Origin: a virus
IMG/VR virus record: IMGVR_UViG_3300048033_001554
Location: 20,354-84,353 of that record
DNA length: 64,000 nt
Reading direction: 5' to 3' (one strand)
A program made the position numbers and the translations under genes. Position 1 is the first letter of the stretch, and the number at the start of each line of letters is the position of its first letter. Under the pieces are notes generated by a model. That model was not told the DNA's origin. It saw only the letters and a program-made list of their open reading frames with translations, and made no database searches. Of the stretch, positions 1-64,000 are shown in pieces.

Positions 1-3000
1 GGTCTAATATAAACTTTAATATTAGTTCCATTTGGTCTATAACCAGTTAAATAAAGATTTAAATCTTCTGCATCTAAATCTTCAGCTAATTCAACAGTTT
101 TAGAAATATATTTAGATGTTGTCGCTGCATCATTAGTTGCTTGATATTGATAAGCAATCAAAGTAGACAATTCTAAATCAATTATTGGAGTTGATGTTAC
201 ATTAGATCTGTTAGCCATTGCAATATTAATATCAAAAGATTTTGGATTAATAAAGTTGTTAGACTTACTGTATATAACAGCACCTTTGCGAGTAAATTCG
301 TTATTATCACCGAATCTCATTGGCATATTATAAGTTGTGCTTAAATCATTAGGATCAGTAAATGTACCGCTCATCTCTGTAGTAGTAATAGAGTCATTTG
401 ATTTTTGAATCAAAGGCTGAACATAACTAATATTAATGTTATCAACACTACCAATAGTAGCTTCGGTTCCACTTTCAAATCCATAAATGGTATCACCTGC
501 TTCAAATCTCTTAGCAAGAGTTGCAGAACTTTCTTTAATATGCAATTCGTTTGCAGTAAATTTATTATAGTGAGAAACTTCTCCAGCAATAACTGGCTTA
601 CCATTACCGTTTGAGAAATTAAATGGTGTTGGAAATGTAGTAGTCATTTGAGTAGCGCTATCAACACTTGCAATCTTAAAGATTTCTGAAGTATCATTCC
701 CACTATTTGTTACTAAGATGTAATCACCAGCAGAATAATCAGTTCTAAAGTCATTTCCTATAGTAGTAACCACGTTCGTATTTTGAACCATGTTTACAGT
801 ATAACCAGTTGCGTCTACTTCTTTGTATACAAATTCGCCAGGATTAAATCTACCATCCCAGTCGCTTAATGTAAAGAATTCAAGGTCATTTGGAGCAAGT
901 GCGATTGTACCCGTGGCGCTGTTAAAGTTATGACGATATAACGTAAATTTAATATCTTCATCTTGAACTGATTGCCATGCCCTGTTGTTTGTTGATGTAA
1001 ATAGAACACCGTCACCCCAGTCCATAACAACAGATTGGCCGTTTGTTGCACCTGGGCTTAGGTCAATACCGCCAACTTTAGATGTAAAGTGTAAGTAATT
1101 AGGATCGTTTGCATCAGGTATAATTACAACGGCATATTCTTTTTCAACGTCCATTCTAACCGGAGCATCAAATGTTACCTCAGTGATTGCTGAAGCGTCA
1201 TCAGATACATTCACTTCAGTTGCTGGTATATGCACTTTAGAGAAAGGTAATACTTCTGCTGAAGGATACCCATTAACTACTTCTCTTAATTGAATTGTTA
1301 CACCATTAACATTACTCTTACGCTTGAAGTACAAGTCAACTTTTGAAACAAAGATTGAATTAGATCCAGCACCCATACCTTTTTTGATAAAGAATGTTTG
1401 TGATAAAGGGTCTGTTGTTGTTCTGGGATCACCGGTATCTCGTTGTTCTGGGCGGGTCACGCTTGAGACTCTAGAAGGTAAGTTTCTAGTTGTAGCTCCG
1501 CCATCTACAATTGACAGTTCTGGAACACGTGTAGAAAGATTAGAACTATTTTGCGATATAGAATATGCGTGGTATTCGATTGCTGTAAGAGAAGTAGATC
1601 CTGAAGTAATAGCACCAAAAGAATCAACATCAGTGATAGTGATTGTTCTATCGCCTACATAAAAAGTATCGCTTGGAATAGTAAATACTGCTCTAATTAC
1701 ACCATTTGCATCTGTCATCACGGCTGCTTCAAGCTCACCAAATCTTCCTACAGATCTAGCATCCATAGCGTCAGTTGTACCTGGTCTAACGTGAGCGTTT
1801 ACATCAACGCCATCAAAGAAGAAATAATGTCGTGTATTAGGACGCAAGCCTGATGCATATATCTTAATATTTCTAGATCTCATAAATGGATTAAAATTAA
1901 CGTTAGTAAGGAAGTCACCTACTTTATTTAATCCGCCATCTTGAACATTTAAAACTTGTTCTATACCAGATTGAGTTACTGGTACAGTAGTTGTTGTAGT
2001 TCTACCTGCACGTGTTACAACTGGTCTACCATTAACTACTTCACCCCAGTTAACGCCAGTGACTGGCATTAACGATTGAAGCTCTTGGAAAGGAGAAAGC
2101 AAGTCAATTTCAACTGGAGTTGGATTAGCAATTGTATCAATACCCATATCATGACTAGGAGAAATTTGAGCTTGTCCTTGATATTTCCAAAAGTTACTTA
2201 CGCAGTTTCTAAAGCTTGTAGCATAAGGCTGACCAATTACTTTAATATTATCATTTCTTCCAAGTGTACCAATTTCAGCATCGTTAGTAGATGGGAAAAT
2301 AGAAGCACCCGTTCCAGACTTATATTTCAAGTCAATCATGAAAGTGTTTAACGCTGGAGTAAGAATTCTTTTGTCAAAGTGAATCGCTGCTTTATAATTA
2401 GGATCATTAATGTTTGCTATGTCAGAATCATTCATTGGATCTACAACATAACCATTTTTAAATCTTGTTAAACCGTTTTCATCAAGAATAAGTAAGTTTT
2501 CAGATTCTTGTTCTAACTGGTTCAAAGAAATATAATATTCTAATCCTTCAATTCTTTTTTCGATTTTTTCAATGTCTCGCATTGTGTAATTACGAGTTGC
2601 TTTCGCGGTAAGTTTAAGACCAGCTTCTACTTTTCCAGATTCCAAAGCTTCTCTAGGACTTAAAGCAGGATAGCCTGGAATTTTAATTTGACCGATAATT
2701 AATTTATCTTGATCAGTAACTGGAGTCAATGGTCTTTCTGATTCTTTACCTTTAATGATTTCCATTCCCCCGTAAGAATCTACTGCAATTGCATCAATTC
2801 TTGAAAGGTAATGTTCTAAATCTGCAGTAACATTAGATCTTAAAGCTGGTACTGTAGTATTACCAGTGAACTGGTTAGTATATCCGCCAACCGCAGTCGT
2901 AATTAAACCTGCATCCCCGGTTGTTGTATCCGAATAGCTAACAGCTGCGTCTATAGTTGCATGAGGTCTAAAGTCAACAGAGTTTCTTAAGTTATATACT

Positions 3001-5105
3001 TTTCCGTTTGTCGCGCGATAAGTTTCAATATCAATAGATCTAACAGTGTCTGCAGCTGGAGTATCGCTATCATCAACAGGGTAACTATTAATATTAAAGA
3101 AGTGTGTGCCAGAAGTAACAACTTTTTCAAAAGCTCTAAGCTTAATTTCAATAATGCCTGCGGCTGGTGCAGGTCTACCACTAATATATTCAATGTATGA
3201 AATATCGTAGAAATGGTCGTTTTGATTTGACTCGAGCCTAAAGCTATTTGTTACATCAGTATTTGTTGAATCTAAAATTCTTTCAATTTTAAATACATCT
3301 GGGAAGCCTACACTATACTTAGTAGTTCCAGGAACAAAAGCATTTCTTACATATAATGTTTTAACGCCTTTACTGGCTGGTATAGATTTGTCGGCATTGA
3401 GTCTTTTGTTGTAATATAATGTTCCGTTTCCAGCAGCGCCATCTGCAGGATCTAAATCTACTGTTAAGAATTGTTCTGATCCATTAATTGTAACATTATA
3501 ATTTGTGATACCAATAAGAGTATTTGTATCATCAACAAACACCATATCATCTTGGTTAATACCAAAATCTTCATTTGGCAATTGCTGAACATTTACTTGG
3601 TTACTAACGACTGTTAAGTTTGTTTGAGCTCTTACCGGAATAATAGCATCTGATATTTCTTTAAGATAGTTCGTGCCAGAATCAAATACCATAGGAGAGT
3701 TTTTAAACTCTTGTACTTTTGATCCAGCTGCTATTGTAATGATGCCAGATGTTCCAATAACACGAGTAACAGCTTCAAAAACATTTGGTGACTGCATTTT
3801 AATATTAAACAAATACAGTTTAGTTTCTGTAATATTTTTTACAATTGCAGAACCAATAGAAACTCCACCGGCATTTTGCAAGTCTACAGTTTCATAGTTA
3901 ATATCAATTCTGCCGCTAATATCAGTAATGTTTACATAAGAACCGTAATCAATTGAAATTGCTTGGTTTTGTTGAATATTAGTTTCAGTAACGTTATCTA
4001 TTTCAAAAGAGCGAGTACCAACATTTTCTGCGCGGTATCCTTTAACATACGCTGTACCTTTACCGACAAGCGCATTCAACGTTCCATTTCTTCTATCTAA
4101 ATCAATTTTAAATTTATCAGAGACATAGTTACCAGATTCTTCATATGTTCTTTTAGCCATTTCTTCATTAATAGAATTAAACTGAGTTACATCACGTAAC
4201 GTAACAGCATTACCATTATCATATCTAATTAAGCTAAAGAAGTTTGAATCTACGTCAGCTTCTGCGGCTGATTTAACAGCAAGCTTAGGAACCATTTTAA
4301 GTCTATCAGCGCCTGGTGCATTTTCGTTTAATGAACCATTTGCGTTGTCATATAATCTTCCATCTTGCAATGCGTTAATAAGTTGCTCTTCAACTACGAA
4401 GCCAACTGAAACATCTGTAGGTTGATTATCGTATTTAGAAACAACCAATGTTTGGTCGTCTGTAAATAGGAAGTGTCCTTTTTGGAAAACGATACCAGGT
4501 GTCGATTGAACACCAAACGAGTTTCCTACATGAGGAGAAAGAAGAGTGACGTTAATTTGTTCAACATTTAATTCTGTTAAATCTGTTCTTAAAGTAGAAC
4601 CTTCATAAATGTATTTGTTGATTGTTAGCGCTTCACCAGCTGAGAAAACAGCCCTGCCACCAGTTTCGGTGTTTAAGTAATTGACATAGAATGTGTTTAA
4701 GTTTGGTGGACGTGTTTCGAAACCACGAGAAGCTGTAACAATAGATGCCTTAAGTCCTGTTGAGCTTTCGAGTTCGTAAACTACGCTGATGTCTTTAACA
4801 ACACCACCTTCTGTAAGAGTATCTTCTCCGCCAATATACGATTCAACGTCAAATCCAGTTTTATCTACAAGTTTAACAAATTGAAGGCTGTCCAACTCAG
4901 TAAAGTTACACCCTTTAATAACACTACCTTCTTGGTAAATGTTATCGCCAAATTGCTCAATCTGATTTTGAAGAATCGTTTGAAGTTGAGTCAGCTCTCT
5001 TGCCTGCACGGCATATGCTGGTTTAAACAGAATTTTATAAAACTGTTTCTCGAGATCAAAGTCATCGAAATATGGAGCAATGTTTAAGTCTGTATTAATA
5101 GGCAT
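1..5105 (-). CDS. DUF4815-type virion structural protein (partial, C-terminus off the left edge)
   Basis: The frame is open from the ATG at 5105 to the window edge, at least 1701 residues; sampled stretches show no stop. The N-terminus (MPINTDLNIAPYFDDFD, then QARELTQLQTILQNQIE) matches the start I remember for DUF4815-family structural proteins of marine T4-like phages, and the edge region has LNLYLTGYRPNGT, also typical of that family. It is probably a giant baseplate- or fibre-associated virion protein. It starts 14 bases after the gp8-like gene and is the last gene seen of the minus-strand baseplate operon. The exact virion position is not known to me. Confidence 0.75.
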   Translation of the reverse strand, partial: MPINTDLNIAPYFDDFDLEKQFYKILFKPAYAVQARELTQLQTILQNQIEQFGDNIYQEGSVIKGCNFTELDSLQFVKLVDKTGFDVESYIGGEDTLTEGGVVKDISVVYELESSTGLKASIVTASRGFETRPPNLNTFYVNYLNTETGGRAVFSAGEALTINKYIYEGSTLRTDLTELNVEQINVTLLSPHVGNSFGVQSTPGIVFQKGHFLFTDDQTLVVSKYDNQPTDVSVGFVVEEQLINALQDGRLYDNANGSLNENAPGADRLKMVPKLAVKSAAEADVDSNFFSLIRYDNGNAVTLRDVTQFNSINEEMAKRTYEESGNYVSDKFKIDLDRRNGTLNALVGKGTAYVKGYRAENVGTRSFEIDNVTETNIQQNQAISIDYGSYVNITDISGRIDINYETVDLQNAGGVSIGSAIVKNITETKLYLFNIKMQSPNVFEAVTRVIGTSGIITIAAGSKVQEFKNSPMVFDSGTNYLKEISDAIIPVRAQTNLTVVSNQVNVQQLPNEDFGINQDDMVFVDDTNTLIGITNYNVTINGSEQFLTVDLDPADGAAGNGTLYYNKRLNADKSIPASKGVKTLYVRNAFVPGTTKYSVGFPDVFKIERILDSTNTDVTNSFRLESNQNDHFYDISYIEYISGRPAPAAGIIEIKLRAFEKVVTSGTHFFNINSYPVDDSDTPAADTVRSIDIETYRATNGKVYNLRNSVDFRPHATIDAAVSYSDTTTGDAGLITTAVGGYTNQFTGNTTVPALRSNVTADLEHYLSRIDAIAVDSYGGMEIIKGKESERPLTPVTDQDKLIIGQIKIPGYPALSPREALESGKVEAGLKLTAKATRNYTMRDIEKIEKRIEGLEYYISLNQLEQESENLLILDENGLTRFKNGYVVDPMNDSDIANINDPNYKAAIHFDKRILTPALNTFMIDLKYKSGTGASIFPSTNDAEIGTLGRNDNIKVIGQPYATSFRNCVSNFWKYQGQAQISPSHDMGIDTIANPTPVEIDLLSPFQELQSLMPVTGVNWGEVVNGRPVVTRAGRTTTTTVPVTQSGIEQVLNVQDGGLNKVGDFLTNVNFNPFMRSRNIKIYASGLRPNTRHYFFFDGVDVNAHVRPGTTDAMDARSVGRFGELEAAVMTDANGVIRAVFTIPSDTFYVGDRTITITDVDSFGAITSGSTSLTAIEYHAYSISQNSSNLSTRVPELSIVDGGATTRNLPSRVSSVTRPEQRDTGDPRTTTDPLSQTFFIKKGMGAGSNSIFVSKVDLYFKRKSNVNGVTIQLREVVNGYPSAEVLPFSKVHIPATEVNVSDDASAITEVTFDAPVRMDVEKEYAVVIIPDANDPNYLHFTSKVGGIDLSPGATNGQSVVMDWGDGVLFTSTNNRAWQSVQDEDIKFTLYRHNFNSATGTIALAPNDLEFFTLSDWDGRFNPGEFVYKEVDATGYTVNMVQNTNVVTTIGNDFRTDYSAGDYILVTNSGNDTSEIFKIASVDSATQMTTTFPTPFNFSNGNGKPVIAGEVSHYNKFTANELHIKESSATLAKRFEAGDTIYGFESGTEATIGSVDNINISYVQPLIQKSNDSITTTEMSGTFTDPNDLSTTYNMPMRFGDNNEFTRKGAVIYSKSNNFINPKSFDINIAMANRSNVTSTPIIDLELSTLIAYQYQATNDAATTSKYISKTVELAEDLDAEDLNLYLTGYRPNGTNIKVYIR

Positions 5106-5119
5106 CTATTTTCGTTTCC

Positions 5120-6793
5120 TTAAAATTCTAAGACCAGTTTATATTCTTCTCGTGAAGTTACGCTTCTTTCTAAAGGAACAAAATCTTCCATGAAGTATAC
5201 TGTTCCTGATCTTTGAGTATATCTTGATTCAATTACATTGTTGGCTACAGGTGTATTTATCTGTAATGTTTGGCCAGTCTCGTTGATTAATGGCTTAGTG
5301 TAATCAAAAGATATATCGTTATTTGATTGATTAGTATAAGGACCGCTATAACTTGTAATAAAAATTGAGTTAGAGCTTGCTTGGACTGCGTGTACTCTAC
5401 CTTCAAACGTTTTGTTGTTGTTAATGTCAGTTTGTTTTACTAACGTATTAACTTCTACTTTGCCATAATCGTTTGTGATAATTTGAATTCTGTTATCAAA
5501 CACAAGAGGAGAAGCAGTATTTGCGTTGTCCGGATCTGCTGCAAACTCTGGGTTTTTAATTAAACCTACGGCAGAGTATGAATTTGATTGCCCAATTTGG
5601 TTATTGTCTGATTCTGTAATGTATGCATACATTAGTATATTTCTGCAATGCATTTCATCAATCAAATTAAAGTTATGACCACCAAACGGAGAAAGAACAG
5701 GTCTTAAAACAGCTCTAACGTCGATAGTGTTTCTATTTGATGGATCAAAGTTAATTTGTGGATCTACTACCGTTGCAGTAACGTTATTATAATCATTACC
5801 TGCTTGCAATACTTCGACGCCTGTTACTCGACCTTCTGTAACAATAGCAACTACTTCACCACCATGACCATCGCCTTCGAGTTTAATAGTTGGAACAATT
5901 CTAAAAGAAGAAGATCCAACAATTCCATCTCCAAGAGGATCGCCAATAACTCTAACTTTAGCAATGTCTGACGCTGGGTTTTCATCCCATCTGTATGTAT
6001 CAATTATATAGCTTTTAGATACTTCATTTGCTTTATTCGTAATGTAAATAGTCATCCCAGAATAAAAGTTAGAAGTTTCTGATAAGTTGGCATTTCTAAT
6101 CAAGAATGTGCCATCATTGTTTGGAGTATTAATAATGATTCCATTTTCAACTGATGGATACCCAAAGTTATCAAAAGCATTTTCTACTATAACGTCACTA
6201 ATTTGAGAACCAGTAATTTCAACATTAGTATTAGCCACAGGATCAAATCTTTCTGCAACTGGATTAATATCAAATACTTTTTCTAAAGGAATGTAACCAA
6301 CCGCGTTATATGCTTCAAACTCTTGTTCAGTCAAATAGTACATAAATTTCCAGACATATCCATCTGTTTCCGCGTATATTTGACCTTTAGTTTCAGCATT
6401 ATAGTTTGGAGGAGAAATTGATGCAGCTCCGTTGTTATTGTCTAAACACTTATAAACTCGATAATCGCCAGAGTCATTATTGTTTGGTCCAACTACCGCA
6501 TAAAACTTTTTATCTTCCAAGTTTGATTCGTCATCATATTGATCGTACACCGCGTCAGATTGCCAAGGATAATACTTAATCATAAACTTAATATCTTCTG
6601 GGTATACTTTTTTACCAAAAACGATATTTTCTTTAAATTGAGTTTTACTATTCAACGAATTTACAGCATTAACGCGCGAAAGCTCATCTATCGTAATAGA
6701 TGAAACTGCGAAATAGTATTCATTATTAAGAATGTCATCGTAGACTATTCTTATTGTATCATTCTTTAATTTTGTAGTTAATACTTCTGCCAT
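5120..6793 (-). CDS. 8: Baseplate wedge subunit, gp8-like
   Basis: Structural protein of the tail baseplate wedge. Residues 111-120 (YRVYKCLDNN) and 144-150 (DGYVWKF) match the T4 gp8 blocks VYRCLD and GDGYVWEY. The C-terminal GTVYFMEDFVPLERS followed by a short beta strand matches the end of gp8 (MIYMENRPPI...). At 557 residues it is longer than T4 gp8 (about 334); the extra mass lies mostly in the middle. A T4 late promoter TATAAATA lies 22 bases upstream of the ATG (6816-6823), so this gene and the DUF4815 gene probably have their own late transcript. The call rests on recognised motifs and position. Confidence 0.65.
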   Translation of the reverse strand: MAEVLTTKLKNDTIRIVYDDILNNEYYFAVSSITIDELSRVNAVNSLNSKTQFKENIVFGKKVYPEDIKFMIKYYPWQSDAVYDQYDDESNLEDKKFYAVVGPNNNDSGDYRVYKCLDNNNGAASISPPNYNAETKGQIYAETDGYVWKFMYYLTEQEFEAYNAVGYIPLEKVFDINPVAERFDPVANTNVEITGSQISDVIVENAFDNFGYPSVENGIIINTPNNDGTFLIRNANLSETSNFYSGMTIYITNKANEVSKSYIIDTYRWDENPASDIAKVRVIGDPLGDGIVGSSSFRIVPTIKLEGDGHGGEVVAIVTEGRVTGVEVLQAGNDYNNVTATVVDPQINFDPSNRNTIDVRAVLRPVLSPFGGHNFNLIDEMHCRNILMYAYITESDNNQIGQSNSYSAVGLIKNPEFAADPDNANTASPLVFDNRIQIITNDYGKVEVNTLVKQTDINNNKTFEGRVHAVQASSNSIFITSYSGPYTNQSNNDISFDYTKPLINETGQTLQINTPVANNVIESRYTQRSGTVYFMEDFVPLERSVTSREEYKLVLEF

Positions 6794-6815
6794 GTCACAC
6801 CTTGTGCTTTTCTAA

Positions 6816-6823
6816 TATTTATA
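6816..6823 (-). promoter_or_regulatory. T4-type late promoter for the gp8-like gene
   Basis: Perfect TATAAATA on the minus strand, the sequence recognised by T4-type gp55 sigma, in the short gap between the subtilase gene and the gp8-like start at 6793. Confidence 0.75.
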
Positions 6824-6830
6824 AACTATT

Positions 6831-8498
6831 TTAGCCGCGTCTTCTAATACGTGGCCTTGGATACGTTGCGCCAGACGATGGCCTTGGTTTAAAATTTCTT
6901 TGTGGAAAAGTAGATCCATTTATAGCTCTTTGATTAATCCACCTTAAATATCTATTTGGTGCTCCTTGGAGACTATTCACATCAGTTGAATCGTCAGTAC
7001 CAGTATCAAACATTTGATCTATTGAAGCATTGTCAATTAACCATTGTTGAGCTTCAGCCTGTGTAATACTTGGCCAAGATTCTGCTAATAAAGCCAAGAC
7101 TCCAGCTACTTGAGGTCCTGACATGCTCGTTCCTTGATATTTGTCAAAATTATAACCAGATAATCTTGGATCTGCAATATCACCAGTCCTAGCATGCACG
7201 CTACTTTGGATGGCTTCGCCCGCAGCATATATGTCTACTTGATTGCCACAATTAGAAAACGGAGCTTTTTCTTCAGTTGTTCTATTGGACGTTGCACCAA
7301 CAACAATAGCAGGTGCATAACCTGCGCCTGAACCGGTACCTTTGTTTAGTGCCCATTGTAAATTGAATCCGTTATAAGTCATGTAATATATGTTATTGAA
7401 ATCTTGATCTGAAGAATTTACGATTTTCCAAGAGTCATTACCAGCAGAAGCAACTACAATAATACCATCATTCATTGCATCTTGTATATCTGCTTCTCGT
7501 GAATTAAAATAATTTGGGATGCTTGTTGTAGTAGAAGTAGCATAAAACCCGCGAGAAGTCATTTCGTTCAATGTTAATTCTCTGCCTGGATTAAAATCAA
7601 CACCTCTATAATTTACTCTGGTTACTCCACCGGTAGTATACGCATCACTATAATTTGAAATAATAGTAGATCCATAGCTATTGTTCGTAATAGTTGGATT
7701 TCTTCTACCGGTTTCTGGATTGATTGGTTTACTGTTGTGCCAAGCACGTATGTAGTCCCACATAACGGCACTAGAGAGACTGTTAGGGTTCGTACCGTAT
7801 GGACTTATATTATAAATGTTAGCATCTCTAGCCCACCCCTGAGTGTTTCCAGCAACAGTTCCTGCGCAGTGACAACCATGATTATTATCTTCGGCATCTA
7901 TAGAATTAGTGTAAGAACCAGCTCTATCATAAACGTAAGTACCATTAGCACCACCCGTTACAGCATTTGTATGTTGAAACCAATTATATTGAACTACTCT
8001 AGATCCGCCAGATCCATCAGGATTAACTGCAAACTCTGGGTGATTAGGATCTATATGTCCATCAACAATTAAAACATCTACATTTTTACCTGATGCGGTG
8101 ATGGTTAAATTATCTGTTACTAGTGAAGAACCGTTGTCGCCCCAATTAGTTCTATTTGTTTCTTCGGTGTGTCTAAGCAAACCCCAGTTTAAATCACTAG
8201 CATCATCAAACCAGCTTTTATCAAATTCACCATTTGTGATAGAATAACCATGTGGTATTGTTGTTAACTCTAAAAGCTCAGCCAAATCAACGCCAACAAC
8301 TCTATCATCAGCTTTAATTAATTCTACTTCATCTAGTGTTAACATATAATGTGTATTTCTAGAAGTAGGTCTTTTGTTTACTACGTCAACGGCTCTATCT
8401 GGAATAAACAAATTGCCACCAGGTGTTTCCATGTCTTCATAAAAAGATTCTAAATCTTCTTTGCTACGAAGAGTAACAATCCATTCCATCAGTTCCAT
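6831..8498 (-). CDS. Subtilisin-like serine protease (peptidase S8) in the tail operon
   Basis: A complete S8 catalytic set is visible: Asp146 in VLIVDGHID, His207 in NNHGCHCAGT, oxyanion Asn354 in ASAGND and Ser458 in GTSMSGP. About 130 N-terminal residues precede the protease domain and could be a prodomain or virion-docking domain; no signal peptide is seen. The C-terminus is basic and proline-rich (PRPRIRRRG). It sits between the fibre-like gene and gp8, so it is probably a virion component or processes tail proteins. Start chosen at 8498 because GGAGG precedes it at good spacing. The family is certain; the substrate (self, fibre, host surface) is unknown. Confidence 0.85.
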   Translation of the reverse strand: MELMEWIVTLRSKEDLESFYEDMETPGGNLFIPDRAVDVVNKRPTSRNTHYMLTLDEVELIKADDRVVGVDLAELLELTTIPHGYSITNGEFDKSWFDDASDLNWGLLRHTEETNRTNWGDNGSSLVTDNLTITASGKNVDVLIVDGHIDPNHPEFAVNPDGSGGSRVVQYNWFQHTNAVTGGANGTYVYDRAGSYTNSIDAEDNNHGCHCAGTVAGNTQGWARDANIYNISPYGTNPNSLSSAVMWDYIRAWHNSKPINPETGRRNPTITNNSYGSTIISNYSDAYTTGGVTRVNYRGVDFNPGRELTLNEMTSRGFYATSTTTSIPNYFNSREADIQDAMNDGIIVVASAGNDSWKIVNSSDQDFNNIYYMTYNGFNLQWALNKGTGSGAGYAPAIVVGATSNRTTEEKAPFSNCGNQVDIYAAGEAIQSSVHARTGDIADPRLSGYNFDKYQGTSMSGPQVAGVLALLAESWPSITQAEAQQWLIDNASIDQMFDTGTDDSTDVNSLQGAPNRYLRWINQRAINGSTFPQRNFKPRPSSGATYPRPRIRRRG

Positions 8499-8499
8499 C

Positions 8500-9414
8500 T
8501 TAAGCCTCCAGCTGGAGAACTGTGAGAGTTACTTGTACGGTTCCTGTTGAACCTGATTTGTTTGTAACTCTGCAAGGAATATTTGTAGTAGGAGTAGATT
8601 CCATGTTATATCCTATTGCACCTGGAGATACAAGTACTGTTTCGGCTCCAGTTGTAATTACTTCAGCAATAACTCCCGCGTCCGGCGCAGGGTCAGATGT
8701 TTCAGCTCTGCCAGCGTCAGCAGTTCTTGATGCGCCGTTTGCATAAATTCTTACCCAAGCTGCTTTATCGGTTTGGATTGATAAAAGACCATAGCCTTTA
8801 AATCCATCGATATCTAAATTTGCAGCAGCACCGTTTGCCAAAGATGAAGTTGTGCCCGCTTTAGCAGATCTTGTCTGCAATGATCCACCACTTAGCAATC
8901 CACCTGTATCTGTTAAATCACTAACATCAGCTGGAATAACTGGTGGTGTATAAGTGAATACGCCGTTTGTATTATTATATGCAATGCTGCCATCACCTGA
9001 AGCGGATCCTTCAGCACCAACACTTAAATCTGTTAATGCAATACCGCCGCCAGACGCTGCGTTTATCCAATCGTAATCTGTACCAGTCCAAGATAAAATC
9101 TGGTTATTTGATGCTGTACTTGTATTTAAATGTGCATCAACATCTGAGTTAAAATATCCAGCTGCGGTATTAGCAAATGTAAATCCGCCATCACCGTCTG
9201 TTGTAAGAACCTGCCCAGTATTTCCATCTGTTATTCCAAGATCTATTAATTCGGCTGGGATTACTGGTTTATCGGTAAGATCGTCATAACTCCCGCTGAA
9301 AGATAAATTGTATAATTCATCAAAATTAGAAACGATTTTAATCATGGCATTTCTTAGCGCATCGCCTGTACCATCGTTTTCGTTTAGGCCATAATTGATA
9401 ACTTGCTTAGCCAT
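8500..9414 (-). CDS. Fibre- or baseplate-associated structural protein
   Basis: 304 residues. The N-terminus MAKQVINYGLNENDGTGDAL followed by an amphipathic segment (MIKIVSNFDELYNL) is an opening I remember from fibre-like structural proteins of cyanophages and other marine T4-likes. The middle is low-complexity and Gly/Thr/Asp-rich (TDGDGGFTF, GNTGQVL), as in trimeric fibres. The C-terminal 110 residues look like a compact beta domain. A late promoter (9466-9473) inside the end of the upstream gene probably drives it together with the downstream protease. Likely a fibre or fibre adaptor; receptor binding is inference. Confidence 0.55.
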   Translation of the reverse strand: MAKQVINYGLNENDGTGDALRNAMIKIVSNFDELYNLSFSGSYDDLTDKPVIPAELIDLGITDGNTGQVLTTDGDGGFTFANTAAGYFNSDVDAHLNTSTASNNQILSWTGTDYDWINAASGGGIALTDLSVGAEGSASGDGSIAYNNTNGVFTYTPPVIPADVSDLTDTGGLLSGGSLQTRSAKAGTTSSLANGAAANLDIDGFKGYGLLSIQTDKAAWVRIYANGASRTADAGRAETSDPAPDAGVIAEVITTGAETVLVSPGAIGYNMESTPTTNIPCRVTNKSGSTGTVQVTLTVLQLEA

Positions 9415-9445
9415 GATAGCTCCTGTTTAATTTATAGTTATTTAT

Positions 9446-11761
9446 CTAAGAGTTGTCTACGGTAATATTTATAGAATCTACAGAGTAAATAACACTATCA
9501 GATCTTACCGTTTGATCGCCGACATCTTGGTTTGGACCTACAATGTCTGCACCGCCTACAATATAATCGTCTTTCACTCTTATTGAGAACTTGTGTTTTA
9601 ATGTTGGGCCTACTGAGTTTTTGTACGTGAAGTTGCCGAACATTTTTGTTCCGGCAAGGTGCATAGTATCTTTTAACACTGTTTGATACTTATTAAGTGA
9701 TACAGTAGACTTTAGATCATAAGAATACTCTTGGTAGTAATCACTATCTTGAACTCTTTGGTTACTGTCGTAATATTCAAAAATATTTGTGTCGGGATTC
9801 GTTCTATAACCGTTGATATGTGAAGATCGACTACCCCAGAATCCTGCAGTAATACCCTGCGAATCAACTTGAAGTATACCTTCAGCAACTTTTCTTCCAT
9901 CATCATCAATTAAGTAACCGGTTTCTTCATTCAAATAACCAAAGCCAGAATTTTGTATCGAAACAGCGGCAATTTTACCTTGCGAAAACTCTGTTCTATT
10001 TTTAACAATCGCGTTCTCACCAAACTTTTTAGAAGTATAATCACGTTCAACTGCAATCAAATCATAAGTGTTGCCTTTGTATGTGATAGCATCACCTGCA
10101 CCGGTCTTAAACCCATAATAACTATATGGCCTTACGTAAAGAGCTTGCGCATCATTATCAATTTTGGTAATTAAACCAGACGTTCCTGTAAGTCCTTGAG
10201 ATACAGTATCACCAACTGAGAAACCAGCATTAAAATTATCAACTAATAGCACTTGGTCAAATCTTTCAAATGCTGCCATTTGTTCGTCGATAACAAGAGT
10301 GAACGTATCATTAACATAGTCTTCGCCAGGATTTATATTTTCAAATGATTTAATAGTACCAATATCAAATGGAGTTAAATCAAACGCTTGATTCATTGGC
10401 GTGGCTAATGTTACTGGGCTTGCAGTTCCTGACATTGCTGTTGGGCCTGCAGATGCAGTATTAAAATCTGAAGAATTTAATTGAACATCTTTAAATGGAT
10501 TAATAATATCTGTGATTAGTTCGATGTTTTCAATGTTTATTAATTCTTCAATTTTAGCATGATTAATGTCACCAGTGTTTGCATACAATGGCCCAGGAGA
10601 AGAATCGTTTTTAGGTGAAACACTTAATATGTCTCCCGTCATTGTTGCTATGTCATAAGGCAACAATGTGATATTAGTAGCTCTATCTCTTGTAGAAATA
10701 GCTCTCGTTTTATCAAACTCTTCTCCTGGCTCCATTTTAACGCCAACTGAAGAAGAGTTTTGTCCAATAACAGTACCTTCGTTACCTGCACTATCTCTTA
10801 AAACTTCTAATATTTCAAATTTAAAATCTGAATTATCTAAAATAACAACTTGGTTTGATGTTTGAATTTTAGTGTTTGGAATAGTATATCCAAAACCGCC
10901 ATCTTCTAATATGTACCTAATTGTGCCAGTAAATTCTTCAACTAGCTCAGTGACGATAACTTTACCGCCACCGCCATATTCACTTTCTATTCTAAGTATG
11001 TCGCCAATTTCGTTTCCAACGGTAGCCCATTGTGACTCAGTATCAATTTCCATGCCAGCAACAGATCCATTGAGTTTTCCAAAGTTGACGTCTTGGCCAC
11101 CAAATCTAGCAATAATATCGTCGTACTTTCTAAACTCACCTTTTACATCCACTAAGTAAATAATAGGAGTTAAAGTATTGTTTAAATATACGAAGTTAAT
11201 CTTATCAACAATAGCTTTTGCTTGCGAAATTGTGCCGTAAATATCTTTGCTTAAAAGATCTGCATAAGAGTATTCTGTTTGTCCATCAGGAGAAAAGAAT
11301 CTACCGTTATTAGAAAACATTTGCAAAAATGCACCCGTTCTCCATTTTGAGTCAGACGGCTTGAGCATATTTTTTGCTGGGTATTTAATTTCAACGTCTT
11401 CTTCGTAAAACATTCTAAAGAATAGTTTAATACCACTTTCAGTACCTTTACGTCTATAAAGGTCCATTATGTTTCTAATTACAAATCTTGCAGTTTTATC
11501 GTCTTCAATATTAGGAAGATCAGCCATGTATTTTTTCTTAAAGAAAATAATCATGTCTGAAAGTGTTGTGCCAATATCTCTGTATTCAAACATTCTACGA
11601 GTGTTATAAACACCCATGTTAGATTCGCTTTCAACAAATCTGTAATATTGCTCAACCATGTCAACGAGTTCCGGGCCTTGCTCTCTAAAGTAGGCGGGGA
11701 ACTGATTAGCAATTTTAAATGCTATATCCTTTTCAACTAATGTGACTTGGTTATCAGCCAT
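9446..11761 (-). CDS. Large baseplate wedge-type structural protein
   Basis: 771 residues, directly downstream of gp6, in the position where T4 carries gp7. The N-terminal 150 residues (IANQFPAYFREQGPELVDMV, then RRKGTESGIKLFFRMFY) resemble the opening I recall for large baseplate proteins of marine T4-likes and, loosely, tail protein I-type domains (short helices, RKGT...L.F). The rest is beta-rich with many GFGY and DNSDF-type turns. Its start abuts the gp6 stop, so the two are co-expressed. Role inferred: wedge scaffold linking the gp6 ring to peripheral parts. I cannot show homology to T4 gp7 itself. Confidence 0.55.
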   Translation of the reverse strand: MADNQVTLVEKDIAFKIANQFPAYFREQGPELVDMVEQYYRFVESESNMGVYNTRRMFEYRDIGTTLSDMIIFFKKKYMADLPNIEDDKTARFVIRNIMDLYRRKGTESGIKLFFRMFYEEDVEIKYPAKNMLKPSDSKWRTGAFLQMFSNNGRFFSPDGQTEYSYADLLSKDIYGTISQAKAIVDKINFVYLNNTLTPIIYLVDVKGEFRKYDDIIARFGGQDVNFGKLNGSVAGMEIDTESQWATVGNEIGDILRIESEYGGGGKVIVTELVEEFTGTIRYILEDGGFGYTIPNTKIQTSNQVVILDNSDFKFEILEVLRDSAGNEGTVIGQNSSSVGVKMEPGEEFDKTRAISTRDRATNITLLPYDIATMTGDILSVSPKNDSSPGPLYANTGDINHAKIEELINIENIELITDIINPFKDVQLNSSDFNTASAGPTAMSGTASPVTLATPMNQAFDLTPFDIGTIKSFENINPGEDYVNDTFTLVIDEQMAAFERFDQVLLVDNFNAGFSVGDTVSQGLTGTSGLITKIDNDAQALYVRPYSYYGFKTGAGDAITYKGNTYDLIAVERDYTSKKFGENAIVKNRTEFSQGKIAAVSIQNSGFGYLNEETGYLIDDDGRKVAEGILQVDSQGITAGFWGSRSSHINGYRTNPDTNIFEYYDSNQRVQDSDYYQEYSYDLKSTVSLNKYQTVLKDTMHLAGTKMFGNFTYKNSVGPTLKHKFSIRVKDDYIVGGADIVGPNQDVGDQTVRSDSVIYSVDSINITVDNS
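9466..9473 (-). promoter_or_regulatory. T4-type late promoter for the fibre gene
   Basis: TATAAATA on the minus strand, inside the last codons of the upstream gene and 52 bases before the fibre ATG at 9414. A second, weaker TATAAATT lies at 9429-9436. Confidence 0.55.
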
Positions 11762-13561
11762 TTACTTGACCTCTTTCATGTTAACAGTTACGTCATCATC
11801 TTTAATCAAGAAAATTCTACCAGCTGGAGCTTTGATATCGTCGAGCTTAGTTGTAACCATAATTGTGATACCTGATCCATCAGCAAAGCCGCCAACTTTA
11901 AAGTTAGTCAAATTAACTTCACCTGTAGCATAGTTTACTTTACCAGCAATAGGGTTTACTACCTGCGGGTTTACAATATCGGATGTTACAATTTGAATGT
12001 TTCCTAAGCCATCATCTTGGAAGAATGAATCAACAAAGTTATATTCAAATACACTACTTTTAACCGCTGGTTTATAATCAGTAAAACCATTTGAATCTTT
12101 AAACGGATAAGGTTTAACTAATTCAGCATAAAACTTAAATGATGGAGATTCAGCTTGGTTTAAAGCAGGAGAATATCTTACATAAGGACATACTGATAAA
12201 CTATTACTTTCAATAGAAGATTCGGATGCATCGATGTCTTTAGAAAGCTTTGAAAGTCTTAAAGTAACATTAAAGTTATCCAAACTAGACGTATTGTAAT
12301 TTTCAATAGCAGATCTAACTAAATTTTCGATTTGACCGGCTGATTTGCCAGTAACTTTAGGATTGAAGTTAACATCTACGTTAACACAACCGTACATAAA
12401 TTCTGATTTAACAAATGTAGGTTCAACCGCAACTGGACTTTTATCTTTTAAGTAATCAATATAAGAAGCTGAAATAGTTTCTGATAATCCTTCTCGGCCT
12501 TCGCCAAGATAAACTGAAATAGCAACTCGTCCAAATTGAGGTGGATCTAGTTCTTCACCACCGTATGCAGCAATTGCTTTGATTTCTGGGAAACGCTGTT
12601 GTAATATAACTTCATAGTCTTTAGATGTTACAGCTCTTTCTTGAATTTGCAAAGACTTAGGAGCGTAATATCTAATACTTTCTAAAGTTTCTCTTTCAGC
12701 ACCACCTGCAGCAGGTTCAATAGTTACCGTACTAGATTGAGCGGTGTCTGATACTAATAATAACTCAAAAGTATTTGCGCCGTTGGATTCAGGACCTGAA
12801 GTAATACGATATCTTACGCGAACGTCTTGGAAAACTTCTGGTTGTATACCAAATTTATTATTGCCAAAGTAGATAACATAACGGCCATCATAATATGGTT
12901 CTACATAGAATACTTTATCTAAAGGCTGGACGCCGAAGATATCATTTTTACGAATAAACACGTTTTCGTTATCTGTTGCTTCGGCATCTACGAATACTAC
13001 AATTGAATCTGTATCAGCATTTTCGTTTGAAAGGATAACGCGAAGAACTCCGTCGTCACCAATAAAGTAGCCTTCTCTCTCAAAGCTTGCTAGCATCTCA
13101 CCTTCAAAGATTTCTACATTTTCGGCAACAAACGTTCCTGGGGCAGTTTTACGAGCAACGTAAGCTTTATCAGTAACATAATTAAATGTTTGGCCTTGGA
13201 AGTTAGTCTTAAACTGAGAATAAGCAGGAATAGTAATAGTCTGCCCTGCAATGCTCGTATCAGTAATAGTAGTTGTCACTACAGCTTTTGGCGACCTACG
13301 AGATCTAGGAACATAATTCAATTCCTTAGCGTGTGACATGACTGAGTTTTTAAGAACAGCTGAATCAAGGAACATCTCATTGATTGCCATGTTAGCATAA
13401 AAGTTATTTTGGAATGTATTATATGATAACACATCCAAGAATACACTCATATTCGACCCTTCAAAGTTATAATCTTTGAATTGAGTTTGGTTCCTCAGAT
13501 AAGTTTTAAACTGAGTTTTGATCTCTTCAAAGTCTAATTCTGAAATGTTTAACTTGGCCAT
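11762..13561 (-). CDS. 6: Baseplate wedge subunit gp6 (gpJ-like)
   Basis: 599 residues. The N-terminal block (FEEIKTQFKTYLRNQTQFKD, then EGSNMSVFLDVLSYNTFQNNFYANMAINEMFLDSA split over residues 10-70) is the hallmark of T4 gp6 and P2 gpJ-family wedge proteins, with the conserved ring-forming region rich in Asn and Phe. The central ITIPAYSQF and LVVSD-type beta segments also fit. gp6 forms the continuous ring around the hub and triggers sheath contraction. It starts right after the gp25 stop, the same gp25-gp6 order as in P2-like and marine T4-like tails. Confidence 0.88.
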   Translation of the reverse strand: MAKLNISELDFEEIKTQFKTYLRNQTQFKDYNFEGSNMSVFLDVLSYNTFQNNFYANMAINEMFLDSAVLKNSVMSHAKELNYVPRSRRSPKAVVTTTITDTSIAGQTITIPAYSQFKTNFQGQTFNYVTDKAYVARKTAPGTFVAENVEIFEGEMLASFEREGYFIGDDGVLRVILSNENADTDSIVVFVDAEATDNENVFIRKNDIFGVQPLDKVFYVEPYYDGRYVIYFGNNKFGIQPEVFQDVRVRYRITSGPESNGANTFELLLVSDTAQSSTVTIEPAAGGAERETLESIRYYAPKSLQIQERAVTSKDYEVILQQRFPEIKAIAAYGGEELDPPQFGRVAISVYLGEGREGLSETISASYIDYLKDKSPVAVEPTFVKSEFMYGCVNVDVNFNPKVTGKSAGQIENLVRSAIENYNTSSLDNFNVTLRLSKLSKDIDASESSIESNSLSVCPYVRYSPALNQAESPSFKFYAELVKPYPFKDSNGFTDYKPAVKSSVFEYNFVDSFFQDDGLGNIQIVTSDIVNPQVVNPIAGKVNYATGEVNLTNFKVGGFADGSGITIMVTTKLDDIKAPAGRIFLIKDDDVTVNMKEVK

Positions 13562-13978
13562 TTACCTAGTCCTCTCTATGAATACATCAAGGTCGATAGG
13601 CTGTTCTACGTTTTTGATGTAAAAAGTAATTCGTATGTTCACTGCGTTGTCATCTATGTTAGATGTTACAGTAACGTCCTGGAGTTCTGCTCTAGGCTCG
13701 TATAGGTTAATTGTTGTTCTTACGTTTTCTTCTATTAGTTTAAGAACTGAAGGAGTAAGATTTTCAAATAGCATGGCTTGGATATTACCACCCAAGTTTG
13801 GCTGCATTAATCGTTCGCCGCGATCAGTAAGAATTAAATTTTTAATTGATTCTTTTACTGCGTCTTCATCTTTATTTAAAGTAAGATCTTGCGACAAAGG
13901 GCTAACCTCAAGATTTTTCTTGAAGTCCGAATAAATCGTTACCTTTTTAGTTTTAGGTGTAAATAACCTAGCTACCAT
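13562..13978 (-). CDS. 25: Baseplate wedge subunit gp25 (gpW/gp25 family)
   Basis: 138 residues, close to T4 gp25 (132). The family signature LILTDRGERLMQPNLGGNIQ is present at about residues 49-68, with the EPR segment (NLYEPRAELQDV) and the beta-rich C-terminus (NIRITFYIKN) that follow. gp25 is the small wedge protein that contacts sheath and gp6. It is in tandem with gp6 (start next to stop). Confidence 0.9.
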   Translation of the reverse strand: MVARLFTPKTKKVTIYSDFKKNLEVSPLSQDLTLNKDEDAVKESIKNLILTDRGERLMQPNLGGNIQAMLFENLTPSVLKLIEENVRTTINLYEPRAELQDVTVTSNIDDNAVNIRITFYIKNVEQPIDLDVFIERTR

Positions 13979-13981
13979 TTC

Positions 13982-15619
13982 TTAACCTCGTTTATCCCAA
14001 GACCTTGCTGGTCCAATATCGCAATGAAGGAAACTGTTATAGTAACCAAATCCTTTGAATCCTACGCTTTGCGCTAATTTTACAAATTCTCTTAAATCAT
14101 TTCCTCTAGGATTAAACCCATCCCACTTCAGATCACATGCAGTGCCTTTGAGGTGTTGCGATGCTTTAGCACCCGGTGGTTTTATGATTGAATTATAGTA
14201 CGGACTTCTATAGCCACTATTTAAATATAGTGGGCCACTAATAATTCCTGCATCTTTAGCTAATCTTTGTAGCTGCATAATTTTTAACCTTACATCCGGA
14301 TCCATTTTAGTCCAGCCTTCGTGAGTTGGTATCATTCTAGTAGTCCACCCACCTCTAATTCGTAAATTAGGATGTGTGTTATCTTTTATTTCTTCCCAGC
14401 TTGGAACTCCATTAATATCTTCTATAGTAGGAGGAATAGGATTATTATTCGTTCCTTCAGGATGATCGTCAGTAATTCCATACCATGGTATCTTTGCTAT
14501 ATTTATTAAAGCTTGCCTGTTTTCTTCTGTAGCTCTGATGGCACCTGCTCGAACTGCTTCACTAGTAACTCTATTAGAAACGTTTGAAAGAGTATTAAAT
14601 ACTTCGTCGTAGCGATCCGCAAAATCATTTAATGGATCTTTAAGCTTTTTAAATAAACCTTCAATACCTGCAGCCATGCCACATAAGCGAGCTATAAGCA
14701 TAAAGATTTCTTCTATGGATGGGTTTTCGAATAAACCAACCGCGTAGTCAATAATACCTTGAATTTTAGCTTTAATTTTATCAGCGTTTTCATCACCACA
14801 AATATTTTGCAACGCTGATTTCTTTTCTTCAGCATCTGCTGCAACTTTAATTTGAGCAGGAGTTACTACTGGTAGATTTCTACCAATAATTGCTGATACA
14901 TCAAAGTTAGCTATTGATTGGCAAACTTTTTGAATAGCTTGCTTAACCATTTCACTGATTTTTTCTTTGATTGCTTCAATGATTGCTTTAACTTTAAGTG
15001 CTTCAAATGCTGCAAGTAATTCATTCTTAATGTTTTTAATTTTTCTAATAAAAGCAAATACATCTTGAATAAAGCCATCAATTTTATTAAGCATATTAAA
15101 GAAAGAATTAATAGCACCAAACACGCTATTAAACAATCCACAAAACCCGCCTAATATACTATCAGAAAAATCTCCATTATAATATTTGTCAAGCTCATCC
15201 AAGAATCTAGATCCTTTAGCATTACTAGATTCTATGGCTGATGCTGGAGTATAGTTGCTACTTTTCATAAAAGAAGCCCACTCTAAAGCAGTAATAGGAC
15301 CGTGCTTTAATCTTTCATTAAGTACTTCATATTGAGGCAATTGATCTCTTACATATTCTCTACCAAAAAAGTCTTGGTTAATCTGTTTAACAGTATCGTA
15401 GAAAGTAGGATATCTAGTAACATATTGAGATAAAGGATTATTATTTTGAACATCCTCTACAATAGTATCTCTAAATTTCTTTTCGAACTCTGATACTTGG
15501 TTTAAAGTGTATTCACCGTTTCCATTATCGGTCGGGCCGTTTTGAATGGCATTACGCTCATATACTGTTTGTAAACAGCTAGTACAAAGACCTTTTCCTG
15601 GCTGACATGTGCATGACAT
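13982..15619 (-). CDS. Baseplate hub-associated protein with C-terminal M15 peptidase
   Basis: 545 residues. The C-terminal 105 residues form a Peptidase_M15-type zinc D,D-carboxypeptidase domain: SGYRSP, then SQHLKGTACDL (His and Asp ligands), then FLHCDIGPARSW (last His). The N-terminus has a Cys cluster (CTCQPGKGLCTSCLQ) and the centre (about residues 155-330) is a run of amphipathic helices, perhaps a hub or spike-binding domain. Its start overlaps the gp5 stop by one base. Predicted role: virion-borne cleavage of peptide cross-links in host peptidoglycan during tail penetration, beside the glycan-cutting domain of gp5. Role in the virion is inferred from position. Confidence 0.75.
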   Translation of the reverse strand: MSCTCQPGKGLCTSCLQTVYERNAIQNGPTDNGNGEYTLNQVSEFEKKFRDTIVEDVQNNNPLSQYVTRYPTFYDTVKQINQDFFGREYVRDQLPQYEVLNERLKHGPITALEWASFMKSSNYTPASAIESSNAKGSRFLDELDKYYNGDFSDSILGGFCGLFNSVFGAINSFFNMLNKIDGFIQDVFAFIRKIKNIKNELLAAFEALKVKAIIEAIKEKISEMVKQAIQKVCQSIANFDVSAIIGRNLPVVTPAQIKVAADAEEKKSALQNICGDENADKIKAKIQGIIDYAVGLFENPSIEEIFMLIARLCGMAAGIEGLFKKLKDPLNDFADRYDEVFNTLSNVSNRVTSEAVRAGAIRATEENRQALINIAKIPWYGITDDHPEGTNNNPIPPTIEDINGVPSWEEIKDNTHPNLRIRGGWTTRMIPTHEGWTKMDPDVRLKIMQLQRLAKDAGIISGPLYLNSGYRSPYYNSIIKPPGAKASQHLKGTACDLKWDGFNPRGNDLREFVKLAQSVGFKGFGYYNSFLHCDIGPARSWDKRG

Positions 15620-17748
15620 TATCCAGCACCTCCACTAATTATATTTTGTTCAGTTGATTTTACTGCATCAATCGCGTTTAAGAATTCTTGTACCGTGGTA
15701 AGAGCTCTATTTCCAGCTGAATCACCTGCATATTTACTTCTACCTGTATTTGGACCTGTTACCAGTGGTAAGGAAGCCCATTCACTTGCAAGATTGTTTG
15801 CAAATTGCTCGCGTGTAAGTTCGCCTTTTAAGAATCTAGTTAAGCCTCTGCCTTCGAGTAGCACAATTGCCATTTTGTCTTGATTGATAGGACTAAACAA
15901 ATCACCCGCACTTAAGCCTGCTCTTACATACAATGGATTTCCAGGGCCTGTTGTTAAGTCATTGTTATAACCACGCAAGGTGTCTTCCATAATTTGGTAT
16001 CTACCAACTGCTTCTGAGTTTTGAGTTGCATCAATACTTTCTTGCCAATCTAGTACTTCCTGGATAGTCATTTCTATAATGGGCTTGGTAGGATACCTAG
16101 TTTTAGATACAAGACCAGATATGTCATCATAACCTTCTGATTCTTTATTACCAATAAAATCTAGCAATGGAGTTGCTGCTGATTGTATTTCAGCTGATAC
16201 GTTGCCAAGAGTTCCACCAAACGACGTGTTACCACCATTACCCTCACCAGCATGATCTTTTGAAACATAGCCAGTTCCACCCAACGAACCTTCATCACCT
16301 TCCGGCAAAATAGATGTTGATTTAGCAACTGGTTCTGGAGCTTCAACTTTAGCTGCGCGCCATGCAATTTCTGGAGTTTGAGATCCAGGAACAAACGGTA
16401 ATTGACCGATTGGTGGAATAGCAACCCTTGCAGTTGCAACTGTTGTTAAAGCACTCGCGAGATTAGGTCTTGCAAATCCACCGGCTAAGTTAACAAAAGT
16501 ATCTATGTTAACAATAGGCGAATTAATATTTGTCTGCACACCGCCGCCAATTGCAACGTCTATTCCTGCGCCAATATCAAATGTAACACCTGCGCTTAGC
16601 GCTGCTGATGTTGTTGATCTTGCTGCCCAAGTAAGTGACGATTGGTTGATTGCACCAAGTGGAGCGGTAATATTCATTTCAACGCCAGCTTGGATGTTAG
16701 TCTGCGTAAGACCTCTTAATCCTAATTTATCTGTAGCATCAACAAGAATCTTTTCACCTTTAATAGAAATACCGCCGTAAGTAGGTGGTAATCCTAGACC
16801 ACCCGCAGAAAGCTGCAATTCTTTATTTGCATTAATAGCAAGTGTACCTGCATTGGCATGAATTTTAACATCGCCACCACGAATTTGAGCCATTTCAGCG
16901 TTTATAGTAGATTGACCACCAACCGAAAGATGATGGTTACCATGTACTAATGTTTGCAAATCACCTTCAATTTCTTCAACTTTATTACCACGGACATAAA
17001 CATAACTATTACCCATAATAGTAACAGTGCTCATTCCACCAACAACTACGTGCTGCTTTCTATCCATTACATCGTATTGATCGCCGGTGGTTTTATTTGT
17101 GGTAGTACCACGAGAATCAATTTCAATAAATGAACCAGACTTATGCCTAACAGTAATACGCTCAGCTCCAGATGTATCATCTAATTCAATGCTATGATGG
17201 GCTGTTTCTATAACTTTATTATGAGGATATTCTGCGTTATAACTTGCGTTAGGCTGATCCCATGTTTCTTCTGAGCCACCAATTTTAACATCAACTGCTC
17301 TACCCATTTCTTGAGTAAGCACTGCAGTTTCTTGAATGTATTCACCACGGGCTAATCGGGATTGCTGTGGTTGCATTATATCTTCTGGTTTAGATCCATG
17401 TGCCAATTCGTTAGCATCTGTATCGGGCACTCTGCCCCATCCAGTCTTATCAGGGTCAATAACTGTAGCATATTGAGTTGGAATTAGACCAAGAACCATA
17501 GGCTCTTGCGCGTCTCTTCCGTCTAAGAAAACACCAAATACCCAGCTATTTACTTTTGGAATATTGTTTGGATTATAATCACCTTGAACAACAATAGCCC
17601 AAGGCAATTCATCAGATGGAACTTCTTTGTTTGTACCATGTACACCAAATGCACGTACTTGTGCTCTTCCTTCTTTACGAGGATCTACGTTATTTTCAAT
17701 TACGCCAATAAAAAATAAAGGATCTTTAATCCCTACACCGTTTTGCAT
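15619..17748 (-). CDS. 5: Baseplate hub/spike gp5 with C-terminal lysozyme-like domain
   Basis: 709 residues (T4 gp5 is 575). Residues about 8-95 form the gp5 OB-fold (DPLFFIGVIENNVDPRKEGR, then LPWAIVVQGDY). A VGG/HGN-type repeat region around 225-330 (VYVRGNKVEEIEGDLQTLVH) is the trimeric spike beta-helix. The last 170 residues carry a hydrolase-like domain: KESEGYDD, EAVGRYQIM, PINQDKMAIVLLEGRG, EWASLP; these resemble lambda endolysin R (GH104), with the Glu of KESEG as likely catalytic acid. In T4 the lysozyme is GH24 and lies between the OB-fold and the beta-helix, so the domain order differs here. Start overlaps the gp27-like stop. Confidence 0.85.
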   Translation of the reverse strand: MQNGVGIKDPLFFIGVIENNVDPRKEGRAQVRAFGVHGTNKEVPSDELPWAIVVQGDYNPNNIPKVNSWVFGVFLDGRDAQEPMVLGLIPTQYATVIDPDKTGWGRVPDTDANELAHGSKPEDIMQPQQSRLARGEYIQETAVLTQEMGRAVDVKIGGSEETWDQPNASYNAEYPHNKVIETAHHSIELDDTSGAERITVRHKSGSFIEIDSRGTTTNKTTGDQYDVMDRKQHVVVGGMSTVTIMGNSYVYVRGNKVEEIEGDLQTLVHGNHHLSVGGQSTINAEMAQIRGGDVKIHANAGTLAINANKELQLSAGGLGLPPTYGGISIKGEKILVDATDKLGLRGLTQTNIQAGVEMNITAPLGAINQSSLTWAARSTTSAALSAGVTFDIGAGIDVAIGGGVQTNINSPIVNIDTFVNLAGGFARPNLASALTTVATARVAIPPIGQLPFVPGSQTPEIAWRAAKVEAPEPVAKSTSILPEGDEGSLGGTGYVSKDHAGEGNGGNTSFGGTLGNVSAEIQSAATPLLDFIGNKESEGYDDISGLVSKTRYPTKPIIEMTIQEVLDWQESIDATQNSEAVGRYQIMEDTLRGYNNDLTTGPGNPLYVRAGLSAGDLFSPINQDKMAIVLLEGRGLTRFLKGELTREQFANNLASEWASLPLVTGPNTGRSKYAGDSAGNRALTTVQEFLNAIDAVKSTEQNIISGGAG

Positions 17749-19178
17749 TAACCGGCACCTCCTGAAGTAACAACATTATCAATAAAATCTTGTGATTGTT
17801 CTGGTTTATCGCCAGCATCCCAATCAAATTTAACAAGCTTCAAAGTAGTAGAAAGAGTGCTTGCTTCATCAACAGAATGGTTTGTTGCATACACTAAATA
17901 CCTACCGGCTAAACTATTATTTACAACCGACTTACCATCTGAATCTAAAGCTTTGATATCTAAATTAACAATTTCACCAGGAGTAATATCTAACCTTCCT
18001 TTTAAAGAAGCAGAAAGTGTAGTGTTATTTAAATGGTGATAGTAAGATACTCTATTTTGAACAATATCTGCATAGTGCTTATCTTGTGATAAGTTACTTG
18101 GAATATCGCCAGGGCTAGAATAATTTCTAAATACCATAAATCTTTTAGCATTTTCATCTGTAAATATATCTTGTCTAAAAGACTCACTATGCGGATTTGC
18201 ATCTGATTTTCTTTTAGTACCAGACATATCATAATATTCTGTATTGTCGAAATTAAACTTGCTAATAGTAAATTTTCTTCGTACTAAATCAACTTCTACT
18301 ACTTCGTTTCTATAAGAACCTGAAGCTAAATCCATTGCAGAATCAATACCTTTAGAAATAACATTAATTGCTTCTACTCTTTTAAACTGAGCTTCGATAT
18401 TTTGTGGACCAAGATCTACTACAGGTGCATAGAATAATTCGTGAACGACCTTAGGATCTTTAACAAAATATTCATCTGGGCAAAAATAGTAATTATTAAA
18501 GGTTTCAAAAAACCTAAATGTTTGAGAAGGTGTTCCTGGATTATATGATCTAGAACACATAAAGTTGATTGCTTCTGCTGGAGTCATATCAGGAATAATG
18601 AACTTGGCTACTCCGACTGTAGGAGTGATGAATAAGTTTCTTCCATATTGCTCGTCTTTTAATTCATATCTTTGAGTAGCAAACGGCAATACTTTTGTTT
18701 TGTCATCTGGGTCTAACGCATCGCCTTGAGCTTTGTTAGGCAGATTTCTATAATTATTTTTAAATACTTTATGAACCGCGCCTGATATTGAGCTAGTAAA
18801 AGGTTCTATTAAACTTTTGGTAGATGCATCAAATGTTGCTTCTGAAACAAAGTGTATTGTATAGGTTACTGAGTTAGAGTTTAATGATGGCTGAATATTG
18901 TTTATTCTAAATACTCTAACATTAAGTTTTACGAGAGTATCTAAATCGTAACTTCTAAACCAAAGATCTAATCTTTCTTCTCCTCTGAGAGGAAAGCTTT
19001 CAAGTATCCCAGTGGTATCTAATATGTTTGCAGATCCGGTGTACGCAACAGACCCCATTGATTGAGTTAACTCAAACGAGGTTATAAAGTTAGTAGATAG
19101 ATCTACTTTTTGCGTCAAGTCATGCGAACGAAATATCGCTCGTTCAATTTCACATCTTGTTGTGTTAATTTCTGCCAT
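17748..19178 (-). CDS. 27: Baseplate hub protein, gp27-like
   Basis: 476 residues, immediately upstream of gp5, where the hub protein that binds the gp5 spike is expected. Hub-like elements: an early beta-barrel segment (GSVAYTGSANILDT, LRGEERLDLWF), FRINNIQPSLNSNSVTYTIHF, a helix with EAINFMCSRSYNP followed by RFFETFNNYYFCPDEYF (the hub motif in which a screen for unusual residues precedes F.F.E...G..F), and a C-terminal second barrel (PGEIVNLDI...LAGRYLVYATNHS). Longer than T4 gp27 (391). Family assignment is by pattern and synteny. Confidence 0.65.
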   Translation of the reverse strand: MAEINTTRCEIERAIFRSHDLTQKVDLSTNFITSFELTQSMGSVAYTGSANILDTTGILESFPLRGEERLDLWFRSYDLDTLVKLNVRVFRINNIQPSLNSNSVTYTIHFVSEATFDASTKSLIEPFTSSISGAVHKVFKNNYRNLPNKAQGDALDPDDKTKVLPFATQRYELKDEQYGRNLFITPTVGVAKFIIPDMTPAEAINFMCSRSYNPGTPSQTFRFFETFNNYYFCPDEYFVKDPKVVHELFYAPVVDLGPQNIEAQFKRVEAINVISKGIDSAMDLASGSYRNEVVEVDLVRRKFTISKFNFDNTEYYDMSGTKRKSDANPHSESFRQDIFTDENAKRFMVFRNYSSPGDIPSNLSQDKHYADIVQNRVSYYHHLNNTTLSASLKGRLDITPGEIVNLDIKALDSDGKSVVNNSLAGRYLVYATNHSVDEASTLSTTLKLVKFDWDAGDKPEQSQDFIDNVVTSGGAG

Positions 19179-19435
19179 TAGCCTTGTCTAATCTTACGTG
19201 AAAAATCTGATTCAATAATAGGCAAATAAGTCCTATCAATTAGGAATATTTCTTTTTTGTTTTCGTTATCATAAAGTTCTTGGTCGTAAACTTTCCATTC
19301 TTTCCACTCGTTAGGAATAATACGCTTAATAATAATTTTACGACCTTGTTCAGTACGCAAAATAACCCGATCTTCTTTACGAAGGTAAATTGTTTGGAAA
19401 GATTCTGGCGCTAGCTTAATAATATCTACAGCCAT
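19178..19435 (-). CDS. Small protein between gp53 and the hub gene
   Basis: 85 residues; overlaps the hub gene by one base and lies 3 bases downstream of gp53, so it is translated within the baseplate operon. Beta-rich and highly charged (RKEDRVILRTEQGRKIIIKR, then NEWKEWKVYD). I do not recognise it. Its strict placement suggests a baseplate or hub-assembly role. Confidence 0.65.
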   Translation of the reverse strand: MAVDIIKLAPESFQTIYLRKEDRVILRTEQGRKIIIKRIIPNEWKEWKVYDQELYDNENKKEIFLIDRTYLPIIESDFSRKIRQG

Positions 19436-19438
19436 TTG

Positions 19439-19810
19439 TTATACCTCTCTATAATAATAAATGATATTATCACCATTATCTTCTCGAGTCCAGTCAACAA
19501 CATCTTCACCAACTCTTCCTGATTCTTCTGAATACTTTTCAATTAAGTAGTCGTTAAACTCTGCTTCTGCCAAAGGCCATTGGTGATATGGATCTAAAAT
19601 ATTATTAGACAAATACACAAGCCAAACATAATCAACAGAACCGTAATAATAATTTGCAATATCTTCAGCACGTTCACCTTCTTTAATAGTAAAAGGCAAA
19701 TACAAAGCTGGATTAGAAACTACCAATTGAGTAAAATTAGTACGGCGAGTAATATCTTTTACTTTATAGCCTTCGTAATCTACTGTTGGAAAATTTTCGA
19801 AATATTTCAT
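19439..19810 (-). CDS. 53: Baseplate wedge subunit gp53
   Basis: 123 residues, shorter than T4 gp53 (about 196). The gp53 core is clear: DITRRTNFTQLV near residue 19, then a LysM-like segment PFTIKEGERAEDIANYYYGS and VDYVWLVYLSNNILDPYHQW, with the W-P-L-A-x-x-x-F ending (WPLAEAEFNDYL). gp53 closes the wedge around the gp6 ring. ATG overlaps the gp48-like stop by one base. Confidence 0.88.
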   Translation of the reverse strand: MKYFENFPTVDYEGYKVKDITRRTNFTQLVVSNPALYLPFTIKEGERAEDIANYYYGSVDYVWLVYLSNNILDPYHQWPLAEAEFNDYLIEKYSEESGRVGEDVVDWTREDNGDNIIYYYREV

Positions 19811-20883
19811 TATTGAGCTCCTGGATCTTGTGGTGGAGTCTCAACAGCTTCGTCAACAGCACCACTTGTAGTGTCATCACCTTCTTCATAGTCGTCGGCC
19901 GTTTGAATAGAAAGTTCTTGTAATGACAGTGATATGCTAACTCCAGCAGGTTTACCACCTTTCATAATAGAAACACCGCCACCTGCACCATAGTCAACAG
20001 TAAAGTTTTGAACCATTGCTGGCTTAAAGCTCATAAAAGAGTTTTCATCAATACCAATTAAATATATCTTAACAACGTGCGGATATTTAAGAAAAGCTCT
20101 TTCAAAATCAACCACAGTACCAAGGCTAAAGTTTTCAGTTGCTGGAAGAACAGATCTTTTCATAACATTTATTATTTTGTTGATTTGATCTGAATCTTCT
20201 TTATTGCTTGGAAACAACTCCCAATTAAATTGATGGGATCTTAAACCAACACCTTCAAAAGCTAATGTTTCTTTTGGGTTTAAAGCTGAACCGAAAACTT
20301 GGTTTGCAGTAGATCCCATATTGTCACTAACATAAGGACTAAACTTTTGAAGCAAGTATTGAGCTGCTTTTGCTGTATTGGCAACACCCATATCAGACAG
20401 TGTTTTAGTTAAGCTTCCCATCACATCGCCGCTGCCACCTGCCATGGCACTACCCATGAACTGCGCAAAGTTTGCTCCACCTTGTTGTAGTTTTCCAGCC
20501 ACATCACCAATAGTAGTATCTCCGCCAGCTAAACCTGCAAGGCCTGACGCTAGCTTTTCTGCAATAGGATCCATACTAAAACCGTTTAAAGTAATATCAG
20601 TTGAGTCAGAAAGTTGTTTTGGAAATGGCAATTCTATTGCTCTACTATTTCTTAAATTGGCTCCAGATGTTCTGCCAGCTTCGCCAAGCGCATTAGCTGA
20701 TAATAGACCAGAGACGTATTCGCTAGATCCGCCATTATTTTTAGTATATCCTTTTTCAAAGCTATATTCTTCGAAAACTAAAAGCATAGTATGAGGATGT
20801 GGTTTAGAAGGAAATCTATAGATGTTAGCGGTAGCGCTTTGCTTTTCGCTTGCCCTTCTATATACCTCTGGTCTACTGCTCAT
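19810..20883 (-). CDS. 48: Baseplate tail-tube cap protein, gp48-like
   Basis: 357 residues (T4 gp48: 364). N-terminal half is Gly/Ala/Ser-rich with many small residues (GLAGLAGGD, AMAGGSGDVMGSL); C-terminal half has the tube-cap pattern HQFNWELFPSN...INKIINVMK, then SFMSFKPAMVQNFTVDYGAG and VSISLSLQELSIQT, which parallels the VFTWDLTPR and IQSIRFDKTPNG...TLEITMREI blocks of T4 gp48. First gene of the minus-strand baseplate operon, with a late promoter at 20921-20928. gp54 is the other possibility; length and composition favour gp48. Confidence 0.65.
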   Translation of the reverse strand: MSSRPEVYRRASEKQSATANIYRFPSKPHPHTMLLVFEEYSFEKGYTKNNGGSSEYVSGLLSANALGEAGRTSGANLRNSRAIELPFPKQLSDSTDITLNGFSMDPIAEKLASGLAGLAGGDTTIGDVAGKLQQGGANFAQFMGSAMAGGSGDVMGSLTKTLSDMGVANTAKAAQYLLQKFSPYVSDNMGSTANQVFGSALNPKETLAFEGVGLRSHQFNWELFPSNKEDSDQINKIINVMKRSVLPATENFSLGTVVDFERAFLKYPHVVKIYLIGIDENSFMSFKPAMVQNFTVDYGAGGGVSIMKGGKPAGVSISLSLQELSIQTADDYEEGDDTTSGAVDEAVETPPQDPGAQ

Positions 20884-20900
20884 TGTGTTGTGCCCTTGAT

Positions 20901-20908
20901 TATAAATA
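20901..20908 (+). promoter_or_regulatory. T4-type late promoter, rightward (gp4 operon)
   Basis: Perfect TATAAATA on the plus strand, 39 bases before the gp4 start. It faces the leftward late promoter at 20921-20928; the two elements are separated by only 12 bases. Confidence 0.8.
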
Positions 20909-20920
20909 GTTTATTAGTTC

Positions 20921-20928
20921 TATTTATA
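20921..20928 (-). promoter_or_regulatory. T4-type late promoter, leftward (baseplate operon)
   Basis: Perfect TATAAATA on the minus strand (TATTTATA on plus), 37 bases upstream of the gp48-like ATG. The start sites predicted for this and the opposing promoter nearly coincide, at about 20914-20915. Confidence 0.8.
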
Positions 20929-20947
20929 ACAAATCGTGAGGTAACAT

Positions 20948-21403
20948 TTGGCGTATAATGGAAGGTTTCGGCCTAAAAACCCTCATAAATACAAGGGTGA
21001 TCCAACTAAGATTATTTATAGATCTTCTTGGGAGCTAAGATTTTTTAGCACTTGCGATAGACACCCAGATGTAATATGGTGGCAAAGTGAAGAAGTAGTT
21101 GTACCATATGTTTCTCCAATTGATGGGCGTAGGCATAGATATTTCCCTGATGTGATTACTCATGTTAGAACTTCTGATGGAAAGACAAAAACGATTATGA
21201 TTGAAATTAAACCGAAGGCTCAAACCAAGCCTCCGGATAGATCTAAAAAGAATACTGCCAAGGGACGAGTATCTAGAAGATATTTGAACGAGGTTAAAAC
21301 ATACGGGATTAACGAAGCAAAGTGGAAAGCAGCTAAAATATACTGCGCACAACGTGGATGGGAATTCAAAATTTATACTGAAGATACATTAGGAATCAAA
21401 TAG
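20948..21403 (+). CDS. 4: Head completion protein gp4
   Basis: 151 residues, the size of T4 gp4 (150). Starts at TTG: the residues that follow (AYNGRFRPKNPHKYKGDPTK) are the conserved gp4 N-terminus, no in-frame ATG is nearby, and GAGG sits 6 bases upstream. The fold is nuclease-like: YRSSWELRF, then WWQSEEVVVPY, RRHRYFPDV and MIEIKPKAQT (the D...ExK arrangement of PD-(D/E)XK enzymes). gp4/gp50 finishes packaged heads before tail joining. First gene of the rightward late operon. Confidence 0.88.
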   Translation: MAYNGRFRPKNPHKYKGDPTKIIYRSSWELRFFSTCDRHPDVIWWQSEEVVVPYVSPIDGRRHRYFPDVITHVRTSDGKTKTIMIEIKPKAQTKPPDRSKKNTAKGRVSRRYLNEVKTYGINEAKWKAAKIYCAQRGWEFKIYTEDTLGIK

Positions 21404-22027
21404 ATGGCTGAAATATTTAACGATATATTGCTTAGAGGTATTAGATCAGGACAAGCTCCTGCTCGTTCAGCTGCTGCCCGCGATTGGTATAGAACACAAG
21501 CTAAAGAAGTTACACGAACAAAAAGAAATAGATCACAAGGTGATAAGCTTATTCGAGAGCTAAGATCTGATAAAGATCGTAGGCAGGATAGCAAATTTAT
21601 GATGGGTAATATGTACCTATTTGCTTATGATCCTAAACATAAAGACACACTACCATATTATGATAGGTTTCCACTCATATTTCCAATAAATAAAGCAAAG
21701 GGTGGATTTCTTGGAATTAACATGCATTATTTGCCACCGATATTAAGGGCAAAACTAATGGATCAATTATATACCATACTCAATAATAAGAATTTTGACG
21801 AATCAACAAGACTTACAGCATCATATAAAGTTTTAAATGGAGCAGCTAAATTTAAAGAATTTGGTCCTTGTATTAAACATTATTTGAATGCGCATGTAAG
21901 AGCAAAGCCAGCGTATATTAACCCAGCAGAATGGGATATCGCATTGTTCTTACCGACGCAGAAATTTGTTGGTGCTACTGCAAGTCAAGTATATGCTGAT
22001 TCTAGAAAAATCATAAGAGGCAAATAA
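21404..22027 (+). CDS. 2: DNA end protector, gp2-like
   Basis: 207 residues; ATG follows the gp4 stop directly. The core GNMYLFAYDPKHKDTLPYYD followed by FPLIFPINKAKGGFLGIN, MHYLPPILRAKLMD and the FGPCIKHYLNAHV block match the protein annotated as DNA end protector gp2 in marine T4-like phages, as I remember it. The first 60 residues are basic (KEVTRTKRNRSQGDKLIREL), fitting DNA contact. gp2 binds packaged DNA ends and blocks host exonuclease. Shorter than T4 gp2 (274). The position beside gp4 supports the call. Confidence 0.6.
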   Translation: MAEIFNDILLRGIRSGQAPARSAAARDWYRTQAKEVTRTKRNRSQGDKLIRELRSDKDRRQDSKFMMGNMYLFAYDPKHKDTLPYYDRFPLIFPINKAKGGFLGINMHYLPPILRAKLMDQLYTILNNKNFDESTRLTASYKVLNGAAKFKEFGPCIKHYLNAHVRAKPAYINPAEWDIALFLPTQKFVGATASQVYADSRKIIRGK

Positions 22028-22773
22028 TGGCATTTAGGATAAACGAATTTAAATCACAAATGGATTACTTTGGAGGTCCAGCTCGTGGATCTTTGTTTGA
22101 AGTGCAAATCGTTACTCCAAAAGGAGTTAAGTCTAGAGCAAATTCAAGAGACTTAATTTTCTTTTGTAAAAATGCTTCTATACCTGGAATGACCATCAAT
22201 GCTGCTCAAAATGAACAGGTTGGCCAGTTTCGTAAAATGATGCCACAATCTATACAAATTGAACCAGTACAAGCTATCTTTATGCTCGATTCAGATCACC
22301 AAGTATTATCTTTTTTCCATTCATGGATGCAAAACATTGTTAACTATGGTACTGCAGCTGGTGATTTTGCTGAGGTGGGTGGCAAACTTCCTTTTGAAAT
22401 TGGATATAAAGATGAATATTCTTGTCGTGTTATCATTAGACAATACTCAACAAACTATCAAACATCAGGTCAATATTATGAAGTAATATTAGATAATGCG
22501 TTTCCAATTGCGGTTGGTGACGTTGATCTCGCGTGGGAATCCAGCGACAGCTATTCAGTACTACCAGTGAGTTTCCAGTATGATCGTATTGAAGTTACTG
22601 GCGAACAAATTGGTTCACCTACTGCTCGGTTTGGTAGAGGTAATGGTGTACTTGATTTATTCAATGCAATCGGATCTTTTGGGCAATTGATTGGTCAAAA
22701 CTTGGTTCCACGCTCAGTACAAGAAGCAGTAGATAAATATACGCGCGTCAGAAACGCAATTGATAGATTTTAA
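22027..22773 (+). CDS. 54: Tail tube-type protein, gp54-like tube initiator
   Basis: 248 residues; the ATG overlaps the gp2-like stop. Tube-fold pattern resembling T4 gp19/gp54: ARGSLFEVQIVTP, FFCKNASIPGMTI, RKMMPQSIQIEPVQAIFMLD, then IIRQYSTNYQTSGQYYEV and the AFPIAVGDVDLAWESSD segment, close to gp19's LWPTNVGELQLDWDS. The extra 55-residue C-terminus and the place among the gp48, gp4 and tape-measure genes favour gp54, which starts tube assembly on the baseplate, over the major tube protein gp19. The distinction is not certain. Confidence 0.55.
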   Translation: MAFRINEFKSQMDYFGGPARGSLFEVQIVTPKGVKSRANSRDLIFFCKNASIPGMTINAAQNEQVGQFRKMMPQSIQIEPVQAIFMLDSDHQVLSFFHSWMQNIVNYGTAAGDFAEVGGKLPFEIGYKDEYSCRVIIRQYSTNYQTSGQYYEVILDNAFPIAVGDVDLAWESSDSYSVLPVSFQYDRIEVTGEQIGSPTARFGRGNGVLDLFNAIGSFGQLIGQNLVPRSVQEAVDKYTRVRNAIDRF

Positions 22774-22795
22774 AATGAATTTGGAGAAATAAATT

Positions 22796-23497
22796 ATGGC
22801 ATTACCTAAGATTGACTTACCTATTTTTGAAGTAAAACTTCCTTCTACCCGTGAAAAGGTAAAACTTAGACCTTTTACTGTTAAAGAAGAAAAAATACTT
22901 TTGGTTGCTCGGGAATCTGGAGCAGGTGAAGATACTATTATTGGTATTAAACAAGTAGTTAATAATTGCTTAATTGATAAAGATGTGTCAGAACTTGCGA
23001 TGTTTGATTTAGAATTTGTATTAGTTGTTTTAAGATCAAGATCAGTAGACAACAACGTTTCTTTCCAAATCCAAGATCCTGATACTGAAGAAGTAGTAGA
23101 CTTATCAGTTGACCTAGACGATATTACTATTGTTAGAAAAGAAGATCACACTAATAAAGTTCAAATTAACGAAGATTATACTTTATTTTTAAAGTATCCA
23201 ACGATAGACGAATTTATTAAGATTTCTTCTTTGGATGATGGCGATCCATTGGCAAGTTATTTTATTATGATTTCTTGTTTGGATAGTGTAGTATCTGAAG
23301 ATGAAGTACACTATTTTAAAGACTACACTGAAGAAGAAATTAATGATTTCATGGAAAATACATCCGGTGAAGTTATTAAAGGAATTCAACATTTCTTTGA
23401 AACAGTTCCAAAGCTTAGACATGAAATGAAATATACGAATAAAAATGGCGATGAAAAAACTTTCGTACTTGAAGGAATGAATAGTTTTTTTATCTAG
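22796..23497 (+). CDS. 26: gp26-like baseplate hub / tail chaperone protein (T4_baseplate family)
   Basis: 233 residues (T4 gp26: 208). N-terminal LPKIDLPIFEVKLPSTREKV, then LRPFTVKEEKILLVARESG and KQVVNNCLID, is the signature of the T4_baseplate (gp26) family. C-terminus is helical (EEEINDFMENTSGEVIKGI). T4 gp26 is described as a hub subunit, but this gene lies between a tube gene and the tape measure and ends on the slippery heptamer T TTT TTT (23485-23491), with the -1 frame open into the next ORF. A minority product of 289 residues ending at 23664 is therefore likely. See the frameshift element. Confidence 0.8.
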   Translation: MALPKIDLPIFEVKLPSTREKVKLRPFTVKEEKILLVARESGAGEDTIIGIKQVVNNCLIDKDVSELAMFDLEFVLVVLRSRSVDNNVSFQIQDPDTEEVVDLSVDLDDITIVRKEDHTNKVQINEDYTLFLKYPTIDEFIKISSLDDGDPLASYFIMISCLDSVVSEDEVHYFKDYTEEEINDFMENTSGEVIKGIQHFFETVPKLRHEMKYTNKNGDEKTFVLEGMNSFFI

Positions 23498-23556
23498 TGC
23501 TGTGCCACATCAATTTAGGGGATTACTATAAAATGATATTTTCTATGGCACAGCAC
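23485..23556 (+). promoter_or_regulatory. Candidate programmed -1 ribosomal frameshift signal
   Basis: In the gp26 frame the codons read AGT TTT TTT ATC TAG. T(23485)-TTT-TTT(23491) is a canonical X XXY YYZ heptamer. After a 5-base spacer comes an 11-bp perfect stem, GTGCTGTGCCA (23497-23507) with TGGCACAGCAC (23546-23556), around a 38-base loop. The loop holds the AGGGG ribosome-binding site and the ATG (23533) of the downstream small ORF. The -1 frame has no stop between the heptamer and 23664. Everything here is read directly; frameshifting itself is inferred. Confidence 0.75.
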
Positions 23557-23664
23557 CATAAATATTCTATATCTGAGATTGAAAGTATGCTACCTTATGA
23601 AAGAGATTTATATTTTGGTATGTTAGTTGATTATATAGAAAAACAAAACGAAAAAAATAGTTAA
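23533..23664 (+). CDS. Small ORF in the -1 frame of gp26 (T-like chaperone extension)
   Basis: 43 residues if started at the ATG at 23533; a second in-frame ATG is at 23545. Contains IESMLPYERDLYFGMLVDY, a short helix pair like the small proteins I recall between gp26 and gp29 in marine T4-likes (sometimes labelled gp51). The frame joins gp26 through the slippery site, so the sequence may be made as the C-terminus of a gp26 fusion, as a free peptide from the AGGGG site, or both. It is far shorter than T4 gp51, so that symbol is not used. Confidence 0.75.
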   Translation: MIFSMAQHHKYSISEIESMLPYERDLYFGMLVDYIEKQNEKNS

Positions 23665-23678
23665 ATAGGAATAATTTA

Positions 23679-25628
23679 ATGGCCGAGCTGTCAGACGAAA
23701 CAAAAGCTATATTAAAAGGACTAAAAGATGAAGGGTTGCTTACCAGGAATACTGGTGCTAACTCTATCAAGTCTTTGGGCATTAAATTTGATAAATTTTC
23801 CGGAGTTCTTAATAGTATTAATACTAACATTATTTCTCAAAATGAAATGATGGCTAAACAATTAGACATATCTTATGATGCTGCTGCAGCGGCTAGAAAT
23901 AAAGAACAATTCGATGAAATTGATTCATCAAATGATAGTAAGCCTTCTTTACCGCAGACAGACACTGGAGGTGAAGATAAAACATATAAAGTTATTGATA
24001 CGATAGGTGAGAAAATGGCGAGTGCATTTTCTCTCAAAAACATAGCAATGGGTTTAGCGGGCGGTTTTGTAGGATACAACCTGTTAAAAGGATTTGTGGA
24101 TGAAAAAACGAATGGTGGATTTACTGCATTTGAAAGCAATATTGGAAAGATAATTACCGATATTTCTGCAGTAGACTTTAGCAAGTTTGCTCCTAGTATG
24201 GAAACTTTAACTGCAACTATTGATAAAATGAAAGAAGCAGTAGATAAAATATCAGACACAATAACAAAAATTACAGAGTTTGGTTGGGATGATTTGTTTG
24301 GTGCTTTATGGAATACTATGGGTGCTATTACTGCGTATAACTTGACTATGGGTGTTCTTAATAAAGTCATGGCGGGCAGAGCAGGTAAAGCGTCTGGGGC
24401 AGGTAAAAAAGGACTACTCAAAAAACTATTAGCAGGTGGACTTGGCGTAGGAGCAATCGCGGCGTCTGGTGCATTAACACCGGATGAAATTAAAGCGGGC
24501 AAAGCAGAAATAGATGCAGATAAAGCAAACTTAGAAAAATCACGAGCAGCACAAGCTAAATATTCAAGAGGCGGAGCTGGTAATACTAGCATTACACCAA
24601 GACCCGGCGCTATACCAGACGCGGATGGAAACGTAACTTCTAAAAGTGGTAAAGTATACGCAGCTGATAGCCCACAAGGCAAAATGATAACAACAGCCGG
24701 TGGTACCATAACACCAGATCAAAGAGCAGCACTTGGTGGGTATGATAACTATAGACCAAATGCGGCGGTGCCTTCACCAAGGGCAGCTGCAGGCGTGGCG
24801 GCAGATGCAGTAGCTGATAGCGGTGGTACTGTAGGTAAAGAAGTTTTAGCTAGAAATAAAGGTAGAATAGCTAAATTAGTTGCACAAAAAATTAGTGGTG
24901 TATTCATTAAAGCAGTTCCTGGTTTGGGTATGATAGCTGGAGCTGGTTTTGCTTTGTGGAGTTTAGCTCGTGGTGATTTTACTACAGCAGCTTTAGAAGC
25001 AGCTTCTATCCCGGCTCCTTCATTAGCTGGTGCTCCATTAGACGTAGGAGCTGTTGCTACTGCAGTATTCTTTGAAGTTACTGGTGAAACTTACAACCAA
25101 GGAAATGAAGACCACCGAGCAATTATGATTGGAATTGGTGAAGAAGTTGCTAAGCAATGGGAAGAGTGGAAAGCTAAAAGAGAACAAGAAGGCAAAGATT
25201 TTGAGCAAAAAGTTAACCAAATGGCAGCTGATGAAAGAATGGCTGGCGGTGGTGTAGATACTTCTACTACTGTTGGTGCATTTAGCGGTCAAACTCCTGA
25301 GGAATACTTCCAAAGCTTATCTGACGATCCTAACTTTAAAGGAAACTATACTTATGATAAGTATGGTACTCAATACGTCACTCGTCCAGGTAATCCTATG
25401 CGCCAAAGAGTATCATCTAGACAAGAAAGAGCGGCGCAACTGTCTTCTGTAGGAAACGGTGCAGGTGGCGGAGGTGCGGTAATAGTTAACAACAATACTA
25501 GCGCTCCAAACTATGTAACTAATGTTTCAAATGGTGGAGATACAGTAGCAGTTTCTCAAAATAGCGTTAGCGGTGGAGGTGATGGAAGTGCAACTAATTT
25601 CTATAATCTGCCAGGTGGAATCCAATAA
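23679..25628 (+). CDS. 29: Tail tape measure protein, gp29-like
   Basis: 649 residues (T4 gp29: 590). Follows the gp26 frameshift region, the usual place of a tape measure. Features: helical N-terminal third (SINTNIISQNEMMAKQL), hydrophobic segments at about 115-135 (IAMGLAGGFVGYNLL), 265-285 and 410-435 (AVPGLGMIAGAGFALWSLA), long helical stretches (KMKEAVDKISDTITKITEF; EEWKAKREQEGKDFEQKV) and a Gly/Asn/Ser-rich tail. Fixes tail length and is ejected ahead of DNA. A bidirectional terminator follows at 25631-25651. Confidence 0.75.
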   Translation: MAELSDETKAILKGLKDEGLLTRNTGANSIKSLGIKFDKFSGVLNSINTNIISQNEMMAKQLDISYDAAAAARNKEQFDEIDSSNDSKPSLPQTDTGGEDKTYKVIDTIGEKMASAFSLKNIAMGLAGGFVGYNLLKGFVDEKTNGGFTAFESNIGKIITDISAVDFSKFAPSMETLTATIDKMKEAVDKISDTITKITEFGWDDLFGALWNTMGAITAYNLTMGVLNKVMAGRAGKASGAGKKGLLKKLLAGGLGVGAIAASGALTPDEIKAGKAEIDADKANLEKSRAAQAKYSRGGAGNTSITPRPGAIPDADGNVTSKSGKVYAADSPQGKMITTAGGTITPDQRAALGGYDNYRPNAAVPSPRAAAGVAADAVADSGGTVGKEVLARNKGRIAKLVAQKISGVFIKAVPGLGMIAGAGFALWSLARGDFTTAALEAASIPAPSLAGAPLDVGAVATAVFFEVTGETYNQGNEDHRAIMIGIGEEVAKQWEEWKAKREQEGKDFEQKVNQMAADERMAGGGVDTSTTVGAFSGQTPEEYFQSLSDDPNFKGNYTYDKYGTQYVTRPGNPMRQRVSSRQERAAQLSSVGNGAGGGGAVIVNNNTSAPNYVTNVSNGGDTVAVSQNSVSGGGDGSATNFYNLPGGIQ

Positions 25629-25630
25629 AA

Positions 25631-25651
25631 AAGGGAGCGTTAAGCTCCCTT
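25631..25651 (+). terminator. Bidirectional rho-independent terminator
   Basis: AAGGGAGC, 5-base loop, GCTCCCTT just after the tape-measure stop; A-run on the left and T-rich sequence on the right, so it can serve this operon and the convergent gene at 25670-25891. Confidence 0.85.
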
Positions 25652-25669
25652 TCTCTTGTTCTTTAAATG

Positions 25670-25891
25670 TTAGTCTTTCTTAGATACGAAAGAATACATC
25701 TCTTTAGCTTTTTCCATCAAATCATCCATGCTATATGGAGTCATTGCTTCTTTAAGCTCTTCAGCATTCTTTTTTCCAGCTTCAAACATTTTTGTAGCGA
25801 ACTCGACGTTCATTTGAGTTTGCTTATCCATATAATCTTTAGCCATTTCAAGGACTTCAGTACGGATTTCGAATGGGTTTTTATTTGACAT
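25670..25891 (-). CDS. Small helical protein, phasin-like composition
   Basis: 73 residues, almost all helix: NPFEIRTEVLEMAKDYMDKQ, then NVEFATKMFEAGKKNAEELK and MEKAKEMYSF. The opening resembles a short hypothetical protein common in cyanophages and other marine T4-likes. Good ribosome site (AGGAG) before the ATG. Function unknown; the repeated amphipathic helices resemble phasins and chaperone adaptors only in composition. Confidence 0.7.
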   Translation of the reverse strand: MSNKNPFEIRTEVLEMAKDYMDKQTQMNVEFATKMFEAGKKNAEELKEAMTPYSMDDLMEKAKEMYSFVSKKD

Positions 25892-25918
25892 AATAGTTCT
25901 CCTAGTGTGTGTATGTGT

Positions 25919-26107
25919 TTAACCAGAAATGTATACACCTTTTGGTCTATACCAGTTTTTCTGGTGGAAAATCTTAGCTTTAAGATCTTCGATTGATTGA
26001 ACCTCAAATCCTACTGATCCCATGCGTTGATGTTGTAGTAGTATAAGAGCTTCTTCTATTAAGTTGATGTCTTCAACATCTAACTCAAATGTTGTATTTG
26101 GTTTCAT
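25919..26107 (-). CDS. Small conserved-type hypothetical protein
   Basis: 62 residues, acidic N-terminal helix (FELDVEDINLIEEALILL) then a basic, aromatic C-terminus (FHQKNWYRPKGVYIS). Weak ribosome site. Lies between the terminator of hsp20 (26127-26148) and the phasin-like gene. I do not recognise a family. Confidence 0.55.
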   Translation of the reverse strand: MKPNTTFELDVEDINLIEEALILLQHQRMGSVGFEVQSIEDLKAKIFHQKNWYRPKGVYISG

Positions 26108-26126
26108 AATATAGCTTTCAATAAAT

Positions 26127-26148
26127 GAGACGACCCGAAGGCCGTCTC
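26127..26148 (-). terminator. Terminator downstream of hsp20
   Basis: Minus-strand GAGACGGCC, UUCG tetraloop, GGTCGTCTC (9-bp stem with one G-U pair), followed by ATTTATT; 12 bases after the hsp20 stop. Confidence 0.75.
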
Positions 26149-26159
26149 TTTAGAGTTAT

Positions 26160-26630
26160 TTATCCTTTAAGAAGTTCTTTCTCAGTATTGCCAATAGGGA
26201 TTTTACGAGGTTTCTTCTCTTCAGGAATTACATTCTCTAGATCAATGTACAACATTCCGTGGCTAAGATCTGCGCCTCGAACTACAATTGTATCTGAGAG
26301 TGTAAAGCTTCTACAAAAAGAACGAGTTGAAATACCCTTATGCAAGTAATGTGCTTCTTCTTGATCTTCTTTTTTACCCTCGACGTGTAGAACGCCTTCT
26401 CTTACTTCGATATTAATTTCGTCTTCAAGAAAACCAGCTACAGCTATGTCGATAGTGTAGTTGTTTTCATCTACTTTAATAATATTGTATGGAGGGTAAT
26501 TGTTTGTTTGACCTGGAGTTGATGCATGCATCTTGTTTAGAATTTTATCTAATCCAATAAACATTGGGTCGTTGAGCATGCTCGCGTTTATTCTACGTGT
26601 TTGCGGATCAACTGGTTTAGTGTATGTCAT
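26160..26630 (-). CDS. hsp20: Small heat shock protein, Hsp20/IbpA family
   Basis: 156 residues from the ATG at 26630, preceded by GGAG at 9 bases; an in-frame codon further upstream lacks a site. Alpha-crystallin domain: PPYNIIKVDENNYTIDIAVA opens it, GFLEDEINIEVREGVLHVEG is the central sandwich, KGISTRSFCRSFTLSDT matches the R-x-F-x-R-x-F-x-L block, and ADLSHGMLYIDL is the GxL strand. The C-terminal IPI anchor (RKIPIGN) is present. A holdase chaperone common in marine T4-likes, possibly aiding virion protein folding. Late promoter at 26719-26726. Confidence 0.9.
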   Translation of the reverse strand: MTYTKPVDPQTRRINASMLNDPMFIGLDKILNKMHASTPGQTNNYPPYNIIKVDENNYTIDIAVAGFLEDEINIEVREGVLHVEGKKEDQEEAHYLHKGISTRSFCRSFTLSDTIVVRGADLSHGMLYIDLENVIPEEKKPRKIPIGNTEKELLKG

Positions 26631-26687
26631 ATTGCTATCTCCTTTATTAAGCAAGATTTATGTTTGCCGTTATAAACCGGCGATTAA

Positions 26688-26716
26688 AGTGTAGGAACCC
26701 GAAGCATTCCTACACT
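26688..26716 (-). terminator. Hairpin downstream of dut, at the 5' end of the hsp20 transcript
   Basis: AGTGTAGGAA paired with TTCCTACACT (10 bp, 9-base loop), 14 bases past the dUTPase stop. On the minus strand it is followed by only a short T-run (TTTAAT). The late promoter at 26719-26726 would start RNA at about 26713, inside the stem, so this may be an RNA end or processing element rather than a simple terminator. Confidence 0.55.
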
Positions 26717-26718
26717 AT

Positions 26719-26726
26719 TATTTATA
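26719..26726 (-). promoter_or_regulatory. T4-type late promoter for hsp20
   Basis: TATAAATA on the minus strand between the dUTPase stop (26731) and hsp20, about 90 bases before the hsp20 ATG. Confidence 0.65.
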
Positions 26727-26730
26727 TAGC

Positions 26731-27243
26731 TTATTCTGTTCCTGTGCTACCAAAACCACCATTTCGGTCAGTTTTTTGTACTGGTTTTTCTTTTGTTTCA
26801 GTAATTTTAACTCGAAGAGTTTTTTCAATCAAACATTGAGCAATGCGCTCGCCATGTTCAATTGTTGCCATACTGTCTGAAACATTCTCCAACATCATGA
26901 AAGATTCTTCCACATAGTCTGAGTCAATTATACCAACTCCATTCGCCATTGTCAATCCTTTTTTAAGAGCTTGACCAGAACGAATATACATTTTCATTAC
27001 ATGTTTTTCAGGAATATCAAAGATAAGACCTGTTGGCACAAGTACTCGAATGCCTGGCGGTAATTGAAAGGAATTTGGAATTGCGCCAACACCTTTAACA
27101 ACAATAGACATTTCTTTGTTGAAGGCGTTAAAAGATTTTAAACGTTGTCCATTTTGAATACATGCTTTAATATCAAAACAGGCCGATCCATCTGTAGCAT
27201 ACTCAGGTAGCTCTGCTCTATCATTCACTTTATATACGTTCAT
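26731..27243 (-). CDS. dut: dUTP pyrophosphatase (dUTPase)
   Basis: 170 residues with the five trimeric dUTPase motifs in order: I ATDGSACFDIKA, II YIRSGQALKKGL (RSGQA instead of the usual RSGLA), III NGVGIIDSDYVEE with the catalytic Asp, IV HGERIAQCLIEK and the C-terminal Gly-rich arm V RNGGFGSTG. Hydrolyses dUTP to dUMP, keeping uracil out of phage DNA and feeding dTMP synthesis. A roughly 20-residue insert between motifs I and II (KSFNAFNKEM) is common in phage enzymes. Ends 3 bases before regA begins the next unit upstream. Confidence 0.93.
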   Translation of the reverse strand: MNVYKVNDRAELPEYATDGSACFDIKACIQNGQRLKSFNAFNKEMSIVVKGVGAIPNSFQLPPGIRVLVPTGLIFDIPEKHVMKMYIRSGQALKKGLTMANGVGIIDSDYVEESFMMLENVSDSMATIEHGERIAQCLIEKTLRVKITETKEKPVQKTDRNGGFGSTGTE

Positions 27244-27246
27244 AAT

Positions 27247-27648
27247 TTATTTCTTCCCAATGTTATATTTTGCTTCAAGTGTCCAATTTGATTTTTCTTT
27301 GTGAGAAAGAATCTTAACTTGATTTAACGGAGCAATTGGATCGTTAGAACTTTCAGGATCTACGACCTCAATAAGTTCCCACTCTTCTAGCAGGTTTACA
27401 ATCGTGTTTCTTCTTGCTTCGTCTTCGTCAGTAAATGTATTCTTCTTTCCATCTAAAATAAACAACTCTTTAAAATGAAGAATTGCATAACGACCTTGTT
27501 TATGTAGAATGTGGCATGTTTGATATAGCTTCTTTTCTTTACGAGAAGAAATGCCAATTCGAGTTAAAGTTTCTTTAACTTTTAGAAAACTGTCTGGAGA
27601 AGGAAGTGAGATTTCTATACCGACACCTTTAAAAATGTCTTCTTGCAT
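27247..27648 (-). CDS. regA: Translational repressor RegA
   Basis: 133 residues (T4 RegA: 122). Close match in pattern to T4: FLKVKETLTRIGISSRKEKK, LYQTCHILHKQGRYAILHF, DEDEARRNTIVNLLEEWELI and the ending WTLEAKYNIGKK. RegA binds mRNA start regions and represses early phage genes. Sits directly downstream of gp62, gp44 and gp45, its T4 context. Confidence 0.95.
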   Translation of the reverse strand: MQEDIFKGVGIEISLPSPDSFLKVKETLTRIGISSRKEKKLYQTCHILHKQGRYAILHFKELFILDGKKNTFTDEDEARRNTIVNLLEEWELIEVVDPESSNDPIAPLNQVKILSHKEKSNWTLEAKYNIGKK

Positions 27649-27721
27649 AACAACAGCACCTTATTATTAATTGTTTTTTATGGTTTCACGATGCTCACTT
27701 TGACCATCAATTATATTTATT

Positions 27722-28126
27722 TTATTTTGAAACTCCACCTGTAGTCATCTTATTATGGATTGACTTCAGGTCTTCCTTCGAAAGAGCTTTTAAATAAAGT
27801 TTAGCAACGGTGCGGTTGCATTGATATACATGTTGAATTGCGTCTAGGTCGCCGCTTTTATCAGCCTTAGGCCATTTAGAAAAACGTTTACGTTTACGCA
27901 ATGCTCCACGGTAATATTGAAACTGAGCATCATGGAATAGATGATGTCTCATATTCATTTCGTTTGCATGAAGAACAGTATCTTCAAAGTTTGTGAAACC
28001 TTTATTAACAAGATAAGGTGTGTATTGCTTTTCAATTAAATCGGGAGTTTCATGGCTATGTATGAGGTCTTCCTTTGAGAAAGAAACAGCGTTCATAAAA
28101 TCAAATGGGCTATAGTCCTTCGCCAT
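27722..28126 (-). CDS. 62: Clamp-loader small subunit gp62
   Basis: 134 residues from the ATG at 28126, chosen because GGAGG lies 7 bases upstream; shorter than T4 gp62 (187). Family-type segments: SPFDFMNAVSFSKEDLI, YTPYLVNKGFTNFEDTVLHA, NMRHHLFHDAQFQYYRGALR, FSKWPK. With gp44 it loads the gp45 clamp. It overlaps the upstream small zinc-protein gene by 17 bases. Confidence 0.85.
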   Translation of the reverse strand: MAKDYSPFDFMNAVSFSKEDLIHSHETPDLIEKQYTPYLVNKGFTNFEDTVLHANEMNMRHHLFHDAQFQYYRGALRKRKRFSKWPKADKSGDLDAIQHVYQCNRTVAKLYLKALSKEDLKSIHNKMTTGGVSK

Positions 28127-28316
28127 ACTTAACCTCCTCAATAGCTTTTAGCACATCATTCACATCGTCAGCACATTGTTGGCATGCTTTAAGAGTAAGC
28201 AAACCTTCAGCTGTATTTAATTTTACATTAAAAGCAGTCTTTTTGTCAACTCTTTCTTTGCAATAAAAGCATTCAACAGTACGAGAACCGATGAGCTTTT
28301 TCATCCACTCACTCAT
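28110..28316 (-). CDS. Small CxxC zinc-binding protein
   Basis: 68 residues from the ATG at 28316, which overlaps the stop of the 52-residue membrane protein gene (ATGAGTGA), implying coupling. CFYC at about residue 17 and CQQC near 46 make a four-Cys zinc site. Embedded between gp44 and gp62, so a replication accessory or regulator is plausible, but no function can be assigned. Confidence 0.7.
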   Translation of the reverse strand: MSEWMKKLIGSRTVECFYCKERVDKKTAFNVKLNTAEGLLTLKACQQCADDVNDVLKAIEEVKYGEGL

Positions 28317-28467
28317 TGTTTTTACCAATTGGATTATCGTAGTAATCAGTCAAGCCTTTACGTTGGCGTTCTTTCTTTTCTTCGATTATCACAGACGATT
28401 GCCAAACGGCGATTGCACCTAAAACTAAGATTGGCAATCCAATCAAGTATTGGATAATAGTTTCCAT
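28309..28467 (-). CDS. Small membrane protein between gp44 and the zinc protein
   Basis: 52 residues, too short for routine calling. Its ATG shares bases with the gp44 stop (TAATG) and its stop overlaps the next start, so it fits the coupled operon exactly. One transmembrane helix near the N-terminus (YLIGLPILVLGAIAVW) followed by a charged tail (EEKKERQRKG) ending DYYDNPIGKNNE. Function unknown. Confidence 0.65.
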   Translation of the reverse strand: METIIQYLIGLPILVLGAIAVWQSSVIIEEKKERQRKGLTDYYDNPIGKNNE

Positions 28468-29420
28468 TATTGATACTCCGATTCCATCATAACTTCAGTA
28501 AGGAAAGCTACCATGTTAACTTCAAGGTCAGCCACAAAGTTTGCTTTGTACATATAGTCAGCAAGTGTTACAACAAATCCTGGCATTGATTTAAGCTGAA
28601 CTTTGTCTGTTGCCATGTCATAGATACGACGGAACATTTCGTTCATATCTTGGTCAGAGTTAGATGCAACCCACTTACGCATACCAGTAAAGTTTTTTGT
28701 TTTAAGAAGATTGAACAATTCATCCATAGATTCTTGTTTAAGGTTAACAAAGATACCTTCATCAATTTTACCAGAGCCAGCATATGTTTGAAGCTCGGTT
28801 AGTACTCGACGAAAATCTGGGAAGTGGCGTTCAATTACTTTAGCAACTACAGCTTTGTCATATGCTACAGATTCGTTATCAAGTACGTTACATACTCGTT
28901 TAAAGAATTGCATAGCCATTTTAGGACGTTGTGTTGTTTCAATTGTGAAGTCAACTTCAGACAACCGAGAACGAAGTGGTTCAATAATACGATTTTTAAA
29001 ATTACAAGTAAAGATAAAACCACAGTTAGAGGAATATTCTTCAATAAAGTTACGAAGAGCTGGTTGAACAGACGCAGCGTTTAGATAATCAGCTTCATCA
29101 AAGATAACATACTTACGACCACCGGATAGAGACATAGAGGAAGCGTATGTAGAGATTTCATATCGAAGTGTATCGATATTAACATTAAGTGAACCATTCT
29201 TAACGATATAATCGCAACCTAGCTCTTCGAGCATAGCTTTTGCGATTGTAGTTTTACCTACGCCAGGTCCACCAGTAAGAAGGAGGTTAGGAATACTTTC
29301 ATCTTCAACAAACTTTTTGAAAGCAGCCTTTGTTTTTTCAGGAAGGATTGTATCATCAATCTTTTGTGGGCGATACTTTTCGACCCAGAGTACTTCATTT
29401 GCTTTTGCATCAATAGACAT
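28467..29420 (-). CDS. 44: Clamp-loader large subunit gp44 (AAA+ ATPase)
   Basis: 317 residues (T4 gp44: 319). LWVEKYRPQKIDDTILPE is the RFC-type opening; Walker A GGPGVGKTT, Walker B VIFDEADYL, and the SRC-type arginine-finger region (PLRSRLSEVDF) follow. DFRRVLTELQTYA matches sensor 2. ATP-driven loader of the gp45 clamp at primer ends. Stop overlaps the start of the small membrane protein. Confidence 0.95.
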   Translation of the reverse strand: MSIDAKANEVLWVEKYRPQKIDDTILPEKTKAAFKKFVEDESIPNLLLTGGPGVGKTTIAKAMLEELGCDYIVKNGSLNVNIDTLRYEISTYASSMSLSGGRKYVIFDEADYLNAASVQPALRNFIEEYSSNCGFIFTCNFKNRIIEPLRSRLSEVDFTIETTQRPKMAMQFFKRVCNVLDNESVAYDKAVVAKVIERHFPDFRRVLTELQTYAGSGKIDEGIFVNLKQESMDELFNLLKTKNFTGMRKWVASNSDQDMNEMFRRIYDMATDKVQLKSMPGFVVTLADYMYKANFVADLEVNMVAFLTEVMMESEYQ

Positions 29421-29508
29421 GTCATCACCATCATAATATAAAAATAAGATGCAGGTTTGTTTAGCAACGAGAGCCTGCTTCGTTCGGTCCCTAGGTAGCG
29501 CCTAGTTA

Positions 29509-29772
29509 TTAGTTTGCTACTTTATCAGCAAGTGGTGCTTCGTCAGGTACAGCAGCTGGTGCTTCTGCTGGCATTTGACCTTCAGGTACTTCACCCTGTG
29601 GCGCATTTTGACGAAGGAACAATTCAAGCTTATTACGCAGCATACCTACGCCTGCCATTTCATTGCCTTCAAATCCACCGCGACGTGATACCACGTCTAC
29701 CATTTGTACTACAGTAGCAATATCTTGTAGAGAAAGCTGTACTGGTTCTTGCTGTTGTGCTTGTTCACTCAT
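29509..29772 (-). CDS. Small protein between gp45 and gp44
   Basis: 87 residues from the ATG at 29772 (AAGGA 9 bases upstream); another ATG two codons earlier is too close to that site. Helical middle (LSLQDIATVVQMVDVVSRRG, MLRNKLELFLRQ) and an Ala/Pro/Glu-rich disordered tail (AEAPAAVPDEAP). Marine T4-likes often carry a comparable small gene here. Function unknown. Confidence 0.7.
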   Translation of the reverse strand: MSEQAQQQEPVQLSLQDIATVVQMVDVVSRRGGFEGNEMAGVGMLRNKLELFLRQNAPQGEVPEGQMPAEAPAAVPDEAPLADKVAN

Positions 29773-29778
29773 TTTCAT

Positions 29779-30447
29779 TTATCCTTTTTTATAAGTCGAC
29801 TTAGTATCGATAGCAATAAAGTATTTCACATTGCCATCACTGCTTTTAAACTCAGAGATACCCTTCGCGCAAAGAGTAACATTATAGTCCTGAGGTAAAA
29901 GTTTAAGATTATCAGTTTTTACAATAATCTTAAATTCATCAGATGTAGTGCCAATTTCAACACCATAATCATCTGAGTTGCTGTTATTGCTATCAATGGC
30001 TTTAAGGAAGATTTTACCATCTTCACCAACGAAAGCAATCTCACCAAATTGGAGAACGCCGGCTGCTTTGATAACAGACTGCATATCATCCCATGAAACA
30101 TCAACTTCAACATCAGTTGTTGGTAGCTGAATTTCTTTCTTTGGAGCTGCATGGATCATAGAAACATCAGCATAAACATACTTTGTACGCTGTTTACCAT
30201 CTCTAATCATAAAGTATTTATCTTCAAATTCTACATCTGGATCCTTATAAAGGCTAAGGATTGACAAGAAACGAGATAGATCGTAAACACAAGCCTGGGC
30301 TGGAATTTGATCGGGAATTGTTGCTGACGCAACCAATGTTTTTTCTGGTGTTACAGTTTTAAGAACATTACCTTCCTCCATAAGAATGGATTTGTTAATG
30401 GTTGAAAAACTTTTAAGAATCGTAAGAGTACGTTCACTAAATTTCAT
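29779..30447 (-). CDS. 45: Sliding clamp gp45
   Basis: 222 residues (T4 gp45: 228). Opens MKFSERTLTILKSFSTINKS as in T4; continues with GNVLKTVTPEKTLVASATIP and the DLSRFLSILSLYKDPDVEF loop region. Trimeric processivity clamp, also the mobile enhancer of late transcription in T4, which fits the TATAAATA promoters here. A sigma70-like promoter lies upstream at 30485-30513. Confidence 0.95.
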   Translation of the reverse strand: MKFSERTLTILKSFSTINKSILMEEGNVLKTVTPEKTLVASATIPDQIPAQACVYDLSRFLSILSLYKDPDVEFEDKYFMIRDGKQRTKYVYADVSMIHAAPKKEIQLPTTDVEVDVSWDDMQSVIKAAGVLQFGEIAFVGEDGKIFLKAIDSNNSNSDDYGVEIGTTSDEFKIIVKTDNLKLLPQDYNVTLCAKGISEFKSSDGNVKYFIAIDTKSTYKKG

Positions 30448-30484
30448 TATGTAGAGCTCCTTGTTTCACGTTTGGTATTGATTA

Positions 30485-30513
30485 ATAATATAACAGTATT
30501 CATTGAATGTCAA
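30485..30513 (-). promoter_or_regulatory. Sigma70-type promoter for gp45
   Basis: TTGACA (30508-30513) and TATTAT (30485-30490) with 17 bases between, reading leftward into gp45. It has the GTTGACATTC form shared by several promoters in this genome. Confidence 0.75.
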
Positions 30514-31368
30514 CTACTTTTTGTAGGTTTTTTTGCGGCTAGCTTGGTTTGCCGTTGCAGACATTCCAAGCTGTCCCATGTCGGCCAAAGATCCTTTGAA
30601 GATATAAGAACCAATATGATGTAGATTCATCCACGGGCACATCCATACTTGCATCCCAGCTTTACGAGCCCACTTACAAAAGAAATAATCTTCAGACAAG
30701 TAACGCTTTGTTTCTGGATCAATGACGCAGTCAAAGAAAGCCGTAATTTCTCTACTACCATCAAAGTTATCAGTACGAACATGATCTGGCTTATAGCTTA
30801 ATTCAGGATAAGCTTCTTTGAATTTTTCAAGAGTAGCTCGTGGAATAAGCATAAATCCTGTACCTGCTTCAGCTACTTCAAGCGGCTCAGCCACATTAAA
30901 AGATGCTTGCTTTTTAACAGGATTAAATACGTAATCGGCTGTATATTTTTCAAGATCAAAAGGATTATCTTTTCCTTTACCTTGCTGAGCAGCTTGAGAA
31001 ACTTTTTCCCATGCAATTGTTTTCTTAGGATATGGTCCTGTTACGATGTTATACTTATCAGGATCTTGGAGGTTAACTGCCATCAATCCTAAAATATCTC
31101 TTGGATTAAAACCAATGTCTGCATCAATAAACAATAGATGAGTACAATCAGAACGAAGGAATTCATCTACAATATAGTTACGTGCTCGTTGGATCAAGCT
31201 TTCATTAAACAAAAAGTAAAACTGTACTTGAATGCCATTAGCACCAGCCATTAAGGCCAAATCAGTGCAAGCTTTTGTATATGTACCGGCCGCTTGTGCG
31301 CCATACATTGGCGTACCAATAAAGATTTTATGCTTTCTTAGCTCATCGATACTTAATTCGATTTTCAT
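30514..31368 (-). CDS. GT-A type glycosyltransferase
   Basis: 284 residues. FIGTPMYGAQAAGTYTKAC begins the nucleotide-sugar fold, ARNYIVDEFLRSDCTHLLFI leads to the metal-binding DAD (FIDADIGF), and the acceptor end has EAGTGFMLIPRATLEKF and SEDYFFCKWARKAG. The last is the E-D-Y-F-F motif of GT2-like enzymes common in marine phages. Could glycosylate DNA bases or virion or host surface glycans. It lies in the block with an Agt-like enzyme and dCMP hydroxymethylase, which makes DNA modification possible. The ATGA overlap couples it to dexA. Confidence 0.75.
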   Translation of the reverse strand: MKIELSIDELRKHKIFIGTPMYGAQAAGTYTKACTDLALMAGANGIQVQFYFLFNESLIQRARNYIVDEFLRSDCTHLLFIDADIGFNPRDILGLMAVNLQDPDKYNIVTGPYPKKTIAWEKVSQAAQQGKGKDNPFDLEKYTADYVFNPVKKQASFNVAEPLEVAEAGTGFMLIPRATLEKFKEAYPELSYKPDHVRTDNFDGSREITAFFDCVIDPETKRYLSEDYFFCKWARKAGMQVWMCPWMNLHHIGSYIFKGSLADMGQLGMSATANQASRKKTYKK

Positions 31369-32009
31369 ATTTCTACTTGCTCCAAATCTGCTTCTGCTCT
31401 TACAATGGCCTGCAGCCGCAGAATATCTGCTGCAACATCATGTTTAGCGTCGTGTGCGTTAAAATTATAATTCCATTTTTCAATGTCTGATACAGGAATG
31501 AATCCGTTGTTGCCGCCAGGAACATTAAAATCAAATTTAGCATCAATAAATGTTCGTGTATCTCTTACCAAGTAATACTTTAAGAAAGAACTAAGTAGAT
31601 CAGCCTTATTAGCATTATGTGCAAGACGATCTAATACTACCGGATCAAACGAATTTGATCTTGACCACCAGTAATCAATCTTACCAGCAGCACGTAGATA
31701 GTTAATTAAACCTTCAATAAATTGCGGTGCTTTCATATCATCACTTGAAGGCTTTAAGTTTCTTCTAAGTTCAGCTGGTTTATCCAACCACCATTGCAAA
31801 TCACTTTGGCTATACTTACATCCATGGTTTTCCATTTGATCTTTAATATCAAACTTAGCATGCTCCATACCAAGAACTAACTCTTTAAAAGAGTATGGGT
31901 TATCACAAAACCTATCCCACTCAAAAGTCGTGTATGCGACATCAATAGCTGGAATTTCACGAGAGCATCCGCCAATAGTTTCAAAATCAAGAATAAAATG
32001 TGTGCTCAT
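31365..32009 (-). CDS. dexA: Exonuclease A, DexA-like (DEDD 3'-5')
   Basis: 214 residues (T4 DexA: 227). DEDD catalytic set: DFET at residues 8-11, SNSFDPVVLDRL for the second Asp, and HDAKHDVAADILRL for the His-Asp. The DLQWWLDKP and LRRNLKPS segments match DexA. Degrades DNA from 3' ends, in T4 dispensable and thought to aid host DNA breakdown. A perfect consensus promoter lies just upstream (32063-32091) inside the methylase gene. Confidence 0.85.
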   Translation of the reverse strand: MSTHFILDFETIGGCSREIPAIDVAYTTFEWDRFCDNPYSFKELVLGMEHAKFDIKDQMENHGCKYSQSDLQWWLDKPAELRRNLKPSSDDMKAPQFIEGLINYLRAAGKIDYWWSRSNSFDPVVLDRLAHNANKADLLSSFLKYYLVRDTRTFIDAKFDFNVPGGNNGFIPVSDIEKWNYNFNAHDAKHDVAADILRLQAIVRAEADLEQVEI

Positions 32010-33211
32010 AAAAATGCCTCTAATGTATTACCGCGTTCAATATAATCTGCCTTCTGTCTATGATTATACTGCAAAATGTAGTCTGTGTCAACCATTACTA
32101 ACTCATTATTCAAATATTTTTTAACTTCAGTTGCCATGTCAGTAGCAGTTTGAACTGGTACGTTTTGACAAATATGGTTAGCAACCTTAGGACCAGCATT
32201 TACGAGTTCAAAATCTTCGGGCAAACCCATGATTGTCATAGCTTCTCGATAGTTAATAAAGCGATCTTCATCTGGATGGGCAAGCATAAGAGGATAGTGG
32301 CCAACAAAAGCACCAATGCGATCCTTAGGAATGGTTACACCACGGCGCATAATACTTTTACCTGATTCGAGTTTTGCATGTTTGTATTTGCATTTCTCTA
32401 CTTCACGATCAAAACCATTTTCAGCCATCCAATCAGCAACTTGCAAATAGCTATATCCTTGTTGTTCAATGTAACTGTAAACACAAGCGCCACGAGCTGA
32501 TGTTGGTTCAATCAAAGCAGCATGTTCTTTATGAGTACGACCACCGTGAATATGTTCTAAGATGAAACGGTAATAAGGATTGTCTGTTGGTTTCTTTTTA
32601 TGGTTAATTACTTCAGTTTGGAAGTTAGATGTAACACCTCGGATTACCTCTTCGATGGGCGTATGAGGCTTGTTATAGTAGTTTAAGAGAGGAGTTTTAG
32701 TACCTTTCCAGAAAAAGTAGAATGATCTCTCGCGTACCTGTGGTGCACCGTGCAATAGAGATTTAGTTCTATATACAGACATTGTATATCCATTTTCTCT
32801 ACCAATTTCTTTTAACTGGGTACGAACTTTAGCTCCAATTTTACCAGCAAACCCCGGTGCATTCTCTCCCCAAAACACTTTTGGTTTATACTCGCCAAGG
32901 ATATATTTAGCGGTTTCTACCATCCACTTGTTGTTTTCATTGTCATCACCATATCCCATAGACATAGTTGATAGACCGGCACATGGGCAAACTGAAGATA
33001 CAACATCAGCTCTTTCATTGGTTGGTGGAGCCATTCCTTTATCTAAAACATAGTAGGGAATTTCGTTATTATAGTAATTTAGGATGTGACTATCATTAGA
33101 AGCAAAAGCCTCATATGACATAAAATGCAATGGCTTAGTGCCAAAAGCATTTTGTGATCCAATTGTTTCACCGCCAATTAGTGGTACAATGGCTGCATGT
33201 GTTATGCTCAT
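32006..33211 (-). CDS. C5-cytosine DNA methyltransferase (Dcm family)
   Basis: 401 residues. Motif IV VCPCAGLS carries the catalytic Cys of PC..(L)S; motif VI is WGENAPGF; motif VIII is QVRERSFYF; the region near the end (NHICQNVPVQTATDMA) matches motif X (GN.VP...). Motif I is atypical (VPLIGGETIGSQNAF rather than F.G.GG), as in the phage Dcm-like proteins I remember. Transfers a methyl group from SAM to C5 of cytosine. Puzzling beside gp42, which would already occupy C5 with hydroxymethyl; it might act before modification, on host DNA, or have a changed role. ATGA overlaps on both sides. Confidence 0.85.
   Translation of the reverse strand: MSITHAAIVPLIGGETIGSQNAFGTKPLHFMSYEAFASNDSHILNYYNNEIPYYVLDKGMAPPTNERADVVSSVCPCAGLSTMSMGYGDDNENNKWMVETAKYILGEYKPKVFWGENAPGFAGKIGAKVRTQLKEIGRENGYTMSVYRTKSLLHGAPQVRERSFYFFWKGTKTPLLNYYNKPHTPIEEVIRGVTSNFQTEVINHKKKPTDNPYYRFILEHIHGGRTHKEHAALIEPTSARGACVYSYIEQQGYSYLQVADWMAENGFDREVEKCKYKHAKLESGKSIMRRGVTIPKDRIGAFVGHYPLMLAHPDEDRFINYREAMTIMGLPEDFELVNAGPKVANHICQNVPVQTATDMATEVKKYLNNELVMVDTDYILQYNHRQKADYIERGNTLEAFL
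32063..32091 (-). promoter_or_regulatory. Consensus sigma70 promoter inside the methylase gene, for dexA
   Basis: TTGACA (32086-32091), 17 bases, TATAAT (32063-32068), reading leftward to the dexA start at 32009; it lies in the last 86 bases of the methylase gene. Confidence 0.7.
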
Positions 33212-33675
33212 AATTTACCTTTCAAGCTCGCGTCAGCAACACGCTTTCTCAAATCAGTTGATGAGAAAGAATGTTTTCGTTTATTGTAATGGATCGGACA
33301 AAGACCTTTTGCGGTGTGCTCAGTATCACGGTATTCTTCACCAACAATACGGACATGAGGCTGAATAGTTAGCACCATATCAACAATTTCTTGTTCTGTT
33401 GTAAAAGGAATTACCTCGTCAACAAATCGACAAGCCGATAGTTGAACATATCTTTCAAAGGGAGTTTGAACGGGTTTTTGTTTGCTGTCTGGACGGTCTA
33501 CTGTTGGATCTACTAGCAGACCGCAAATGAGGTAGTCACAAAGGCTTTTAGCTTCTTGTAACATTACAATATGACCTGCATGTAGCAAATCAAAAGTAGA
33601 ACAAGTAAAACCAATTTTAACTTCATCAGCTGGTTTACCCAAACGCTGAGCAATCTCAGAGATATTCGTAAACAT
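33208..33675 (-). CDS. Cytidylyltransferase (TagD/CCT-like, HxGH family)
   Basis: 155 residues. IGFTCSTFDLLHAGHIVML holds the nucleotide-binding HAGH (residues 32-35) and the second signature is SSTDLRKR near the C-terminus. TagD-type enzymes make CDP-glycerol; relatives make CDP-choline or CDP-ethanolamine. It overlaps by 20 bases a gene encoding a HAD phosphatase and a choline/aminoglycoside-type kinase, so the pair may build a CDP-activated group. Substrate cannot be read from sequence. Confidence 0.8.
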   Translation of the reverse strand: MFTNISEIAQRLGKPADEVKIGFTCSTFDLLHAGHIVMLQEAKSLCDYLICGLLVDPTVDRPDSKQKPVQTPFERYVQLSACRFVDEVIPFTTEQEIVDMVLTIQPHVRIVGEEYRDTEHTAKGLCPIHYNKRKHSFSSTDLRKRVADASLKGKL

Positions 33676-34693
33676 TATTCATACACTCCATAATAAAATC
33701 TTTATTAGGGTGGTATTTGTACACCCTAGTAATTTCAGCACCAACCAACGCTGACAGCATACCTTTATTTATATCATTTGCTAGCGCCATATATTTAAAA
33801 GACTTAACAACTTTATCCATATCATATTTGTTAATCAATAGACTTGCAATAAATTTAGCAGCATCCAACTCAGTGCAACCAAACACACCACAAATAGGAT
33901 CAATCAGCGTAACGTTGCAATCTTTAAAGAGCATATTTTTAATGCCAAAATCACCGTGAGAAAATGTTCTTTTTAAATCAAACTTATAAAGCTTAAAGGC
34001 ATTATCACGGAAAATCTCATGGCCACCGTGATTATATGCGTTCTCAGCATGCTGTTCAATTCGATGAATATAAGATACGTAGCTTAATTCGTCTTTTACT
34101 TTAAGTGATTTAAGCTTATCCAATTGAGTTTGAATAATGCCAAGCGCCATGTGAATATTATTTTCAAAGTAGTTTTCATCGTTATCAATATAATCCATTG
34201 TAATCGTTTCGCCAACAACACGGTGTACTACTGGAACTTTAACGTTAACAATTTCAGCCTGTTCAAACCATTCACGAGTAGCATGAGCTGCTGAATCTTG
34301 CTTATGGACTACTTTACCATCTGTATAAATTTCAGTACCTGACAAACCACCTTCAAGCTCGCGAATATCTACCTCAAGGAAGTCCTCAGGCATAATACCT
34401 TTATCGTCGATGTAATAAGCTGCCAAAGGTTTATCAAACGAAAGCATATTATATTTTACATTATACTTTTTAAGCCAAGCTACAATGCTTGACTCATATT
34501 TTTCTCGAGCTTCTTCACGAGTATTACATGAAATAGAACCACGAGCTGTGAAGATATCAATCTGCCAACCTTGATCGTATAAGTGATTAAGTTTATTAAT
34601 CAAAACTTCATTTGGTTGAGCAGAATCGAACTTACGACCTTGATGGAACGCTAGTGTGTCGTCAAAGTCAACAACGATTCGTTTATGATACAT
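33656..34693 (-). CDS. HAD phosphatase - small-molecule kinase fusion
   Basis: 345 residues. Residues 1-110 are a HAD phosphatase: RIVVDFDDTLAF (Asp9 nucleophile, Asp11), IFTARG (motif II Thr), KPLAAYYIDDKGI (motif IV). Residues 120-345 have the aminoglycoside/choline kinase catalytic loop: HGDFGIKN (His246, Asp248, Asn253) and the metal-binding LIDP (Asp265). Opposed activities in one chain, next to a cytidylyltransferase, suggest salvage or synthesis of a phospho-alcohol (choline, ethanolamine, glycerol or a sugar) for surface glycans or DNA. One-base overlap with the Agt-like gene. Confidence 0.75.
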   Translation of the reverse strand: MYHKRIVVDFDDTLAFHQGRKFDSAQPNEVLINKLNHLYDQGWQIDIFTARGSISCNTREEAREKYESSIVAWLKKYNVKYNMLSFDKPLAAYYIDDKGIMPEDFLEVDIRELEGGLSGTEIYTDGKVVHKQDSAAHATREWFEQAEIVNVKVPVVHRVVGETITMDYIDNDENYFENNIHMALGIIQTQLDKLKSLKVKDELSYVSYIHRIEQHAENAYNHGGHEIFRDNAFKLYKFDLKRTFSHGDFGIKNMLFKDCNVTLIDPICGVFGCTELDAAKFIASLLINKYDMDKVVKSFKYMALANDINKGMLSALVGAEITRVYKYHPNKDFIMECMNNVYEYL

Positions 34694-36117
34694 TAGAAAA
34701 ATCCTTCAAGAGTAGATCCAACTTGCTTAGGCTCTTTAATTTCATTTTGTCTTCCATCAACAAGAGTATAAGCCTTTTCAAGTAGTACACTGCCGGGAGT
34801 TGAAACAATAATTTCCCCGCGTTCACGACGTTCTCGAGCACTTGGAAAGTAACTCGAAATCCTATCTATAAAATCTACTTTATCATGTCTTTTACCTTTT
34901 GTCAACACAAAATCTAAGAATTTTGGACCAAGGACTTCAATATCATTAAACTTGTAAATTAGTTCACGGCATGCTTCAGTACGAGCTTTCCATTCCTTAG
35001 GATTATTAGCAATACGGTTCAATTCAGCAGCAAGTTCTTCTTCCTTAGTAGCTTCTGAAATAAGTGGACCATAATATTCTCCCCACTTTTTACCTTCAGG
35101 AGATACAGCGTTTTCAGCAAAGTGACGGCTAATAACAGGTAGAGACAATAGGAATGATTCAATTACTGTATATTCCATGCGGTGGCCATACTCTTTTGGA
35201 TCGCCAAGACGGTAACCACACCATGCAGCCATAGAAGAACCAAGTTCACCCATGCCAAAATCATACTTATAACCATCGTACGCAGTAATTGTAGTACCGG
35301 TCTTTTCTTTCTCTTTACCTGGGAGGTAATGTTCGCCAGCTGAGTTTGTTCCAATGAACCTAATTTTTGGCTGATAAGATTTATGGTATGGAGCTGGATC
35401 TGTTGCAAGAGTTTTAGAATCAGGATCTCCAATAGAAGAAATAGAACGTTCACAACCCATCAAGGTAAGATCCCATTCATTTTTCAAAAATGGTTCAATA
35501 CGGCAAATCATTCCTGGATCTTTAAGTGTTGACATACGACCCATGTACATAAAGTGTTTACGACGTTCTTCAAGGTCAGCACGATATTGATCGTAGTCTC
35601 CTGTACGAACCCAAATAGGATTCTCAAGTAATCTACCTTCAAGGCCAAGATCAGTTGCTAGATAACACTCTTGTGAATACCCTTCAAATGACTGGGTAAT
35701 ACCAATGTCTGCCAAAGCAAACAACTCACCAGCACCGGTTTGGCGATTAATAGTATTTTTAGTAATAGCATGATCGTGTACTACAATAATTGGATCATTA
35801 ATCTCTTCTACAAATTCACGGAATCGATCAATGTATTTCCCATTCTTGCGAGTTGGAAATGAATGCACAATAGCAATATCGCAAGTATTAACCGCATCAA
35901 CCACCGGTTGTACATCTTTTACTTCTTGGTTGCTTTCAACACGAAGCACTTCACCGTGCCATGAAACGTTTTGTGCTCGACCAAATTTTTGTTTGTTATC
36001 AAAATCAATAACCATTGTTTCATGGCCTTGAGATACTAGCCAATCTTCGAAGATATTAGCGCCTTTAGTAACACCACAACCTTCAATGCCTTTTCCAAAG
36101 ATAAAAGCAACCTTCAT
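34693..36117 (-). CDS. agt: DNA alpha-glucosyltransferase, T4 Agt-like
   Basis: 474 residues (T4 Agt: about 400). The N-terminus VAFIFGKGIEGCGVTKGANI, then DWLVSQGHETMVIDF, parallels T4 Agt ICIFMARGLEGCGVTKFS...DWFIKNGHEVTLV, and IIVVHDHAITKNTINRQTGA plus ADIGITQS parallels its YQHDHSVLSLRRNLG...ADVIFSHS. The middle (FMYMGRMSTLKDP) and YTVIESFLLSLPVISRHF are GT-B donor-site features. It likely transfers a hexose from UDP to hydroxymethylcytosine in phage DNA. Strong ribosome site (AAGGAT). The gp42 hydroxymethylase nearby supports the assignment; the sugar and linkage are inferred from T4. Confidence 0.75.
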   Translation of the reverse strand: MKVAFIFGKGIEGCGVTKGANIFEDWLVSQGHETMVIDFDNKQKFGRAQNVSWHGEVLRVESNQEVKDVQPVVDAVNTCDIAIVHSFPTRKNGKYIDRFREFVEEINDPIIVVHDHAITKNTINRQTGAGELFALADIGITQSFEGYSQECYLATDLGLEGRLLENPIWVRTGDYDQYRADLEERRKHFMYMGRMSTLKDPGMICRIEPFLKNEWDLTLMGCERSISSIGDPDSKTLATDPAPYHKSYQPKIRFIGTNSAGEHYLPGKEKEKTGTTITAYDGYKYDFGMGELGSSMAAWCGYRLGDPKEYGHRMEYTVIESFLLSLPVISRHFAENAVSPEGKKWGEYYGPLISEATKEEELAAELNRIANNPKEWKARTEACRELIYKFNDIEVLGPKFLDFVLTKGKRHDKVDFIDRISSYFPSARERRERGEIIVSTPGSVLLEKAYTLVDGRQNEIKEPKQVGSTLEGFF

Positions 36118-36121
36118 AATA

Positions 36122-36451
36122 TTATCCTTCTACAAATTGTTCCCATTTGTTTGGCATACCATCGAACAATTCAGCATCCTCGAGAGGTTCTTTTTGTTCA
36201 TTGATGTTTGGCCAAACCTGAGAGTATTTAGTATTTCTTTCCATCCATATAATCTTATCTGGTTCTGGCAAATCTACGTCAGCAACAATAGCACTAACAG
36301 GACATTCAGGAACGCAAACTCCACAGTCAATACATTCATCAGGATTAATTACTAAAGTATCTTCACCTTCATAAAAACAATCAACTGGACATACAGCAAC
36401 GCAATCGGTGTGTTTACACTTAACACAATTATCCGTTACCAGATAAGTCAT
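36122..36451 (-). CDS. fdxA: 7Fe ferredoxin ([3Fe-4S][4Fe-4S], FdxA type)
   Basis: 109 residues from the ATG at 36451 with GGAGGT upstream. Cys at 9, 12, 17, 21, 25, 40, 43, 46 and 50 reproduce the spacing of Azotobacter-type ferredoxin I shifted by one, including [20 protein letters not shown] and [16 protein letters not shown]. The acidic C-terminal tail ([12 protein letters not shown]) also fits. Low-potential electron carrier. It could serve the cytochrome P450 at 49.7 kb, the flavin halogenase-like protein or the radical-SAM enzymes of this phage; that pairing is inference. Confidence 0.9.
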
Positions 36452-36452
36452 A

Positions 36453-37019
36453 TTATACCTCCAAAAGAGTGATTTGTACACCACTTTCTTTAAACATTAA
36501 AGAACTTTGTTCTTCCCAAATTTCTTGCCAATTACCTTTGTCTGTTTTAGTACTAGGAATTACTACACGCTTAATGCCAGCTTGGATAATGCATTTAGTA
36601 CAAGACGGACAAATAGGTAATCCATAGACATACAATGTAGCATCTTTAACGGCAACACCATTATATAGAGCGTTCATTAATGCATTCATTTCAGCATGGA
36701 TGATACGAGGATATTTTTCCTCCCTACTATTTAGCCTTTCTGGAGTATCCGAAATACCACGAGGAAAGCCATTGTAGCCGGTGGCTAGAATACGTCGTTC
36801 ATCATTAACAATTACAGCACCAATTTTACTTGATGGATCTTTACTCCAACTTGCAATAAGCTCAGCCTGCTCCATGAAACGTCGATCCCATTTAGTAATG
36901 TTATCTTCTACTTCTTTATTCATACGTCGCATGTAGTCTTCGTAAAATTCGTATTCGCCCATGTACTCTTCTTTCTCTTGAAGTTCCATTACATATTGTC
37001 CAATTTTACTCATAATCAT
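36453..37019 (-). CDS. cd: dCMP deaminase
   Basis: 188 residues (T4 Cd: 193). Zinc sites HAEMNAL and [10 protein letters not shown], with [20 protein letters not shown] and [11 protein letters not shown] matching the deoxycytidylate deaminase family. Converts dCMP to dUMP for dTMP synthesis, competing with gp42 for dCMP. Overlaps the gp42 stop (ATGA). Confidence 0.93.
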
Positions 37020-37693
37020 TTTACTAAGTGGAAATGGCGGCTATACACGTGCAGGTTCATTACTTGCCAGATTAGATCACCTTTCGTAAGTTCATAACCG
37101 AGATCTGCTTCATTTAGATTATCAATAGCACGATCCATAAGATGTTGTGCCCAAGCATAATCATTCTTATAGCCAAAGACTACATCATTTGAACGCATTT
37201 GCGATACCATATGCAGTTTACCATCACGAATATAAAACGTTTGAGCGTTGGTACAGATGAAATCAGACTTACCACCTTCATTGAATTCAACCCAGATAGA
37301 TGGACGGTTATAGATCATTTGAGCACGGCGGCTATCTGGATTTGCAATCAATTCATCAATTGCGTTGTAATATTGATTATAAAACTTTGGTGAGTCTACA
37401 AGATGCCCGTAGTTTGAGTTGATATTACCATGTGCATCAGCTGCATATTTCCAGGCGGCAGGCGGTTCTTTGTCTTTGCCATGGATATCGTTAATGTTAG
37501 TACTTTGGCTTTCATACCAAGCCAATTCAGAATCGATATAAGATTGTACTGGAGTACCAAAGATAGCAGGTTCATCAGCAATAAAGCTTGCGCCTAGAAT
37601 TTCAATTGTTTTAGCACCAGTTTTGTCAGTTGTAAATCGTTCAGCTTTAAGTTCATTAATAAAGTACTGACGAATATCAGTTACAGTTTTCAT
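37016..37693 (-). CDS. 42: dCMP hydroxymethylase gp42
   Basis: 225 residues; T4 gp42 is 246, the difference being a missing C-terminal tail. Near-identity in blocks: DKTGAKTIEILGASFIADEP, GNINSNYG, NPDSRRAQMIYNRPS, MRSNDVVFGYKNDYAW and LHVYSRHF. Catalytic Cys147 (DFICTNAQ) matches T4 Cys148, and Asp178 (KNDYA) matches T4 Asp179, the residue that selects dCMP where thymidylate synthase has Asn. Makes 5-hydroxymethyl-dCMP using methylene-THF. This is the strongest evidence that the phage DNA contains hydroxymethylcytosine. Confidence 0.93.
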   Translation of the reverse strand: MKTVTDIRQYFINELKAERFTTDKTGAKTIEILGASFIADEPAIFGTPVQSYIDSELAWYESQSTNINDIHGKDKEPPAAWKYAADAHGNINSNYGHLVDSPKFYNQYYNAIDELIANPDSRRAQMIYNRPSIWVEFNEGGKSDFICTNAQTFYIRDGKLHMVSQMRSNDVVFGYKNDYAWAQHLMDRAIDNLNEADLGYELTKGDLIWQVMNLHVYSRHFHLVK

Positions 37694-38007
37694 TCCATTT
37701 CCTCCGGTTTAAAGCGATCATCAACGTCAGTGCCTTGCATTTCGCACATAACTAAAATCATAAGTTGTGTAAGAGCATGGTGTGTATGAGGAAGACCACT
37801 TTCGGGATCAGTATCCTCGCCACTAAACCAAGCCAATAGATGACGTTGAATAGAACCATAGTGACGTGAATAAGGAAACTTATTTAGATCCTTACGCCAA
37901 TTGTTTTCACCATACTTTTGAGCACCAAAAGCATAAACTTGCGAAGCCGCAAGGATTACTTCTGGTGGAACAAGGTTAACAGGTGGTTTGCCATTATCAA
38001 ATTTCAT
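37690..38007 (-). CDS. dNTP pyrophosphohydrolase-like protein, candidate dCTPase
   Basis: 105 residues; the ATG at 38007 is chosen for its GGAG site and TAATG overlap with the upstream stop. FGAQKYGENNWRKDLNKFPY, SIQRHLLAWFSGEDTDPESG and LPHTHHALTQLMIL match the dATP/dGTP diphosphohydrolase N-terminal-type domain (MazG-like all-alpha fold; E-D-x-x-x-E-S-G and H-H-A). ATGA overlap with gp42. T4 needs gp56 to remove dCTP so that only HMC enters DNA; this gene is the natural candidate for that job here. The function is inferred from context. Confidence 0.65.
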   Translation of the reverse strand: MKFDNGKPPVNLVPPEVILAASQVYAFGAQKYGENNWRKDLNKFPYSRHYGSIQRHLLAWFSGEDTDPESGLPHTHHALTQLMILVMCEMQGTDVDDRFKPEEME

Positions 38008-38792
38008 TATTTTCTCCAAGTTGAAATATCTTTAGAATTATCATATATGATTTTAGATTGTTCTGGAGTCATTATAAACTGCTTAAGACAGCTTGTCAAC
38101 GGATAATTCCGCAACTTGTTGCCTTTGTTATTATAAACGTAATTATAGCAAGTTTTATGATTAACACAAAGATAAGCTACAGCAAGATCGGTTTCCTTAT
38201 GAGGAACTCTAATAAAGAAAAGTATGTCAACGCCATCAAGTTTTTTCCATTGAGATTGATCAATCCAAAAACCTTGCTCTCTTTGGTTCAACTGAATTGT
38301 TTTAAGCTCGTAAGTAAGCTCGCCAATCATGCCATCTTTTTTGCTGTCATACCAGTCTTCAGAACGTTCGGCTCCGTAAAACTTTTCTATAGCCATTTCG
38401 CCGATGTCACCAATTTTTACCGCGGTGGTTTCTTTTGGCATTGACGGTGTATCTACAAATCCTACTACAGGAATAGTACCCTTTTCTGTAACTTCAAATT
38501 TCTTACTATAGAGCTTAAACAAACCATTGCGATGCATTAGTAATGTTGGAAACCACGGATATCCACTTGAGTTCTTAGCAATTACATTTTTTACTGTAGA
38601 ATGGCGTTGAATATCAGACCAGCTAGAATATTCTGCGACTATTTTGCCTTTTTGCAAAACTCGCAAAGGCTTATTAGACATTTTCCAGTATTTATCCTGC
38701 CCACGGTGATAGTGAAAAATATTAGAAACTTCCGCCGCGGTCAACGGAAGTTCCAGTTCAAAGTATGCTGTTTCAACAAGATCTTCAAGCAT
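38007..38792 (-). CDS. Possible PD-(D/E)XK nuclease
   Basis: 261 residues from the ATG at 38792, which overlaps the upstream gene; a TTG at 38828 would add 12 residues. The C-terminal half has GDIGEMAIEKFYGAERSEDW, YDSKKDGMIGELTYELKT and FWIDQSQWKKLDGVDILFF: an E, a D-rich strand and ExK spaced as in restriction-like PD-(D/E)XK nucleases. No other family recognised. With hydroxymethylated phage DNA, an enzyme that cuts unmodified host DNA would make sense, as T4 DenA and DenB do. The nuclease call is moderate. Confidence 0.5.
   Translation of the reverse strand: MLEDLVETAYFELELPLTAAEVSNIFHYHRGQDKYWKMSNKPLRVLQKGKIVAEYSSWSDIQRHSTVKNVIAKNSSGYPWFPTLLMHRNGLFKLYSKKFEVTEKGTIPVVGFVDTPSMPKETTAVKIGDIGEMAIEKFYGAERSEDWYDSKKDGMIGELTYELKTIQLNQREQGFWIDQSQWKKLDGVDILFFIRVPHKETDLAVAYLCVNHKTCYNYVYNNKGNKLRNYPLTSCLKQFIMTPEQSKIIYDNSKDISTWRK
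38071..38099 (-). promoter_or_regulatory. Consensus sigma70 promoter inside the nuclease-like gene
   Basis: TTGACA (38094-38099), 17 bases, TATAAT (38071-38076), 64 bases upstream of the gene at 37690-38007 and of gp42 beyond it. Confidence 0.7.
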
Positions 38793-39060
38793 TTTTTGTG
38801 TTCCAGTTTTTTTCAAATTGAGTTTCAAAGTGATAGTTATTAGAATTAAGATTCCAAAAACCAGGACAGGATTTTTGTTGTCTGTTGAAATACCAATATT
38901 TGATCAAATCTTTAAGTTTAGGTGATTTTGTATTGATATGACATTTCTCAAGAATTTGAAATAGTTGGTTGAGTTGCGATTCACAGGTTTTATTTTGAGG
39001 ATTAAGTGTAGCGATGAGATAAGCACCGTCAAAGTCGTGACTGAGTTTAGAATTTAACAT
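38785..39060 (-). CDS. Small hypothetical protein
   Basis: 91 residues, good ribosome site (AAGGAG, 8 bases). Polar, Asn/Lys/Gln-rich, helical middle (QLNQLFQILEKCHIN). Its end overlaps the start of the nuclease-like gene. Driven by the promoter at 39085-39113. No family recognised. Confidence 0.6.
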   Translation of the reverse strand: MLNSKLSHDFDGAYLIATLNPQNKTCESQLNQLFQILEKCHINTKSPKLKDLIKYWYFNRQQKSCPGFWNLNSNNYHFETQFEKNWNTKNA

Positions 39061-39084
39061 TGTTGTTTCTCCTTAACAGGATAT

Positions 39085-39113
39085 TTTATAACACATTTAA
39101 AAACGTTTGTCAA
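39085..39113 (-). promoter_or_regulatory. Sigma70-type promoter
   Basis: TTGACA (39108-39113), 17 bases, TATAAA (39085-39090), reading into the gene starting at 39060. Confidence 0.75.
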
Positions 39114-39757
39114 CCGCAAAGTTCATTTTGCCATTCTTTAGGCAGGTTGTTAATAGCTTTTTTCCAACAACGAAGAATGCCGTTTACAAGAGTATCGTAA
39201 GCTTCTTCGTAAGAACGTTCAATAGCGTTAGAAGCTTTCTCTTTAGTCCAGTTGATTTGTAAACAATTAGCAATATTAGCATTTTCGCCGTAATTAGCAA
39301 TCTGCTTAGCACCACGTACCATTACATTAGAAGAGTCTTTTTTATCTACAGACAAAAACCAGTAGTCTTTATTTGGAATATCTGCTTTGTTTTCGTTTAT
39401 CAAATCAACATACTTTTTCCATCCCATCGCAAATGGAATTTGATCAAAATCTAGATCAGTAAGAGCATAAACAAAACCACCTTTAGAAGTAGCGTTATCA
39501 GAACTACCAATAGATGTTTTGATATTAACAGGATGAGTAGTTACACCATCATAGTCGATCACAAACATATCAGCCGAGTGGCGTGGCTTTTCAGTATCGA
39601 TATGTTTACTGAGTGTAGGATGTGATTGAAGAAAACGAATTACTGAACCTTCATCCTGAAGAGAAGCTACGCGACCTTCACCTTCAATTTTTTCAGCAAT
39701 TTTGATTTTTTCTTCTTTAAGAGCTGCTACAACGTCAATTAAGATTTGTGGTGTCAT
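39110..39757 (-). CDS. Possible restriction-type endonuclease (PD-(D/E)XK pattern)
   Basis: 215 residues from the ATG at 39757 (AAGGA upstream). SADMFVIDYDGVTTHPVNIK gives a D...(N)xK strand pair resembling type II restriction enzymes; helices around it (VIRFLQSHPTLSKHID) and a Trp-rich C-terminus. No signal peptide or membrane segment. Consensus promoter just upstream. It is separate from the other nuclease-like gene at 38007-38792. Could degrade host DNA; a restriction-like fold is a guess from the local pattern. Confidence 0.4.
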   Translation of the reverse strand: MTPQILIDVVAALKEEKIKIAEKIEGEGRVASLQDEGSVIRFLQSHPTLSKHIDTEKPRHSADMFVIDYDGVTTHPVNIKTSIGSSDNATSKGGFVYALTDLDFDQIPFAMGWKKYVDLINENKADIPNKDYWFLSVDKKDSSNVMVRGAKQIANYGENANIANCLQINWTKEKASNAIERSYEEAYDTLVNGILRCWKKAINNLPKEWQNELCG

Positions 39758-39786
39758 AATATAATATTCCTTTTGTTGATAAATCA

Positions 39787-39814
39787 ATTATACCATACAA
39801 TCAGAGTTTGTCAA
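39787..39814 (-). promoter_or_regulatory. Consensus sigma70 promoter
   Basis: TTGACA (39809-39814), 16 bases, TATAAT (39787-39792), 30 bases before the ATG at 39757. Confidence 0.8.
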
Positions 39815-39821
39815 CTGTTTT

Positions 39822-40055
39822 TTAGTAGTATTTTTTCTTCCAAGCAGAACCAACAGTAGCAAGACCACTACCGGACAAATACACTTGCCACATGATACGA
39901 GACACTTCAGCTGAGTTCGGAGCCTTAGAGATGTCGTACTGAAGACGTTCTAGAACACGCTGCTTAGTCTTCTTTGGATCTATTAGGTTCACTGCAGCAA
40001 AGCGAGCTTCATTCAGAGGTAGCTTATCTAGCTTTTGTAGCATGTTCATATCCAT
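39822..40055 (-). CDS. Small protein with LPLNEARFA motif
   Basis: 77 residues from the ATG at 40055, which overlaps the upstream stop (TAATG). LDKLPLNEARFAAVNLIDPK, KTKQRVLERL and ISKAPNSAEVSRIMWQVYLS resemble a short protein frequent in cyanophages. Basic Lys/Tyr tail (WKKKYY). Function unknown. Confidence 0.65.
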   Translation of the reverse strand: MDMNMLQKLDKLPLNEARFAAVNLIDPKKTKQRVLERLQYDISKAPNSAEVSRIMWQVYLSGSGLATVGSAWKKKYY

Positions 40056-40177
40056 TAGTCTTCTCCAATCCAAATATTCAAGTGAGCGATAGTTTCATCT
40101 TTACGAGTTACTACATAATCCAAACCAGCTTTTCTTAACGCTGCTTTGAGCTTTTCGAGTTTTTCGTTATCAGACAT
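40055..40177 (-). CDS. 40-residue protein
   Basis: Begins MSDNEKLEKLKAALRKAGL, ends HLNIWIGED. AGGA lies 7 bases upstream and the stop overlaps the next ATG, so it is a translated operon member despite its length. Charged helix followed by a beta strand; function unknown. Confidence 0.6.
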   Translation of the reverse strand: MSDNEKLEKLKAALRKAGLDYVVTRKDETIAHLNIWIGED

Positions 40178-40185
40178 TGATTATC

Positions 40186-40440
40186 CTATCGTGTGTAAAC
40201 GTAAACGTCAGCAGTAGTAGCCATACCAAGTGGCAAAGACTGATGGAAGCGACGTGAAGGGCGAGGACCGCGACCTTGAAGTTTTACATACATTTGATCA
40301 CTAAACAATCTGTTGCTTTGCTTAACAAGCTGACGAAGCTCTGCAACCAATTCTGCATCTTTTCCAACTGGACGACCGTCTTTCATTTCAACAGTAAAAC
40401 GGTAAGCATCTGAGGTGCGGTTTGTAGAAGTGAATTTCAT
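40186..40440 (-). CDS. Small basic protein
   Basis: 84 residues: DAYRFTVEMKDGRPVGKDAE, then a helix (LVAELRQLVKQSNRL) and an Arg-rich stretch (GRGPRPSRRFHQS). First gene after the promoter at 40471-40499; good AAGGA site. Possibly nucleic-acid binding by composition; not recognised. Confidence 0.6.
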   Translation of the reverse strand: MKFTSTNRTSDAYRFTVEMKDGRPVGKDAELVAELRQLVKQSNRLFSDQMYVKLQGRGPRPSRRFHQSLPLGMATTADVYVYTR

Positions 40441-40470
40441 GATGTATTCCTTATTTGATTTGATAAGACT

Positions 40471-40499
40471 ATATTATATCATACTAGAACGAATGTCAA
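40471..40499 (-). promoter_or_regulatory. Sigma70-type promoter
   Basis: TTGACA (40494-40499) in a GTTGACATTC context. The -10 is TAATAT with 17-base spacing (40471-40476) or TATAAT with 15. The transcript start region TCTTATCAAAT is shared with the promoters at 40980 and 41657. Confidence 0.65.
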
Positions 40500-40512
40500 C
40501 AGTTAATTTCAT

Positions 40513-40689
40513 TTAATTTGAAATATTTTTTGTAACACTCTTAGTTGCATTTGATTTAGTACTGCATTTTTCACAGTAGTGATACTTATCTTCGTGTTTA
40601 ATGCCGGTGGCAATGATAACATCACATCCGTTACAGAGCAATGCACCACGACCTCCATTAAATTTCACTTGTGCTTTTTTGAAACTCAT
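40513..40689 (-). CDS. Small zinc-ribbon protein
   Basis: 58 residues, missed by length cut-offs. CNGC (residues 19-22) and CEKC (39-42) form a zinc ribbon; the rest is polar and basic. The ATG overlaps the upstream stop (ATGA). Possible regulator or host-takeover factor by type; function unknown. Confidence 0.65.
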   Translation of the reverse strand: MSFKKAQVKFNGGRGALLCNGCDVIIATGIKHEDKYHYCEKCSTKSNATKSVTKNISN

Positions 40690-40949
40690 CCTTTCATACC
40701 CAACTTCATAAACTCAGTTGCCTCATCGGCAGTTACACCTGAAGTTTTAAGAATATCTTGAACCTTTGAAGGACCAAAGATAGCTCCTACACGAGTAAGA
40801 GTATCGCCAAAAGAAGCCATTCGATTGTAACGACCAATTTCAGCATCCTTCAAACCTTTCATAGGAGTGGTTGCTGCGATATCCATTAGACGACGGCCAA
40901 TGCCAGCAAGTTTGATTTCGTTTGGAGTTGGATCATAGTAGCTTTTCAT
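40686..40949 (-). CDS. Small hypothetical protein
   Basis: 87 residues from the ATG at 40949 (AGGTG upstream); longer frames run through the promoter. Helical, basic: NEIKLAGIGRRLMDIAATTP, RYNRMASFGDTLTRVGAIFG, DEATEFMKLGMKG. Driven by the perfect promoter at 40980-41008. Not recognised. Confidence 0.6.
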   Translation of the reverse strand: MKSYYDPTPNEIKLAGIGRRLMDIAATTPMKGLKDAEIGRYNRMASFGDTLTRVGAIFGPSKVQDILKTSGVTADEATEFMKLGMKG

Positions 40950-40979
40950 AATGTTCACCTTTTTTGATTTGATAAGATA

Positions 40980-41008
40980 ATTATAAACAATTTGAGAGTG
41001 AATGTCAA
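40980..41008 (-). promoter_or_regulatory. Perfect-consensus sigma70 promoter
   Basis: TTGACA (41003-41008), 17 bases, TATAAT (40980-40985). The downstream sequence TATCTTATCAAAT is shared with the promoter at 41657-41685. Confidence 0.85.
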
Positions 41009-41027
41009 CGGTTATTTTCAATTATTT

Positions 41028-41249
41028 TCAATTAATTTCTTCTACAGTAACTCGGTAAGATTTGCCATTAAAATCAGTGACTACAATGGTCCTCTTAGTA
41101 GACAGAAAGTAACCTTCAGTAGGATGTAGATCCATAGATGGATTACCTACATGTTCTAGAATAGCGTCTCCGGTGCTCTCTGCATCAATCATTTCACGCT
41201 TTAGCAGTACACTAATGATATCTGCAATGTAATCACAATATGCTAACAT
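41028..41249 (-). CDS. Small hypothetical protein
   Basis: 73 residues, helical start (YCDYIADIISVLLKREMID) and beta end (TIVVTDFNGKSYRVTVEEIN). Two bases downstream of the next gene's stop, so co-transcribed with it. Function unknown. Confidence 0.6.
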   Translation of the reverse strand: MLAYCDYIADIISVLLKREMIDAESTGDAILEHVGNPSMDLHPTEGYFLSTKRTIVVTDFNGKSYRVTVEEIN

Positions 41250-41251
41250 AA

Positions 41252-41626
41252 TTAAGCCGCCATCTTAGGGTTAAAGGAAAATGCTACGAAACCAACCGGA
41301 GCAACCACTGCGCATTGACCTTCTTCGTCAACAATGACATCACCAACAGACAAGGAAGACATACGAGACAGACGTTCGATGTTTTCTTCTGGACCAATAT
41401 TGCCAACTTCGAAGCAATCGTTATAGTCATTGGCTGTGATGTTTGCAACATGAGTGTAAAGGCCGGTTTCAAATGCGTCAGAAGCAATACCACCAATTTT
41501 GTGGCCATCAAAGTCCATCATCATTTTCAATTTGGCTGATTGAGCTGGGACAGCATCATGGCCTTCAGCATTTATAAGGTCGATTTGAGCTTCTGTCAGC
41601 TGGATCTGGTAAATTGCAAATTTCAT
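41252..41626 (-). CDS. Hypothetical protein
   Basis: 124 residues from the ATG at 41626 with AAGG upstream; a GTG three codons earlier has no site. Begins MKFAIYQIQLTEAQIDLINA; later MMMDFDGHKIGGIASDAFE and VGDVIVDEEGQCAVVAPVGF. The segment resembles proteins common in marine phages. Function unknown; driven by the promoter at 41657-41685. Confidence 0.65.
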   Translation of the reverse strand: MKFAIYQIQLTEAQIDLINAEGHDAVPAQSAKLKMMMDFDGHKIGGIASDAFETGLYTHVANITANDYNDCFEVGNIGPEENIERLSRMSSLSVGDVIVDEEGQCAVVAPVGFVAFSFNPKMAA

Positions 41627-41656
41627 GTTTGACACCTTTTTTCATTTGATAAGATA

Positions 41657-41685
41657 ATTATATATCATCTAAAAACGAATGTCAA
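41657..41685 (-). promoter_or_regulatory. Perfect-consensus sigma70 promoter
   Basis: TTGACA (41680-41685), 17 bases, TATAAT (41657-41662), with the shared GTTGACATTC -35 context and downstream TATCTTATCAAAT. Confidence 0.85.
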
Positions 41686-41694
41686 CAACTTTTT

Positions 41695-42786
41695 TCATTT
41701 TATTTCAAGTTTTTTAGTATGTTTTAAGCTATTTTTCCATCTGCCATTTCTTTTGTTACATGTCTGTGCACAAACTCTGAATGGAACACTACTCCAAGAT
41801 TCTTCTATATGCTTAAACAAACCAGCGTTAAGAATATCTGTGATATCGTGTTTAGTTACATTATTGAATTCTCGGTCTAGTTTTAGCTCAGTGTAAAGCT
41901 TTTTAGAAAGCAATCCTTCTGTATTCTTTAAGACATCACTTTGGACTTCTTGCCCTATCCAACAACAAGGCCACAATTTCTTTTCAGCGGACAAGTAAAC
42001 CATAGCATCTTGATCTGCTTGACATTGAATATCAGCTGTAATATCATAGCTTTCGTCATATGTTTTGGGATATTGCGGTTGAAAATCCCTAACGGTGTCA
42101 TTTCGCCTGTGCTTATAGTTATCTTCGATCGCTGACGCAGGTTCTAAAGAGTATTCTGGTTTGTGCTTCTTATCATATACTATAAGATCCTTGGTGCCCC
42201 ATCTCATAGACACCCTAGATTTAAATTGTTTAAATCCATATTGCTTCGCAAGTTCACGGCATTCTTGTTCTTGGTGCTCATTATGTTTAAAGATGGTCAT
42301 AGCCCAATTCGCCTCTCCACCTGCGTCTATGTAGGCTTTAGCATTTTTCATTACAACACTAAATAACGTATTTCTTCTGTATAAATGATGCGTATCTTCG
42401 AGACCATCTATACCAAATTCTACATTGACGTTATGTTGTTTACCTAACCAAGCCCAAAAATCTGTAGATAAAGCTCCACCATTTGTGTTAATTTTTATAC
42501 GCATACTACGATTTAATAAAACTTCAATTAATCCTTTTGGATTTGAATGTTTAACTATATCTCCAAAATTTCCATTTACTACTACAGTAAAAACATTAGA
42601 AAAATATTCGTGGTCAAGAACCTTTTCTAGCTCTTCTGTAGACCACTCATTTATTTCTAATCCTGGCATTGTTTTAAAAAAAGTATCATAAGTTCTTGGG
42701 CACTGAGGGCATCGAGCATTACATCCGCTAGTAGGCTCTAAGTGTATAGTTCTAATAAGCCTTTTGTATATTCCATAATCAACCAT
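41695..42786 (-). CDS. Radical-SAM protein with C-terminal Cys cluster
   Basis: 363 residues. HLEPTSGCNARCPQCPRTY carries the radical-SAM CxxxCxxC (Cys22, 26, 29). ADIQCQ, KLWPCCWIGQ and RVCAQTCNKRNG near the C-terminus supply Cys for an auxiliary (SPASM-like) cluster. Such proteins are common in marine T4-likes; their substrate is unknown to me, and peptide or tRNA targets are possible. Last gene of the accessory island on this strand before the small-gene region. Confidence 0.8.
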   Translation of the reverse strand: MVDYGIYKRLIRTIHLEPTSGCNARCPQCPRTYDTFFKTMPGLEINEWSTEELEKVLDHEYFSNVFTVVVNGNFGDIVKHSNPKGLIEVLLNRSMRIKINTNGGALSTDFWAWLGKQHNVNVEFGIDGLEDTHHLYRRNTLFSVVMKNAKAYIDAGGEANWAMTIFKHNEHQEQECRELAKQYGFKQFKSRVSMRWGTKDLIVYDKKHKPEYSLEPASAIEDNYKHRRNDTVRDFQPQYPKTYDESYDITADIQCQADQDAMVYLSAEKKLWPCCWIGQEVQSDVLKNTEGLLSKKLYTELKLDREFNNVTKHDITDILNAGLFKHIEESWSSVPFRVCAQTCNKRNGRWKNSLKHTKKLEIK

Positions 42787-42806
42787 TTGTACGCCTATAT
42801 TTGATT

Positions 42807-43706
42807 TTAACCAAAAGCTTCTACTCTATCTATGATATTGTAGTTGCATAAATTTTTTATAATTTTTGTATAGCTCTCGTTTGTATCAATAAACGCAACT
42901 GGAATATTTCCAATAGCATTCTTAGGATCGCCTTTAGTAAAACCCAGAGCAGTAAGATAATTGTTATTTTGATCCCACCAATTATTCATTCCTTCTAAGA
43001 ATTTATTAACGTTGTCTTCTTGCCTATTATGAAAGTAAGCGGTGAAATCTGGGCTATACCATCTTAGTGGACGAATATTATCTTCGCCAACTACGTCGTC
43101 GCCATCTTTAAACACATCATATAAAGGCTTTCCTACTTCACAATAGTTTATATAGACTTCTCCAAATTTTCTTTTTAGAGTGAACAACTCATAATCTGAA
43201 TCTTGTAGATTCAATCTATTTCTGTTATTGAATGTTACAACTATTCTTGGGTAATAACTAGTCTTGCTTTGAAAAGCATTTGCGTAATAATTTTCAGCTC
43301 TATGTATTATTACGTTGTATCTTTCTAAAGCTATTTTTTGAGCATCGTCGCATTCCATAAAAAAGTCAGAAGGTAGCAGAGTGCTACCTCTTAGGTTTTC
43401 AAAATAATGGTGTAAATGATTTAGCTGCTCTTGAGGCATACCAACATATGCTTCATGATGAATTACTTTTTTGTTTTTGTTTATTGTGCTAATACAAGAA
43501 TTTAATTCTTCAACCAGTCTTTCTTCAGTCCATTCACCAGAAGGAAAATTATACATTCTATCCGGTTCTTTTGCAGTATTATCTTTTTCAATTACTTGCT
43601 CTTTTAAACATTGAAACCATCTAATTGCAATGTCGGTATTGTAAACAGTATAGCTTAAGCGATATTCGCCGCCATTGCTGTTCTTAAAAATCACATCAAA
43701 ATACAT
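42807..43706 (-). CDS. Hypothetical protein beside the radical-SAM gene
   Basis: 299 residues, soluble, aromatic-rich. YNTDIAIRWFQCLKEQVIEK, HLHHYFENLRGS, PRIVVTFNNRNRLNLQDSDY, REFGEVYIN-like segments and RPLRWYSPDFTAYFHN. A similar protein accompanies radical-SAM genes in marine phages as far as I remember. Good AAGGAG site and a near-consensus late element (AATAAATA, 43725-43732) upstream. Function unknown. Confidence 0.65.
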   Translation of the reverse strand: MYFDVIFKNSNGGEYRLSYTVYNTDIAIRWFQCLKEQVIEKDNTAKEPDRMYNFPSGEWTEERLVEELNSCISTINKNKKVIHHEAYVGMPQEQLNHLHHYFENLRGSTLLPSDFFMECDDAQKIALERYNVIIHRAENYYANAFQSKTSYYPRIVVTFNNRNRLNLQDSDYELFTLKRKFGEVYINYCEVGKPLYDVFKDGDDVVGEDNIRPLRWYSPDFTAYFHNRQEDNVNKFLEGMNNWWDQNNNYLTALGFTKGDPKNAIGNIPVAFIDTNESYTKIIKNLCNYNIIDRVEAFG

Positions 43707-43718
43707 AATATCTCCTTA

Positions 43719-43726
43719 TATAAATA
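43719..43726 (+). promoter_or_regulatory. T4-type late promoter for the nitroreductase
   Basis: TATAAATA on the plus strand, 17 bases before the nitroreductase ATG at 43743. Confidence 0.7.
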
Positions 43727-43742
43727 TTTATTGGAGGAAGAC

Positions 43743-44414
43743 ATGGACAATTTTTTAAAATCAATAGATAGAGAAGAATTCAGAAATTATATAGATAATT
43801 CTGTATTCAAAGCTCAAGCGTGCCAACGAAATTGGGACCTATCTAAATTTGTTAATGAAAAGGATTTAGAGTCTATAATTGGTGCTGGAATGAATTGCCC
43901 ATCAAAACAAAATCAAGATTTTTATAATCTTCACGTGATAACTAATAGAGACATCATACAAAAATTATATGAGAGCTCAATTATACCAAATGGAAGAAGA
44001 AAAAATCCTCAATTATTAGCTAATGCAGTTATTCTATTTGAAAGCAAAGAAGTAGAAACTCCTAGATCTGACGAGCAAAAAAAGCTTGCTCTTGCCAAGA
44101 AGGGAATAATATCTCTTACTCAAAAAGATTTAGATGATTGCGAAAAAATAGTGTATAGAGATACTAATCAAAGTTTAGGAATAGCCGCTGGCTTTATTAA
44201 TATTACCTCAGCTATGCTTGGATATGAAACTGGATTTTGCGCATGTTTTGATGATGAAACTGTAAAATCTTTACTTGATATTCGTGGAAAACCATTGCTA
44301 GCAATAGGAATAGGAATAAAGGATGCAAGTAAAGATAGAACAGAAGATCATATAACTGGCGAACTGATATCTAAATATAAAAAAGGTCCTATAGGACTTA
44401 GTTTGCACAAATAA
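43743..44414 (+). CDS. Nitroreductase-family FMN oxidoreductase
   Basis: 223 residues from the ATG at 43743 (GGAGGA upstream). Family features: AQACQRNWDL then DLESIIGAGMNCPSKQNQDF (FMN phosphate/ring contacts, R...N.PS..N), and SLGIAAGFINITSAMLGYET plus GFCACF...KPLLAIGIG (dimer helix and last strand). Reduces nitro groups, quinones or flavins with NAD(P)H. On the plus strand under its own late promoter, ending 4 bases before the convergent operon end. It could supply reduced flavin to the halogenase-like protein (inference). Confidence 0.75.
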   Translation: MDNFLKSIDREEFRNYIDNSVFKAQACQRNWDLSKFVNEKDLESIIGAGMNCPSKQNQDFYNLHVITNRDIIQKLYESSIIPNGRRKNPQLLANAVILFESKEVETPRSDEQKKLALAKKGIISLTQKDLDDCEKIVYRDTNQSLGIAAGFINITSAMLGYETGFCACFDDETVKSLLDIRGKPLLAIGIGIKDASKDRTEDHITGELISKYKKGPIGLSLHK

Positions 44415-44417
44415 GAT

Positions 44418-44696
44418 CTACTTCTTATTTCTTTGAGCATCCTCTGCTTCGATTACTCCTCTAAGTTCAGCGATGAGTTCTTCTGCAAGCTCAACTTGTC
44501 TTAAAGTAATTCTATGAGGTGTATTAGGAAATAAAAATGGCACAAACGCGTGGATGTATCCAGTGATTGCATTGGCCAAACCAAACGTGCTTAGCTTTAT
44601 TGCAAACCACATATGGGTAAAGTATCCGCTGCGAACTTCCTTCAAATGCTCAGTATTAATCAAATAGCCATATCGGCCTAAGTTGCCAAATTTCAT
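44418..44696 (-). CDS. DUF6356-like small membrane protein (copy 2)
   Basis: 92 residues from the ATG at 44696 (GAGG 7 bases upstream). NTEHLKEVRSGYFTHMWFAI and YIHAFVPFLFPNT match the H..E....Y..H...A and HA..PFLF..T pattern of DUF6356. One or two membrane-associated helices. Paralogue of the next gene upstream, 1 base away. Confidence 0.7.
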   Translation of the reverse strand: MKFGNLGRYGYLINTEHLKEVRSGYFTHMWFAIKLSTFGLANAITGYIHAFVPFLFPNTPHRITLRQVELAEELIAELRGVIEAEDAQRNKK

Positions 44697-44697
44697 G

Positions 44698-44910
44698 TTA
44701 AACCTCGTGGTGCTCAAATGTTTCGTGTACTAAGCTAGCTAATTTCTTTGCAGCATTCATAGATGCTTTTTCTAAAGCGAACGGAAAGATAGCATGAATT
44801 GAACTCGTAACAAAAACCGCTAATGACCAAATGACCATGTTAAGTCCAATTTTAATGTGACCAAAATAACCAGTGTTTGCTTTATTTAAATGTGCTACTA
44901 ATGTTGTCAT
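44698..44910 (-). CDS. DUF6356-like small membrane protein (copy 1)
   Basis: 70 residues: AHLNKANTGYFGHIKIGLNM, a hydrophobic helix (VIWSLAVFVTSSIHAIFPFA) and a charged helix. The same pattern as its neighbour, so a tandem duplication. At the end of the coupled metabolic operon; role unknown. Confidence 0.7.
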   Translation of the reverse strand: MTTLVAHLNKANTGYFGHIKIGLNMVIWSLAVFVTSSIHAIFPFALEKASMNAAKKLASLVHETFEHHEV

Positions 44911-44922
44911 ATTTTTCTCCTT

Positions 44923-45600
44923 TTAGTATCCAAAAATTCCTGGAATTAACGTCCTATGGTTTACGTTAACTTTCATGTAGTTAAACCCGTCAGTTAATCC
45001 GTGTTCTATATATAAATCGTAATTAGAGTATCTTTTTATAGATTCTTTAAGGTACTCAGTATCAATCGCAGTCCACATTACTTTGTCTTTACTTGTAATA
45101 TAGGAAAGCTTTTTGTTTTGTATTTCTTCTATATTTGATATATCTATTGCATACTTGCTTTGAAGTATATCGAATATTTTTTGATTAGAAGGATCTATGT
45201 AGGTGAAACATACTTGTTTAGACACGTGACACAATTGCGCTATGCAATATAACATTTCATTTAACTCGTGGTGAGTAAATACACTATTAGCAAATGCAAT
45301 ATCAAATTGGTTTAATTTTGGAAAGTTTTCATTTTTGTTGCCGTGAGGATTGTATGCTTCGTGGTATCTGTTCCAATAAACTACGCCTGCATTTGGATGA
45401 TCTTCAAGCAATTCATTTAATGCGCTTTTACTTATATCTAAGCAAGTATAGTTTTCTTCTAAGATTTTACCTTTTGAATACCACAAAAGGTTTCCTCTGT
45501 TTCCACCAAAGTCAAGAATTTTTTTATCTTCGTAACCATCAACAAATTGATTGAAGATATTAAAGGCGTCAATTCTTTTGAATACAGAATATTTGTTCAT
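44923..45600 (-). CDS. Class I SAM-dependent methyltransferase
   Basis: 225 residues from the ATG at 45600, which overlaps the stop of the upstream membrane-protein gene (TAATG). Motif I ILDFGGNRGNLL, acidic motif II YTCLDISKSALN, motif IV FDIAFANSVFTHHE. Substrate unknown. The coupling suggests a tailoring methyltransferase of the P450-halogenase operon. Confidence 0.8.
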   Translation of the reverse strand: MNKYSVFKRIDAFNIFNQFVDGYEDKKILDFGGNRGNLLWYSKGKILEENYTCLDISKSALNELLEDHPNAGVVYWNRYHEAYNPHGNKNENFPKLNQFDIAFANSVFTHHELNEMLYCIAQLCHVSKQVCFTYIDPSNQKIFDILQSKYAIDISNIEEIQNKKLSYITSKDKVMWTAIDTEYLKESIKRYSNYDLYIEHGLTDGFNYMKVNVNHRTLIPGIFGY

Positions 45601-45845
45601 TAGTATATAGTGGAATTGCCCACTTTGCTCCAATCAATTTCAACTAACCAGTGTGGCTTTTTTCTTTCAATAATCAACAGTAATAAGTATACATCACTTA
45701 TAATCGGAAATGCATAGAATACAAATCTTTCTACAATATTACATCTATTTATTGCCCCACCAATAAGACCGAGTGGATTTTGCATTCTTTCTTTTTCTAA
45801 AATAATAGAACAAACTATAAAACTAACTAATATCAAATACGTCAT
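45600..45845 (-). CDS. Small membrane protein in the metabolic operon
   Basis: 81 residues, two hydrophobic segments (TYLILVSFIVCSIIL and FVFYAFPIISDVYLLLLII) and an aromatic, charged tail (KKPHWLVEIDW). Coupled at both ends: ATGA with the radical-SAM gene, TAATG with the methyltransferase. Not recognised; could anchor the pathway at the membrane. Confidence 0.65.
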   Translation of the reverse strand: MTYLILVSFIVCSIILEKERMQNPLGLIGGAINRCNIVERFVFYAFPIISDVYLLLLIIERKKPHWLVEIDWSKVGNSTIY

Positions 45846-47365
45846 TCGTCTAGCCCTAAAAACTTATCTACTTTATCATAGTAACTTCTTTTCATATAAT
45901 CATGAGCTCTTTCTTTAATAGCAGGATCTATGAACAGTTCCGTAAACGTCATTTTGCGCAATGTTTCAAAATCAAAACCTAAACATTGATAGAACATCAA
46001 AAAGAATGTAGCAACTTTAATGTCGTCAATAAAATTCTCTTGAAGGTTTTTAACGTACTCAACAGCTTCAACACTCGACCAATCGTCTCTTATCCATCTG
46101 TTTGTTTTTTCGTCTATATAAAAACCATAGTCTTTGTAATTTTTTGAAAGCTCAGATGCGGTGCCAAGCTCTAATGGACTAAAAGAAAATGAATCAAATA
46201 AATGCTTGTGCGCAAACAAATCTTTTGACCATTCGTTTATAGTTTCTTCGTTATCTCCTGGAAGACCAGCAATAAAACTACCATATACACTTAAAGAATC
46301 ATTAAACGCCTCTTTTGATTTTTCTATTGTCTCAAAAATCTTTTCTTTGGGGCAGCTTTTGCCAATTGCTTTTGCTGCTTCATAGTTTAGTGACTCAACT
46401 CCTAGAAACCATGCGCATACATTAATCTTTTTAAGTAGCGGCAATTGCTCTGGGAATCTAGCAACTAAATCAATTCTTATGAATGCTGCAAATTCTAGCT
46501 TTTCTGGCAAAGCTAATTCTTCAATAGCATCGGCAATAGCTTGCAGTTTTACTGTTTGTTCATTGAATGTATCATCTATAATTACATATTTAGTTGTACC
46601 ATACAAATCGTAATTTTGCTTGAGCTCATGTTTGATACGCTCTTTTTCTCGTAAAAAAGAATCATCGCCTTTGCGTTTACCAATTAAAGGGTATGCACAA
46701 AACTTACATTTAAAAATGCATCCACGACCAAACTCGATTCCCATCGCATCCTCTGGATTCCAAAAATCCTCGGGTACATAGTTTATAAATGAATTTCTAA
46801 AATCAAATTGATTTCCTTTTGGATCAAAATCAATTACTTTGCATTTACTGCCATACGCAATATTGTAATTTAATTTTGTTCCGTTTTTTTCATGATTAGT
46901 GATATGCTCAGCCATTGCTTCACCCATACCAACTACATAGTAATCAATGCATTCTTCAACTATTGGTTTACGTTGAGTATCCATCATACCGCCGTATACC
47001 GTTTTTGCACCTTTTGAACGAATATAATCTGTCATAGATTTAATATCTTCATCTTGACTTGGCCAATGCCATAGGATATTCATTCTTGCCCCATCACGGG
47101 TATGTCTTTTAGTATAAACATCGTCGCCTCTTCTCATAAAAAGAGTAGAACTAAAACCAACCCATAATGTGTTTGGCCCCATTAATTTATCAAGCAGTTC
47201 GTTAATTTTGCCTTTTTTAATCCAATGAGTAAAGTTATTTAAAACAAACACACTATATCCAAGGTTGCGCATATGAGATGCGATTTTGTAACCGCCTACT
47301 GCACGCGCAACATTAAAGACAGGATCGCCTCCTTCAGTCATTATAATTATGTCGTATGTTTTCAT
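45842..47365 (-). CDS. B12-binding radical-SAM protein
   Basis: 507 residues. N-terminal ~150 residues look like a cobalamin-binding domain (IIIMTEGGDPVFNVARAVGG, ASHMRNLGYSVFVLNNF, TLWVGFSSTLF, KTVYGGMMDT). The radical-SAM cluster motif is GRGCIFKCKFC (Cys216, 220, 223), followed by Elp3-type core strands (KYVIIDDTFNE; KINVCAWFLGVESLNYEA; SVYGSFIAGLPGDNEETI). Such enzymes methylate or rearrange unactivated carbons. No typical DxHxxGG-type loop is obvious, so B12 binding may be degenerate. Operon partner of the P450 and halogenase-like genes. Confidence 0.8.
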   Translation of the reverse strand: MKTYDIIIMTEGGDPVFNVARAVGGYKIASHMRNLGYSVFVLNNFTHWIKKGKINELLDKLMGPNTLWVGFSSTLFMRRGDDVYTKRHTRDGARMNILWHWPSQDEDIKSMTDYIRSKGAKTVYGGMMDTQRKPIVEECIDYYVVGMGEAMAEHITNHEKNGTKLNYNIAYGSKCKVIDFDPKGNQFDFRNSFINYVPEDFWNPEDAMGIEFGRGCIFKCKFCAYPLIGKRKGDDSFLREKERIKHELKQNYDLYGTTKYVIIDDTFNEQTVKLQAIADAIEELALPEKLEFAAFIRIDLVARFPEQLPLLKKINVCAWFLGVESLNYEAAKAIGKSCPKEKIFETIEKSKEAFNDSLSVYGSFIAGLPGDNEETINEWSKDLFAHKHLFDSFSFSPLELGTASELSKNYKDYGFYIDEKTNRWIRDDWSSVEAVEYVKNLQENFIDDIKVATFFLMFYQCLGFDFETLRKMTFTELFIDPAIKERAHDYMKRSYYDKVDKFLGLDE

Positions 47366-47366
47366 A

Positions 47367-48131
47367 TTAACCTTTTCTAGGATTGTTGAAATCTACTGGC
47401 GTTCCGTCTCTTCCGGTATAAAAGAAGCATCCATTTTTTTCTATTACTTTGTCTTTAGTATTGTACCAATCTTCGTACACACATGAATCACCACTCACCC
47501 ACAAAATATTCCTATCCATAATCTTTACCCAACAATTGAAAATATTACCAACGATGGTTGAGTTTGGTGGAGTAAAAGATTTTACTTTATCCACTTCTTC
47601 TTTAGTATTAAATACGTGCATAATTGCATTTACACCAACTTCAGTCATTCCCCATATGCAAATCACCTTAGCGCCTCTTTCAATAAAAGCATCAATGATA
47701 TCATATGTGACTGGCTCGGATCCAACCATAAATGTTTTGCCACTCAAATTAAGATCCTTGAAGCCTTTAGTCATCATTACGCCTTTAGCTTGTTTAGGAG
47801 TCAAGTGTGTATGAGTATATTTATCAACTGCTCTTACATACTGGTAAGGGCTGAAAGGCTCAATCGTTAGTTTAGCACCCGCAATCAAAGCTGGTATAGA
47901 CTGTGCAAATAAACCACCGGCTCTTTCAAGGCTTAAACACGTATATACTGAACTGTCTTTAGTTATTTCTTGTACCTTTATAGCATTTAAAGCATCAGCT
48001 TTTATTTTTGCGGGAGGTTGATACACTTCTTTTGGGATACCAGAAGAACCAGAGGTTTTAATTGTGATACCTTTATCTATTACATCAAGTAAATATTTGT
48101 GCTGGCTATCGTTCAAAGTAGTTGAACCCAA
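47367..48131 (-). CDS. Truncated ANL-type adenylating enzyme
   Basis: 254 residues, half the size of normal ANL enzymes. The N-terminal-domain signatures are present: P-loop TSGSSGIPKE (26-35), A5 WGMTEVG (160-166), A7 SGD (213-215) and A8 FYTGRDG (237-243). The protein ends just after the hinge, so the C-terminal subdomain with the A10 catalytic Lys is absent; closest in style to MenE-like ligases. No ATG occurs before about residue 119, so TTG starts at 48131 (or 48116) are needed; the first overlaps the halogenase-like gene by 26 bases. It may bind or adenylate an acyl or aryl acid only with a partner. Confidence 0.75.
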   Translation of the reverse strand: MGSTTLNDSQHKYLLDVIDKGITIKTSGSSGIPKEVYQPPAKIKADALNAIKVQEITKDSSVYTCLSLERAGGLFAQSIPALIAGAKLTIEPFSPYQYVRAVDKYTHTHLTPKQAKGVMMTKGFKDLNLSGKTFMVGSEPVTYDIIDAFIERGAKVICIWGMTEVGVNAIMHVFNTKEEVDKVKSFTPPNSTIVGNIFNCWVKIMDRNILWVSGDSCVYEDWYNTKDKVIEKNGCFFYTGRDGTPVDFNNPRKG

Positions 48132-49236
48132 ACTCTCGGTCTACGTAACGTAAGACATGATGGCCCATAAAGCGTTCAGTGATTGTCTTAAACATTTCAT
48201 CGTTTTGGTCTGCAACATATCTTTTAAGTACATTAGTTTCTTCTAGGTTATTAGAAGCTCTATGTGTTGCCCACATCCAAAAATCGTTTTCGTAAATAGA
48301 ACCACCGTGGTAGATTAAATTGATTAAATCTTCAACTGCTCGATAGTTTAATATGCAAAGTTCATTTGCTTCATCTTGGGTAATCTCACCACGAATATAT
48401 TGGGAATGTATTTGAGCATTCTTAACTGTCATATACAAAGAGTTGGCACTCATTGGTTCAAAGAATACGGCACGATTACCACTCTTTAATATTTTTCCAT
48501 CTATTGTCTTCTTACAATAATACGGTTTTAAACTAAATGTTCGGAAGTCTTTAATGTCTTTTTCGGTAGCATTTGTAATACGAATAAGTTCTTGTTCGGC
48601 TTCTAGTCTTGTAGCAAATGCGTCATTATATAAAAGCCCGTGAGACGTGCGATGCTGTAATGGAATCACAAACATCCACCCATACTTATGAGCAACGTGG
48701 CGAGTAAAGCCAAAGTCAGACGGTTCAGGATCATCATAAACAAGAGCAGAATTTAGAATTAAATCACATTCTTTGTAATCGGTAAAATCAGTTGGTCTAC
48801 CACGGCAATCAATTACGTAGTCATATTCTTCTAAGTCTTCGTATTCTACGTTTGCATTTAATAGTTTATAATTTGGATATAACTTCTTTAATCTTTCCAA
48901 CCCCATTTTTGCAAAGTCACGAGCATCAAAATGAACAGCATGATAACCTGATTGGAATGGAAATATAATATCATCTTTACGCCAATCAATATAGTGTGTA
49001 CCATATTTTGTAGTACTATTTAATTCTTTAGATTCAGTAGCAAATATGAAATCAAATGCTTGACCAATCGCAAAGGTAACTTCTGATGTCGTGCTTTCAC
49101 CAACACCAAGGATTGGAATGTTTGGATCAAAAATATGAGTAACTTCGCAATCAATACCACGATTTTTAAAATCTCTTAGAATACATCCGGTAGTTAGTAT
49201 GCCAGCGCTTCCTGCACCTAATATTGCAATTTTCAT
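48106..49236 (-). CDS. Flavin-dependent halogenase-like protein (Trp halogenase family)
   Basis: 376 residues. FAD fold GAGSAG (7-12); the family motif GVGESTT (44-50); K77 in TTKYGTHYIDW lies where tryptophan halogenases have their catalytic Lys79 (K.GI.F.NW); GWMFVIP (186-192) is the WxWxIP motif with Phe for the second Trp; EPMSANSLYM (260-269) matches EPLE.TSI. Family members are usually above 500 residues, so this is a compact version. Marine viral halogenases of this family are known (cyanophage VirX1). The missing second Trp leaves open that it is an oxidase rather than a halogenase. ATGA overlap with the GNAT gene. Confidence 0.75.
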   Translation of the reverse strand: MKIAILGAGSAGILTTGCILRDFKNRGIDCEVTHIFDPNIPILGVGESTTSEVTFAIGQAFDFIFATESKELNSTTKYGTHYIDWRKDDIIFPFQSGYHAVHFDARDFAKMGLERLKKLYPNYKLLNANVEYEDLEEYDYVIDCRGRPTDFTDYKECDLILNSALVYDDPEPSDFGFTRHVAHKYGWMFVIPLQHRTSHGLLYNDAFATRLEAEQELIRITNATEKDIKDFRTFSLKPYYCKKTIDGKILKSGNRAVFFEPMSANSLYMTVKNAQIHSQYIRGEITQDEANELCILNYRAVEDLINLIYHGGSIYENDFWMWATHRASNNLEETNVLKRYVADQNDEMFKTITERFMGHHVLRYVDREFGFNYFER

Positions 49237-49748
49237 TCTTCACCTCTTGCTTCTAAATACTTTTTATTATTTAATTTCCATATGTTTTGATTAACACCAA
49301 ACACTTCTTCGTTACTTACATGCTCAACAAGCCCATTCTTTTCAAGTATATAATATAGCTTATTTAATCTTAACATACTTCCGCTTGCATCATTATCAGT
49401 ATTTGTTGTGATATAGATTGGTTCTCCATTAGCCAGATCAATAACTATTGGAAGGTGATAATAAAACATCCAACAATTCATGTGATTGCGGCTTAACCCG
49501 CCAGGCCTAGAATATAATTGAGCACCTCGATATAAAGCTCTATACCCGTCTTTAAATCCATGAAGACCGCTTATCCCAACAATTTTATCGTCTACATATG
49601 TGGCAAACCAAATACCACGATTTTCTATAGTTTCCTCAAACCTCATAGCTTCAAGTGAGTTGTTATTTTTAAACCCAAGTTTATCACACTCGTTAATAAA
49701 TTCTATCAACGCAGGTGAAGTGCCAAATAGAAGACTAGTTTCAATCAT
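49233..49748 (-). CDS. GNAT-like acetyltransferase
   Basis: 171 residues. GIWFATYVDDKIVGISGLHG fits GNAT strands 2-4 and IYITTNTDNDASGSMLRLNK with YYILEKNGLVEH fits strand 5 and helix 4. The CoA-binding R/Q-x-x-G-x-G/A is not clear (GGLSRNHMN instead), so activity is uncertain. Coupled by ATGA to both P450 and halogenase-like genes. Confidence 0.6.
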   Translation of the reverse strand: MIETSLLFGTSPALIEFINECDKLGFKNNNSLEAMRFEETIENRGIWFATYVDDKIVGISGLHGFKDGYRALYRGAQLYSRPGGLSRNHMNCWMFYYHLPIVIDLANGEPIYITTNTDNDASGSMLRLNKLYYILEKNGLVEHVSNEEVFGVNQNIWKLNNKKYLEARGEE

Positions 49749-50992
49749 GAGAATTTAAACTCTAAGTCCTTATAAACTGTCGTACTGCCGAACATTGCTG
49801 GTAATAATTCTGGTTCTTTTGTCATTTCGAAGGTATCAAATCGATCTAGCATTTCGTTAATAATGATTTCAAGAAAATGCTTTACGAGAAAATCGCCAGT
49901 ACAATGGTGAGGACCATAAGCAAGAGTAACTGGTAACGGTTCATCATCACGCTCTAATTTAAATTCGTGTGGATCTTTAAAATACTTAGGATCTCTATTA
50001 GCACCATACGTATATAATAGAACACGTCCGTTTTGATCAAACTTATATCCGTGGTAATCTATTGTTTCAGTAATGTCACGAATGCCACCTTTAAGAGGTG
50101 CAAGCCTCATAGACTCTCGTGCAAATTTAGGAACTAAAGATCTATCAGCTTTTACTCTCTTCACAATTTCCGGATACTTACAAAAATTCATACAAAGGTT
50201 TTGATACATACTTAATGCAAAGGTTGGAATAACTACTGTCCATAGTGATTGGATAAACATATATCCCATTAGCTTTGGGTTGTCGTTATATTCTGTTTGT
50301 TTATCATTTAAGTTATACGCCATGTTTACCATGGTGTCTTTATCTCGACCTTCAAGCATATAGTACTCTAATGACTCACCTACGATCCGAGCAAACATAT
50401 GGTAGAATTCTGTAGTTTCAGCTACTGGCTTATCATAGTCAAAGTCAGGATTAAAATTAGAGAATACGTTCCCAGGTCTCATCCATTCATGAAAGCCATC
50501 TTTAACATAATCTTCGGTAACATCTAATTCTGAGAATGGAAACTCTATTGTTTGAATTTGAGTATCAGTTACAATACGACCAATGTAATCATATGATTTA
50601 AATGATTTGCCTTTTGGTATTCTATCTAAATGATTTGTTAAGTTGTTTTTAAAGATTTCGGTAAAATCACCTGCCCGGCGTTTGATCCAATCTAAACTAT
50701 GCTTTTTTGCTAAATGATGGTGAGGACCTTCACGCAATGTTAATGCGTAACCGGCACGCCAAATTCCACCGAGCGGCGTAGGATCAAAAGGTGCAGGAGA
50801 TGTTTTTGCAAGGCTAAATGTTTCATTCATCTTGGAAGCTTCTTTGAGCTTATCCATAGAAAAAATAATCCAATGCCTATAAACAGGGTGCCAGAAAAAA
50901 CCACGTTCTTCATTTTCAAATAAGAACTGAGTGTGCTCTTCCATTTTATACAAGAAATCTGGATTTACAATATCAAAATCAATTTTACGCAT
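49745..50992 (-). CDS. Cytochrome P450
   Basis: 415 residues, normal bacterial P450 length. K-helix ExxR is E293-S-M-R296 (FARESMRLAP); the conserved ANRDP (331-335) and F...R (FKLERDD) follow; the heme loop LAYGPHHCTG places the axial Cys at 364, with the following helix (DFLVKHFLEIIINEML). Two oddities: the first Phe-Gly of FGxGxHxCxG is Leu-Ala, and the I-helix lacks the usual AGxDTT (here QSLWTVVIPTFALS), so the oxygen-activating acid-alcohol pair is missing. No membrane anchor. First gene of a coupled operon; a phage ferredoxin is at 36.1 kb. Confidence 0.92.
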   Translation of the reverse strand: MRKIDFDIVNPDFLYKMEEHTQFLFENEERGFFWHPVYRHWIIFSMDKLKEASKMNETFSLAKTSPAPFDPTPLGGIWRAGYALTLREGPHHHLAKKHSLDWIKRRAGDFTEIFKNNLTNHLDRIPKGKSFKSYDYIGRIVTDTQIQTIEFPFSELDVTEDYVKDGFHEWMRPGNVFSNFNPDFDYDKPVAETTEFYHMFARIVGESLEYYMLEGRDKDTMVNMAYNLNDKQTEYNDNPKLMGYMFIQSLWTVVIPTFALSMYQNLCMNFCKYPEIVKRVKADRSLVPKFARESMRLAPLKGGIRDITETIDYHGYKFDQNGRVLLYTYGANRDPKYFKDPHEFKLERDDEPLPVTLAYGPHHCTGDFLVKHFLEIIINEMLDRFDTFEMTKEPELLPAMFGSTTVYKDLEFKFS

Positions 50993-51011
50993 TATATAAA
51001 GTCCGTGTTAA

Positions 51012-51314
51012 TTAAAGATCAGCGGTTTCCGGTGTAAATGTGATAGACCATCCTTCAGATCGCAACTGAGCTTTAACACCCTCAGAAACATCTGCCATCA
51101 TTATTTGGTATTCTTCAACTGCGGCATCATTCCATTCAGTTACAACTGTATGCGTATTGCCGTCACTGCTTATTACCGTACTCCTATTTCCGTTTTCTAG
51201 ACAAACATCTAAATAATATGTTACTTCTAACGGCAATAGAGATGATATGTATTGCAATGCTTCTCGAGCGGTGAGCTCTGTGCTTGGTGTGAAAACAACT
51301 TGTTGTGATATCAT
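51012..51314 (-). CDS. Hypothetical protein upstream of the P450 gene
   Basis: 100 residues, mixed alpha/beta: TAREALQYISSLLPLEVTYY, EYQIMMADVSEGVKAQLRSE, ending WSITFTPETADL. Reads like a small alpha/beta domain; no cofactor motif. 19 bases before the P450 start, so probably the same transcript. Function unknown. Confidence 0.6.
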   Translation of the reverse strand: MISQQVVFTPSTELTAREALQYISSLLPLEVTYYLDVCLENGNRSTVISSDGNTHTVVTEWNDAAVEEYQIMMADVSEGVKAQLRSEGWSITFTPETADL

Positions 51315-51338
51315 AGTAATCCTCGTCTATTAATACTT

Positions 51339-52013
51339 CTATTTATCTAGTTTTCCTATAATAGTAAACCTTTTAACGTCTTCTTCAAAGCGATGATCTA
51401 TTTCATCCGAATAAATTATATCAAACATTGGATGCATTTGGTCTTCAAATTCTTCTAAAGTATCTACAGTATTAATGTGATCTTTTAATCCATGCATATT
51501 ATTTGATTGAAAAATAAAAGTTGGGTTGTTTTTAAAATCATATTTTTTCCAGCCAGGCCAATGTTTCATAGGAGGCATATGTTCGCAAGAAGTGTTTATT
51601 ACTACATCACAATTATTAAAATGCCATAGCCTATTTAACCATACATCTGCTTCAAAAAATTCAGGCCTTTTTATCTCTTTGAATAGTTCATTTGCTAATT
51701 CTATAGCATATTTGTCCATATCCCAGCCATAAACTTTGCGAGCATCTCTACTAAGTAAAAGAGGAACAAGTATAGATCCAAACCAGCAACCCATTATTCC
51801 ATAAGTTTGATCTGGCTTTGTTAGCTCGTATTCGTCCATTAATTCAATTAAATGTTTTTTAGAATCACATTGATTTAAAGAAAACGAATCAACAAGTTCT
51901 TTAGATTTACCCCAAATGTTTTTGCGTGCATCAATTTCTATAATGCTTATAACTCTTCTAAAAAGCTTTCTAGAGTATTCATCGTTTAATAAAAACTCAC
52001 TATTAATCATCAA
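51339..52013 (-). CDS. Probable SAM-dependent methyltransferase
   Basis: 224 residues. TYGIMGCWFGSILVPLLLS resembles motif I (G.G.G-like turn), KVYGWDMDKYAIELAN holds the acidic residue binding ribose, and CDVVINTSCEHM resembles motif IV. The N-terminal 60 residues are helical. Overlaps the upstream glycosyltransferase-like gene by 11 bases. Substrate unknown. Confidence 0.65.
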   Translation of the reverse strand: MMINSEFLLNDEYSRKLFRRVISIIEIDARKNIWGKSKELVDSFSLNQCDSKKHLIELMDEYELTKPDQTYGIMGCWFGSILVPLLLSRDARKVYGWDMDKYAIELANELFKEIKRPEFFEADVWLNRLWHFNNCDVVINTSCEHMPPMKHWPGWKKYDFKNNPTFIFQSNNMHGLKDHINTVDTLEEFEDQMHPMFDIIYSDEIDHRFEEDVKRFTIIGKLDK

Positions 52014-52734
52014 AAGACTCCCAGTATTCTATAGCCCAATTAGTATTAGAGTCATGTATGTCGTCACCTTCACCGTGCGAATTATTAAAAAGGCATACTT
52101 TGTAGTCAGGCCTATACTTACCTTTTTCCATATCTTCTGGCCAAGAGGCTCCACCGTTAAATGAATAAACTAGTTTTTTGTCATTATGGAATTGTATTAT
52201 TGATAGGAATCTATAGAATAGCGTTTTATCTAAAGATCTATATTTTAAAGAGTAATAATTATAGTTACTATTGAATAGCTTATCACTAAGATCTTCGGTG
52301 GATTGTTTGTTACCAATCACAAAAGAGCTATTTACATCGCATGTAATTTTACCGTAATTTCTTTTGATGTTATCTTGGTCTGCCCATTCGTTCCTAATGA
52401 AGTATGGCTTATCTTCTAACTCTACGCTATCTACGTAAGAAGTAATGTCACTTAAAATAAGAATATCTAAATCTAAAAGGAGTGTTTTTGTTTTAAAGTA
52501 ATTGAGTAGTTTAATTTTTTCTGCAGTAAAAACTTTGCCGCCCCATTGACCTTCGGCAACCTCAAATTCTTTTAAATCAAGAATGTTTATTTCTGGCTTA
52601 ATTCCAAATTGATTGTCTGTTGCGCAATAAAAGGTAAACGGATTGTCATAGAACTTTGCACACATATTGTATAATCTATTAACGTATTCGGGTCCATACT
52701 TATCACCCCATTTTAAACATACTATATTTAGCAT
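52003..52734 (-). CDS. GT-A glycosyltransferase-like protein
   Basis: 243 residues from the ATG at 52734 (MLNIVCLKWGDKYG start); a longer frame runs into the late promoter at 52772-52779. LLLDLDILILSD supplies the DxD metal site; DVNSSFVIGN and FNNSHGEGDD are further family-like segments. The opening CLKWGDKYGPEYVNRLY is typical of phage glycosyltransferases of this type. Confidence 0.7.
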   Translation of the reverse strand: MLNIVCLKWGDKYGPEYVNRLYNMCAKFYDNPFTFYCATDNQFGIKPEINILDLKEFEVAEGQWGGKVFTAEKIKLLNYFKTKTLLLDLDILILSDITSYVDSVELEDKPYFIRNEWADQDNIKRNYGKITCDVNSSFVIGNKQSTEDLSDKLFNSNYNYYSLKYRSLDKTLFYRFLSIIQFHNDKKLVYSFNGGASWPEDMEKGKYRPDYKVCLFNNSHGEGDDIHDSNTNWAIEYWESFDD

Positions 52735-52771
52735 AATATACCTTTTCGCTGTAACATAATGTATTATATCA

Positions 52772-52779
52772 TATTTATA
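52772..52779 (-). promoter_or_regulatory. T4-type late promoter, leftward
   Basis: TATAAATA on the minus strand, 37 bases upstream of the ATG at 52734. Back to back with the rightward promoter at 52796-52803. Confidence 0.75.
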
Positions 52780-52795
52780 TGTGATCGTAAACACT

Positions 52796-52803
52796 TATAA
52801 ATA
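52796..52803 (+). promoter_or_regulatory. T4-type late promoter, rightward
   Basis: TATAAATA on the plus strand, 17 bases upstream of the ATG at 52821 (ribosome site AGGAGG between them). Confidence 0.75.
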
Positions 52804-52820
52804 TTATAGGAGGATATATC

Positions 52821-53402
52821 ATGCTTAGAGTTATTGCAGTTAGAACCGGAAACAAATACGATCAATGGTACGAAGACAATTTAAAACACATGATAGATAC
52901 TTATTCTGGTTTAAAATATGACGAGTTCGTTGTAATACGTGAAGATTTATATGACGATGAAAGAGGCGTATTTAACAAATTGCAAATGTTTGATAGATTC
53001 AAAGATGGTCAAAACATTTACTTTGATTTAGATATGATTATTAAAGGTGATTGTAACCATTTATTAAGAAAAGAATTTACTCTTTGCCATGCTCATTGGA
53101 GAGAACCAGATCATACTCCTCTTAATTCGTCTATAGTATCTTGGGAAGGTGATGTGTCTTATATAACTAACGTATTCCACAAAGATCACGAGTATGCTTT
53201 TACAAAATATTACCGCGGAATAGATCAATACATATATGAAAACGTAGCTTATAAGACTTATTCAGAAGATGATGGATACGTATCATTTCAAACAATAACT
53301 GAAGAAACAAAAGCTCCTGTATACTTGTTTAATCAAAGATACGAAGAATTAGTTAAAGAAGATTGGTACACTAAGTATCAAATACCAACCCAAAGTTCTT
53401 AG
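52821..53402 (+). CDS. GT-A glycosyltransferase-like protein
   Basis: 193 residues. IYFDLDMIIKGD gives the DxD metal site; LRVIAVRTGNKYDQWYEDNL opens the fold. Same family as the divergent gene at 52003-52734, with matching openings, so they are likely paralogues flanking paired promoters. The end overlaps the convergent tandem-GT gene by 32 bases. Confidence 0.7.
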   Translation: MLRVIAVRTGNKYDQWYEDNLKHMIDTYSGLKYDEFVVIREDLYDDERGVFNKLQMFDRFKDGQNIYFDLDMIIKGDCNHLLRKEFTLCHAHWREPDHTPLNSSIVSWEGDVSYITNVFHKDHEYAFTKYYRGIDQYIYENVAYKTYSEDDGYVSFQTITEETKAPVYLFNQRYEELVKEDWYTKYQIPTQSS

Positions 53403-55068
53403 AAATAAAATGAACTAATACGACATTATCTTTTGCGCATTCGGCTTTAAATTTATCCAAGGCTCTTCCATGATCTGGTGTTCCTTTTTCTAAAGCTTTA
53501 ACTCTACCCAAAAAATCTTGATAGTGCCAACATTCTGGTATATTAATAAAAGGAGCGTTTCCTTTTTTTAATTTAAATGAAAATATAGTTTCATTATCGT
53601 ATCCGAAAGCTTTTCTCACATTTTCATGATACAAAGAGTACTCGTCTTCTTTTAGCTCTTTCATTTGTGTTATTACATCTTCTATATCAGAAAAGTAATC
53701 TAATTTTTCCATACCATATCTAGAAGCACAAACAACTCCAGTATTGAAAACGTTGTTGTCACCATTTAGTCCATTTTCAACTAGCAAAGCATGAGTATTC
53801 CAGTACTTAGATCGTTGATTTCTAAAATCGTAATCGTATACTTTAAAGTACAAGTTTAAATTTTTAGCTGGTATCATCAAATCTTTTTTAGTTGCGTATT
53901 TGCAACATATAGCATAGTCTAAAGGAAAATAATCAAATATATTATATTGTTGTCTAAAGTAGACATCTAAATCTACGTAGGCTACATGGTCGTACTCATG
54001 TGTTAGTTCATCTAGTAAATATATTTTATATAGGTTTACTACGTCATACTCAGATAAATCTGGAAACCTGGCTTTAAAAGATTCGTACTTATCATCTCTT
54101 CCGTAATGCTTATATGTTGCGCCAATATTACCAGCATATTTGTTATGATTAGAAATTAGATTATCATAGTACTTAATGAGTTGTTGTTTTACCATTAAGC
54201 TTTTTGGTATTTTCGAATCATTATAATTTTTTGGATTATCTAATCTATCGTCTGGTATTTCAATATGAATGCTAAATATACATTGAGTTTTATCTTTAAA
54301 AAACGCATTAAACTGTTTATTGATAAAGTGCAAACAATGCCCTTTAATATCTTTGGGTTTTTCATTTAATATATTGTGCCACTCATCTTTTAATATAACG
54401 TATGGAATATTATATTTCTCTATGATATAAGAGAATATGCTTTCGTTATTAGGATAATATTGTTTTTCAATGATTGCGGTTTTTGCATTTTTAAGATCAT
54501 TGATTTTATTAATAGCTTCTTTAGAATTTTCTATAAAGTTTAGTTGTTTGATATGTTTGCTTGACCCGATAATAACGCCAGTATTAATTACGTTATTATC
54601 TTTACCATCTAATAAATCTTTTGTTATGTGGTATTTTAATGTAGGATTTCTAAGACCCAAGTAACCAAATAGCATAGAATGCTTTTCTTTGGAATATATT
54701 TCATCATTTGTATCTTTAAAGTGAATGCCTTTACTAATGTCATGTTCGGTAAACACGTTTAAATTTGTATTAAATACTACATCCATATCAACGTACATAA
54801 CTTCATCGTACTTATCAGATAGGTCTAGCATTAAATGATGCTTATGCAAATTAGTTCTTGTAAATTCGAGTTCTTTATCTAATTTAAAATCATTCATTGT
54901 ATTACGATACAGCACAAAGTCTACGCCGATAGAGTCAGCGTAGTCTTTTTTGTTTTGAACTAATCTGTCGAAATATTCTTCAACTAATAATTGCTTAGCT
55001 TGCGACTCATGTGGTAAGTCATCATTATGCAAATCATCGTATGAAGTAAAAATAACACGTTTTATCAT
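53371..55068 (-). CDS. Tandem glycosyltransferase-like protein (duplicated domain)
   Basis: 565 residues made of two similar halves: first KQLLVEEYFDRLVQNKKDYA...VMYVDMDVVFNTN, second MVKQQLIKYYDNLISNHNKY...VAYVDLDVYFRQQ. Each has a DxD metal site and a NTGV(I/V) segment (VINTGVIIGSS; VFNTGVVCAS). Internal duplication is therefore visible. Could add two sugars or act on alternating linkages. Confidence 0.75.
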   Translation of the reverse strand: MIKRVIFTSYDDLHNDDLPHESQAKQLLVEEYFDRLVQNKKDYADSIGVDFVLYRNTMNDFKLDKELEFTRTNLHKHHLMLDLSDKYDEVMYVDMDVVFNTNLNVFTEHDISKGIHFKDTNDEIYSKEKHSMLFGYLGLRNPTLKYHITKDLLDGKDNNVINTGVIIGSSKHIKQLNFIENSKEAINKINDLKNAKTAIIEKQYYPNNESIFSYIIEKYNIPYVILKDEWHNILNEKPKDIKGHCLHFINKQFNAFFKDKTQCIFSIHIEIPDDRLDNPKNYNDSKIPKSLMVKQQLIKYYDNLISNHNKYAGNIGATYKHYGRDDKYESFKARFPDLSEYDVVNLYKIYLLDELTHEYDHVAYVDLDVYFRQQYNIFDYFPLDYAICCKYATKKDLMIPAKNLNLYFKVYDYDFRNQRSKYWNTHALLVENGLNGDNNVFNTGVVCASRYGMEKLDYFSDIEDVITQMKELKEDEYSLYHENVRKAFGYDNETIFSFKLKKGNAPFINIPECWHYQDFLGRVKALEKGTPDHGRALDKFKAECAKDNVVLVHFISKNFGLVFDT

Positions 55069-55085
55069 AATATACTTTATTTAGT

Positions 55086-55574
55086 TTATAACATAGTATC
55101 GTAAATAGCAATAGCTTTCATAAGTGTTGGTGCTTTTCTAAGTGCTCTTTTAACATCAGCATCTGCAGTTTTCATTGCTTCCGACTCAAACGCCCAAATT
55201 TTAAATTTAAAGATTTCATCTTTATCTTCGTTTAGTTCTAAAAAGTCTTCCCACAAAATAGATCCTGATGAATTTGAATTGCTTGCTGAGCTAAAGTCTT
55301 CACCAAACTTTTCCTCTAGCATTATTTTCGCTGCGTTTTCTATTTCAATGTTATAAGCCAAAGACTGGGCTTGTTTAAATTCTACCGTGGCATCAAGAAT
55401 CTTTTCAGAATCCCAACCTTCAGCAACTAATGCTTTGTAATCCTCATCGTCAGGATTAGCCTCAAGATTATATACAGCTAAATTACCAGCTGAGTCTTCA
55501 TAACGTATTTTAACAATGCTGTACTCTTCATTCACGTATACAGCATCTACTATTTTTCCACTAAATTCTGCCAT
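55086..55574 (-). CDS. Protein following the tail-fibre-like gene
   Basis: 162 residues. Beta-rich start (GKIVDAVYVNEEYSIVKIRY), acidic middle (EANPDDEDYKALVAEGWDSE) and helical end. 12 bases downstream of the large fibre-like gene, so it may be its chaperone or a tail component. Family not recognised. Confidence 0.6.
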   Translation of the reverse strand: MAEFSGKIVDAVYVNEEYSIVKIRYEDSAGNLAVYNLEANPDDEDYKALVAEGWDSEKILDATVEFKQAQSLAYNIEIENAAKIMLEEKFGEDFSSASNSNSSGSILWEDFLELNEDKDEIFKFKIWAFESEAMKTADADVKRALRKAPTLMKAIAIYDTML

Positions 55575-55586
55575 TATATTCTCCTA

Positions 55587-57554
55587 TTATGCTCCGCCTT
55601 CGTATTGATTTCTATAATAACCAGTTGCGAGTATTCCTGGTATTGTTTGATCTACGCCATAAGAAAAGCCACCAATCATCACGGTAGTACTGCCACGCGT
55701 ATATGTATATCCATCTAATCCTGTGATCTCGGTTACGGTATCTCTAGTAGCGTAACCGTCCTGCTCATACACCTTAGCGCCGTCCCACCAAACAGTGTAT
55801 CTCCAGTTATTAGTTGCAACTTCTGTTGTTGTCCAATCAGTTCGGTTTGGAGGATAATCTTGCCAAACTCCCGCTGTGAAGATGTCTGATCCAGTTGGAC
55901 TAGCAGATATTTCAATCTTGTAGGTCAGATCCCGATATCCATAACTGGCTGTTGGGCTATTATCCTGGAATCTAAAGGTTCTACCACTTGCAAGCGAAAT
56001 CCACGTGTTTAATGATTGCCCTGTCTGCGAAGCACTTCCTTGGGTGCCATCGTTATCAACGGTAGCACGAATATAATAAGTTGTGCTTGGAGTTGAAGTG
56101 TTAACCCAATCTACGTGACCGGCGGCGCTAAGCTGAAGAGTTCTGTCTATGTCGTAATCTTCAACCGTACCGTTGGAACTAAATCTCCAACCTAGCTCAA
56201 CAGACCCATCTGATATTGGTATAGAAGTACTAAACTCCGGCGTACCTGAAATGCCTTCAAGTGATACAAGCTCAAATCCAATATCATTGACTGTTACATT
56301 CAAAGTTTGACCTGCGCAAGTGAAGGTAATTGTTTCGTTTTCTACTCCGTCATTTGCTACTAATGTAATTTGTGTAGTTCCAGATCCACCGCTGCCAATA
56401 GTTACAGATCCAGTTAAACTTCCTGATGAAATATCAGCGGCTGTTATGCCAGTAATAGCGTAATTAAATGTCGTACCAACTAGAACATTTGTCGTATTCA
56501 ACCCAAATGTAATGCTTTGACCTTCATCTTGAGATCCTGATGGTGTTGCAACAGCTTGATAAGTAGAACTAGTACCACCTATTTCAAGTCTTAGTTGTTT
56601 TGATGTTCCAGCAATAGTTGCTTCTGTACCGGTTGGAAATTCCTGTGTACGATAATCGTTAGCATTAACATATCTTGTAGTATATCCAGTGCCAGTAGGA
56701 GTTCTTCTTGAATCTGTAAATAGAGATCCTCTGTTAGAACCAGCGCCATTAATATTATAATTAAGACTATATTCAGAGTTTGTCATGTAATATTGCAAGA
56801 AAGGGCCAAGCAACGCAGCCCAAGATGCTGTAGTATGCATTCTAATTTGCTCTGTACCTGCATCAAAATATAAGGGCAATACAAGCTCTATAGGGTCGTA
56901 ATCTGTTAGTGGATATTCTACTTTTGCAATATAGTAATTAATATCAGTTGTTTGTTTAGTAGCTTCTGGAATTCCGCCTGAAGTATATGCTGCTAAGTTA
57001 GCAACACTGTTTACCGCCGCAGGTGTTGGTAAAATAGTACCTCCAGTCGGAGCAGCTGACGTAGTCATAAAATACGTTCCGCCATTAACCAAAGCTGTAC
57101 CATTAGACGCAATCAATGGAATAACAGGTGTAACAAAAGTATCAACAAAATCTTGGCGAGTCATAGCTCTCAGATCACCGGTGTTAGTTAAGTACAGCGG
57201 AAATTGTAAATTGTTAGCATCACCGGTTGGTTCTGTTCCACCGTTTTGAATTTGTCTGATGCGGCTATAAGTGTCAGTCACCATTGAGATGTTTGGTGTT
57301 TCTGCTTCTGTAGAAAATCTATCTACCCGAGTAGTATACGCGCCAGCAACGTAGTATGTATCAGTAAAATTTTGGTTTGATAATAATGTTCCAGATGTTC
57401 CAGTCGTTACTAGTTCTACCGATGGATATTGAGAATGTACCCAACCAGCAAACGTATTCATATCAGTCATAAAAGCATCAGTGTACTCAAATATGTCTTC
57501 TGATTGGTCAAAAACAACAGCTCTACCAATGTATACGGGTCTTCTTACCGCCAT
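55587..57554 (-). CDS. Tail-fibre-like virion protein with Ig/Calx-beta-type modules
   Basis: 655 residues, rich in Thr/Ser/Gly/Asn. N-terminal ~330 residues are a shaft-like region (VRRPVYIGRAVVFDQSEDIF, LFTDSRRTPTGTGYTTRYVN). A module at about 345-435 (PSGSQDEGQSITFGLNTTNV, GTTFNYAITGITAADI, GVENETITFTCAGQTLNVTV) resembles Calx-beta domains. C-terminal domain is Trp/Tyr-rich with a Gly-rich last strand (STTVMIGGFSYGVDQTIPG). Probably a host-surface-binding fibre. Good GAGGT site. Confidence 0.6.
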   Translation of the reverse strand: MAVRRPVYIGRAVVFDQSEDIFEYTDAFMTDMNTFAGWVHSQYPSVELVTTGTSGTLLSNQNFTDTYYVAGAYTTRVDRFSTEAETPNISMVTDTYSRIRQIQNGGTEPTGDANNLQFPLYLTNTGDLRAMTRQDFVDTFVTPVIPLIASNGTALVNGGTYFMTTSAAPTGGTILPTPAAVNSVANLAAYTSGGIPEATKQTTDINYYIAKVEYPLTDYDPIELVLPLYFDAGTEQIRMHTTASWAALLGPFLQYYMTNSEYSLNYNINGAGSNRGSLFTDSRRTPTGTGYTTRYVNANDYRTQEFPTGTEATIAGTSKQLRLEIGGTSSTYQAVATPSGSQDEGQSITFGLNTTNVLVGTTFNYAITGITAADISSGSLTGSVTIGSGGSGTTQITLVANDGVENETITFTCAGQTLNVTVNDIGFELVSLEGISGTPEFSTSIPISDGSVELGWRFSSNGTVEDYDIDRTLQLSAAGHVDWVNTSTPSTTYYIRATVDNDGTQGSASQTGQSLNTWISLASGRTFRFQDNSPTASYGYRDLTYKIEISASPTGSDIFTAGVWQDYPPNRTDWTTTEVATNNWRYTVWWDGAKVYEQDGYATRDTVTEITGLDGYTYTRGSTTVMIGGFSYGVDQTIPGILATGYYRNQYEGGA

Positions 57555-57580
57555 GATTTGCTACCTCACTTTCAGTTAAA

Positions 57581-57766
57581 TTACCCGCCGTTTGCGCAAT
57601 ACAATGTCTTGACTGCTACACCGGCTGAATCGTAAATAGTGAGAGTAAAATTTTGTGTTACAATCGCGTTGTTGATTGTGTTAGCAGTTACTTGGTCGGT
57701 GTTAGTAATTTGCTGAAGAACATATGCATCGGTAATGACTTCATTACCTGAGAGTTTAATTGCCAT
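57581..57766 (-). CDS. Small tail-fibre-associated protein
   Basis: 61 residues, beta-strand rich (AIKLSGNEVITDAYVLQQIT, FTLTIYDSAGVAVKTLYCANGG). Lies between the late promoter at 57814-57821 and the fibre-like gene, in the same operon. Similar short proteins occur in marine T4-like fibre operons; function unknown. Confidence 0.6.
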   Translation of the reverse strand: MAIKLSGNEVITDAYVLQQITNTDQVTANTINNAIVTQNFTLTIYDSAGVAVKTLYCANGG

Positions 57767-57813
57767 CTTCGTCTCCTCCTGAAAATTTGACTATTAGCAT
57801 TGTTGATATATTC

Positions 57814-57821
57814 TATTTATA
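57814..57821 (-). promoter_or_regulatory. T4-type late promoter, leftward (fibre operon)
   Basis: TATAAATA on the minus strand, sharing four bases with the rightward TATAAATA at 57818-57825. The 12-base block TATTTATAAATA is the two promoters overlapped. Confidence 0.75.
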
Positions 57822-57825
57822 AATA
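57818..57825 (+). promoter_or_regulatory. T4-type late promoter, rightward (EF-hand membrane protein)
   Basis: TATAAATA on the plus strand, 56 bases before the ATG at 57881. Confidence 0.75.
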
Positions 57826-57880
57826 TTAATATTGAGTTCTTTGTCATGTATGAAATTAAATTATACCGTAGGAGATAATT

Positions 57881-58216
57881 ATGACGGCAAAGAAAACAAT
57901 CGACGCAGATGCTGTAGCAGGCATGGATGCTGACGGTGATGGCCACATTACAAAGGCAGAAATGGATATGGCTCTTGAGTTTAAACGTAAAGCTTTAGAA
58001 GACCAAGATGCACAACGCGATGCTATGCGTCGTATGACATGGTTTGCTTTATTTGGCATGCTATTGTATCCATTTGCTATTGTTCTTACTGCGTTCTTAG
58101 GATTAGAATCTGCGGCTACTATTGTAGGTGACATTGCTCCAACATATTTTGTTGCAATCTCAGCCTTAGTTGCTGCATTCTTTGGTGCTGACGCATTCAA
58201 AAACAAAGGTAGTTAA
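57881..58216 (+). CDS. EF-hand membrane protein, holin candidate
   Basis: 111 residues. An EF-hand loop DADGDGHITKAEM (about residues 16-28) is followed by a charged helix and two transmembrane segments (MTWFALFGMLLYPFAIVLTA; YFVAISALVAAFFGADAF). The topology is that of a small holin or holin-like protein, and the late promoter fits, but holin activity is inference. GGAGA ribosome site; ends 8 bases before the terminator. Confidence 0.75.
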   Translation: MTAKKTIDADAVAGMDADGDGHITKAEMDMALEFKRKALEDQDAQRDAMRRMTWFALFGMLLYPFAIVLTAFLGLESAATIVGDIAPTYFVAISALVAAFFGADAFKNKGS

Positions 58217-58223
58217 ACGACAA

Positions 58224-58249
58224 AAAGGGAGAGCAAAAACTCTCCCTTT
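58224..58249 (+). terminator. Bidirectional terminator
   Basis: AAAGGGAGAG, loop CAAAAA, CTCTCCCTTT, just after the EF-hand gene; A-rich on the left, T-rich on the right, so it can also end the leftward tRNA transcript. Confidence 0.85.
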
Positions 58250-58257
58250 CCATATAG

Positions 58258-58340
58258 TGGTAGCATTTATGTCAGCATACAACCTCAATCACCCGAAAGC
58301 GGAAAACTTAATTTCCCATTGAGAGCATCACTAGCTACCA
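58258..58340 (-). ncRNA. Candidate structured RNA next to the tRNA
   Basis: Eighty-three bases closed by TGGTAGC and GCTACCA (7 bp). Inside, on the minus strand, CTCAAT pairs with ATTGAG and encloses GGAAA/TTTCC and CCG/CGG hairpins. No T-loop (GGTTCGA), so it is not an ordinary tRNA. It lies between tRNA-Asn and the terminator, like the stable RNAs beside T4 tRNA genes. Confidence 0.4.
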
Positions 58341-58356
58341 TGACCCGATTGCAAAA

Positions 58357-58432
58357 TGGCTCCTCGTGCTGGGCTCGAACCAGCGACAACCTGATTAACA
58401 GTCAGATGCTCTACCAACTGAGCTAACGAGGA
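58357..58432 (-). tRNA. tRNA-Asn (GTT)
   Basis: 76 bases including an encoded CCA. Acceptor TCCTCGT pairs with ACGAGGA; D-arm AGCTCAGTTGGTAGAGC; anticodon loop CTGTTAA with anticodon GTT; T-arm CTGGTTCGAGCCCAG. Reads AAC/AAT, likely common in this AT-rich genome. Confidence 0.97.
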
Positions 58433-58449
58433 ATAAACTCTACTTATAT

Positions 58450-58728
58450 TTAGAATTGAAACTCAACTGCTTGTTTAGCATCTGAATCCCAACGAGAAAA
58501 ACTAGCTGTATCAGGATCTCCCCACTGAAAGTCAACAGCAACATCAACGACGCGCTCATAGTAATCACGGTCAACACCAACCCACGCAACTACTATATCA
58601 TCAACACCGGCAAATGTATCGGCTGGCTCATTACGCATAGCTTCAAACGCTTTTTCAACACTTGAGAACATAGATGTCCAAACAGTACCTTCGTAATCGC
58701 GCTGTGCAGAAACTTGAACTACTTTCAT
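58450..58728 (-). CDS. Hypothetical protein with structured 5' leader
   Basis: 92 residues, acidic: VQVSAQRDYEGTVWTSMFSS, VEKAFEAMRNEPADTF, DDIVVAWVGVDRDYYERVVD. GGAGAG 6 bases before the ATG. Nothing like a known family. Preceded by about 185 transcribed bases of structured leader from the promoter at 58920-58947. Confidence 0.65.
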   Translation of the reverse strand: MKVVQVSAQRDYEGTVWTSMFSSVEKAFEAMRNEPADTFAGVDDIVVAWVGVDRDYYERVVDVAVDFQWGDPDTASFSRWDSDAKQAVEFQF

Positions 58729-58919
58729 TTGACTCTCCGTGTGTAATGTGTTGCCCAGCTACTTTTTCTAACGTGGCCCAGGCTACCACAAGCAATATAT
58801 CTCTTTACGTCGTTTTCCATACTTCAGCATGGGGGAGTCGACAACCACTCAATATGCTCCGCTTTATAAGGATTGAGTTCTTACCGCCTGATCGGGTTTT
58901 CCTCAATCCTTATATTAGT
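58729..58919 (-). ncRNA. Structured leader or small RNA upstream of the 92-residue gene
   Basis: The predicted transcript begins at about 58913 with a 12-bp perfect stem, ATAAGGATTGAG (58866-58877) with CTCAATCCTTAT (58902-58913), loop 24 bases. Further downstream on the minus strand are AGCAT/ATGCT, GTGG/CCAC and two GTAGC...TGGGC direct repeats. It may be a regulatory leader or an independent RNA; nothing is known about it. Confidence 0.4.
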
Positions 58920-58947
58920 AATATATACCTTTCTAAGAGAATGTCAA
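58920..58947 (-). promoter_or_regulatory. Sigma70-type promoter for the leader
   Basis: TTGACA (58942-58947), 16 bases, TATATT (58920-58925), with the GTTGACATTC context of the other promoters. Confidence 0.65.
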
Positions 58948-59126
58948 CCGTTAAATTGATGTTTTTCAAAAAGAATATCTAAGATTTCATCAATTGTTTC
59001 TCTGTCTGTTGCAAGTATCGGATGATCTTTTAGAAGGATTTCCTTGATAGCCCAAATTTGATCATAACGGTCAGCTGACTTTTGAAGAGTTTGAGCTACT
59101 TGGAAAGCGATTTGTGTATGAATCAT
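58944..59126 (-). CDS. Small helical protein
   Basis: 60 residues from the ATG at 59126 with GGAGGT upstream; a longer frame lacks a site. Helical and charged (IAFQVAQTLQKSADRYDQIW, RETIDEILDILFEKHQF). Promoter at 59151-59179. Not recognised. Confidence 0.6.
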   Translation of the reverse strand: MIHTQIAFQVAQTLQKSADRYDQIWAIKEILLKDHPILATDRETIDEILDILFEKHQFNG

Positions 59127-59150
59127 TTGGTACCTCCTTTTGATATATCT

Positions 59151-59179
59151 AATATAGTACATCTAAGAAGGAATGTCAA
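59151..59179 (-). promoter_or_regulatory. Sigma70-type promoter
   Basis: TTGACA (59174-59179), 17 bases, TATATT (59151-59156), followed by AGATATATCA, which is also found after the promoter at 59973. Confidence 0.7.
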
Positions 59180-59187
59180 CGGTTAAT

Positions 59188-59442
59188 TTAGTAAATTCCG
59201 TAAATAAATTCTTCGGAAATTAGGATGGCTTTTTCACCTTCAACTGTAACTGGCATTCCTTTACCCCAGTCTAATGCTACTTTGTCTAATGATTTGATGC
59301 TTGTTACATCAGGTCCGACTACTAAAACTAATGCTGGTTTTGATCCAGTTTCAATGTCGGTTTGTAGGATAATACCACCGGCTGTGGTTTTTGATTGCTC
59401 GCCTGCGTCTACTGCTAAAACAAAGTTTTTTAAAGGCTTCAT
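59188..59442 (-). CDS. GroES-like co-chaperonin (gp31-type)
   Basis: 84 residues; T4 gp31 is 111. PLKNFVLAVDAGEQSKTTAG then GGIILQTDI is the Cpn10 mobile loop (K-T-x-G-G-I-x-L), and the end EKAILISEEFIYGIY fits the last Cpn10 strand (E.DI.a). Shorter than GroES (97), with a short roof region. Likely recruits host GroEL to fold phage capsid or enzymes, as gp31 does for T4 gp23. GGAGA ribosome site. Confidence 0.75.
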   Translation of the reverse strand: MKPLKNFVLAVDAGEQSKTTAGGIILQTDIETGSKPALVLVVGPDVTSIKSLDKVALDWGKGMPVTVEGEKAILISEEFIYGIY

Positions 59443-59451
59443 AAGTCTCCA

Positions 59452-59672
59452 TGATATAGTTAAGTAATTAGGCCCGCCCTATGCCACGGAAGTACGGTCC
59501 GCTAGCATTTAGATTTCTTCCTACACCGACGGGCAATGTAGGGATATGCCATCACCTAGGTTACGAATATTGCAATTGATGGCCTAAACTGCATTATCCG
59601 CTCTGAGATAGATTGCGATCGCCAATTAGTTGCGATGCTTATGGCCTCAGAGAATTCTTACTATTTTATTTA
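59452..59672 (-). ncRNA. Structured region upstream of the GroES-like gene
   Basis: About 220 bases without a gene. Three hairpins can be read: CCTACA/TGTAGG (59520-59525 with 59537-59542), GCCATCA/TGATGGC (59548-59554 with 59577-59583) and CTCTGAG/CTCAGAG (59601-59607 with 59646-59652). It lies in the transcript from the promoter at 59973 ahead of the GroES-like gene: a leader, a small RNA or the remnant of lost tRNA genes. No tRNA fold found. Confidence 0.35.
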
Positions 59673-59948
59673 TTAATCTGCAAACAGGTCTTCTTCGACA
59701 TCCAAATCATGGATTATTAGTCTAGGATCCCCCTGCAAATCAAAATCAACAAACGCATGGTTTACAACATAAGATCCTGCTTGACTTGAATCATACATTA
59801 CTTCATACTGGTATTCATGCGAAGCATTTTTTCCAATATATCGTGCTTCATCTACAATGATATCAGATCCTGCCTCGTCGATCAACCAATTGACCTGTTC
59901 AACAGATAGTTCTTGTAGATTTGTATTTGCATTCACTAAGTTTGTCAT
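59673..59948 (-). CDS. Acidic hypothetical protein
   Basis: 91 residues, strongly acidic: LSVEQVNWLIDEAGSDIIVD, RLIIHDLDVEEDLFAD at the end. Ribosome site AGGG. Charge suggests a DNA mimic or a protein-binding role but no family is recognised. Promoter at 59973-60001. Confidence 0.6.
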   Translation of the reverse strand: MTNLVNANTNLQELSVEQVNWLIDEAGSDIIVDEARYIGKNASHEYQYEVMYDSSQAGSYVVNHAFVDFDLQGDPRLIIHDLDVEEDLFAD

Positions 59949-59972
59949 GCTTTTTCCCTAATTGATATATCT

Positions 59973-60001
59973 AATATAATATACTATTTATCATTTGTCA
60001 A
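59973..60001 (-). promoter_or_regulatory. Sigma70-type promoter
   Basis: TTGACA (59996-60001), 17 bases, TATATT (59973-59978), with downstream AGATATATCA shared with the promoter at 59151. Confidence 0.7.
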
Positions 60002-60014
60002 CTGTTTATTGCAA

Positions 60015-61145
60015 TTAATCTTCTCTTTTTCCATAGCCATAATCAATTACAACTGGGAAACGTGGAATACCGTCAGGTGTTAACTCAAAGTAACGTAGAG
60101 TTGCCCACTCAGGCTGTTTACCAGATTCTAATAGTGCTTTCATTTGATCTTGAGTACCACGAACACCAGCATCGAATGTTGTACCTTTTGTATCAACCAA
60201 GTGGAATCTTTTGATACATCCACTCCAGTTACCCTGTCCTTCTGATATACCAGTAACTTTGTATTCTTCTGTAATAAACTCTTTTCGTTTCAAAAGAAAC
60301 TTAGATCGTTTATTTTGCTGATATGGTTCGTTTTGTCGGACCATTTGGCCTTCATATCCTGACCCAATGTATTGAGCATAAAAATCGTCTAATTGCCCTT
60401 GGGTTTTAGCTTCATCAGTTTTAACGAGCTTAATAGAATCTCCAAAATTAGAATCGACGTTTAGATCAAACCATCGATCTATAAAATTAGATGCTGAACT
60501 AATCAAATCGTAAACGTGATATTGAACTAGCTCTTTTGCTTCTTCAATATCTTCTGGTTTTGGCTTAGTTTTACGAACCAAAGAAGTAATCTTATTGAAA
60601 TCGTCTTTAAGATCGTGGTTATATAATTCGCCATCAAGAATATCATTAGGATTATCCTCAAAGAACTTCTTAAGGTCCTTTACTACATGTGGAACTGAAA
60701 CCAATTCTTTTCCAGCACGAGTCCATAATCCATCGGCACGAGCAATGCATCGAATGCCATCTAATTTTGGCTGCGTAATATAAGTTTTAGTAGTAAAGTC
60801 TAAAGCAACATCTTCGTATTTAGCAGCAAGCATTGGTTTAATTTTTGTATACTTATCTACATCATTAATATCTTCAAAATAACCTTTATCTTTTTGCTTG
60901 GTTATTTGAGCCTCGGCTTCTGCGATTGCTTGGGATGTTACGGTAGTAGCATTTGCTTTACCAACATTTTTAGCGGTTACTGTTTTCCATTCTGAAGTTA
61001 CAAGTTTCATATCTTTAAGACCGGCTATAACTCGCCAAGCTCCAAGATTGTTGCCAAATCCTACTTCAACAGACCATTCTCGGATTTTACCTTTACTGTC
61101 TCTTTTATATAGAGTTCCAAGACTTTTTACTTCAGTTATCATCAT
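60015..61145 (-). CDS. ATP-dependent DNA ligase with WGR-like N-terminal domain
   Basis: 376 residues. Ligase motifs: I QPKLDGIR (Lys127 AMP acceptor), III ILDGELY, IV SGYEGQMVR, V SKFLLKRK, then an OB-type C-terminus (FDAGVRGTQDQMKALLES). The first ~95 residues (REWSVEVGFGNNLGAWRVI...AITKQKDKGY) resemble a WGR domain. Domain content is unlike T4 gp30, so this is a replacement ligase of another lineage. Start overlaps the SprT-like gene (ATGA). Confidence 0.85.
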   Translation of the reverse strand: MMITEVKSLGTLYKRDSKGKIREWSVEVGFGNNLGAWRVIAGLKDMKLVTSEWKTVTAKNVGKANATTVTSQAIAEAEAQITKQKDKGYFEDINDVDKYTKIKPMLAAKYEDVALDFTTKTYITQPKLDGIRCIARADGLWTRAGKELVSVPHVVKDLKKFFEDNPNDILDGELYNHDLKDDFNKITSLVRKTKPKPEDIEEAKELVQYHVYDLISSASNFIDRWFDLNVDSNFGDSIKLVKTDEAKTQGQLDDFYAQYIGSGYEGQMVRQNEPYQQNKRSKFLLKRKEFITEEYKVTGISEGQGNWSGCIKRFHLVDTKGTTFDAGVRGTQDQMKALLESGKQPEWATLRYFELTPDGIPRFPVVIDYGYGKRED

Positions 61146-61570
61146 CTAATCCTATTAAAATTGACATTTAAATCTTTGAAACATTCTAAGGCTAACTTCT
61201 CTTCTAGCTTAAAAGCTTCTTTTTCCCACGGTTGATCCATGTAATCAGTATCAACATGGAGTTTGTTTTTCCAAGTATGTTCAATACCTCGATGAGCTAA
61301 CTCTTTGCGGTAATACTGTTTTACATGAACCATTTCGTGGCATATTGTGCTGATCAAATCATAAAGTTTCATACCTTTTTGTATTTCTATTTCAAAGGTC
61401 TTATGATTATCAGTACACAAAGCGTAACCATACGCGTTACATTTTGTTAACTTAAGTTCTATATCTAGAGTACGAACCCTAGGTAGTAGCTTTTTAATAC
61501 ACCAATGAACTGTTGCTTCAGCTATTTCTCTTTCCTTTGCAGGACCTCCAAATACTTCAACTTGATTCAT
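61142..61570 (-). CDS. SprT-like metallopeptidase
   Basis: 142 residues from the ATG at 61570 (GGAG 8 bases upstream). Zinc motif TICHEMVHVKQYY (HExxH), third ligand probably in RGIEHTWKNKLH. SprT/Spartan relatives cleave DNA-protein cross-links or hold a metal near DNA; coupling to a DNA ligase suits a DNA-repair role. Short, compact form without a DNA-binding zinc domain. Promoter at 61596-61625. Confidence 0.8.
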   Translation of the reverse strand: MNQVEVFGGPAKEREIAEATVHWCIKKLLPRVRTLDIELKLTKCNAYGYALCTDNHKTFEIEIQKGMKLYDLISTICHEMVHVKQYYRKELAHRGIEHTWKNKLHVDTDYMDQPWEKEAFKLEEKLALECFKDLNVNFNRIR

Positions 61571-61595
61571 AGACATTTCTCCATTTTGTAAGTAT

Positions 61596-61625
61596 ATTAT
61601 AACATACTTTACGGAGAAATGTCAA
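61596..61625 (-). promoter_or_regulatory. Sigma70-type promoter for the repair genes
   Basis: TTGACA (61620-61625), 18 bases, TATAAT (61596-61601), reading into the SprT-ligase pair. Confidence 0.7.
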
Positions 61626-61670
61626 CTGTTATTTCATTTTAAATTGTTAACAAAATCAACTACTTAGAAA

Positions 61671-62150
61671 TTATTTTTTCTCATTTGCCTCAGCGATGAC
61701 CATTTTTTCATATTCTGCTTGGTCTACCACGCCTTCAGCAAGTAATCTTTGGCGATTTACCTCATGCTGAGCCTGAGTATCTTCTTTAGATCCACCGAAG
61801 TATGGTACGCAGTGGCCTTCTTCAATCATAATCTCAGTTACTAGACGGCCATTTGCTGCTCTGAAATCACCAAGGATACGGCCAAATTTGCCTTTCATGT
61901 CTTCGCCAGACTTATCTTCAGTGGTAATGAGTTTAGCATCTTTTTCTAGCAAAGAGTAAAGACGCTCTTTAGCGGCTAATCCAAATAGCTTTTCAACTCT
62001 ATCGGACGTACGAGATTCTGGAGTATCAATACCCATAATACGTACACGCTCGTCTTTCAAGCAGATACCGAAACCAAGATCAATATCTACATCTACTGTG
62101 TCGCCGTCGACTACTTTAACAACGGTTACGTCATATTCGTTTGTATTCAT
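61671..62150 (-). CDS. Staphylococcal nuclease-like (SNase) protein
   Basis: 159 residues, no signal peptide. VVKVVDGDTVDVDIDLGFG, RVRIMGIDTPESRT and GRILGDFRAANGRLV match the SNase/TNase core with the catalytic Asp, Arg and Glu region (GIDTPE). Intracellular calcium-dependent nuclease, perhaps for host DNA breakdown. Late promoter upstream at 62207-62214. Confidence 0.85.
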   Translation of the reverse strand: MNTNEYDVTVVKVVDGDTVDVDIDLGFGICLKDERVRIMGIDTPESRTSDRVEKLFGLAAKERLYSLLEKDAKLITTEDKSGEDMKGKFGRILGDFRAANGRLVTEIMIEEGHCVPYFGGSKEDTQAQHEVNRQRLLAEGVVDQAEYEKMVIAEANEKK

Positions 62151-62206
62151 TTTTATTATTATCCTTAACGAAATTGTTTATGTCACACTTATTGTGCTCG
62201 AGTAAT

Positions 62207-62214
62207 TATTTATA
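62207..62214 (-). promoter_or_regulatory. T4-type late promoter, leftward (SNase)
   Basis: TATAAATA on the minus strand, 56 bases before the SNase ATG at 62150. Confidence 0.7.
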
Positions 62215-62233
62215 GTATTGAATGATGCTCAGT

Positions 62234-62241
62234 TATAAATA
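62234..62241 (+). promoter_or_regulatory. T4-type late promoter, rightward (exported proteins)
   Basis: TATAAATA on the plus strand, 38 bases before the ATG at 62280; back to back with the leftward promoter. Confidence 0.75.
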
Positions 62242-62279
62242 CTAGGAATGAATTGCGTTATTTAATATTGGAGGATATA

Positions 62280-62855
62280 ATGAAATTACTAAGTGCGGTA
62301 TTTTTTGCAATGTTTACATTATTCATTGCTACGAGCGCGCAAGCTCAAGATGCTGCGTGTCCTGAAGGTTATGTGTGTACAAAATCTGGTACGGATAGTA
62401 ACATTACAACAAACGGCAATATGAATACTAACATCACTCAACCACCACCATCAGCTATTTCACCACAATTTAGTGCTGGATCAAACAACGATCTTTGTAC
62501 TATTGGTGTTGCTGGTGCGGTGCAGACACAAATTCTAGGTATTTCAGCCGGTGGTACATTTACTGAAGAAAACTGTATGCGTTTAAAAAATGCTAAAGTA
62601 ATGTATGACATGGGAATGAAAGTAGCTGCCGTATCTGTCATGTGCCAAGATCCAAAAGTCTTTGATGCAATGATGAATGCCGGAACACCTTGCCCATATG
62701 ATGGGCAAATTGGCGAAGCTGCGAAACTTGGCTGGGAAACACATGTACAAGAAACCGAAAAAGAACTTAAAGGTATGGGACCGTTATTTAAAGATGCTGA
62801 GAAAGCTGCTCCTGTTATTGGTGGTGGTATTTTGGCCCTCTTACTCTTACTCTGA
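62280..62855 (+). CDS. Exported protein with C-terminal hydrophobic tail
   Basis: 191 residues from the ATG at 62280 (GGAGG upstream). Signal peptide MKLLSAVFFAMFTLFIATSA with AQA-type cleavage before DAACPE. The mature part has six Cys (CPEGYVC; NDLCT; EENCM; SVMCQ; TPCPYD), likely disulfides, so a periplasmic location. The C-terminus is a short hydrophobic helix (VIGGGILALLLLL). Role unknown. Confidence 0.75.
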   Translation: MKLLSAVFFAMFTLFIATSAQAQDAACPEGYVCTKSGTDSNITTNGNMNTNITQPPPSAISPQFSAGSNNDLCTIGVAGAVQTQILGISAGGTFTEENCMRLKNAKVMYDMGMKVAAVSVMCQDPKVFDAMMNAGTPCPYDGQIGEAAKLGWETHVQETEKELKGMGPLFKDAEKAAPVIGGGILALLLLL

Positions 62856-63690
62856 GAGTATAAAGCCATACTACGGATCCACCGGCAATGCGATTACAGA
62901 TCAATCGCTGCGTTGGTCTATGCCTAATGTTCTACCTAATCCAGCTGGGTTAGAAATTGATAATGTAATATACAGATATAGAATACAAAAACAAACTGAA
63001 GATCATGTAGATGTATTCGTTTATAATGAAAATGCTAATGGAACTGGTTATATTTTTAGAGAACATGACGAATGGCGATCAGGTTCTTTAAGTGGAACTG
63101 AAATTAATAAAGTAATTCCATTAGGAAGACTACATAGAGATTTATTTGGTGATGGTGGTATTGATGTGGAAGGTCCTGGATCAGTATATGATGCTAACGT
63201 AGTTTATACATATAGGGTGGATCCTTGTTATGATCCTCAATTCGATCCAAACTGTCCTGGTTATGTTATACCAGTACCTGATATACCCGTAGTAAATTTA
63301 GATGATTTATATGATGCTACAAAAGACGAAAATGTTGATTTAGATCGTAAAGTATCATTAGAGCAAGATGAAGAAAATCTTGACGAAAACGAAAAGAAAA
63401 AGAAAGAAAAAGAAGAAGAGCTTAAAAGGAAATATAGATTAGAAAAAGCGTTGTCTGCAACAGATGCTGCAGCCTTATTTGCTGAAAGTCAACGAATTCA
63501 ACAAATGAATGCAATCATGCAAACAGCAGTTACTAATCAATATCTTGGTGTGAATATTCCTGGAGGGGAATATAAAGAAAGTATAACCTTAGTTGATAAA
63601 GATTTACCTGATGCTAAGAATGGTTTACGCAATGGACTAGCGCAACAATTACTTCACCAACAAATGGTGAATTCACAATATAAACAATAG
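62794..63690 (+). CDS. Exported coiled-coil protein overlapping the previous gene
   Basis: 298 residues from the ATG at 62794, giving a signal peptide (MLRKLLLLLVVVFWPSYSYS, cut before ESIKPYYG); upstream in-frame codons would put a charged stretch ahead of it. The first 62 bases overlap the preceding gene in another frame, so its tail helix and this signal share DNA. A Cys pair (RVDPCYDPQFDPNC) and a charged coil (DENEKKKKEKEEELKRKYRL) follow. Presumably acts in the periplasm or envelope; not recognised. Confidence 0.7.
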   Translation: MLRKLLLLLVVVFWPSYSYSESIKPYYGSTGNAITDQSLRWSMPNVLPNPAGLEIDNVIYRYRIQKQTEDHVDVFVYNENANGTGYIFREHDEWRSGSLSGTEINKVIPLGRLHRDLFGDGGIDVEGPGSVYDANVVYTYRVDPCYDPQFDPNCPGYVIPVPDIPVVNLDDLYDATKDENVDLDRKVSLEQDEENLDENEKKKKEKEEELKRKYRLEKALSATDAAALFAESQRIQQMNAIMQTAVTNQYLGVNIPGGEYKESITLVDKDLPDAKNGLRNGLAQQLLHQQMVNSQYKQ

Positions 63691-63699
63691 GAGAACATT

Positions 63700-64000
63700 A
63701 TGTTCAAAGGATTAAAAATAGGAGCAGCAGCTTCAATTGCTATATTCGGGGCAACAAGTGTACTCGCAGAGTCAGCACCAATTAATGGTACTGTTCAGTC
63801 TCGTTGCATCATTCAAACTGACACTGCTGGTACATATGCTAACCCGAATGCTTATACGCTTACAACTGATTCTGCCGAAGGTGGCGAAGATGCGCGTATA
63901 CGTGTTGATGTATCGTTAGCAGATGCGTACTACGTAGAAATTACGCCTCCAACTGAGTTTTCATCTTCGCCAAGCTTGCCAGATCAAGTAGCGTTTACTG
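63700..64000 (+). CDS. Exported protein (partial, cut by the right edge)
   Basis: At least 100 residues. ATG at 63700 with AGGAG upstream. Signal peptide (FKGLKIGAAASIAIFGATSV, cleavage after LAE-type site). Mature start SAPINGTVQSRCIIQTDTAG, then a beta-rich run (EDARIRVDVSLADAYYVEIT). The pattern resembles fimbrial or coat-type secreted proteins. Third exported protein in the operon. Confidence 0.65.
   Translation, partial: MFKGLKIGAAASIAIFGATSVLAESAPINGTVQSRCIIQTDTAGTYANPNAYTLTTDSAEGGEDARIRVDVSLADAYYVEITPPTEFSSSPSLPDQVAFT

Follow-up and report, generated by a model that had tools for sequence, protein, structure and literature searches.

A conserved, mobile multienzyme cassette in T4-like phage genomes and the small-molecule pathway it may encode

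Do phages carry biosynthetic pathways of their own, and what would be the chemical core of such a pathway where no core synthase is visible? The question is raised by a run of seven head-to-tail genes on the minus strand of a viral genome (positions 44923–50992). The window, the whole stretch of DNA that was analyzed, is 64,000 nucleotides long and corresponds to bases 20354–84353 of an 84,353-base, incomplete IMG/VR virus record (IMGVR_UViG_3300048033_001554). The phage has a T4-like backbone. Its gp6 baseplate protein has its nearest counterparts in Sinorhizobium phages phiN3/phiM12 and Caulobacter phage Cr30, and on that ground we guess at an alphaproteobacterial host.

From the first gene, a cytochrome P450, to the last, a methyltransferase, the junctions between neighbors measure −4, −4, −26, +1, and −4 bases, followed by a TAATG overlap. 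Stops number 111–162 in each of the six complete reading frames across the 6 kb, so a run of open frames like this one is no accident of composition. The T4-like late promoter TATAAATA showed no enrichment, and none is located directly 5′ of the operon. Five of the seven genes pass curated Pfam cut-offs. They encode the P450 (49745–50992, 415 aa; PF00067, 43.4 bits), a short flavin-dependent halogenase-like protein (48106–49236, 376 aa; PF04820, Trp_halogenase, 98.8 bits; phrog_2928, 206.8 bits), a minimal ANL adenylating domain (47367–48131, 254 aa; PF00501, AMP-binding, 48.6 bits), a B12-type radical SAM enzyme (45842–47365, 507 aa; PF04055, Radical_SAM, 62.6 bits), and a SAM-dependent methyltransferase (44923–45600; PF08242, Methyltransf_12, 32.9 bits; 11-sequence alignment). 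Judging from relatives, the ATG at 45600 is the most likely start of the methyltransferase, in preference to the TTG at 45633. Between the P450 and the halogenase is a 171-aa GNAT-like acyltransferase (49233–49748) that belongs to no sequence family and is identified by its predicted fold. Between the radical SAM enzyme and the methyltransferase is a small membrane protein (45600–45845, 81 aa) that has no family match and is present in only some relatives. No PHROG or NCBIfam family exceeded its cut-off for the P450, GNAT, ANL, or methyltransferase. The seven coupled genes of the original prediction are thus real, with coordinates and overlaps confirmed, five of them by Pfam and the GNAT by predicted fold.

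Neighboring genes had also been linked to the cluster. A nitroreductase-family flavoprotein (43731–44414, plus strand; PF00881, 36.1 bits), a candidate flavin reductase that is not conserved with the cassette, and a second radical SAM gene (41695–42786; 33.6 bits) do pass Pfam cut-offs, but the second methyltransferase (51339–52013) is a weak match under the cut-off (E = 0.0014) and all three are located in variable flanks, outside the conserved unit. Two DUF6356 small membrane proteins follow the cassette on the minus strand (44698–44910, PF19883, 30.5 bits, kept beside most cassettes; 44418–44717, PF19883, 40.0 bits). The pair, at 44418–44910, is strongly kept downstream of most cassettes, at about 60–93% identity. 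Upstream of the P450 is a gene for a 100-aa protein (51012–51314, minus strand), which is present in part of the cassettes.

Scanning IMG/VR with the radical SAM protein yielded 19 contigs. Alignment scans with the P450, ANL, and GNAT returned the same set, apart from contigs ending inside the locus, for about 20 contigs, and the scan with the halogenase returned 15, every one a cassette contig. These scans used short peptide patterns and more distant cassettes may exist. The order P450–GNAT–(halogenase)–ANL–B12 radical SAM–...–methyltransferase, for which conservation across viral metagenomes had been proposed as a check, holds in 19 of 19 contigs as far as each reaches, with the halogenase present in 15. 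Several of the 19 are near-duplicates; distinct lineages number about 13 to 15, the window included.

Genes of the cassette are under purifying selection. Estimates of dN/dS (Nei–Gojobori, restricted to pairs with measurable dS) are about 0.07–0.15 for the P450, GNAT, halogenase, and ANL, reach up to 0.19 for the radical SAM enzyme, and are 0.2–0.25 for the methyltransferase. Correlations of between-gene distances across contigs are highest for the radical SAM enzyme and GNAT (r = 0.87) and lowest for the halogenase and methyltransferase (r = 0.26, with 200 of 2000 permutations as high), a pattern that fits a unit whose halogenase is exchanged or lost. Relative to the window, the main enzymes of record G012, which is a tailed phage too (DNA polymerase and tail genes are present), are 63–85% identical and its methyltransferase 46% identical, whereas the clamp loader is only 30% identical. 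Therefore, the cassette has moved as one block between divergent tailed phages. In record G002, backbone and cassette agree (clamp loader 84% identical). The cassette is a co-inherited multienzyme operon in phage genomes, and the proposal of one pathway on a phage gains strong support from four single-gene scans, gene order, purifying selection, and block transfer.

Parts of the cassette vary. The halogenase is missing in one lineage (contigs L015, L018, and L019) and in the truncated contig L020; because an entire cassette lineage is without it, halogenation is predicted to be optional. Eighteen contigs encode an aspartyl/asparaginyl-hydroxylase-like protein (in three of three tested, PF05118 exceeds its cut-off) as well as a second oxygenase-like domain, which is encoded separately or forms a C-terminal extension of the radical SAM enzyme. 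Neither gene was found in the window or in the remaining 20 kb of the record, which is incomplete and may hold a copy elsewhere; their absence looks like a clean deletion between the genes for the radical SAM enzyme and the membrane protein. In L015, L018, and L019, the lineage without the halogenase, the hydroxylase-like gene is within the cassette and on the opposite strand.

Beyond these contigs, no relative of the P450, GNAT, ANL, or radical SAM enzyme was found among 50,697 phage records (INPHARED). Alignments of the P450 and radical SAM enzyme likewise had no relative in GTDB genomes, in scans with short peptide patterns that would miss distant relatives. These two GTDB scans gave no candidate for a cellular donor of the cassette. 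Among the papers searched, none brings together phages, P450s, halogenases, and auxiliary metabolic genes.

Are the enzymes likely to be active? In the P450, the heme-thiolate Cys loop (YGPHHCTG) and the ExxR motif (E293, R296) are invariant in 14 of 14 aligned sequences. The I-helix motif [AG]Gx[DE]T is absent and reads VVIPT, in which the Thr is kept and the acid is replaced by Pro; in a PDB profile match to P450tol (E = 1.5e-22), VVIPT aligns to AGHDT. This motif is variable in some known P450s, and the substitution probably bears on mechanism more than on family membership. A 7Fe-type ferredoxin encoded in the window (36122–36484, minus strand; DUF3470, 49.2 bits, plus Fer4 matches) is a candidate redox partner. 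One other cassette record, G012, has a 67% identical copy along with a P450.

The halogenase has the FAD motif GxGxxG as GAGSAG, invariant in 11 sequences. At the position of the GWxWxIP motif, it reads GWMFVIP, with the second Trp replaced by Phe and the remainder kept in all sequences. Lys77 is invariant and aligns with Lys79 of PrnA and with the lysine of other phage halogenases (nine phage halogenases aligned). The position of PrnA Glu346 is occupied by Ser263 (EPMSANSLY), and the Ser is invariant across the cassette family; on this ground a tryptophan halogenase proper was rejected as the identity of the protein. Because the Glu is replaced by Ser, and is also absent from phenol halogenases (reviewed in PMC8407142), it is a reasonable guess that the target is electron-rich and phenol-like and not tryptophan.

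In the radical SAM enzyme, the cysteines of the CxxxCxxC motif (residues 216–223; C216, C220, and C223) are invariant in an 11-sequence alignment. Its best NCBIfam match, below cut-off, is the PhpK P-methyltransferase family, and its NCBIfam relatives are B12-type. The B12 domain PF02310 matches the relative in contig L012 with E = 2.9e-5 and 24.3 bits, under the cut-off of 32.1.

The ANL protein retains conserved P-loop A3 (TSGSSGxPK) and A5 (WGMTE) motifs, and its AF2 model (pLDDT 89.2) has MenE and other ANL enzymes as PDB fold matches. In 12 of 12 sequences, the protein ends at the A8 hinge. The A10 lysine normally sits in the C-terminal subdomain of ANL enzymes, and because this subdomain is missing together with the lysine, adenylation activity is uncertain. 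The description of the ANL as truncated is accurate in that the C-terminal subdomain is missing and the N-terminus is short; it does not extend to decay, as the form is conserved. More generally, the departures from canonical active sites in the P450, halogenase, and ANL are conserved across lineages under purifying selection and are thus best read, from alignments, as features of the families and not as decay. The AF2 model of the GNAT (pLDDT 85.5) predicts a GNAT fold for the 171-aa protein: the best 50 of 113 PDB fold matches (E ≤ 0.001) are all GNATs, with TM scores of about 0.5–0.6.

A second viral module bears on what the ANL and GNAT may do together. In record G009, a further short ANL gene adjoins a GNAT gene (ANL2 and GNAT2), and comparisons of profiles relate them to the cassette proteins (E = 3.5e-13 for the ANLs and 9e-11 for the GNATs). 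Scanning with ANL2 yielded 34 contigs (L101–L134; for example, L109:4001–7132), and GNAT2 comes after it wherever the contig reaches that far. In seven of the 34, a gene of 498–506 aa is between the two, and three of three tested are full-length halogenases (PF04820, 240.8–260.9 bits). The module thus has remote homologs of the cassette ANL, GNAT, and halogenase, adjacent and head-to-tail, with the same three functions at about 25% identity. It differs in that the order is reversed, ANL2 keeps the C-terminal part, and no P450 or B12 radical SAM gene is internal to it. Among isolated phages, GNAT2 had no match and ANL2 a single weak one. The candidate acyl-CoA loop of the cassette GNAT, RPGGLS, is not shared by GNAT2, and the model has low pLDDT at residues 84–88. 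Identity as a FeeM-type N-acyl amino acid synthase was considered and set aside: homologs of GNAT2 matched at E = 0.03–0.08, below cut-off, the window GNAT had no match, and a PDB profile search gave no support.

Recurrence of the pair argues that the ANL and GNAT, with or without the halogenase, are a functional unit, and it suggests that acid activation and acyl transfer are the chemical core of the cassette. We consider this core likely because the pair recurs as a stand-alone viral module, whether or not a halogenase is in between. The original prediction saw no core synthase and proposed searching for a carrier protein or precursor peptide. It was correct insofar as no carrier protein (PF00550) was found in any of 15 cassette records and the overlapping genes leave no space for a precursor; the part that needs revision is that the ANL–GNAT pair is itself a likely core.

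On balance, we lean toward the cassette being a mobile, phage-specific unit for producing a small modified metabolite while the phage infects its host, with the ANL and GNAT as the core and the other enzymes for tailoring. The ANL would activate an acid, and the GNAT would form an amide or ester by linking that acid, through an amine or hydroxyl group, to a building block from the host (an aromatic amino acid or acyl chain, for instance). The halogenase, the P450, and, in relatives only, the aspartyl-hydroxylase-like oxygenases would then halogenate and hydroxylate the product, the B12 radical SAM enzyme would C-methylate it, and the methyltransferase would O- or N-methylate it. Electrons for the P450 could be supplied by the phage ferredoxin (36122–36484) or by a ferredoxin of the host. 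We infer that the product would be a free small molecule.

The same enzymes could instead act on a macromolecule such as a phage DNA base, a surface or tail-fiber glycan, or a protein side chain, to which the ANL and GNAT attach an acyl or aminoacyl group that the others decorate. Both in the window and in several relatives, the cassette is bordered by glycosyltransferase-like and sugar-type genes, along with radical SAM/SPASM genes; the window also has genes for a C5-cytosine methylase and a relative of the T4 DNA alpha-glucosyltransferase (AGT); and the fold matches of the GNAT include sugar-pathway GNATs, PseH for one. However, the flanking genes differ between lineages while the cassette is constant, and the AGT-like gene was not found in 14 other cassette records, which are fragments, so that its absence is weak evidence. 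We regard a macromolecular target as rather unlikely, yet as the strongest of the alternatives. Less probable is that the cassette makes no new product and acts on a metabolite of the host or environment (for instance a signal, antibiotic, or defense compound), altering it or breaking it down. P450s, oxygenases, and GNATs also serve in detoxification, and the active sites of the halogenase and P450 are noncanonical. But acid activation, acyl transfer, a B12 radical SAM enzyme, and methylation are together better suited to assembly than to degradation, and a one-step detoxification does not need five co-conserved enzymes.

A pathway in which the enzymes act on a ribosomal peptide (RiPP) is improbable. 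Radical SAM/SPASM genes are in the flanks of several records and the 100-aa gene upstream of the P450 has a conserved C-terminus, but this gene is absent beside half of the lineages, the genes from the P450 to the methyltransferase overlap or nearly so and leave no space for a precursor, and the ANL would have no explanation if the substrate were a peptide. As the precursor itself, the 100-aa gene was rejected, since it is not universal among cassettes. Least credible of all is that the genes are separate auxiliary genes or decayed insertions together by chance, an outcome that the original prediction named among those that would refute it. The halogenase and two hydroxylase-like genes do come and go between lineages, but four independent queries led to the same contigs, where order is fixed, selection is purifying, and transfer was in a block.

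Single metabolic genes are known from phages, as are, in rare cases, clusters for bacteriocins, and components of the cassette have precedents. Halogenases are present in 20 of 153 cyanophages (PMC10452541). VirX1 of cyanophage Syn10 (PDB 6QGM) and cyanophage "tryptophan halogenase" genes resemble the cassette protein in being phage PF04820 members that keep the catalytic lysine, and, aligned over 94% of its length, the window protein shows about 32% identity to short cyanophage halogenases. For VirX1, use of a glutamate has been reported (PMC8407142), whereas the cassette halogenase has Ser. In four annotated isolates, the neighbors of the halogenase are genes for structural proteins, photosynthesis, or carbon metabolism, in some cases with a dioxygenase or another halogenase close by, and, unlike in the cassette, no annotated P450, GNAT, ANL, or radical SAM gene adjoins it. 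According to the account of Dragos et al. 2021 given in PMC10452541, phage-borne biosynthetic clusters are rare, mostly in temperate phages, and linked to bacteriocins; the cassette is likewise a biosynthetic cluster on a phage, but relative to the clusters described there it is in a T4-like backbone and without a bacterial counterpart in the genomes searched. In 153 cyanophage genomes, antiSMASH predicted no cluster (PMC10452541). Virus-encoded cytochrome P450s occur in Mycobacterium phage Adler and giant viruses, as summarized in PMC9405906; compared with the P450s in that summary, the one in the cassette sits among several enzymes and in a record that also encodes a ferredoxin. According to PMC9405906, no redox partner of a P450 was known from a viral genome before the flavodoxin described there. 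MenE and other short ANL enzymes (PDB 3ipl, 4gs5) share the ANL fold, P-loop, and A5 motif with the cassette protein, which differs in stopping at the A8 hinge, with the C-terminal subdomain and A10 lysine missing. Phage halogenases, phage P450s, and phage-borne clusters are thus each known, and their union in one mobile cassette of T4-like phages was not found in INPHARED (searched for the P450, GNAT, ANL, and radical SAM enzyme), in GTDB (searched for the P450 and radical SAM enzyme), or in the papers searched.

A bolder and distinctly tentative reading, drawn from gene content, is that marine T4-like phages have a natural-product pathway of their own, with a carrier-free ANL and GNAT and tailoring by P450, halogenase, B12 radical SAM enzyme, and oxygenases, that was not taken intact from a known bacterium and is handed on even where the phages are unrelated. 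Its product, set free by infected cells, would be an acyl-amide bearing halogen or hydroxyl groups, with a role as signal, weapon, or agent of host control. If true, viruses themselves produce specialized metabolites in the sea. The conserved mobile pathway would comprise five to nine genes and was not found in the isolated phages and bacterial genomes searched. The cassette also gives phage halogenases a concrete context and offers a two-enzyme core that is open to testing.

Other features of the cassette records are of separate note. At 32006–36117 of the window, genes for a C5-cytosine DNA methylase, a cytidylyltransferase, a HAD-like protein, and a T4 AGT-like glycosyltransferase are in a row, possibly a DNA base glycosylation system; a link between DNA hypermodification and the cassette was rejected, the AGT-like gene not being common to the other cassette records, which are fragments. 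Two lineages (records G001, G002, and G010) have a KAS I-like ketosynthase 0.4–0.7 kb downstream of the DUF6356 genes, an observation that we count in favor of the small-metabolite reading. Its coordinates as a beta-ketoacyl-ACP synthase I-like gene are L002:14541–15764 and L004:14439–15647, where the active-site Cys region is present and no carrier protein is nearby. In record G009 (contigs L091 and L092), radical SAM/SPASM-like, PP-loop, and glycosyltransferase-like genes form a long series that resembles a large biosynthetic region. In the first 20 kb of the record that includes the window (L026, record bases 1–20000), two genes (1709–6844 and 7275–17093) encode a 1711-aa protein with collagen-like GxQG repeats and a 3272-aa structural-looking protein.

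Follow-up and report, generated by a model that had tools for sequence, protein, structure and literature searches.

A compact halogenase-superfamily protein as putative tailoring enzyme of a phage-borne P450/radical SAM operon

A halogenase-fold protein within a phage operon

We found that a 64,000-nt stretch of viral DNA (referred to as the window; it makes up most of an 84-kb virus record) encodes a compact protein of the flavin-dependent halogenase superfamily, here called HAL, as the third gene of an operon together with a cytochrome P450, an acyltransferase, an AMP-binding ligase and a B12-type radical SAM enzyme. Whether HAL acts as a flavin-dependent tailoring enzyme in a phage-borne biosynthetic operon is, in our judgement, an evenly balanced question; we infer its use of halide, the substrate, the order of the reactions and the role of the product. 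The initial annotation of this DNA had singled out HAL but overlooked its altered active-site positions (Ser263 for Glu346, and the Fx.Px.Sx.G motif) as well as the operon, where the main information lies. The genes, in operon order and followed by two further genes of interest, are:

49745-50992, minus strand: cytochrome P450, 415 aa (Pfam p450 2.6e-11; PDB P450tol 8e-21; alignment)
49233-49748, minus strand: GNAT-fold acyltransferase, 171 aa (predicted model)
48106-49236, minus strand: HAL, compact FAD-dependent halogenase-fold protein, 376 aa (profile, predicted fold, alignments)
47367-48131, minus strand: truncated AMP-binding ligase, 254 aa (Pfam AMP-binding 6.6e-13; alignment)
45842-47365, minus strand: B12-type radical SAM enzyme, 507 aa (Pfam Radical_SAM 6.6e-17; NCBIfam PhpK/HpnJ-like; alignment)
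45600-45845, minus strand: small membrane-type ORF, 81 aa, in some cassettes (ORF list, cassette comparison)
44923-45633, minus strand: SAM methyltransferase MT1, 236 aa (Pfam Methyltransf_12 1.1e-7)
44698-44910, minus strand: DUF6356 protein, 70 aa (Pfam PF19883 4e-7)
44418-44717, minus strand: DUF6356 protein, 99 aa (Pfam PF19883 4e-10)
51012-51314, minus strand: 100-aa protein, directly upstream of the P450 in many, but not all, cassettes (cassette comparison)
36122-36484, minus strand: FdxA-type ferredoxin (NCBIfam FdxA 3.5e-44, above cut-off)

The operon is translationally coupled: P450 and GNAT genes as well as GNAT and HAL genes overlap by 4 nt (-4, both ATGA overlaps), HAL and ligase genes by 26 nt (-26), and ligase and radical SAM genes lie 1 nt apart (+1). 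Purifying selection is observed for HAL, P450, GNAT, ligase and radical SAM enzyme. The HAL ORF is intact with an ATG start codon (window ORF list), and its comparison with one relative gave a pN of 0.10 versus a pS of 0.65, so that we regard HAL as a selected protein.

Sequence motifs and predicted fold of HAL

The match of HAL to halogenase families is far beyond chance, with an E-value of 4.4e-28 (98.8 bits; curated cut-off 21) for Pfam Trp_halogenase and of 1.3e-60 for PHROG 2928, 'tryptophan halogenase'. The features read from the letters in the initial annotation are all present in the ORF, i.e. a length of 376 aa, the GxGxxG FAD motif as GAGSAG (residues 7-12), GVGESTT (residues 44-50), Lys77 as the Lys79 equivalent (context TTKYGTHYIDW) and GWMFVIP (residues 186-192) at the WxWxIP site, where the first Trp (Trp187) is kept and the second is replaced by Phe as in most compact relatives. 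WxWxIP is missing from some known halogenases (PMC8407142). Lys77 is invariant in our first HAL alignment and occurs in 61 of the 63 sequences of a viral-relative alignment; Trp187, Glu260, Pro261 and Trp320 are shared by 63/63. Most of these 63 relatives came from a scan with a pattern on the Fx.Px.Sx.G region, so the conservation of this motif is not independent evidence; the Lys77 count is independent of the pattern.

Where Trp halogenases have their catalytic Glu346, HAL carries Ser263; 22 of the 63 viral relatives share a Ser at this site (a sample biased by the search pattern, which needs part of Fx.Px.Sx.G). The Fx.Px.Sx.G motif itself is altered to FFEPMSANS, Ser being replaced by Ala and Gly by Ser; the longer homologues of pelagiphage HTVC008M and phage Syn1 have Ala-Thr-Ser at the same site. 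Active enzymes are said to share this tunnel motif, though in variant forms (PMC8407142), and its alteration weakens the claim of halogenating activity while superfamily membership is unaffected. The loss of Glu346 argues for a substrate other than free tryptophan, and by eye we saw no match in HAL to the Trp4 substrate-binding motif (PMC8269204); the chain falls short of full-length relatives in several stretches, its C-terminal end among them. For these two reasons a free-tryptophan halogenase identity was set aside; judged from the sequence, free tryptophan is an unlikely substrate.

The structure prediction that had been proposed as a check bears out the assignment: the AlphaFold2 model of HAL (mean pLDDT 92, pTM 0.91) matches full-length halogenases along nearly the whole chain. 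Its best Foldseek matches are Trp halogenases (PyrH, 3.6e-24), and by VIA-align the nearest folds are likewise true Trp halogenases with Z-scores of 33-41 (SttH: Z 41.1, 358 residues, 2.9 A), as compared to 30.9 for VirX1, 29.4 for CndH and 28.6 for CmlS. Relative to the HTVC008M and Syn1 enzymes, HAL is shorter by about 50 residues behind position 98 and by several smaller segments, C-terminal ones among them. Taken with the predicted fold match, this suggests that the halogenase fold is present and its outer part reduced. HAL thus belongs to the flavin-dependent halogenase superfamily by profile, predicted fold, FAD motif and lysine, and with Pfam, PHROG, Lys77 and model in agreement the earlier label of a 'compact flavin halogenase-like protein with catalytic Lys' is upheld.

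Membership in the superfamily would also be compatible with a hydroxylase. QhpG has a halogenase-like fold and hydroxylates peptide tryptophan without halogenating it; similar to FAD-dependent halogenases, it has kept Trp181/Trp183 and Glu42 (PMC7876137). Were HAL a flavin monooxygenase of this kind, the operon would be purely oxidative, and its weak match to the NCBIfam QhpG model (3e-4), the loss of the second Trp and of Glu346, and the neighbourhood of its compact viral relatives point that way. In a random sample of such neighbours, 2OG-Fe(II) oxygenases (PF13640) accounted for 15/60 genes within 1.5 kb but for only 2/60 genes more than 3.5 kb away (Fisher p 0.001, a value too small since some loci are related); among 50 hand-picked neighbours, 22 had PF13640 and 14 PF13759, counts that may overlap. 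However, Lys77 is nearly invariant although a QhpG-like hydroxylase should have no need of it, and its retention therefore argues for hypohalous-acid chemistry; the model, too, lies nearest to true Trp halogenases, with CmlS and CndH scoring lower. On balance we consider a hydroxylating HAL rather unlikely and keep to the halogenase-superfamily tailoring enzyme.

Compact halogenase-like proteins in phages

The initial annotation had suggested a 'second, smaller phage type' of halogenase. Such a type is real but already known, as relatives of 359-399 aa are encoded by GenBank phages (S-SSM7, S-SSM5, S-ShM2, CP21), most of them annotated as tryptophan halogenase, and a 393-aa phage protein in BFVD (A0A6J5L5N7) is named 'Flavin-dependent halogenase'. 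Our viral-contig scan yielded at least 513 loci with HAL relatives, and most of the 101 viral relatives checked for ORF length measure 356-428 aa. The compact phage halogenase type is a large existing family and not new here. Several contigs carry more than one member: a 10-kb viral contig (L132:52-9624) has four halogenase-like genes (360, 476, 428 and 521 aa) alternating with genes of about 200 aa, at least some of which match 2OG-Fe(II) oxygenases, and two or three halogenase-like genes each are found in L124, L135 and L151.

Distribution of the cassette

Scans of 2.9 million viral contigs with the P450, the ligase and the GNAT as starting points, and the close matches of the radical SAM scan, all led to the same ~20 contigs, of which several are near-identical, bringing the number of independent lineages nearer to 13. 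The order of the cassette genes is constant across these contigs and the core genes P450, GNAT, ligase and radical SAM are strictly linked, whereas the flanks vary. The hallmark of a phage-encoded cluster, a co-oriented, conserved biosynthetic gene set on phage contigs, is thereby found. MT1 is present in every cassette whose contig extends that far. Searching 50,697 phage records with tblastn we found no relative of the P450, the GNAT, the ligase, the radical SAM enzyme or the 99-aa DUF6356 protein, and a phage P450/radical SAM cassette was not found in open PMC text. On plasmids, matches to the P450 show only 18-28% identity and those to the radical SAM enzyme 25-28%. As regards a cellular source, pattern scans of GTDB genomes that drew on the alignments of the P450 and of the radical SAM enzyme gave no relative, a weak test with two short peptides each.

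HAL is absent from 4/20 testable cassettes (L022, L023, L050, L052); we found no halogenase elsewhere in these records, which are fragments of 14-51 kb. Moreover, the HAL tree conflicts with the core-gene tree. Based on both observations we consider HAL to be optional and independently exchanged, a tailoring rather than a core enzyme, and the HAL-less cassettes suggest that the pathway runs without it. The same absences and the same disagreement of trees would fit a stronger reading, namely that the enzyme was captured, would have no particular tie to the operon and sits as a mobile insert between the GNAT and ligase genes. Yet HAL, where present, is always found at one site, its start and stop codons overlapping or abutting those of its neighbours, and distant relatives of the B12-radical SAM gene pair with halogenase-like genes even in phages that lack the cassette (L069, L071, L081, L102, L113). 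We therefore regard a mere insert as improbable, and treat HAL as a tailoring enzyme of the operon.

The flanks consist of structural-type genes and glycosyltransferases in some phages (L002, L004) and of heme oxygenase and phosphate transporter genes in others (L001, L011). The heme oxygenase (L001:1233-1775) and PHO4-like phosphate transporter (L001:3290-4249) genes adjoin the cassette in several phages. Beside the cassette of the L002-L005 phages lies a FabB-like beta-ketoacyl synthase gene (L002:14397-15605; NCBIfam beta-ketoacyl-ACP synthase I 6e-154, below cut-off). As a pathway member this ketosynthase was considered but treated as an extra, since it is restricted to the L002-L005 type and absent from the window.

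Partner genes and proposed pathway

The P450 has its heme Cys364 in YGPHHCTG and the ExxR motif as Glu293/Arg296. In its I-helix (VVIPT) the usual acid is absent and Thr257 is kept. NCBIfam CypC matches residues 92-348 (4e-10); despite this match and the acid-less I-helix we did not file the protein as a CYP152-type peroxygenase, as the position that we take to hold the arginine of this group is Ile here. For the GNAT, neither a Pfam family nor, by sequence search, a PDB relative was found; its model (pLDDT 87.5) matches GNAT folds by Foldseek (7e-6) and VIA-align (Z 12.9). The ligase keeps the TSGSSGxPK phosphate-binding loop and WGMTE, and is without the N-terminal part and the C-terminal lid (A10 Lys); in AMP-ligases the lid bears a catalytic lysine. 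The radical SAM enzyme has the cysteine motif CIFKCKFC and weakly resembles hopanoid/lipid enzymes such as HpnJ (NCBIfam). Some of its relatives have a C-terminal 2OG-oxygenase-like domain, which the window copy lacks; in one record the B12-radical SAM enzyme is fused to such a domain (L001:9890-11941, HRDHG), which L002 encodes as a gene of its own.

Among possible redox partners, FdxA could serve the P450 or the radical SAM enzyme; it was found in 1/15 other cassette records, all of them fragments. A nitroreductase-family gene on the opposite strand near the operon (43731-44414) could act as flavin reductase; beyond it no flavin reductase was identified, and no carrier protein was recognised.

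We propose that the AMP-ligase-like protein would activate a carboxylic substrate, probably aromatic or amino-acid-like, which the B12-type radical SAM enzyme and the P450 would then modify at unactivated carbons. HAL would bind host-supplied FADH2 and, with O2 and halide, form hypohalous acid that may pass through the internal tunnel to Lys77 and on to an electron-rich ring, while GNAT and methyltransferase would cap the product. The latter may be a component of the host envelope or of the virion that has been modified, or else a small molecule made in the infected cell. Against a halogenating pathway we counted the Ser at the Glu346 position, the altered Fx.Px.Sx.G, the precedent of QhpG and the HAL-less cassettes, and also the lid-less ligase, the lack of a recognised carrier protein, the acid-less P450 I-helix and the nitroreductase-family nature of the sole flavin-reductase candidate. 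In its widest form, the proposal holds that marine alphaproteobacteria are infected by T4-like phages with a P450/GNAT/halogenase/AMP-ligase/B12-radical SAM/methyltransferase pathway of their own, which is complete, specific to the phage lineage and lacks a close cellular counterpart, and which makes a new, optionally halogenated compound in lytic infection; this we put forward tentatively, as something less than an even chance.

Instead of making a free small molecule, the cassette might modify a polymer, be it tail-fibre protein, host lipopolysaccharide or capsule; this is compatible with either view of HAL. In the L002/L004 group the operon indeed follows structural-type genes and glycosyltransferases, and in cyanophages S-RIM4 and S-ShM2 a compact halogenase lies just upstream of structural and fibre genes. 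The resemblance of the B12-radical SAM enzyme to HpnJ and that of one flanking 2OG enzyme to LpxO, both weak, also favour a polymer. On the other hand, the location of the cassette varies, the L001 and L011 copies lying beside heme oxygenase and phosphate-transporter genes, and an AMP-ligase combined with a P450 is more typical of small-molecule pathways. On balance we rate a polymer target as somewhat less likely than not.

Host, setting and other genes of the virus

The baseplate wedge protein is closest to those of T4-superfamily phages that infect Sinorhizobium and Caulobacter. DUF6356, looked for in 14 control genomes, turned up in Caulobacter only. Both observations make an alphaproteobacterial host likely. 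The cassette carriers are probably T4-like phages with alphaproteobacterial hosts. The cyanophage and pelagiphage relatives suggest a marine setting.

Elsewhere in the window, an ORF with subtilisin-like motifs (6831-8498; HGCHCAGTVAG, GTSMSGPQVAG) among structural genes possibly encodes a virion protease. A SPASM-type radical SAM gene (41695-43706) adjoins that of a 299-aa protein outside recognised families; in L021, a relative of this protein is encoded close to the cassette. At its other end, the virus record encodes a 1711-aa collagen-like tail-fibre-type protein with GxQG repeats (L026:1709-6844) and a 3272-aa protein (L026:7275-17093).

Comparison with known systems

P450s are very rare in phages. 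In ~20 contigs we find such a P450 in strict linkage with an acyltransferase, a ligase and a B12-radical SAM enzyme, usually with a halogenase in addition; a 2022 paper names one phage example, from Mycobacterium phage Adler (PMC9405906). Knowledge of the product would reveal the benefit that phages draw from at least some of the many 'tryptophan halogenase' genes annotated as auxiliary metabolic genes, the question that VirX1 left, and small halogenase-fold enzymes would become available along with the genes that naturally accompany them.

VirX1 (cyanophage Syn10, PDB 6QGM) shares phage origin, halogenase fold and catalytic lysine with HAL, but has 531 aa instead of 376, HAL being without C-terminal parts and the stretch after position 98 (as seen against the HTVC008M and Syn1 homologues). 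To our knowledge, VirX1 is not known from a P450/radical SAM operon. The compact enzymes of S-SSM7, S-SSM5, S-MS29, S-ShM2 and Campylobacter phage CP21 are like HAL in size, in their invariant Lys and, for most, in GWxF; they are 25-34% identical to it and stand alone by structural, talC or gp33 genes, without the cassette. SttH, PyrH and PrnA agree with HAL in fold, FAD motif, Lys79 equivalent and the first Trp of WxWxIP, but at ~20% identity, with Glu346 and Fx.Px.Sx.G altered in HAL. QhpG, too, has a halogenase-like fold and works alongside a radical SAM enzyme (QhpD) in a modification pathway; HAL scores 19.8 bits against a cut-off of 240 with the QhpG model (NCBIfam), the radical SAM enzyme of the operon is of the B12 type, and no companion precursor peptide was noticed.

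According to a review, phage-encoded biosynthetic gene clusters (Dragos 2021) are rare and belong mostly to temperate phages (PMC10452541). The window cassette resembles these clusters as a phage-borne biosynthetic operon and differs from them in its T4-like carrier and in its combination of P450, B12-radical SAM enzyme and halogenase. The conserved phage P450/GNAT/ligase/B12-radical SAM operon is the stronger part of our findings, and represents a new variant of phage-encoded biosynthesis.
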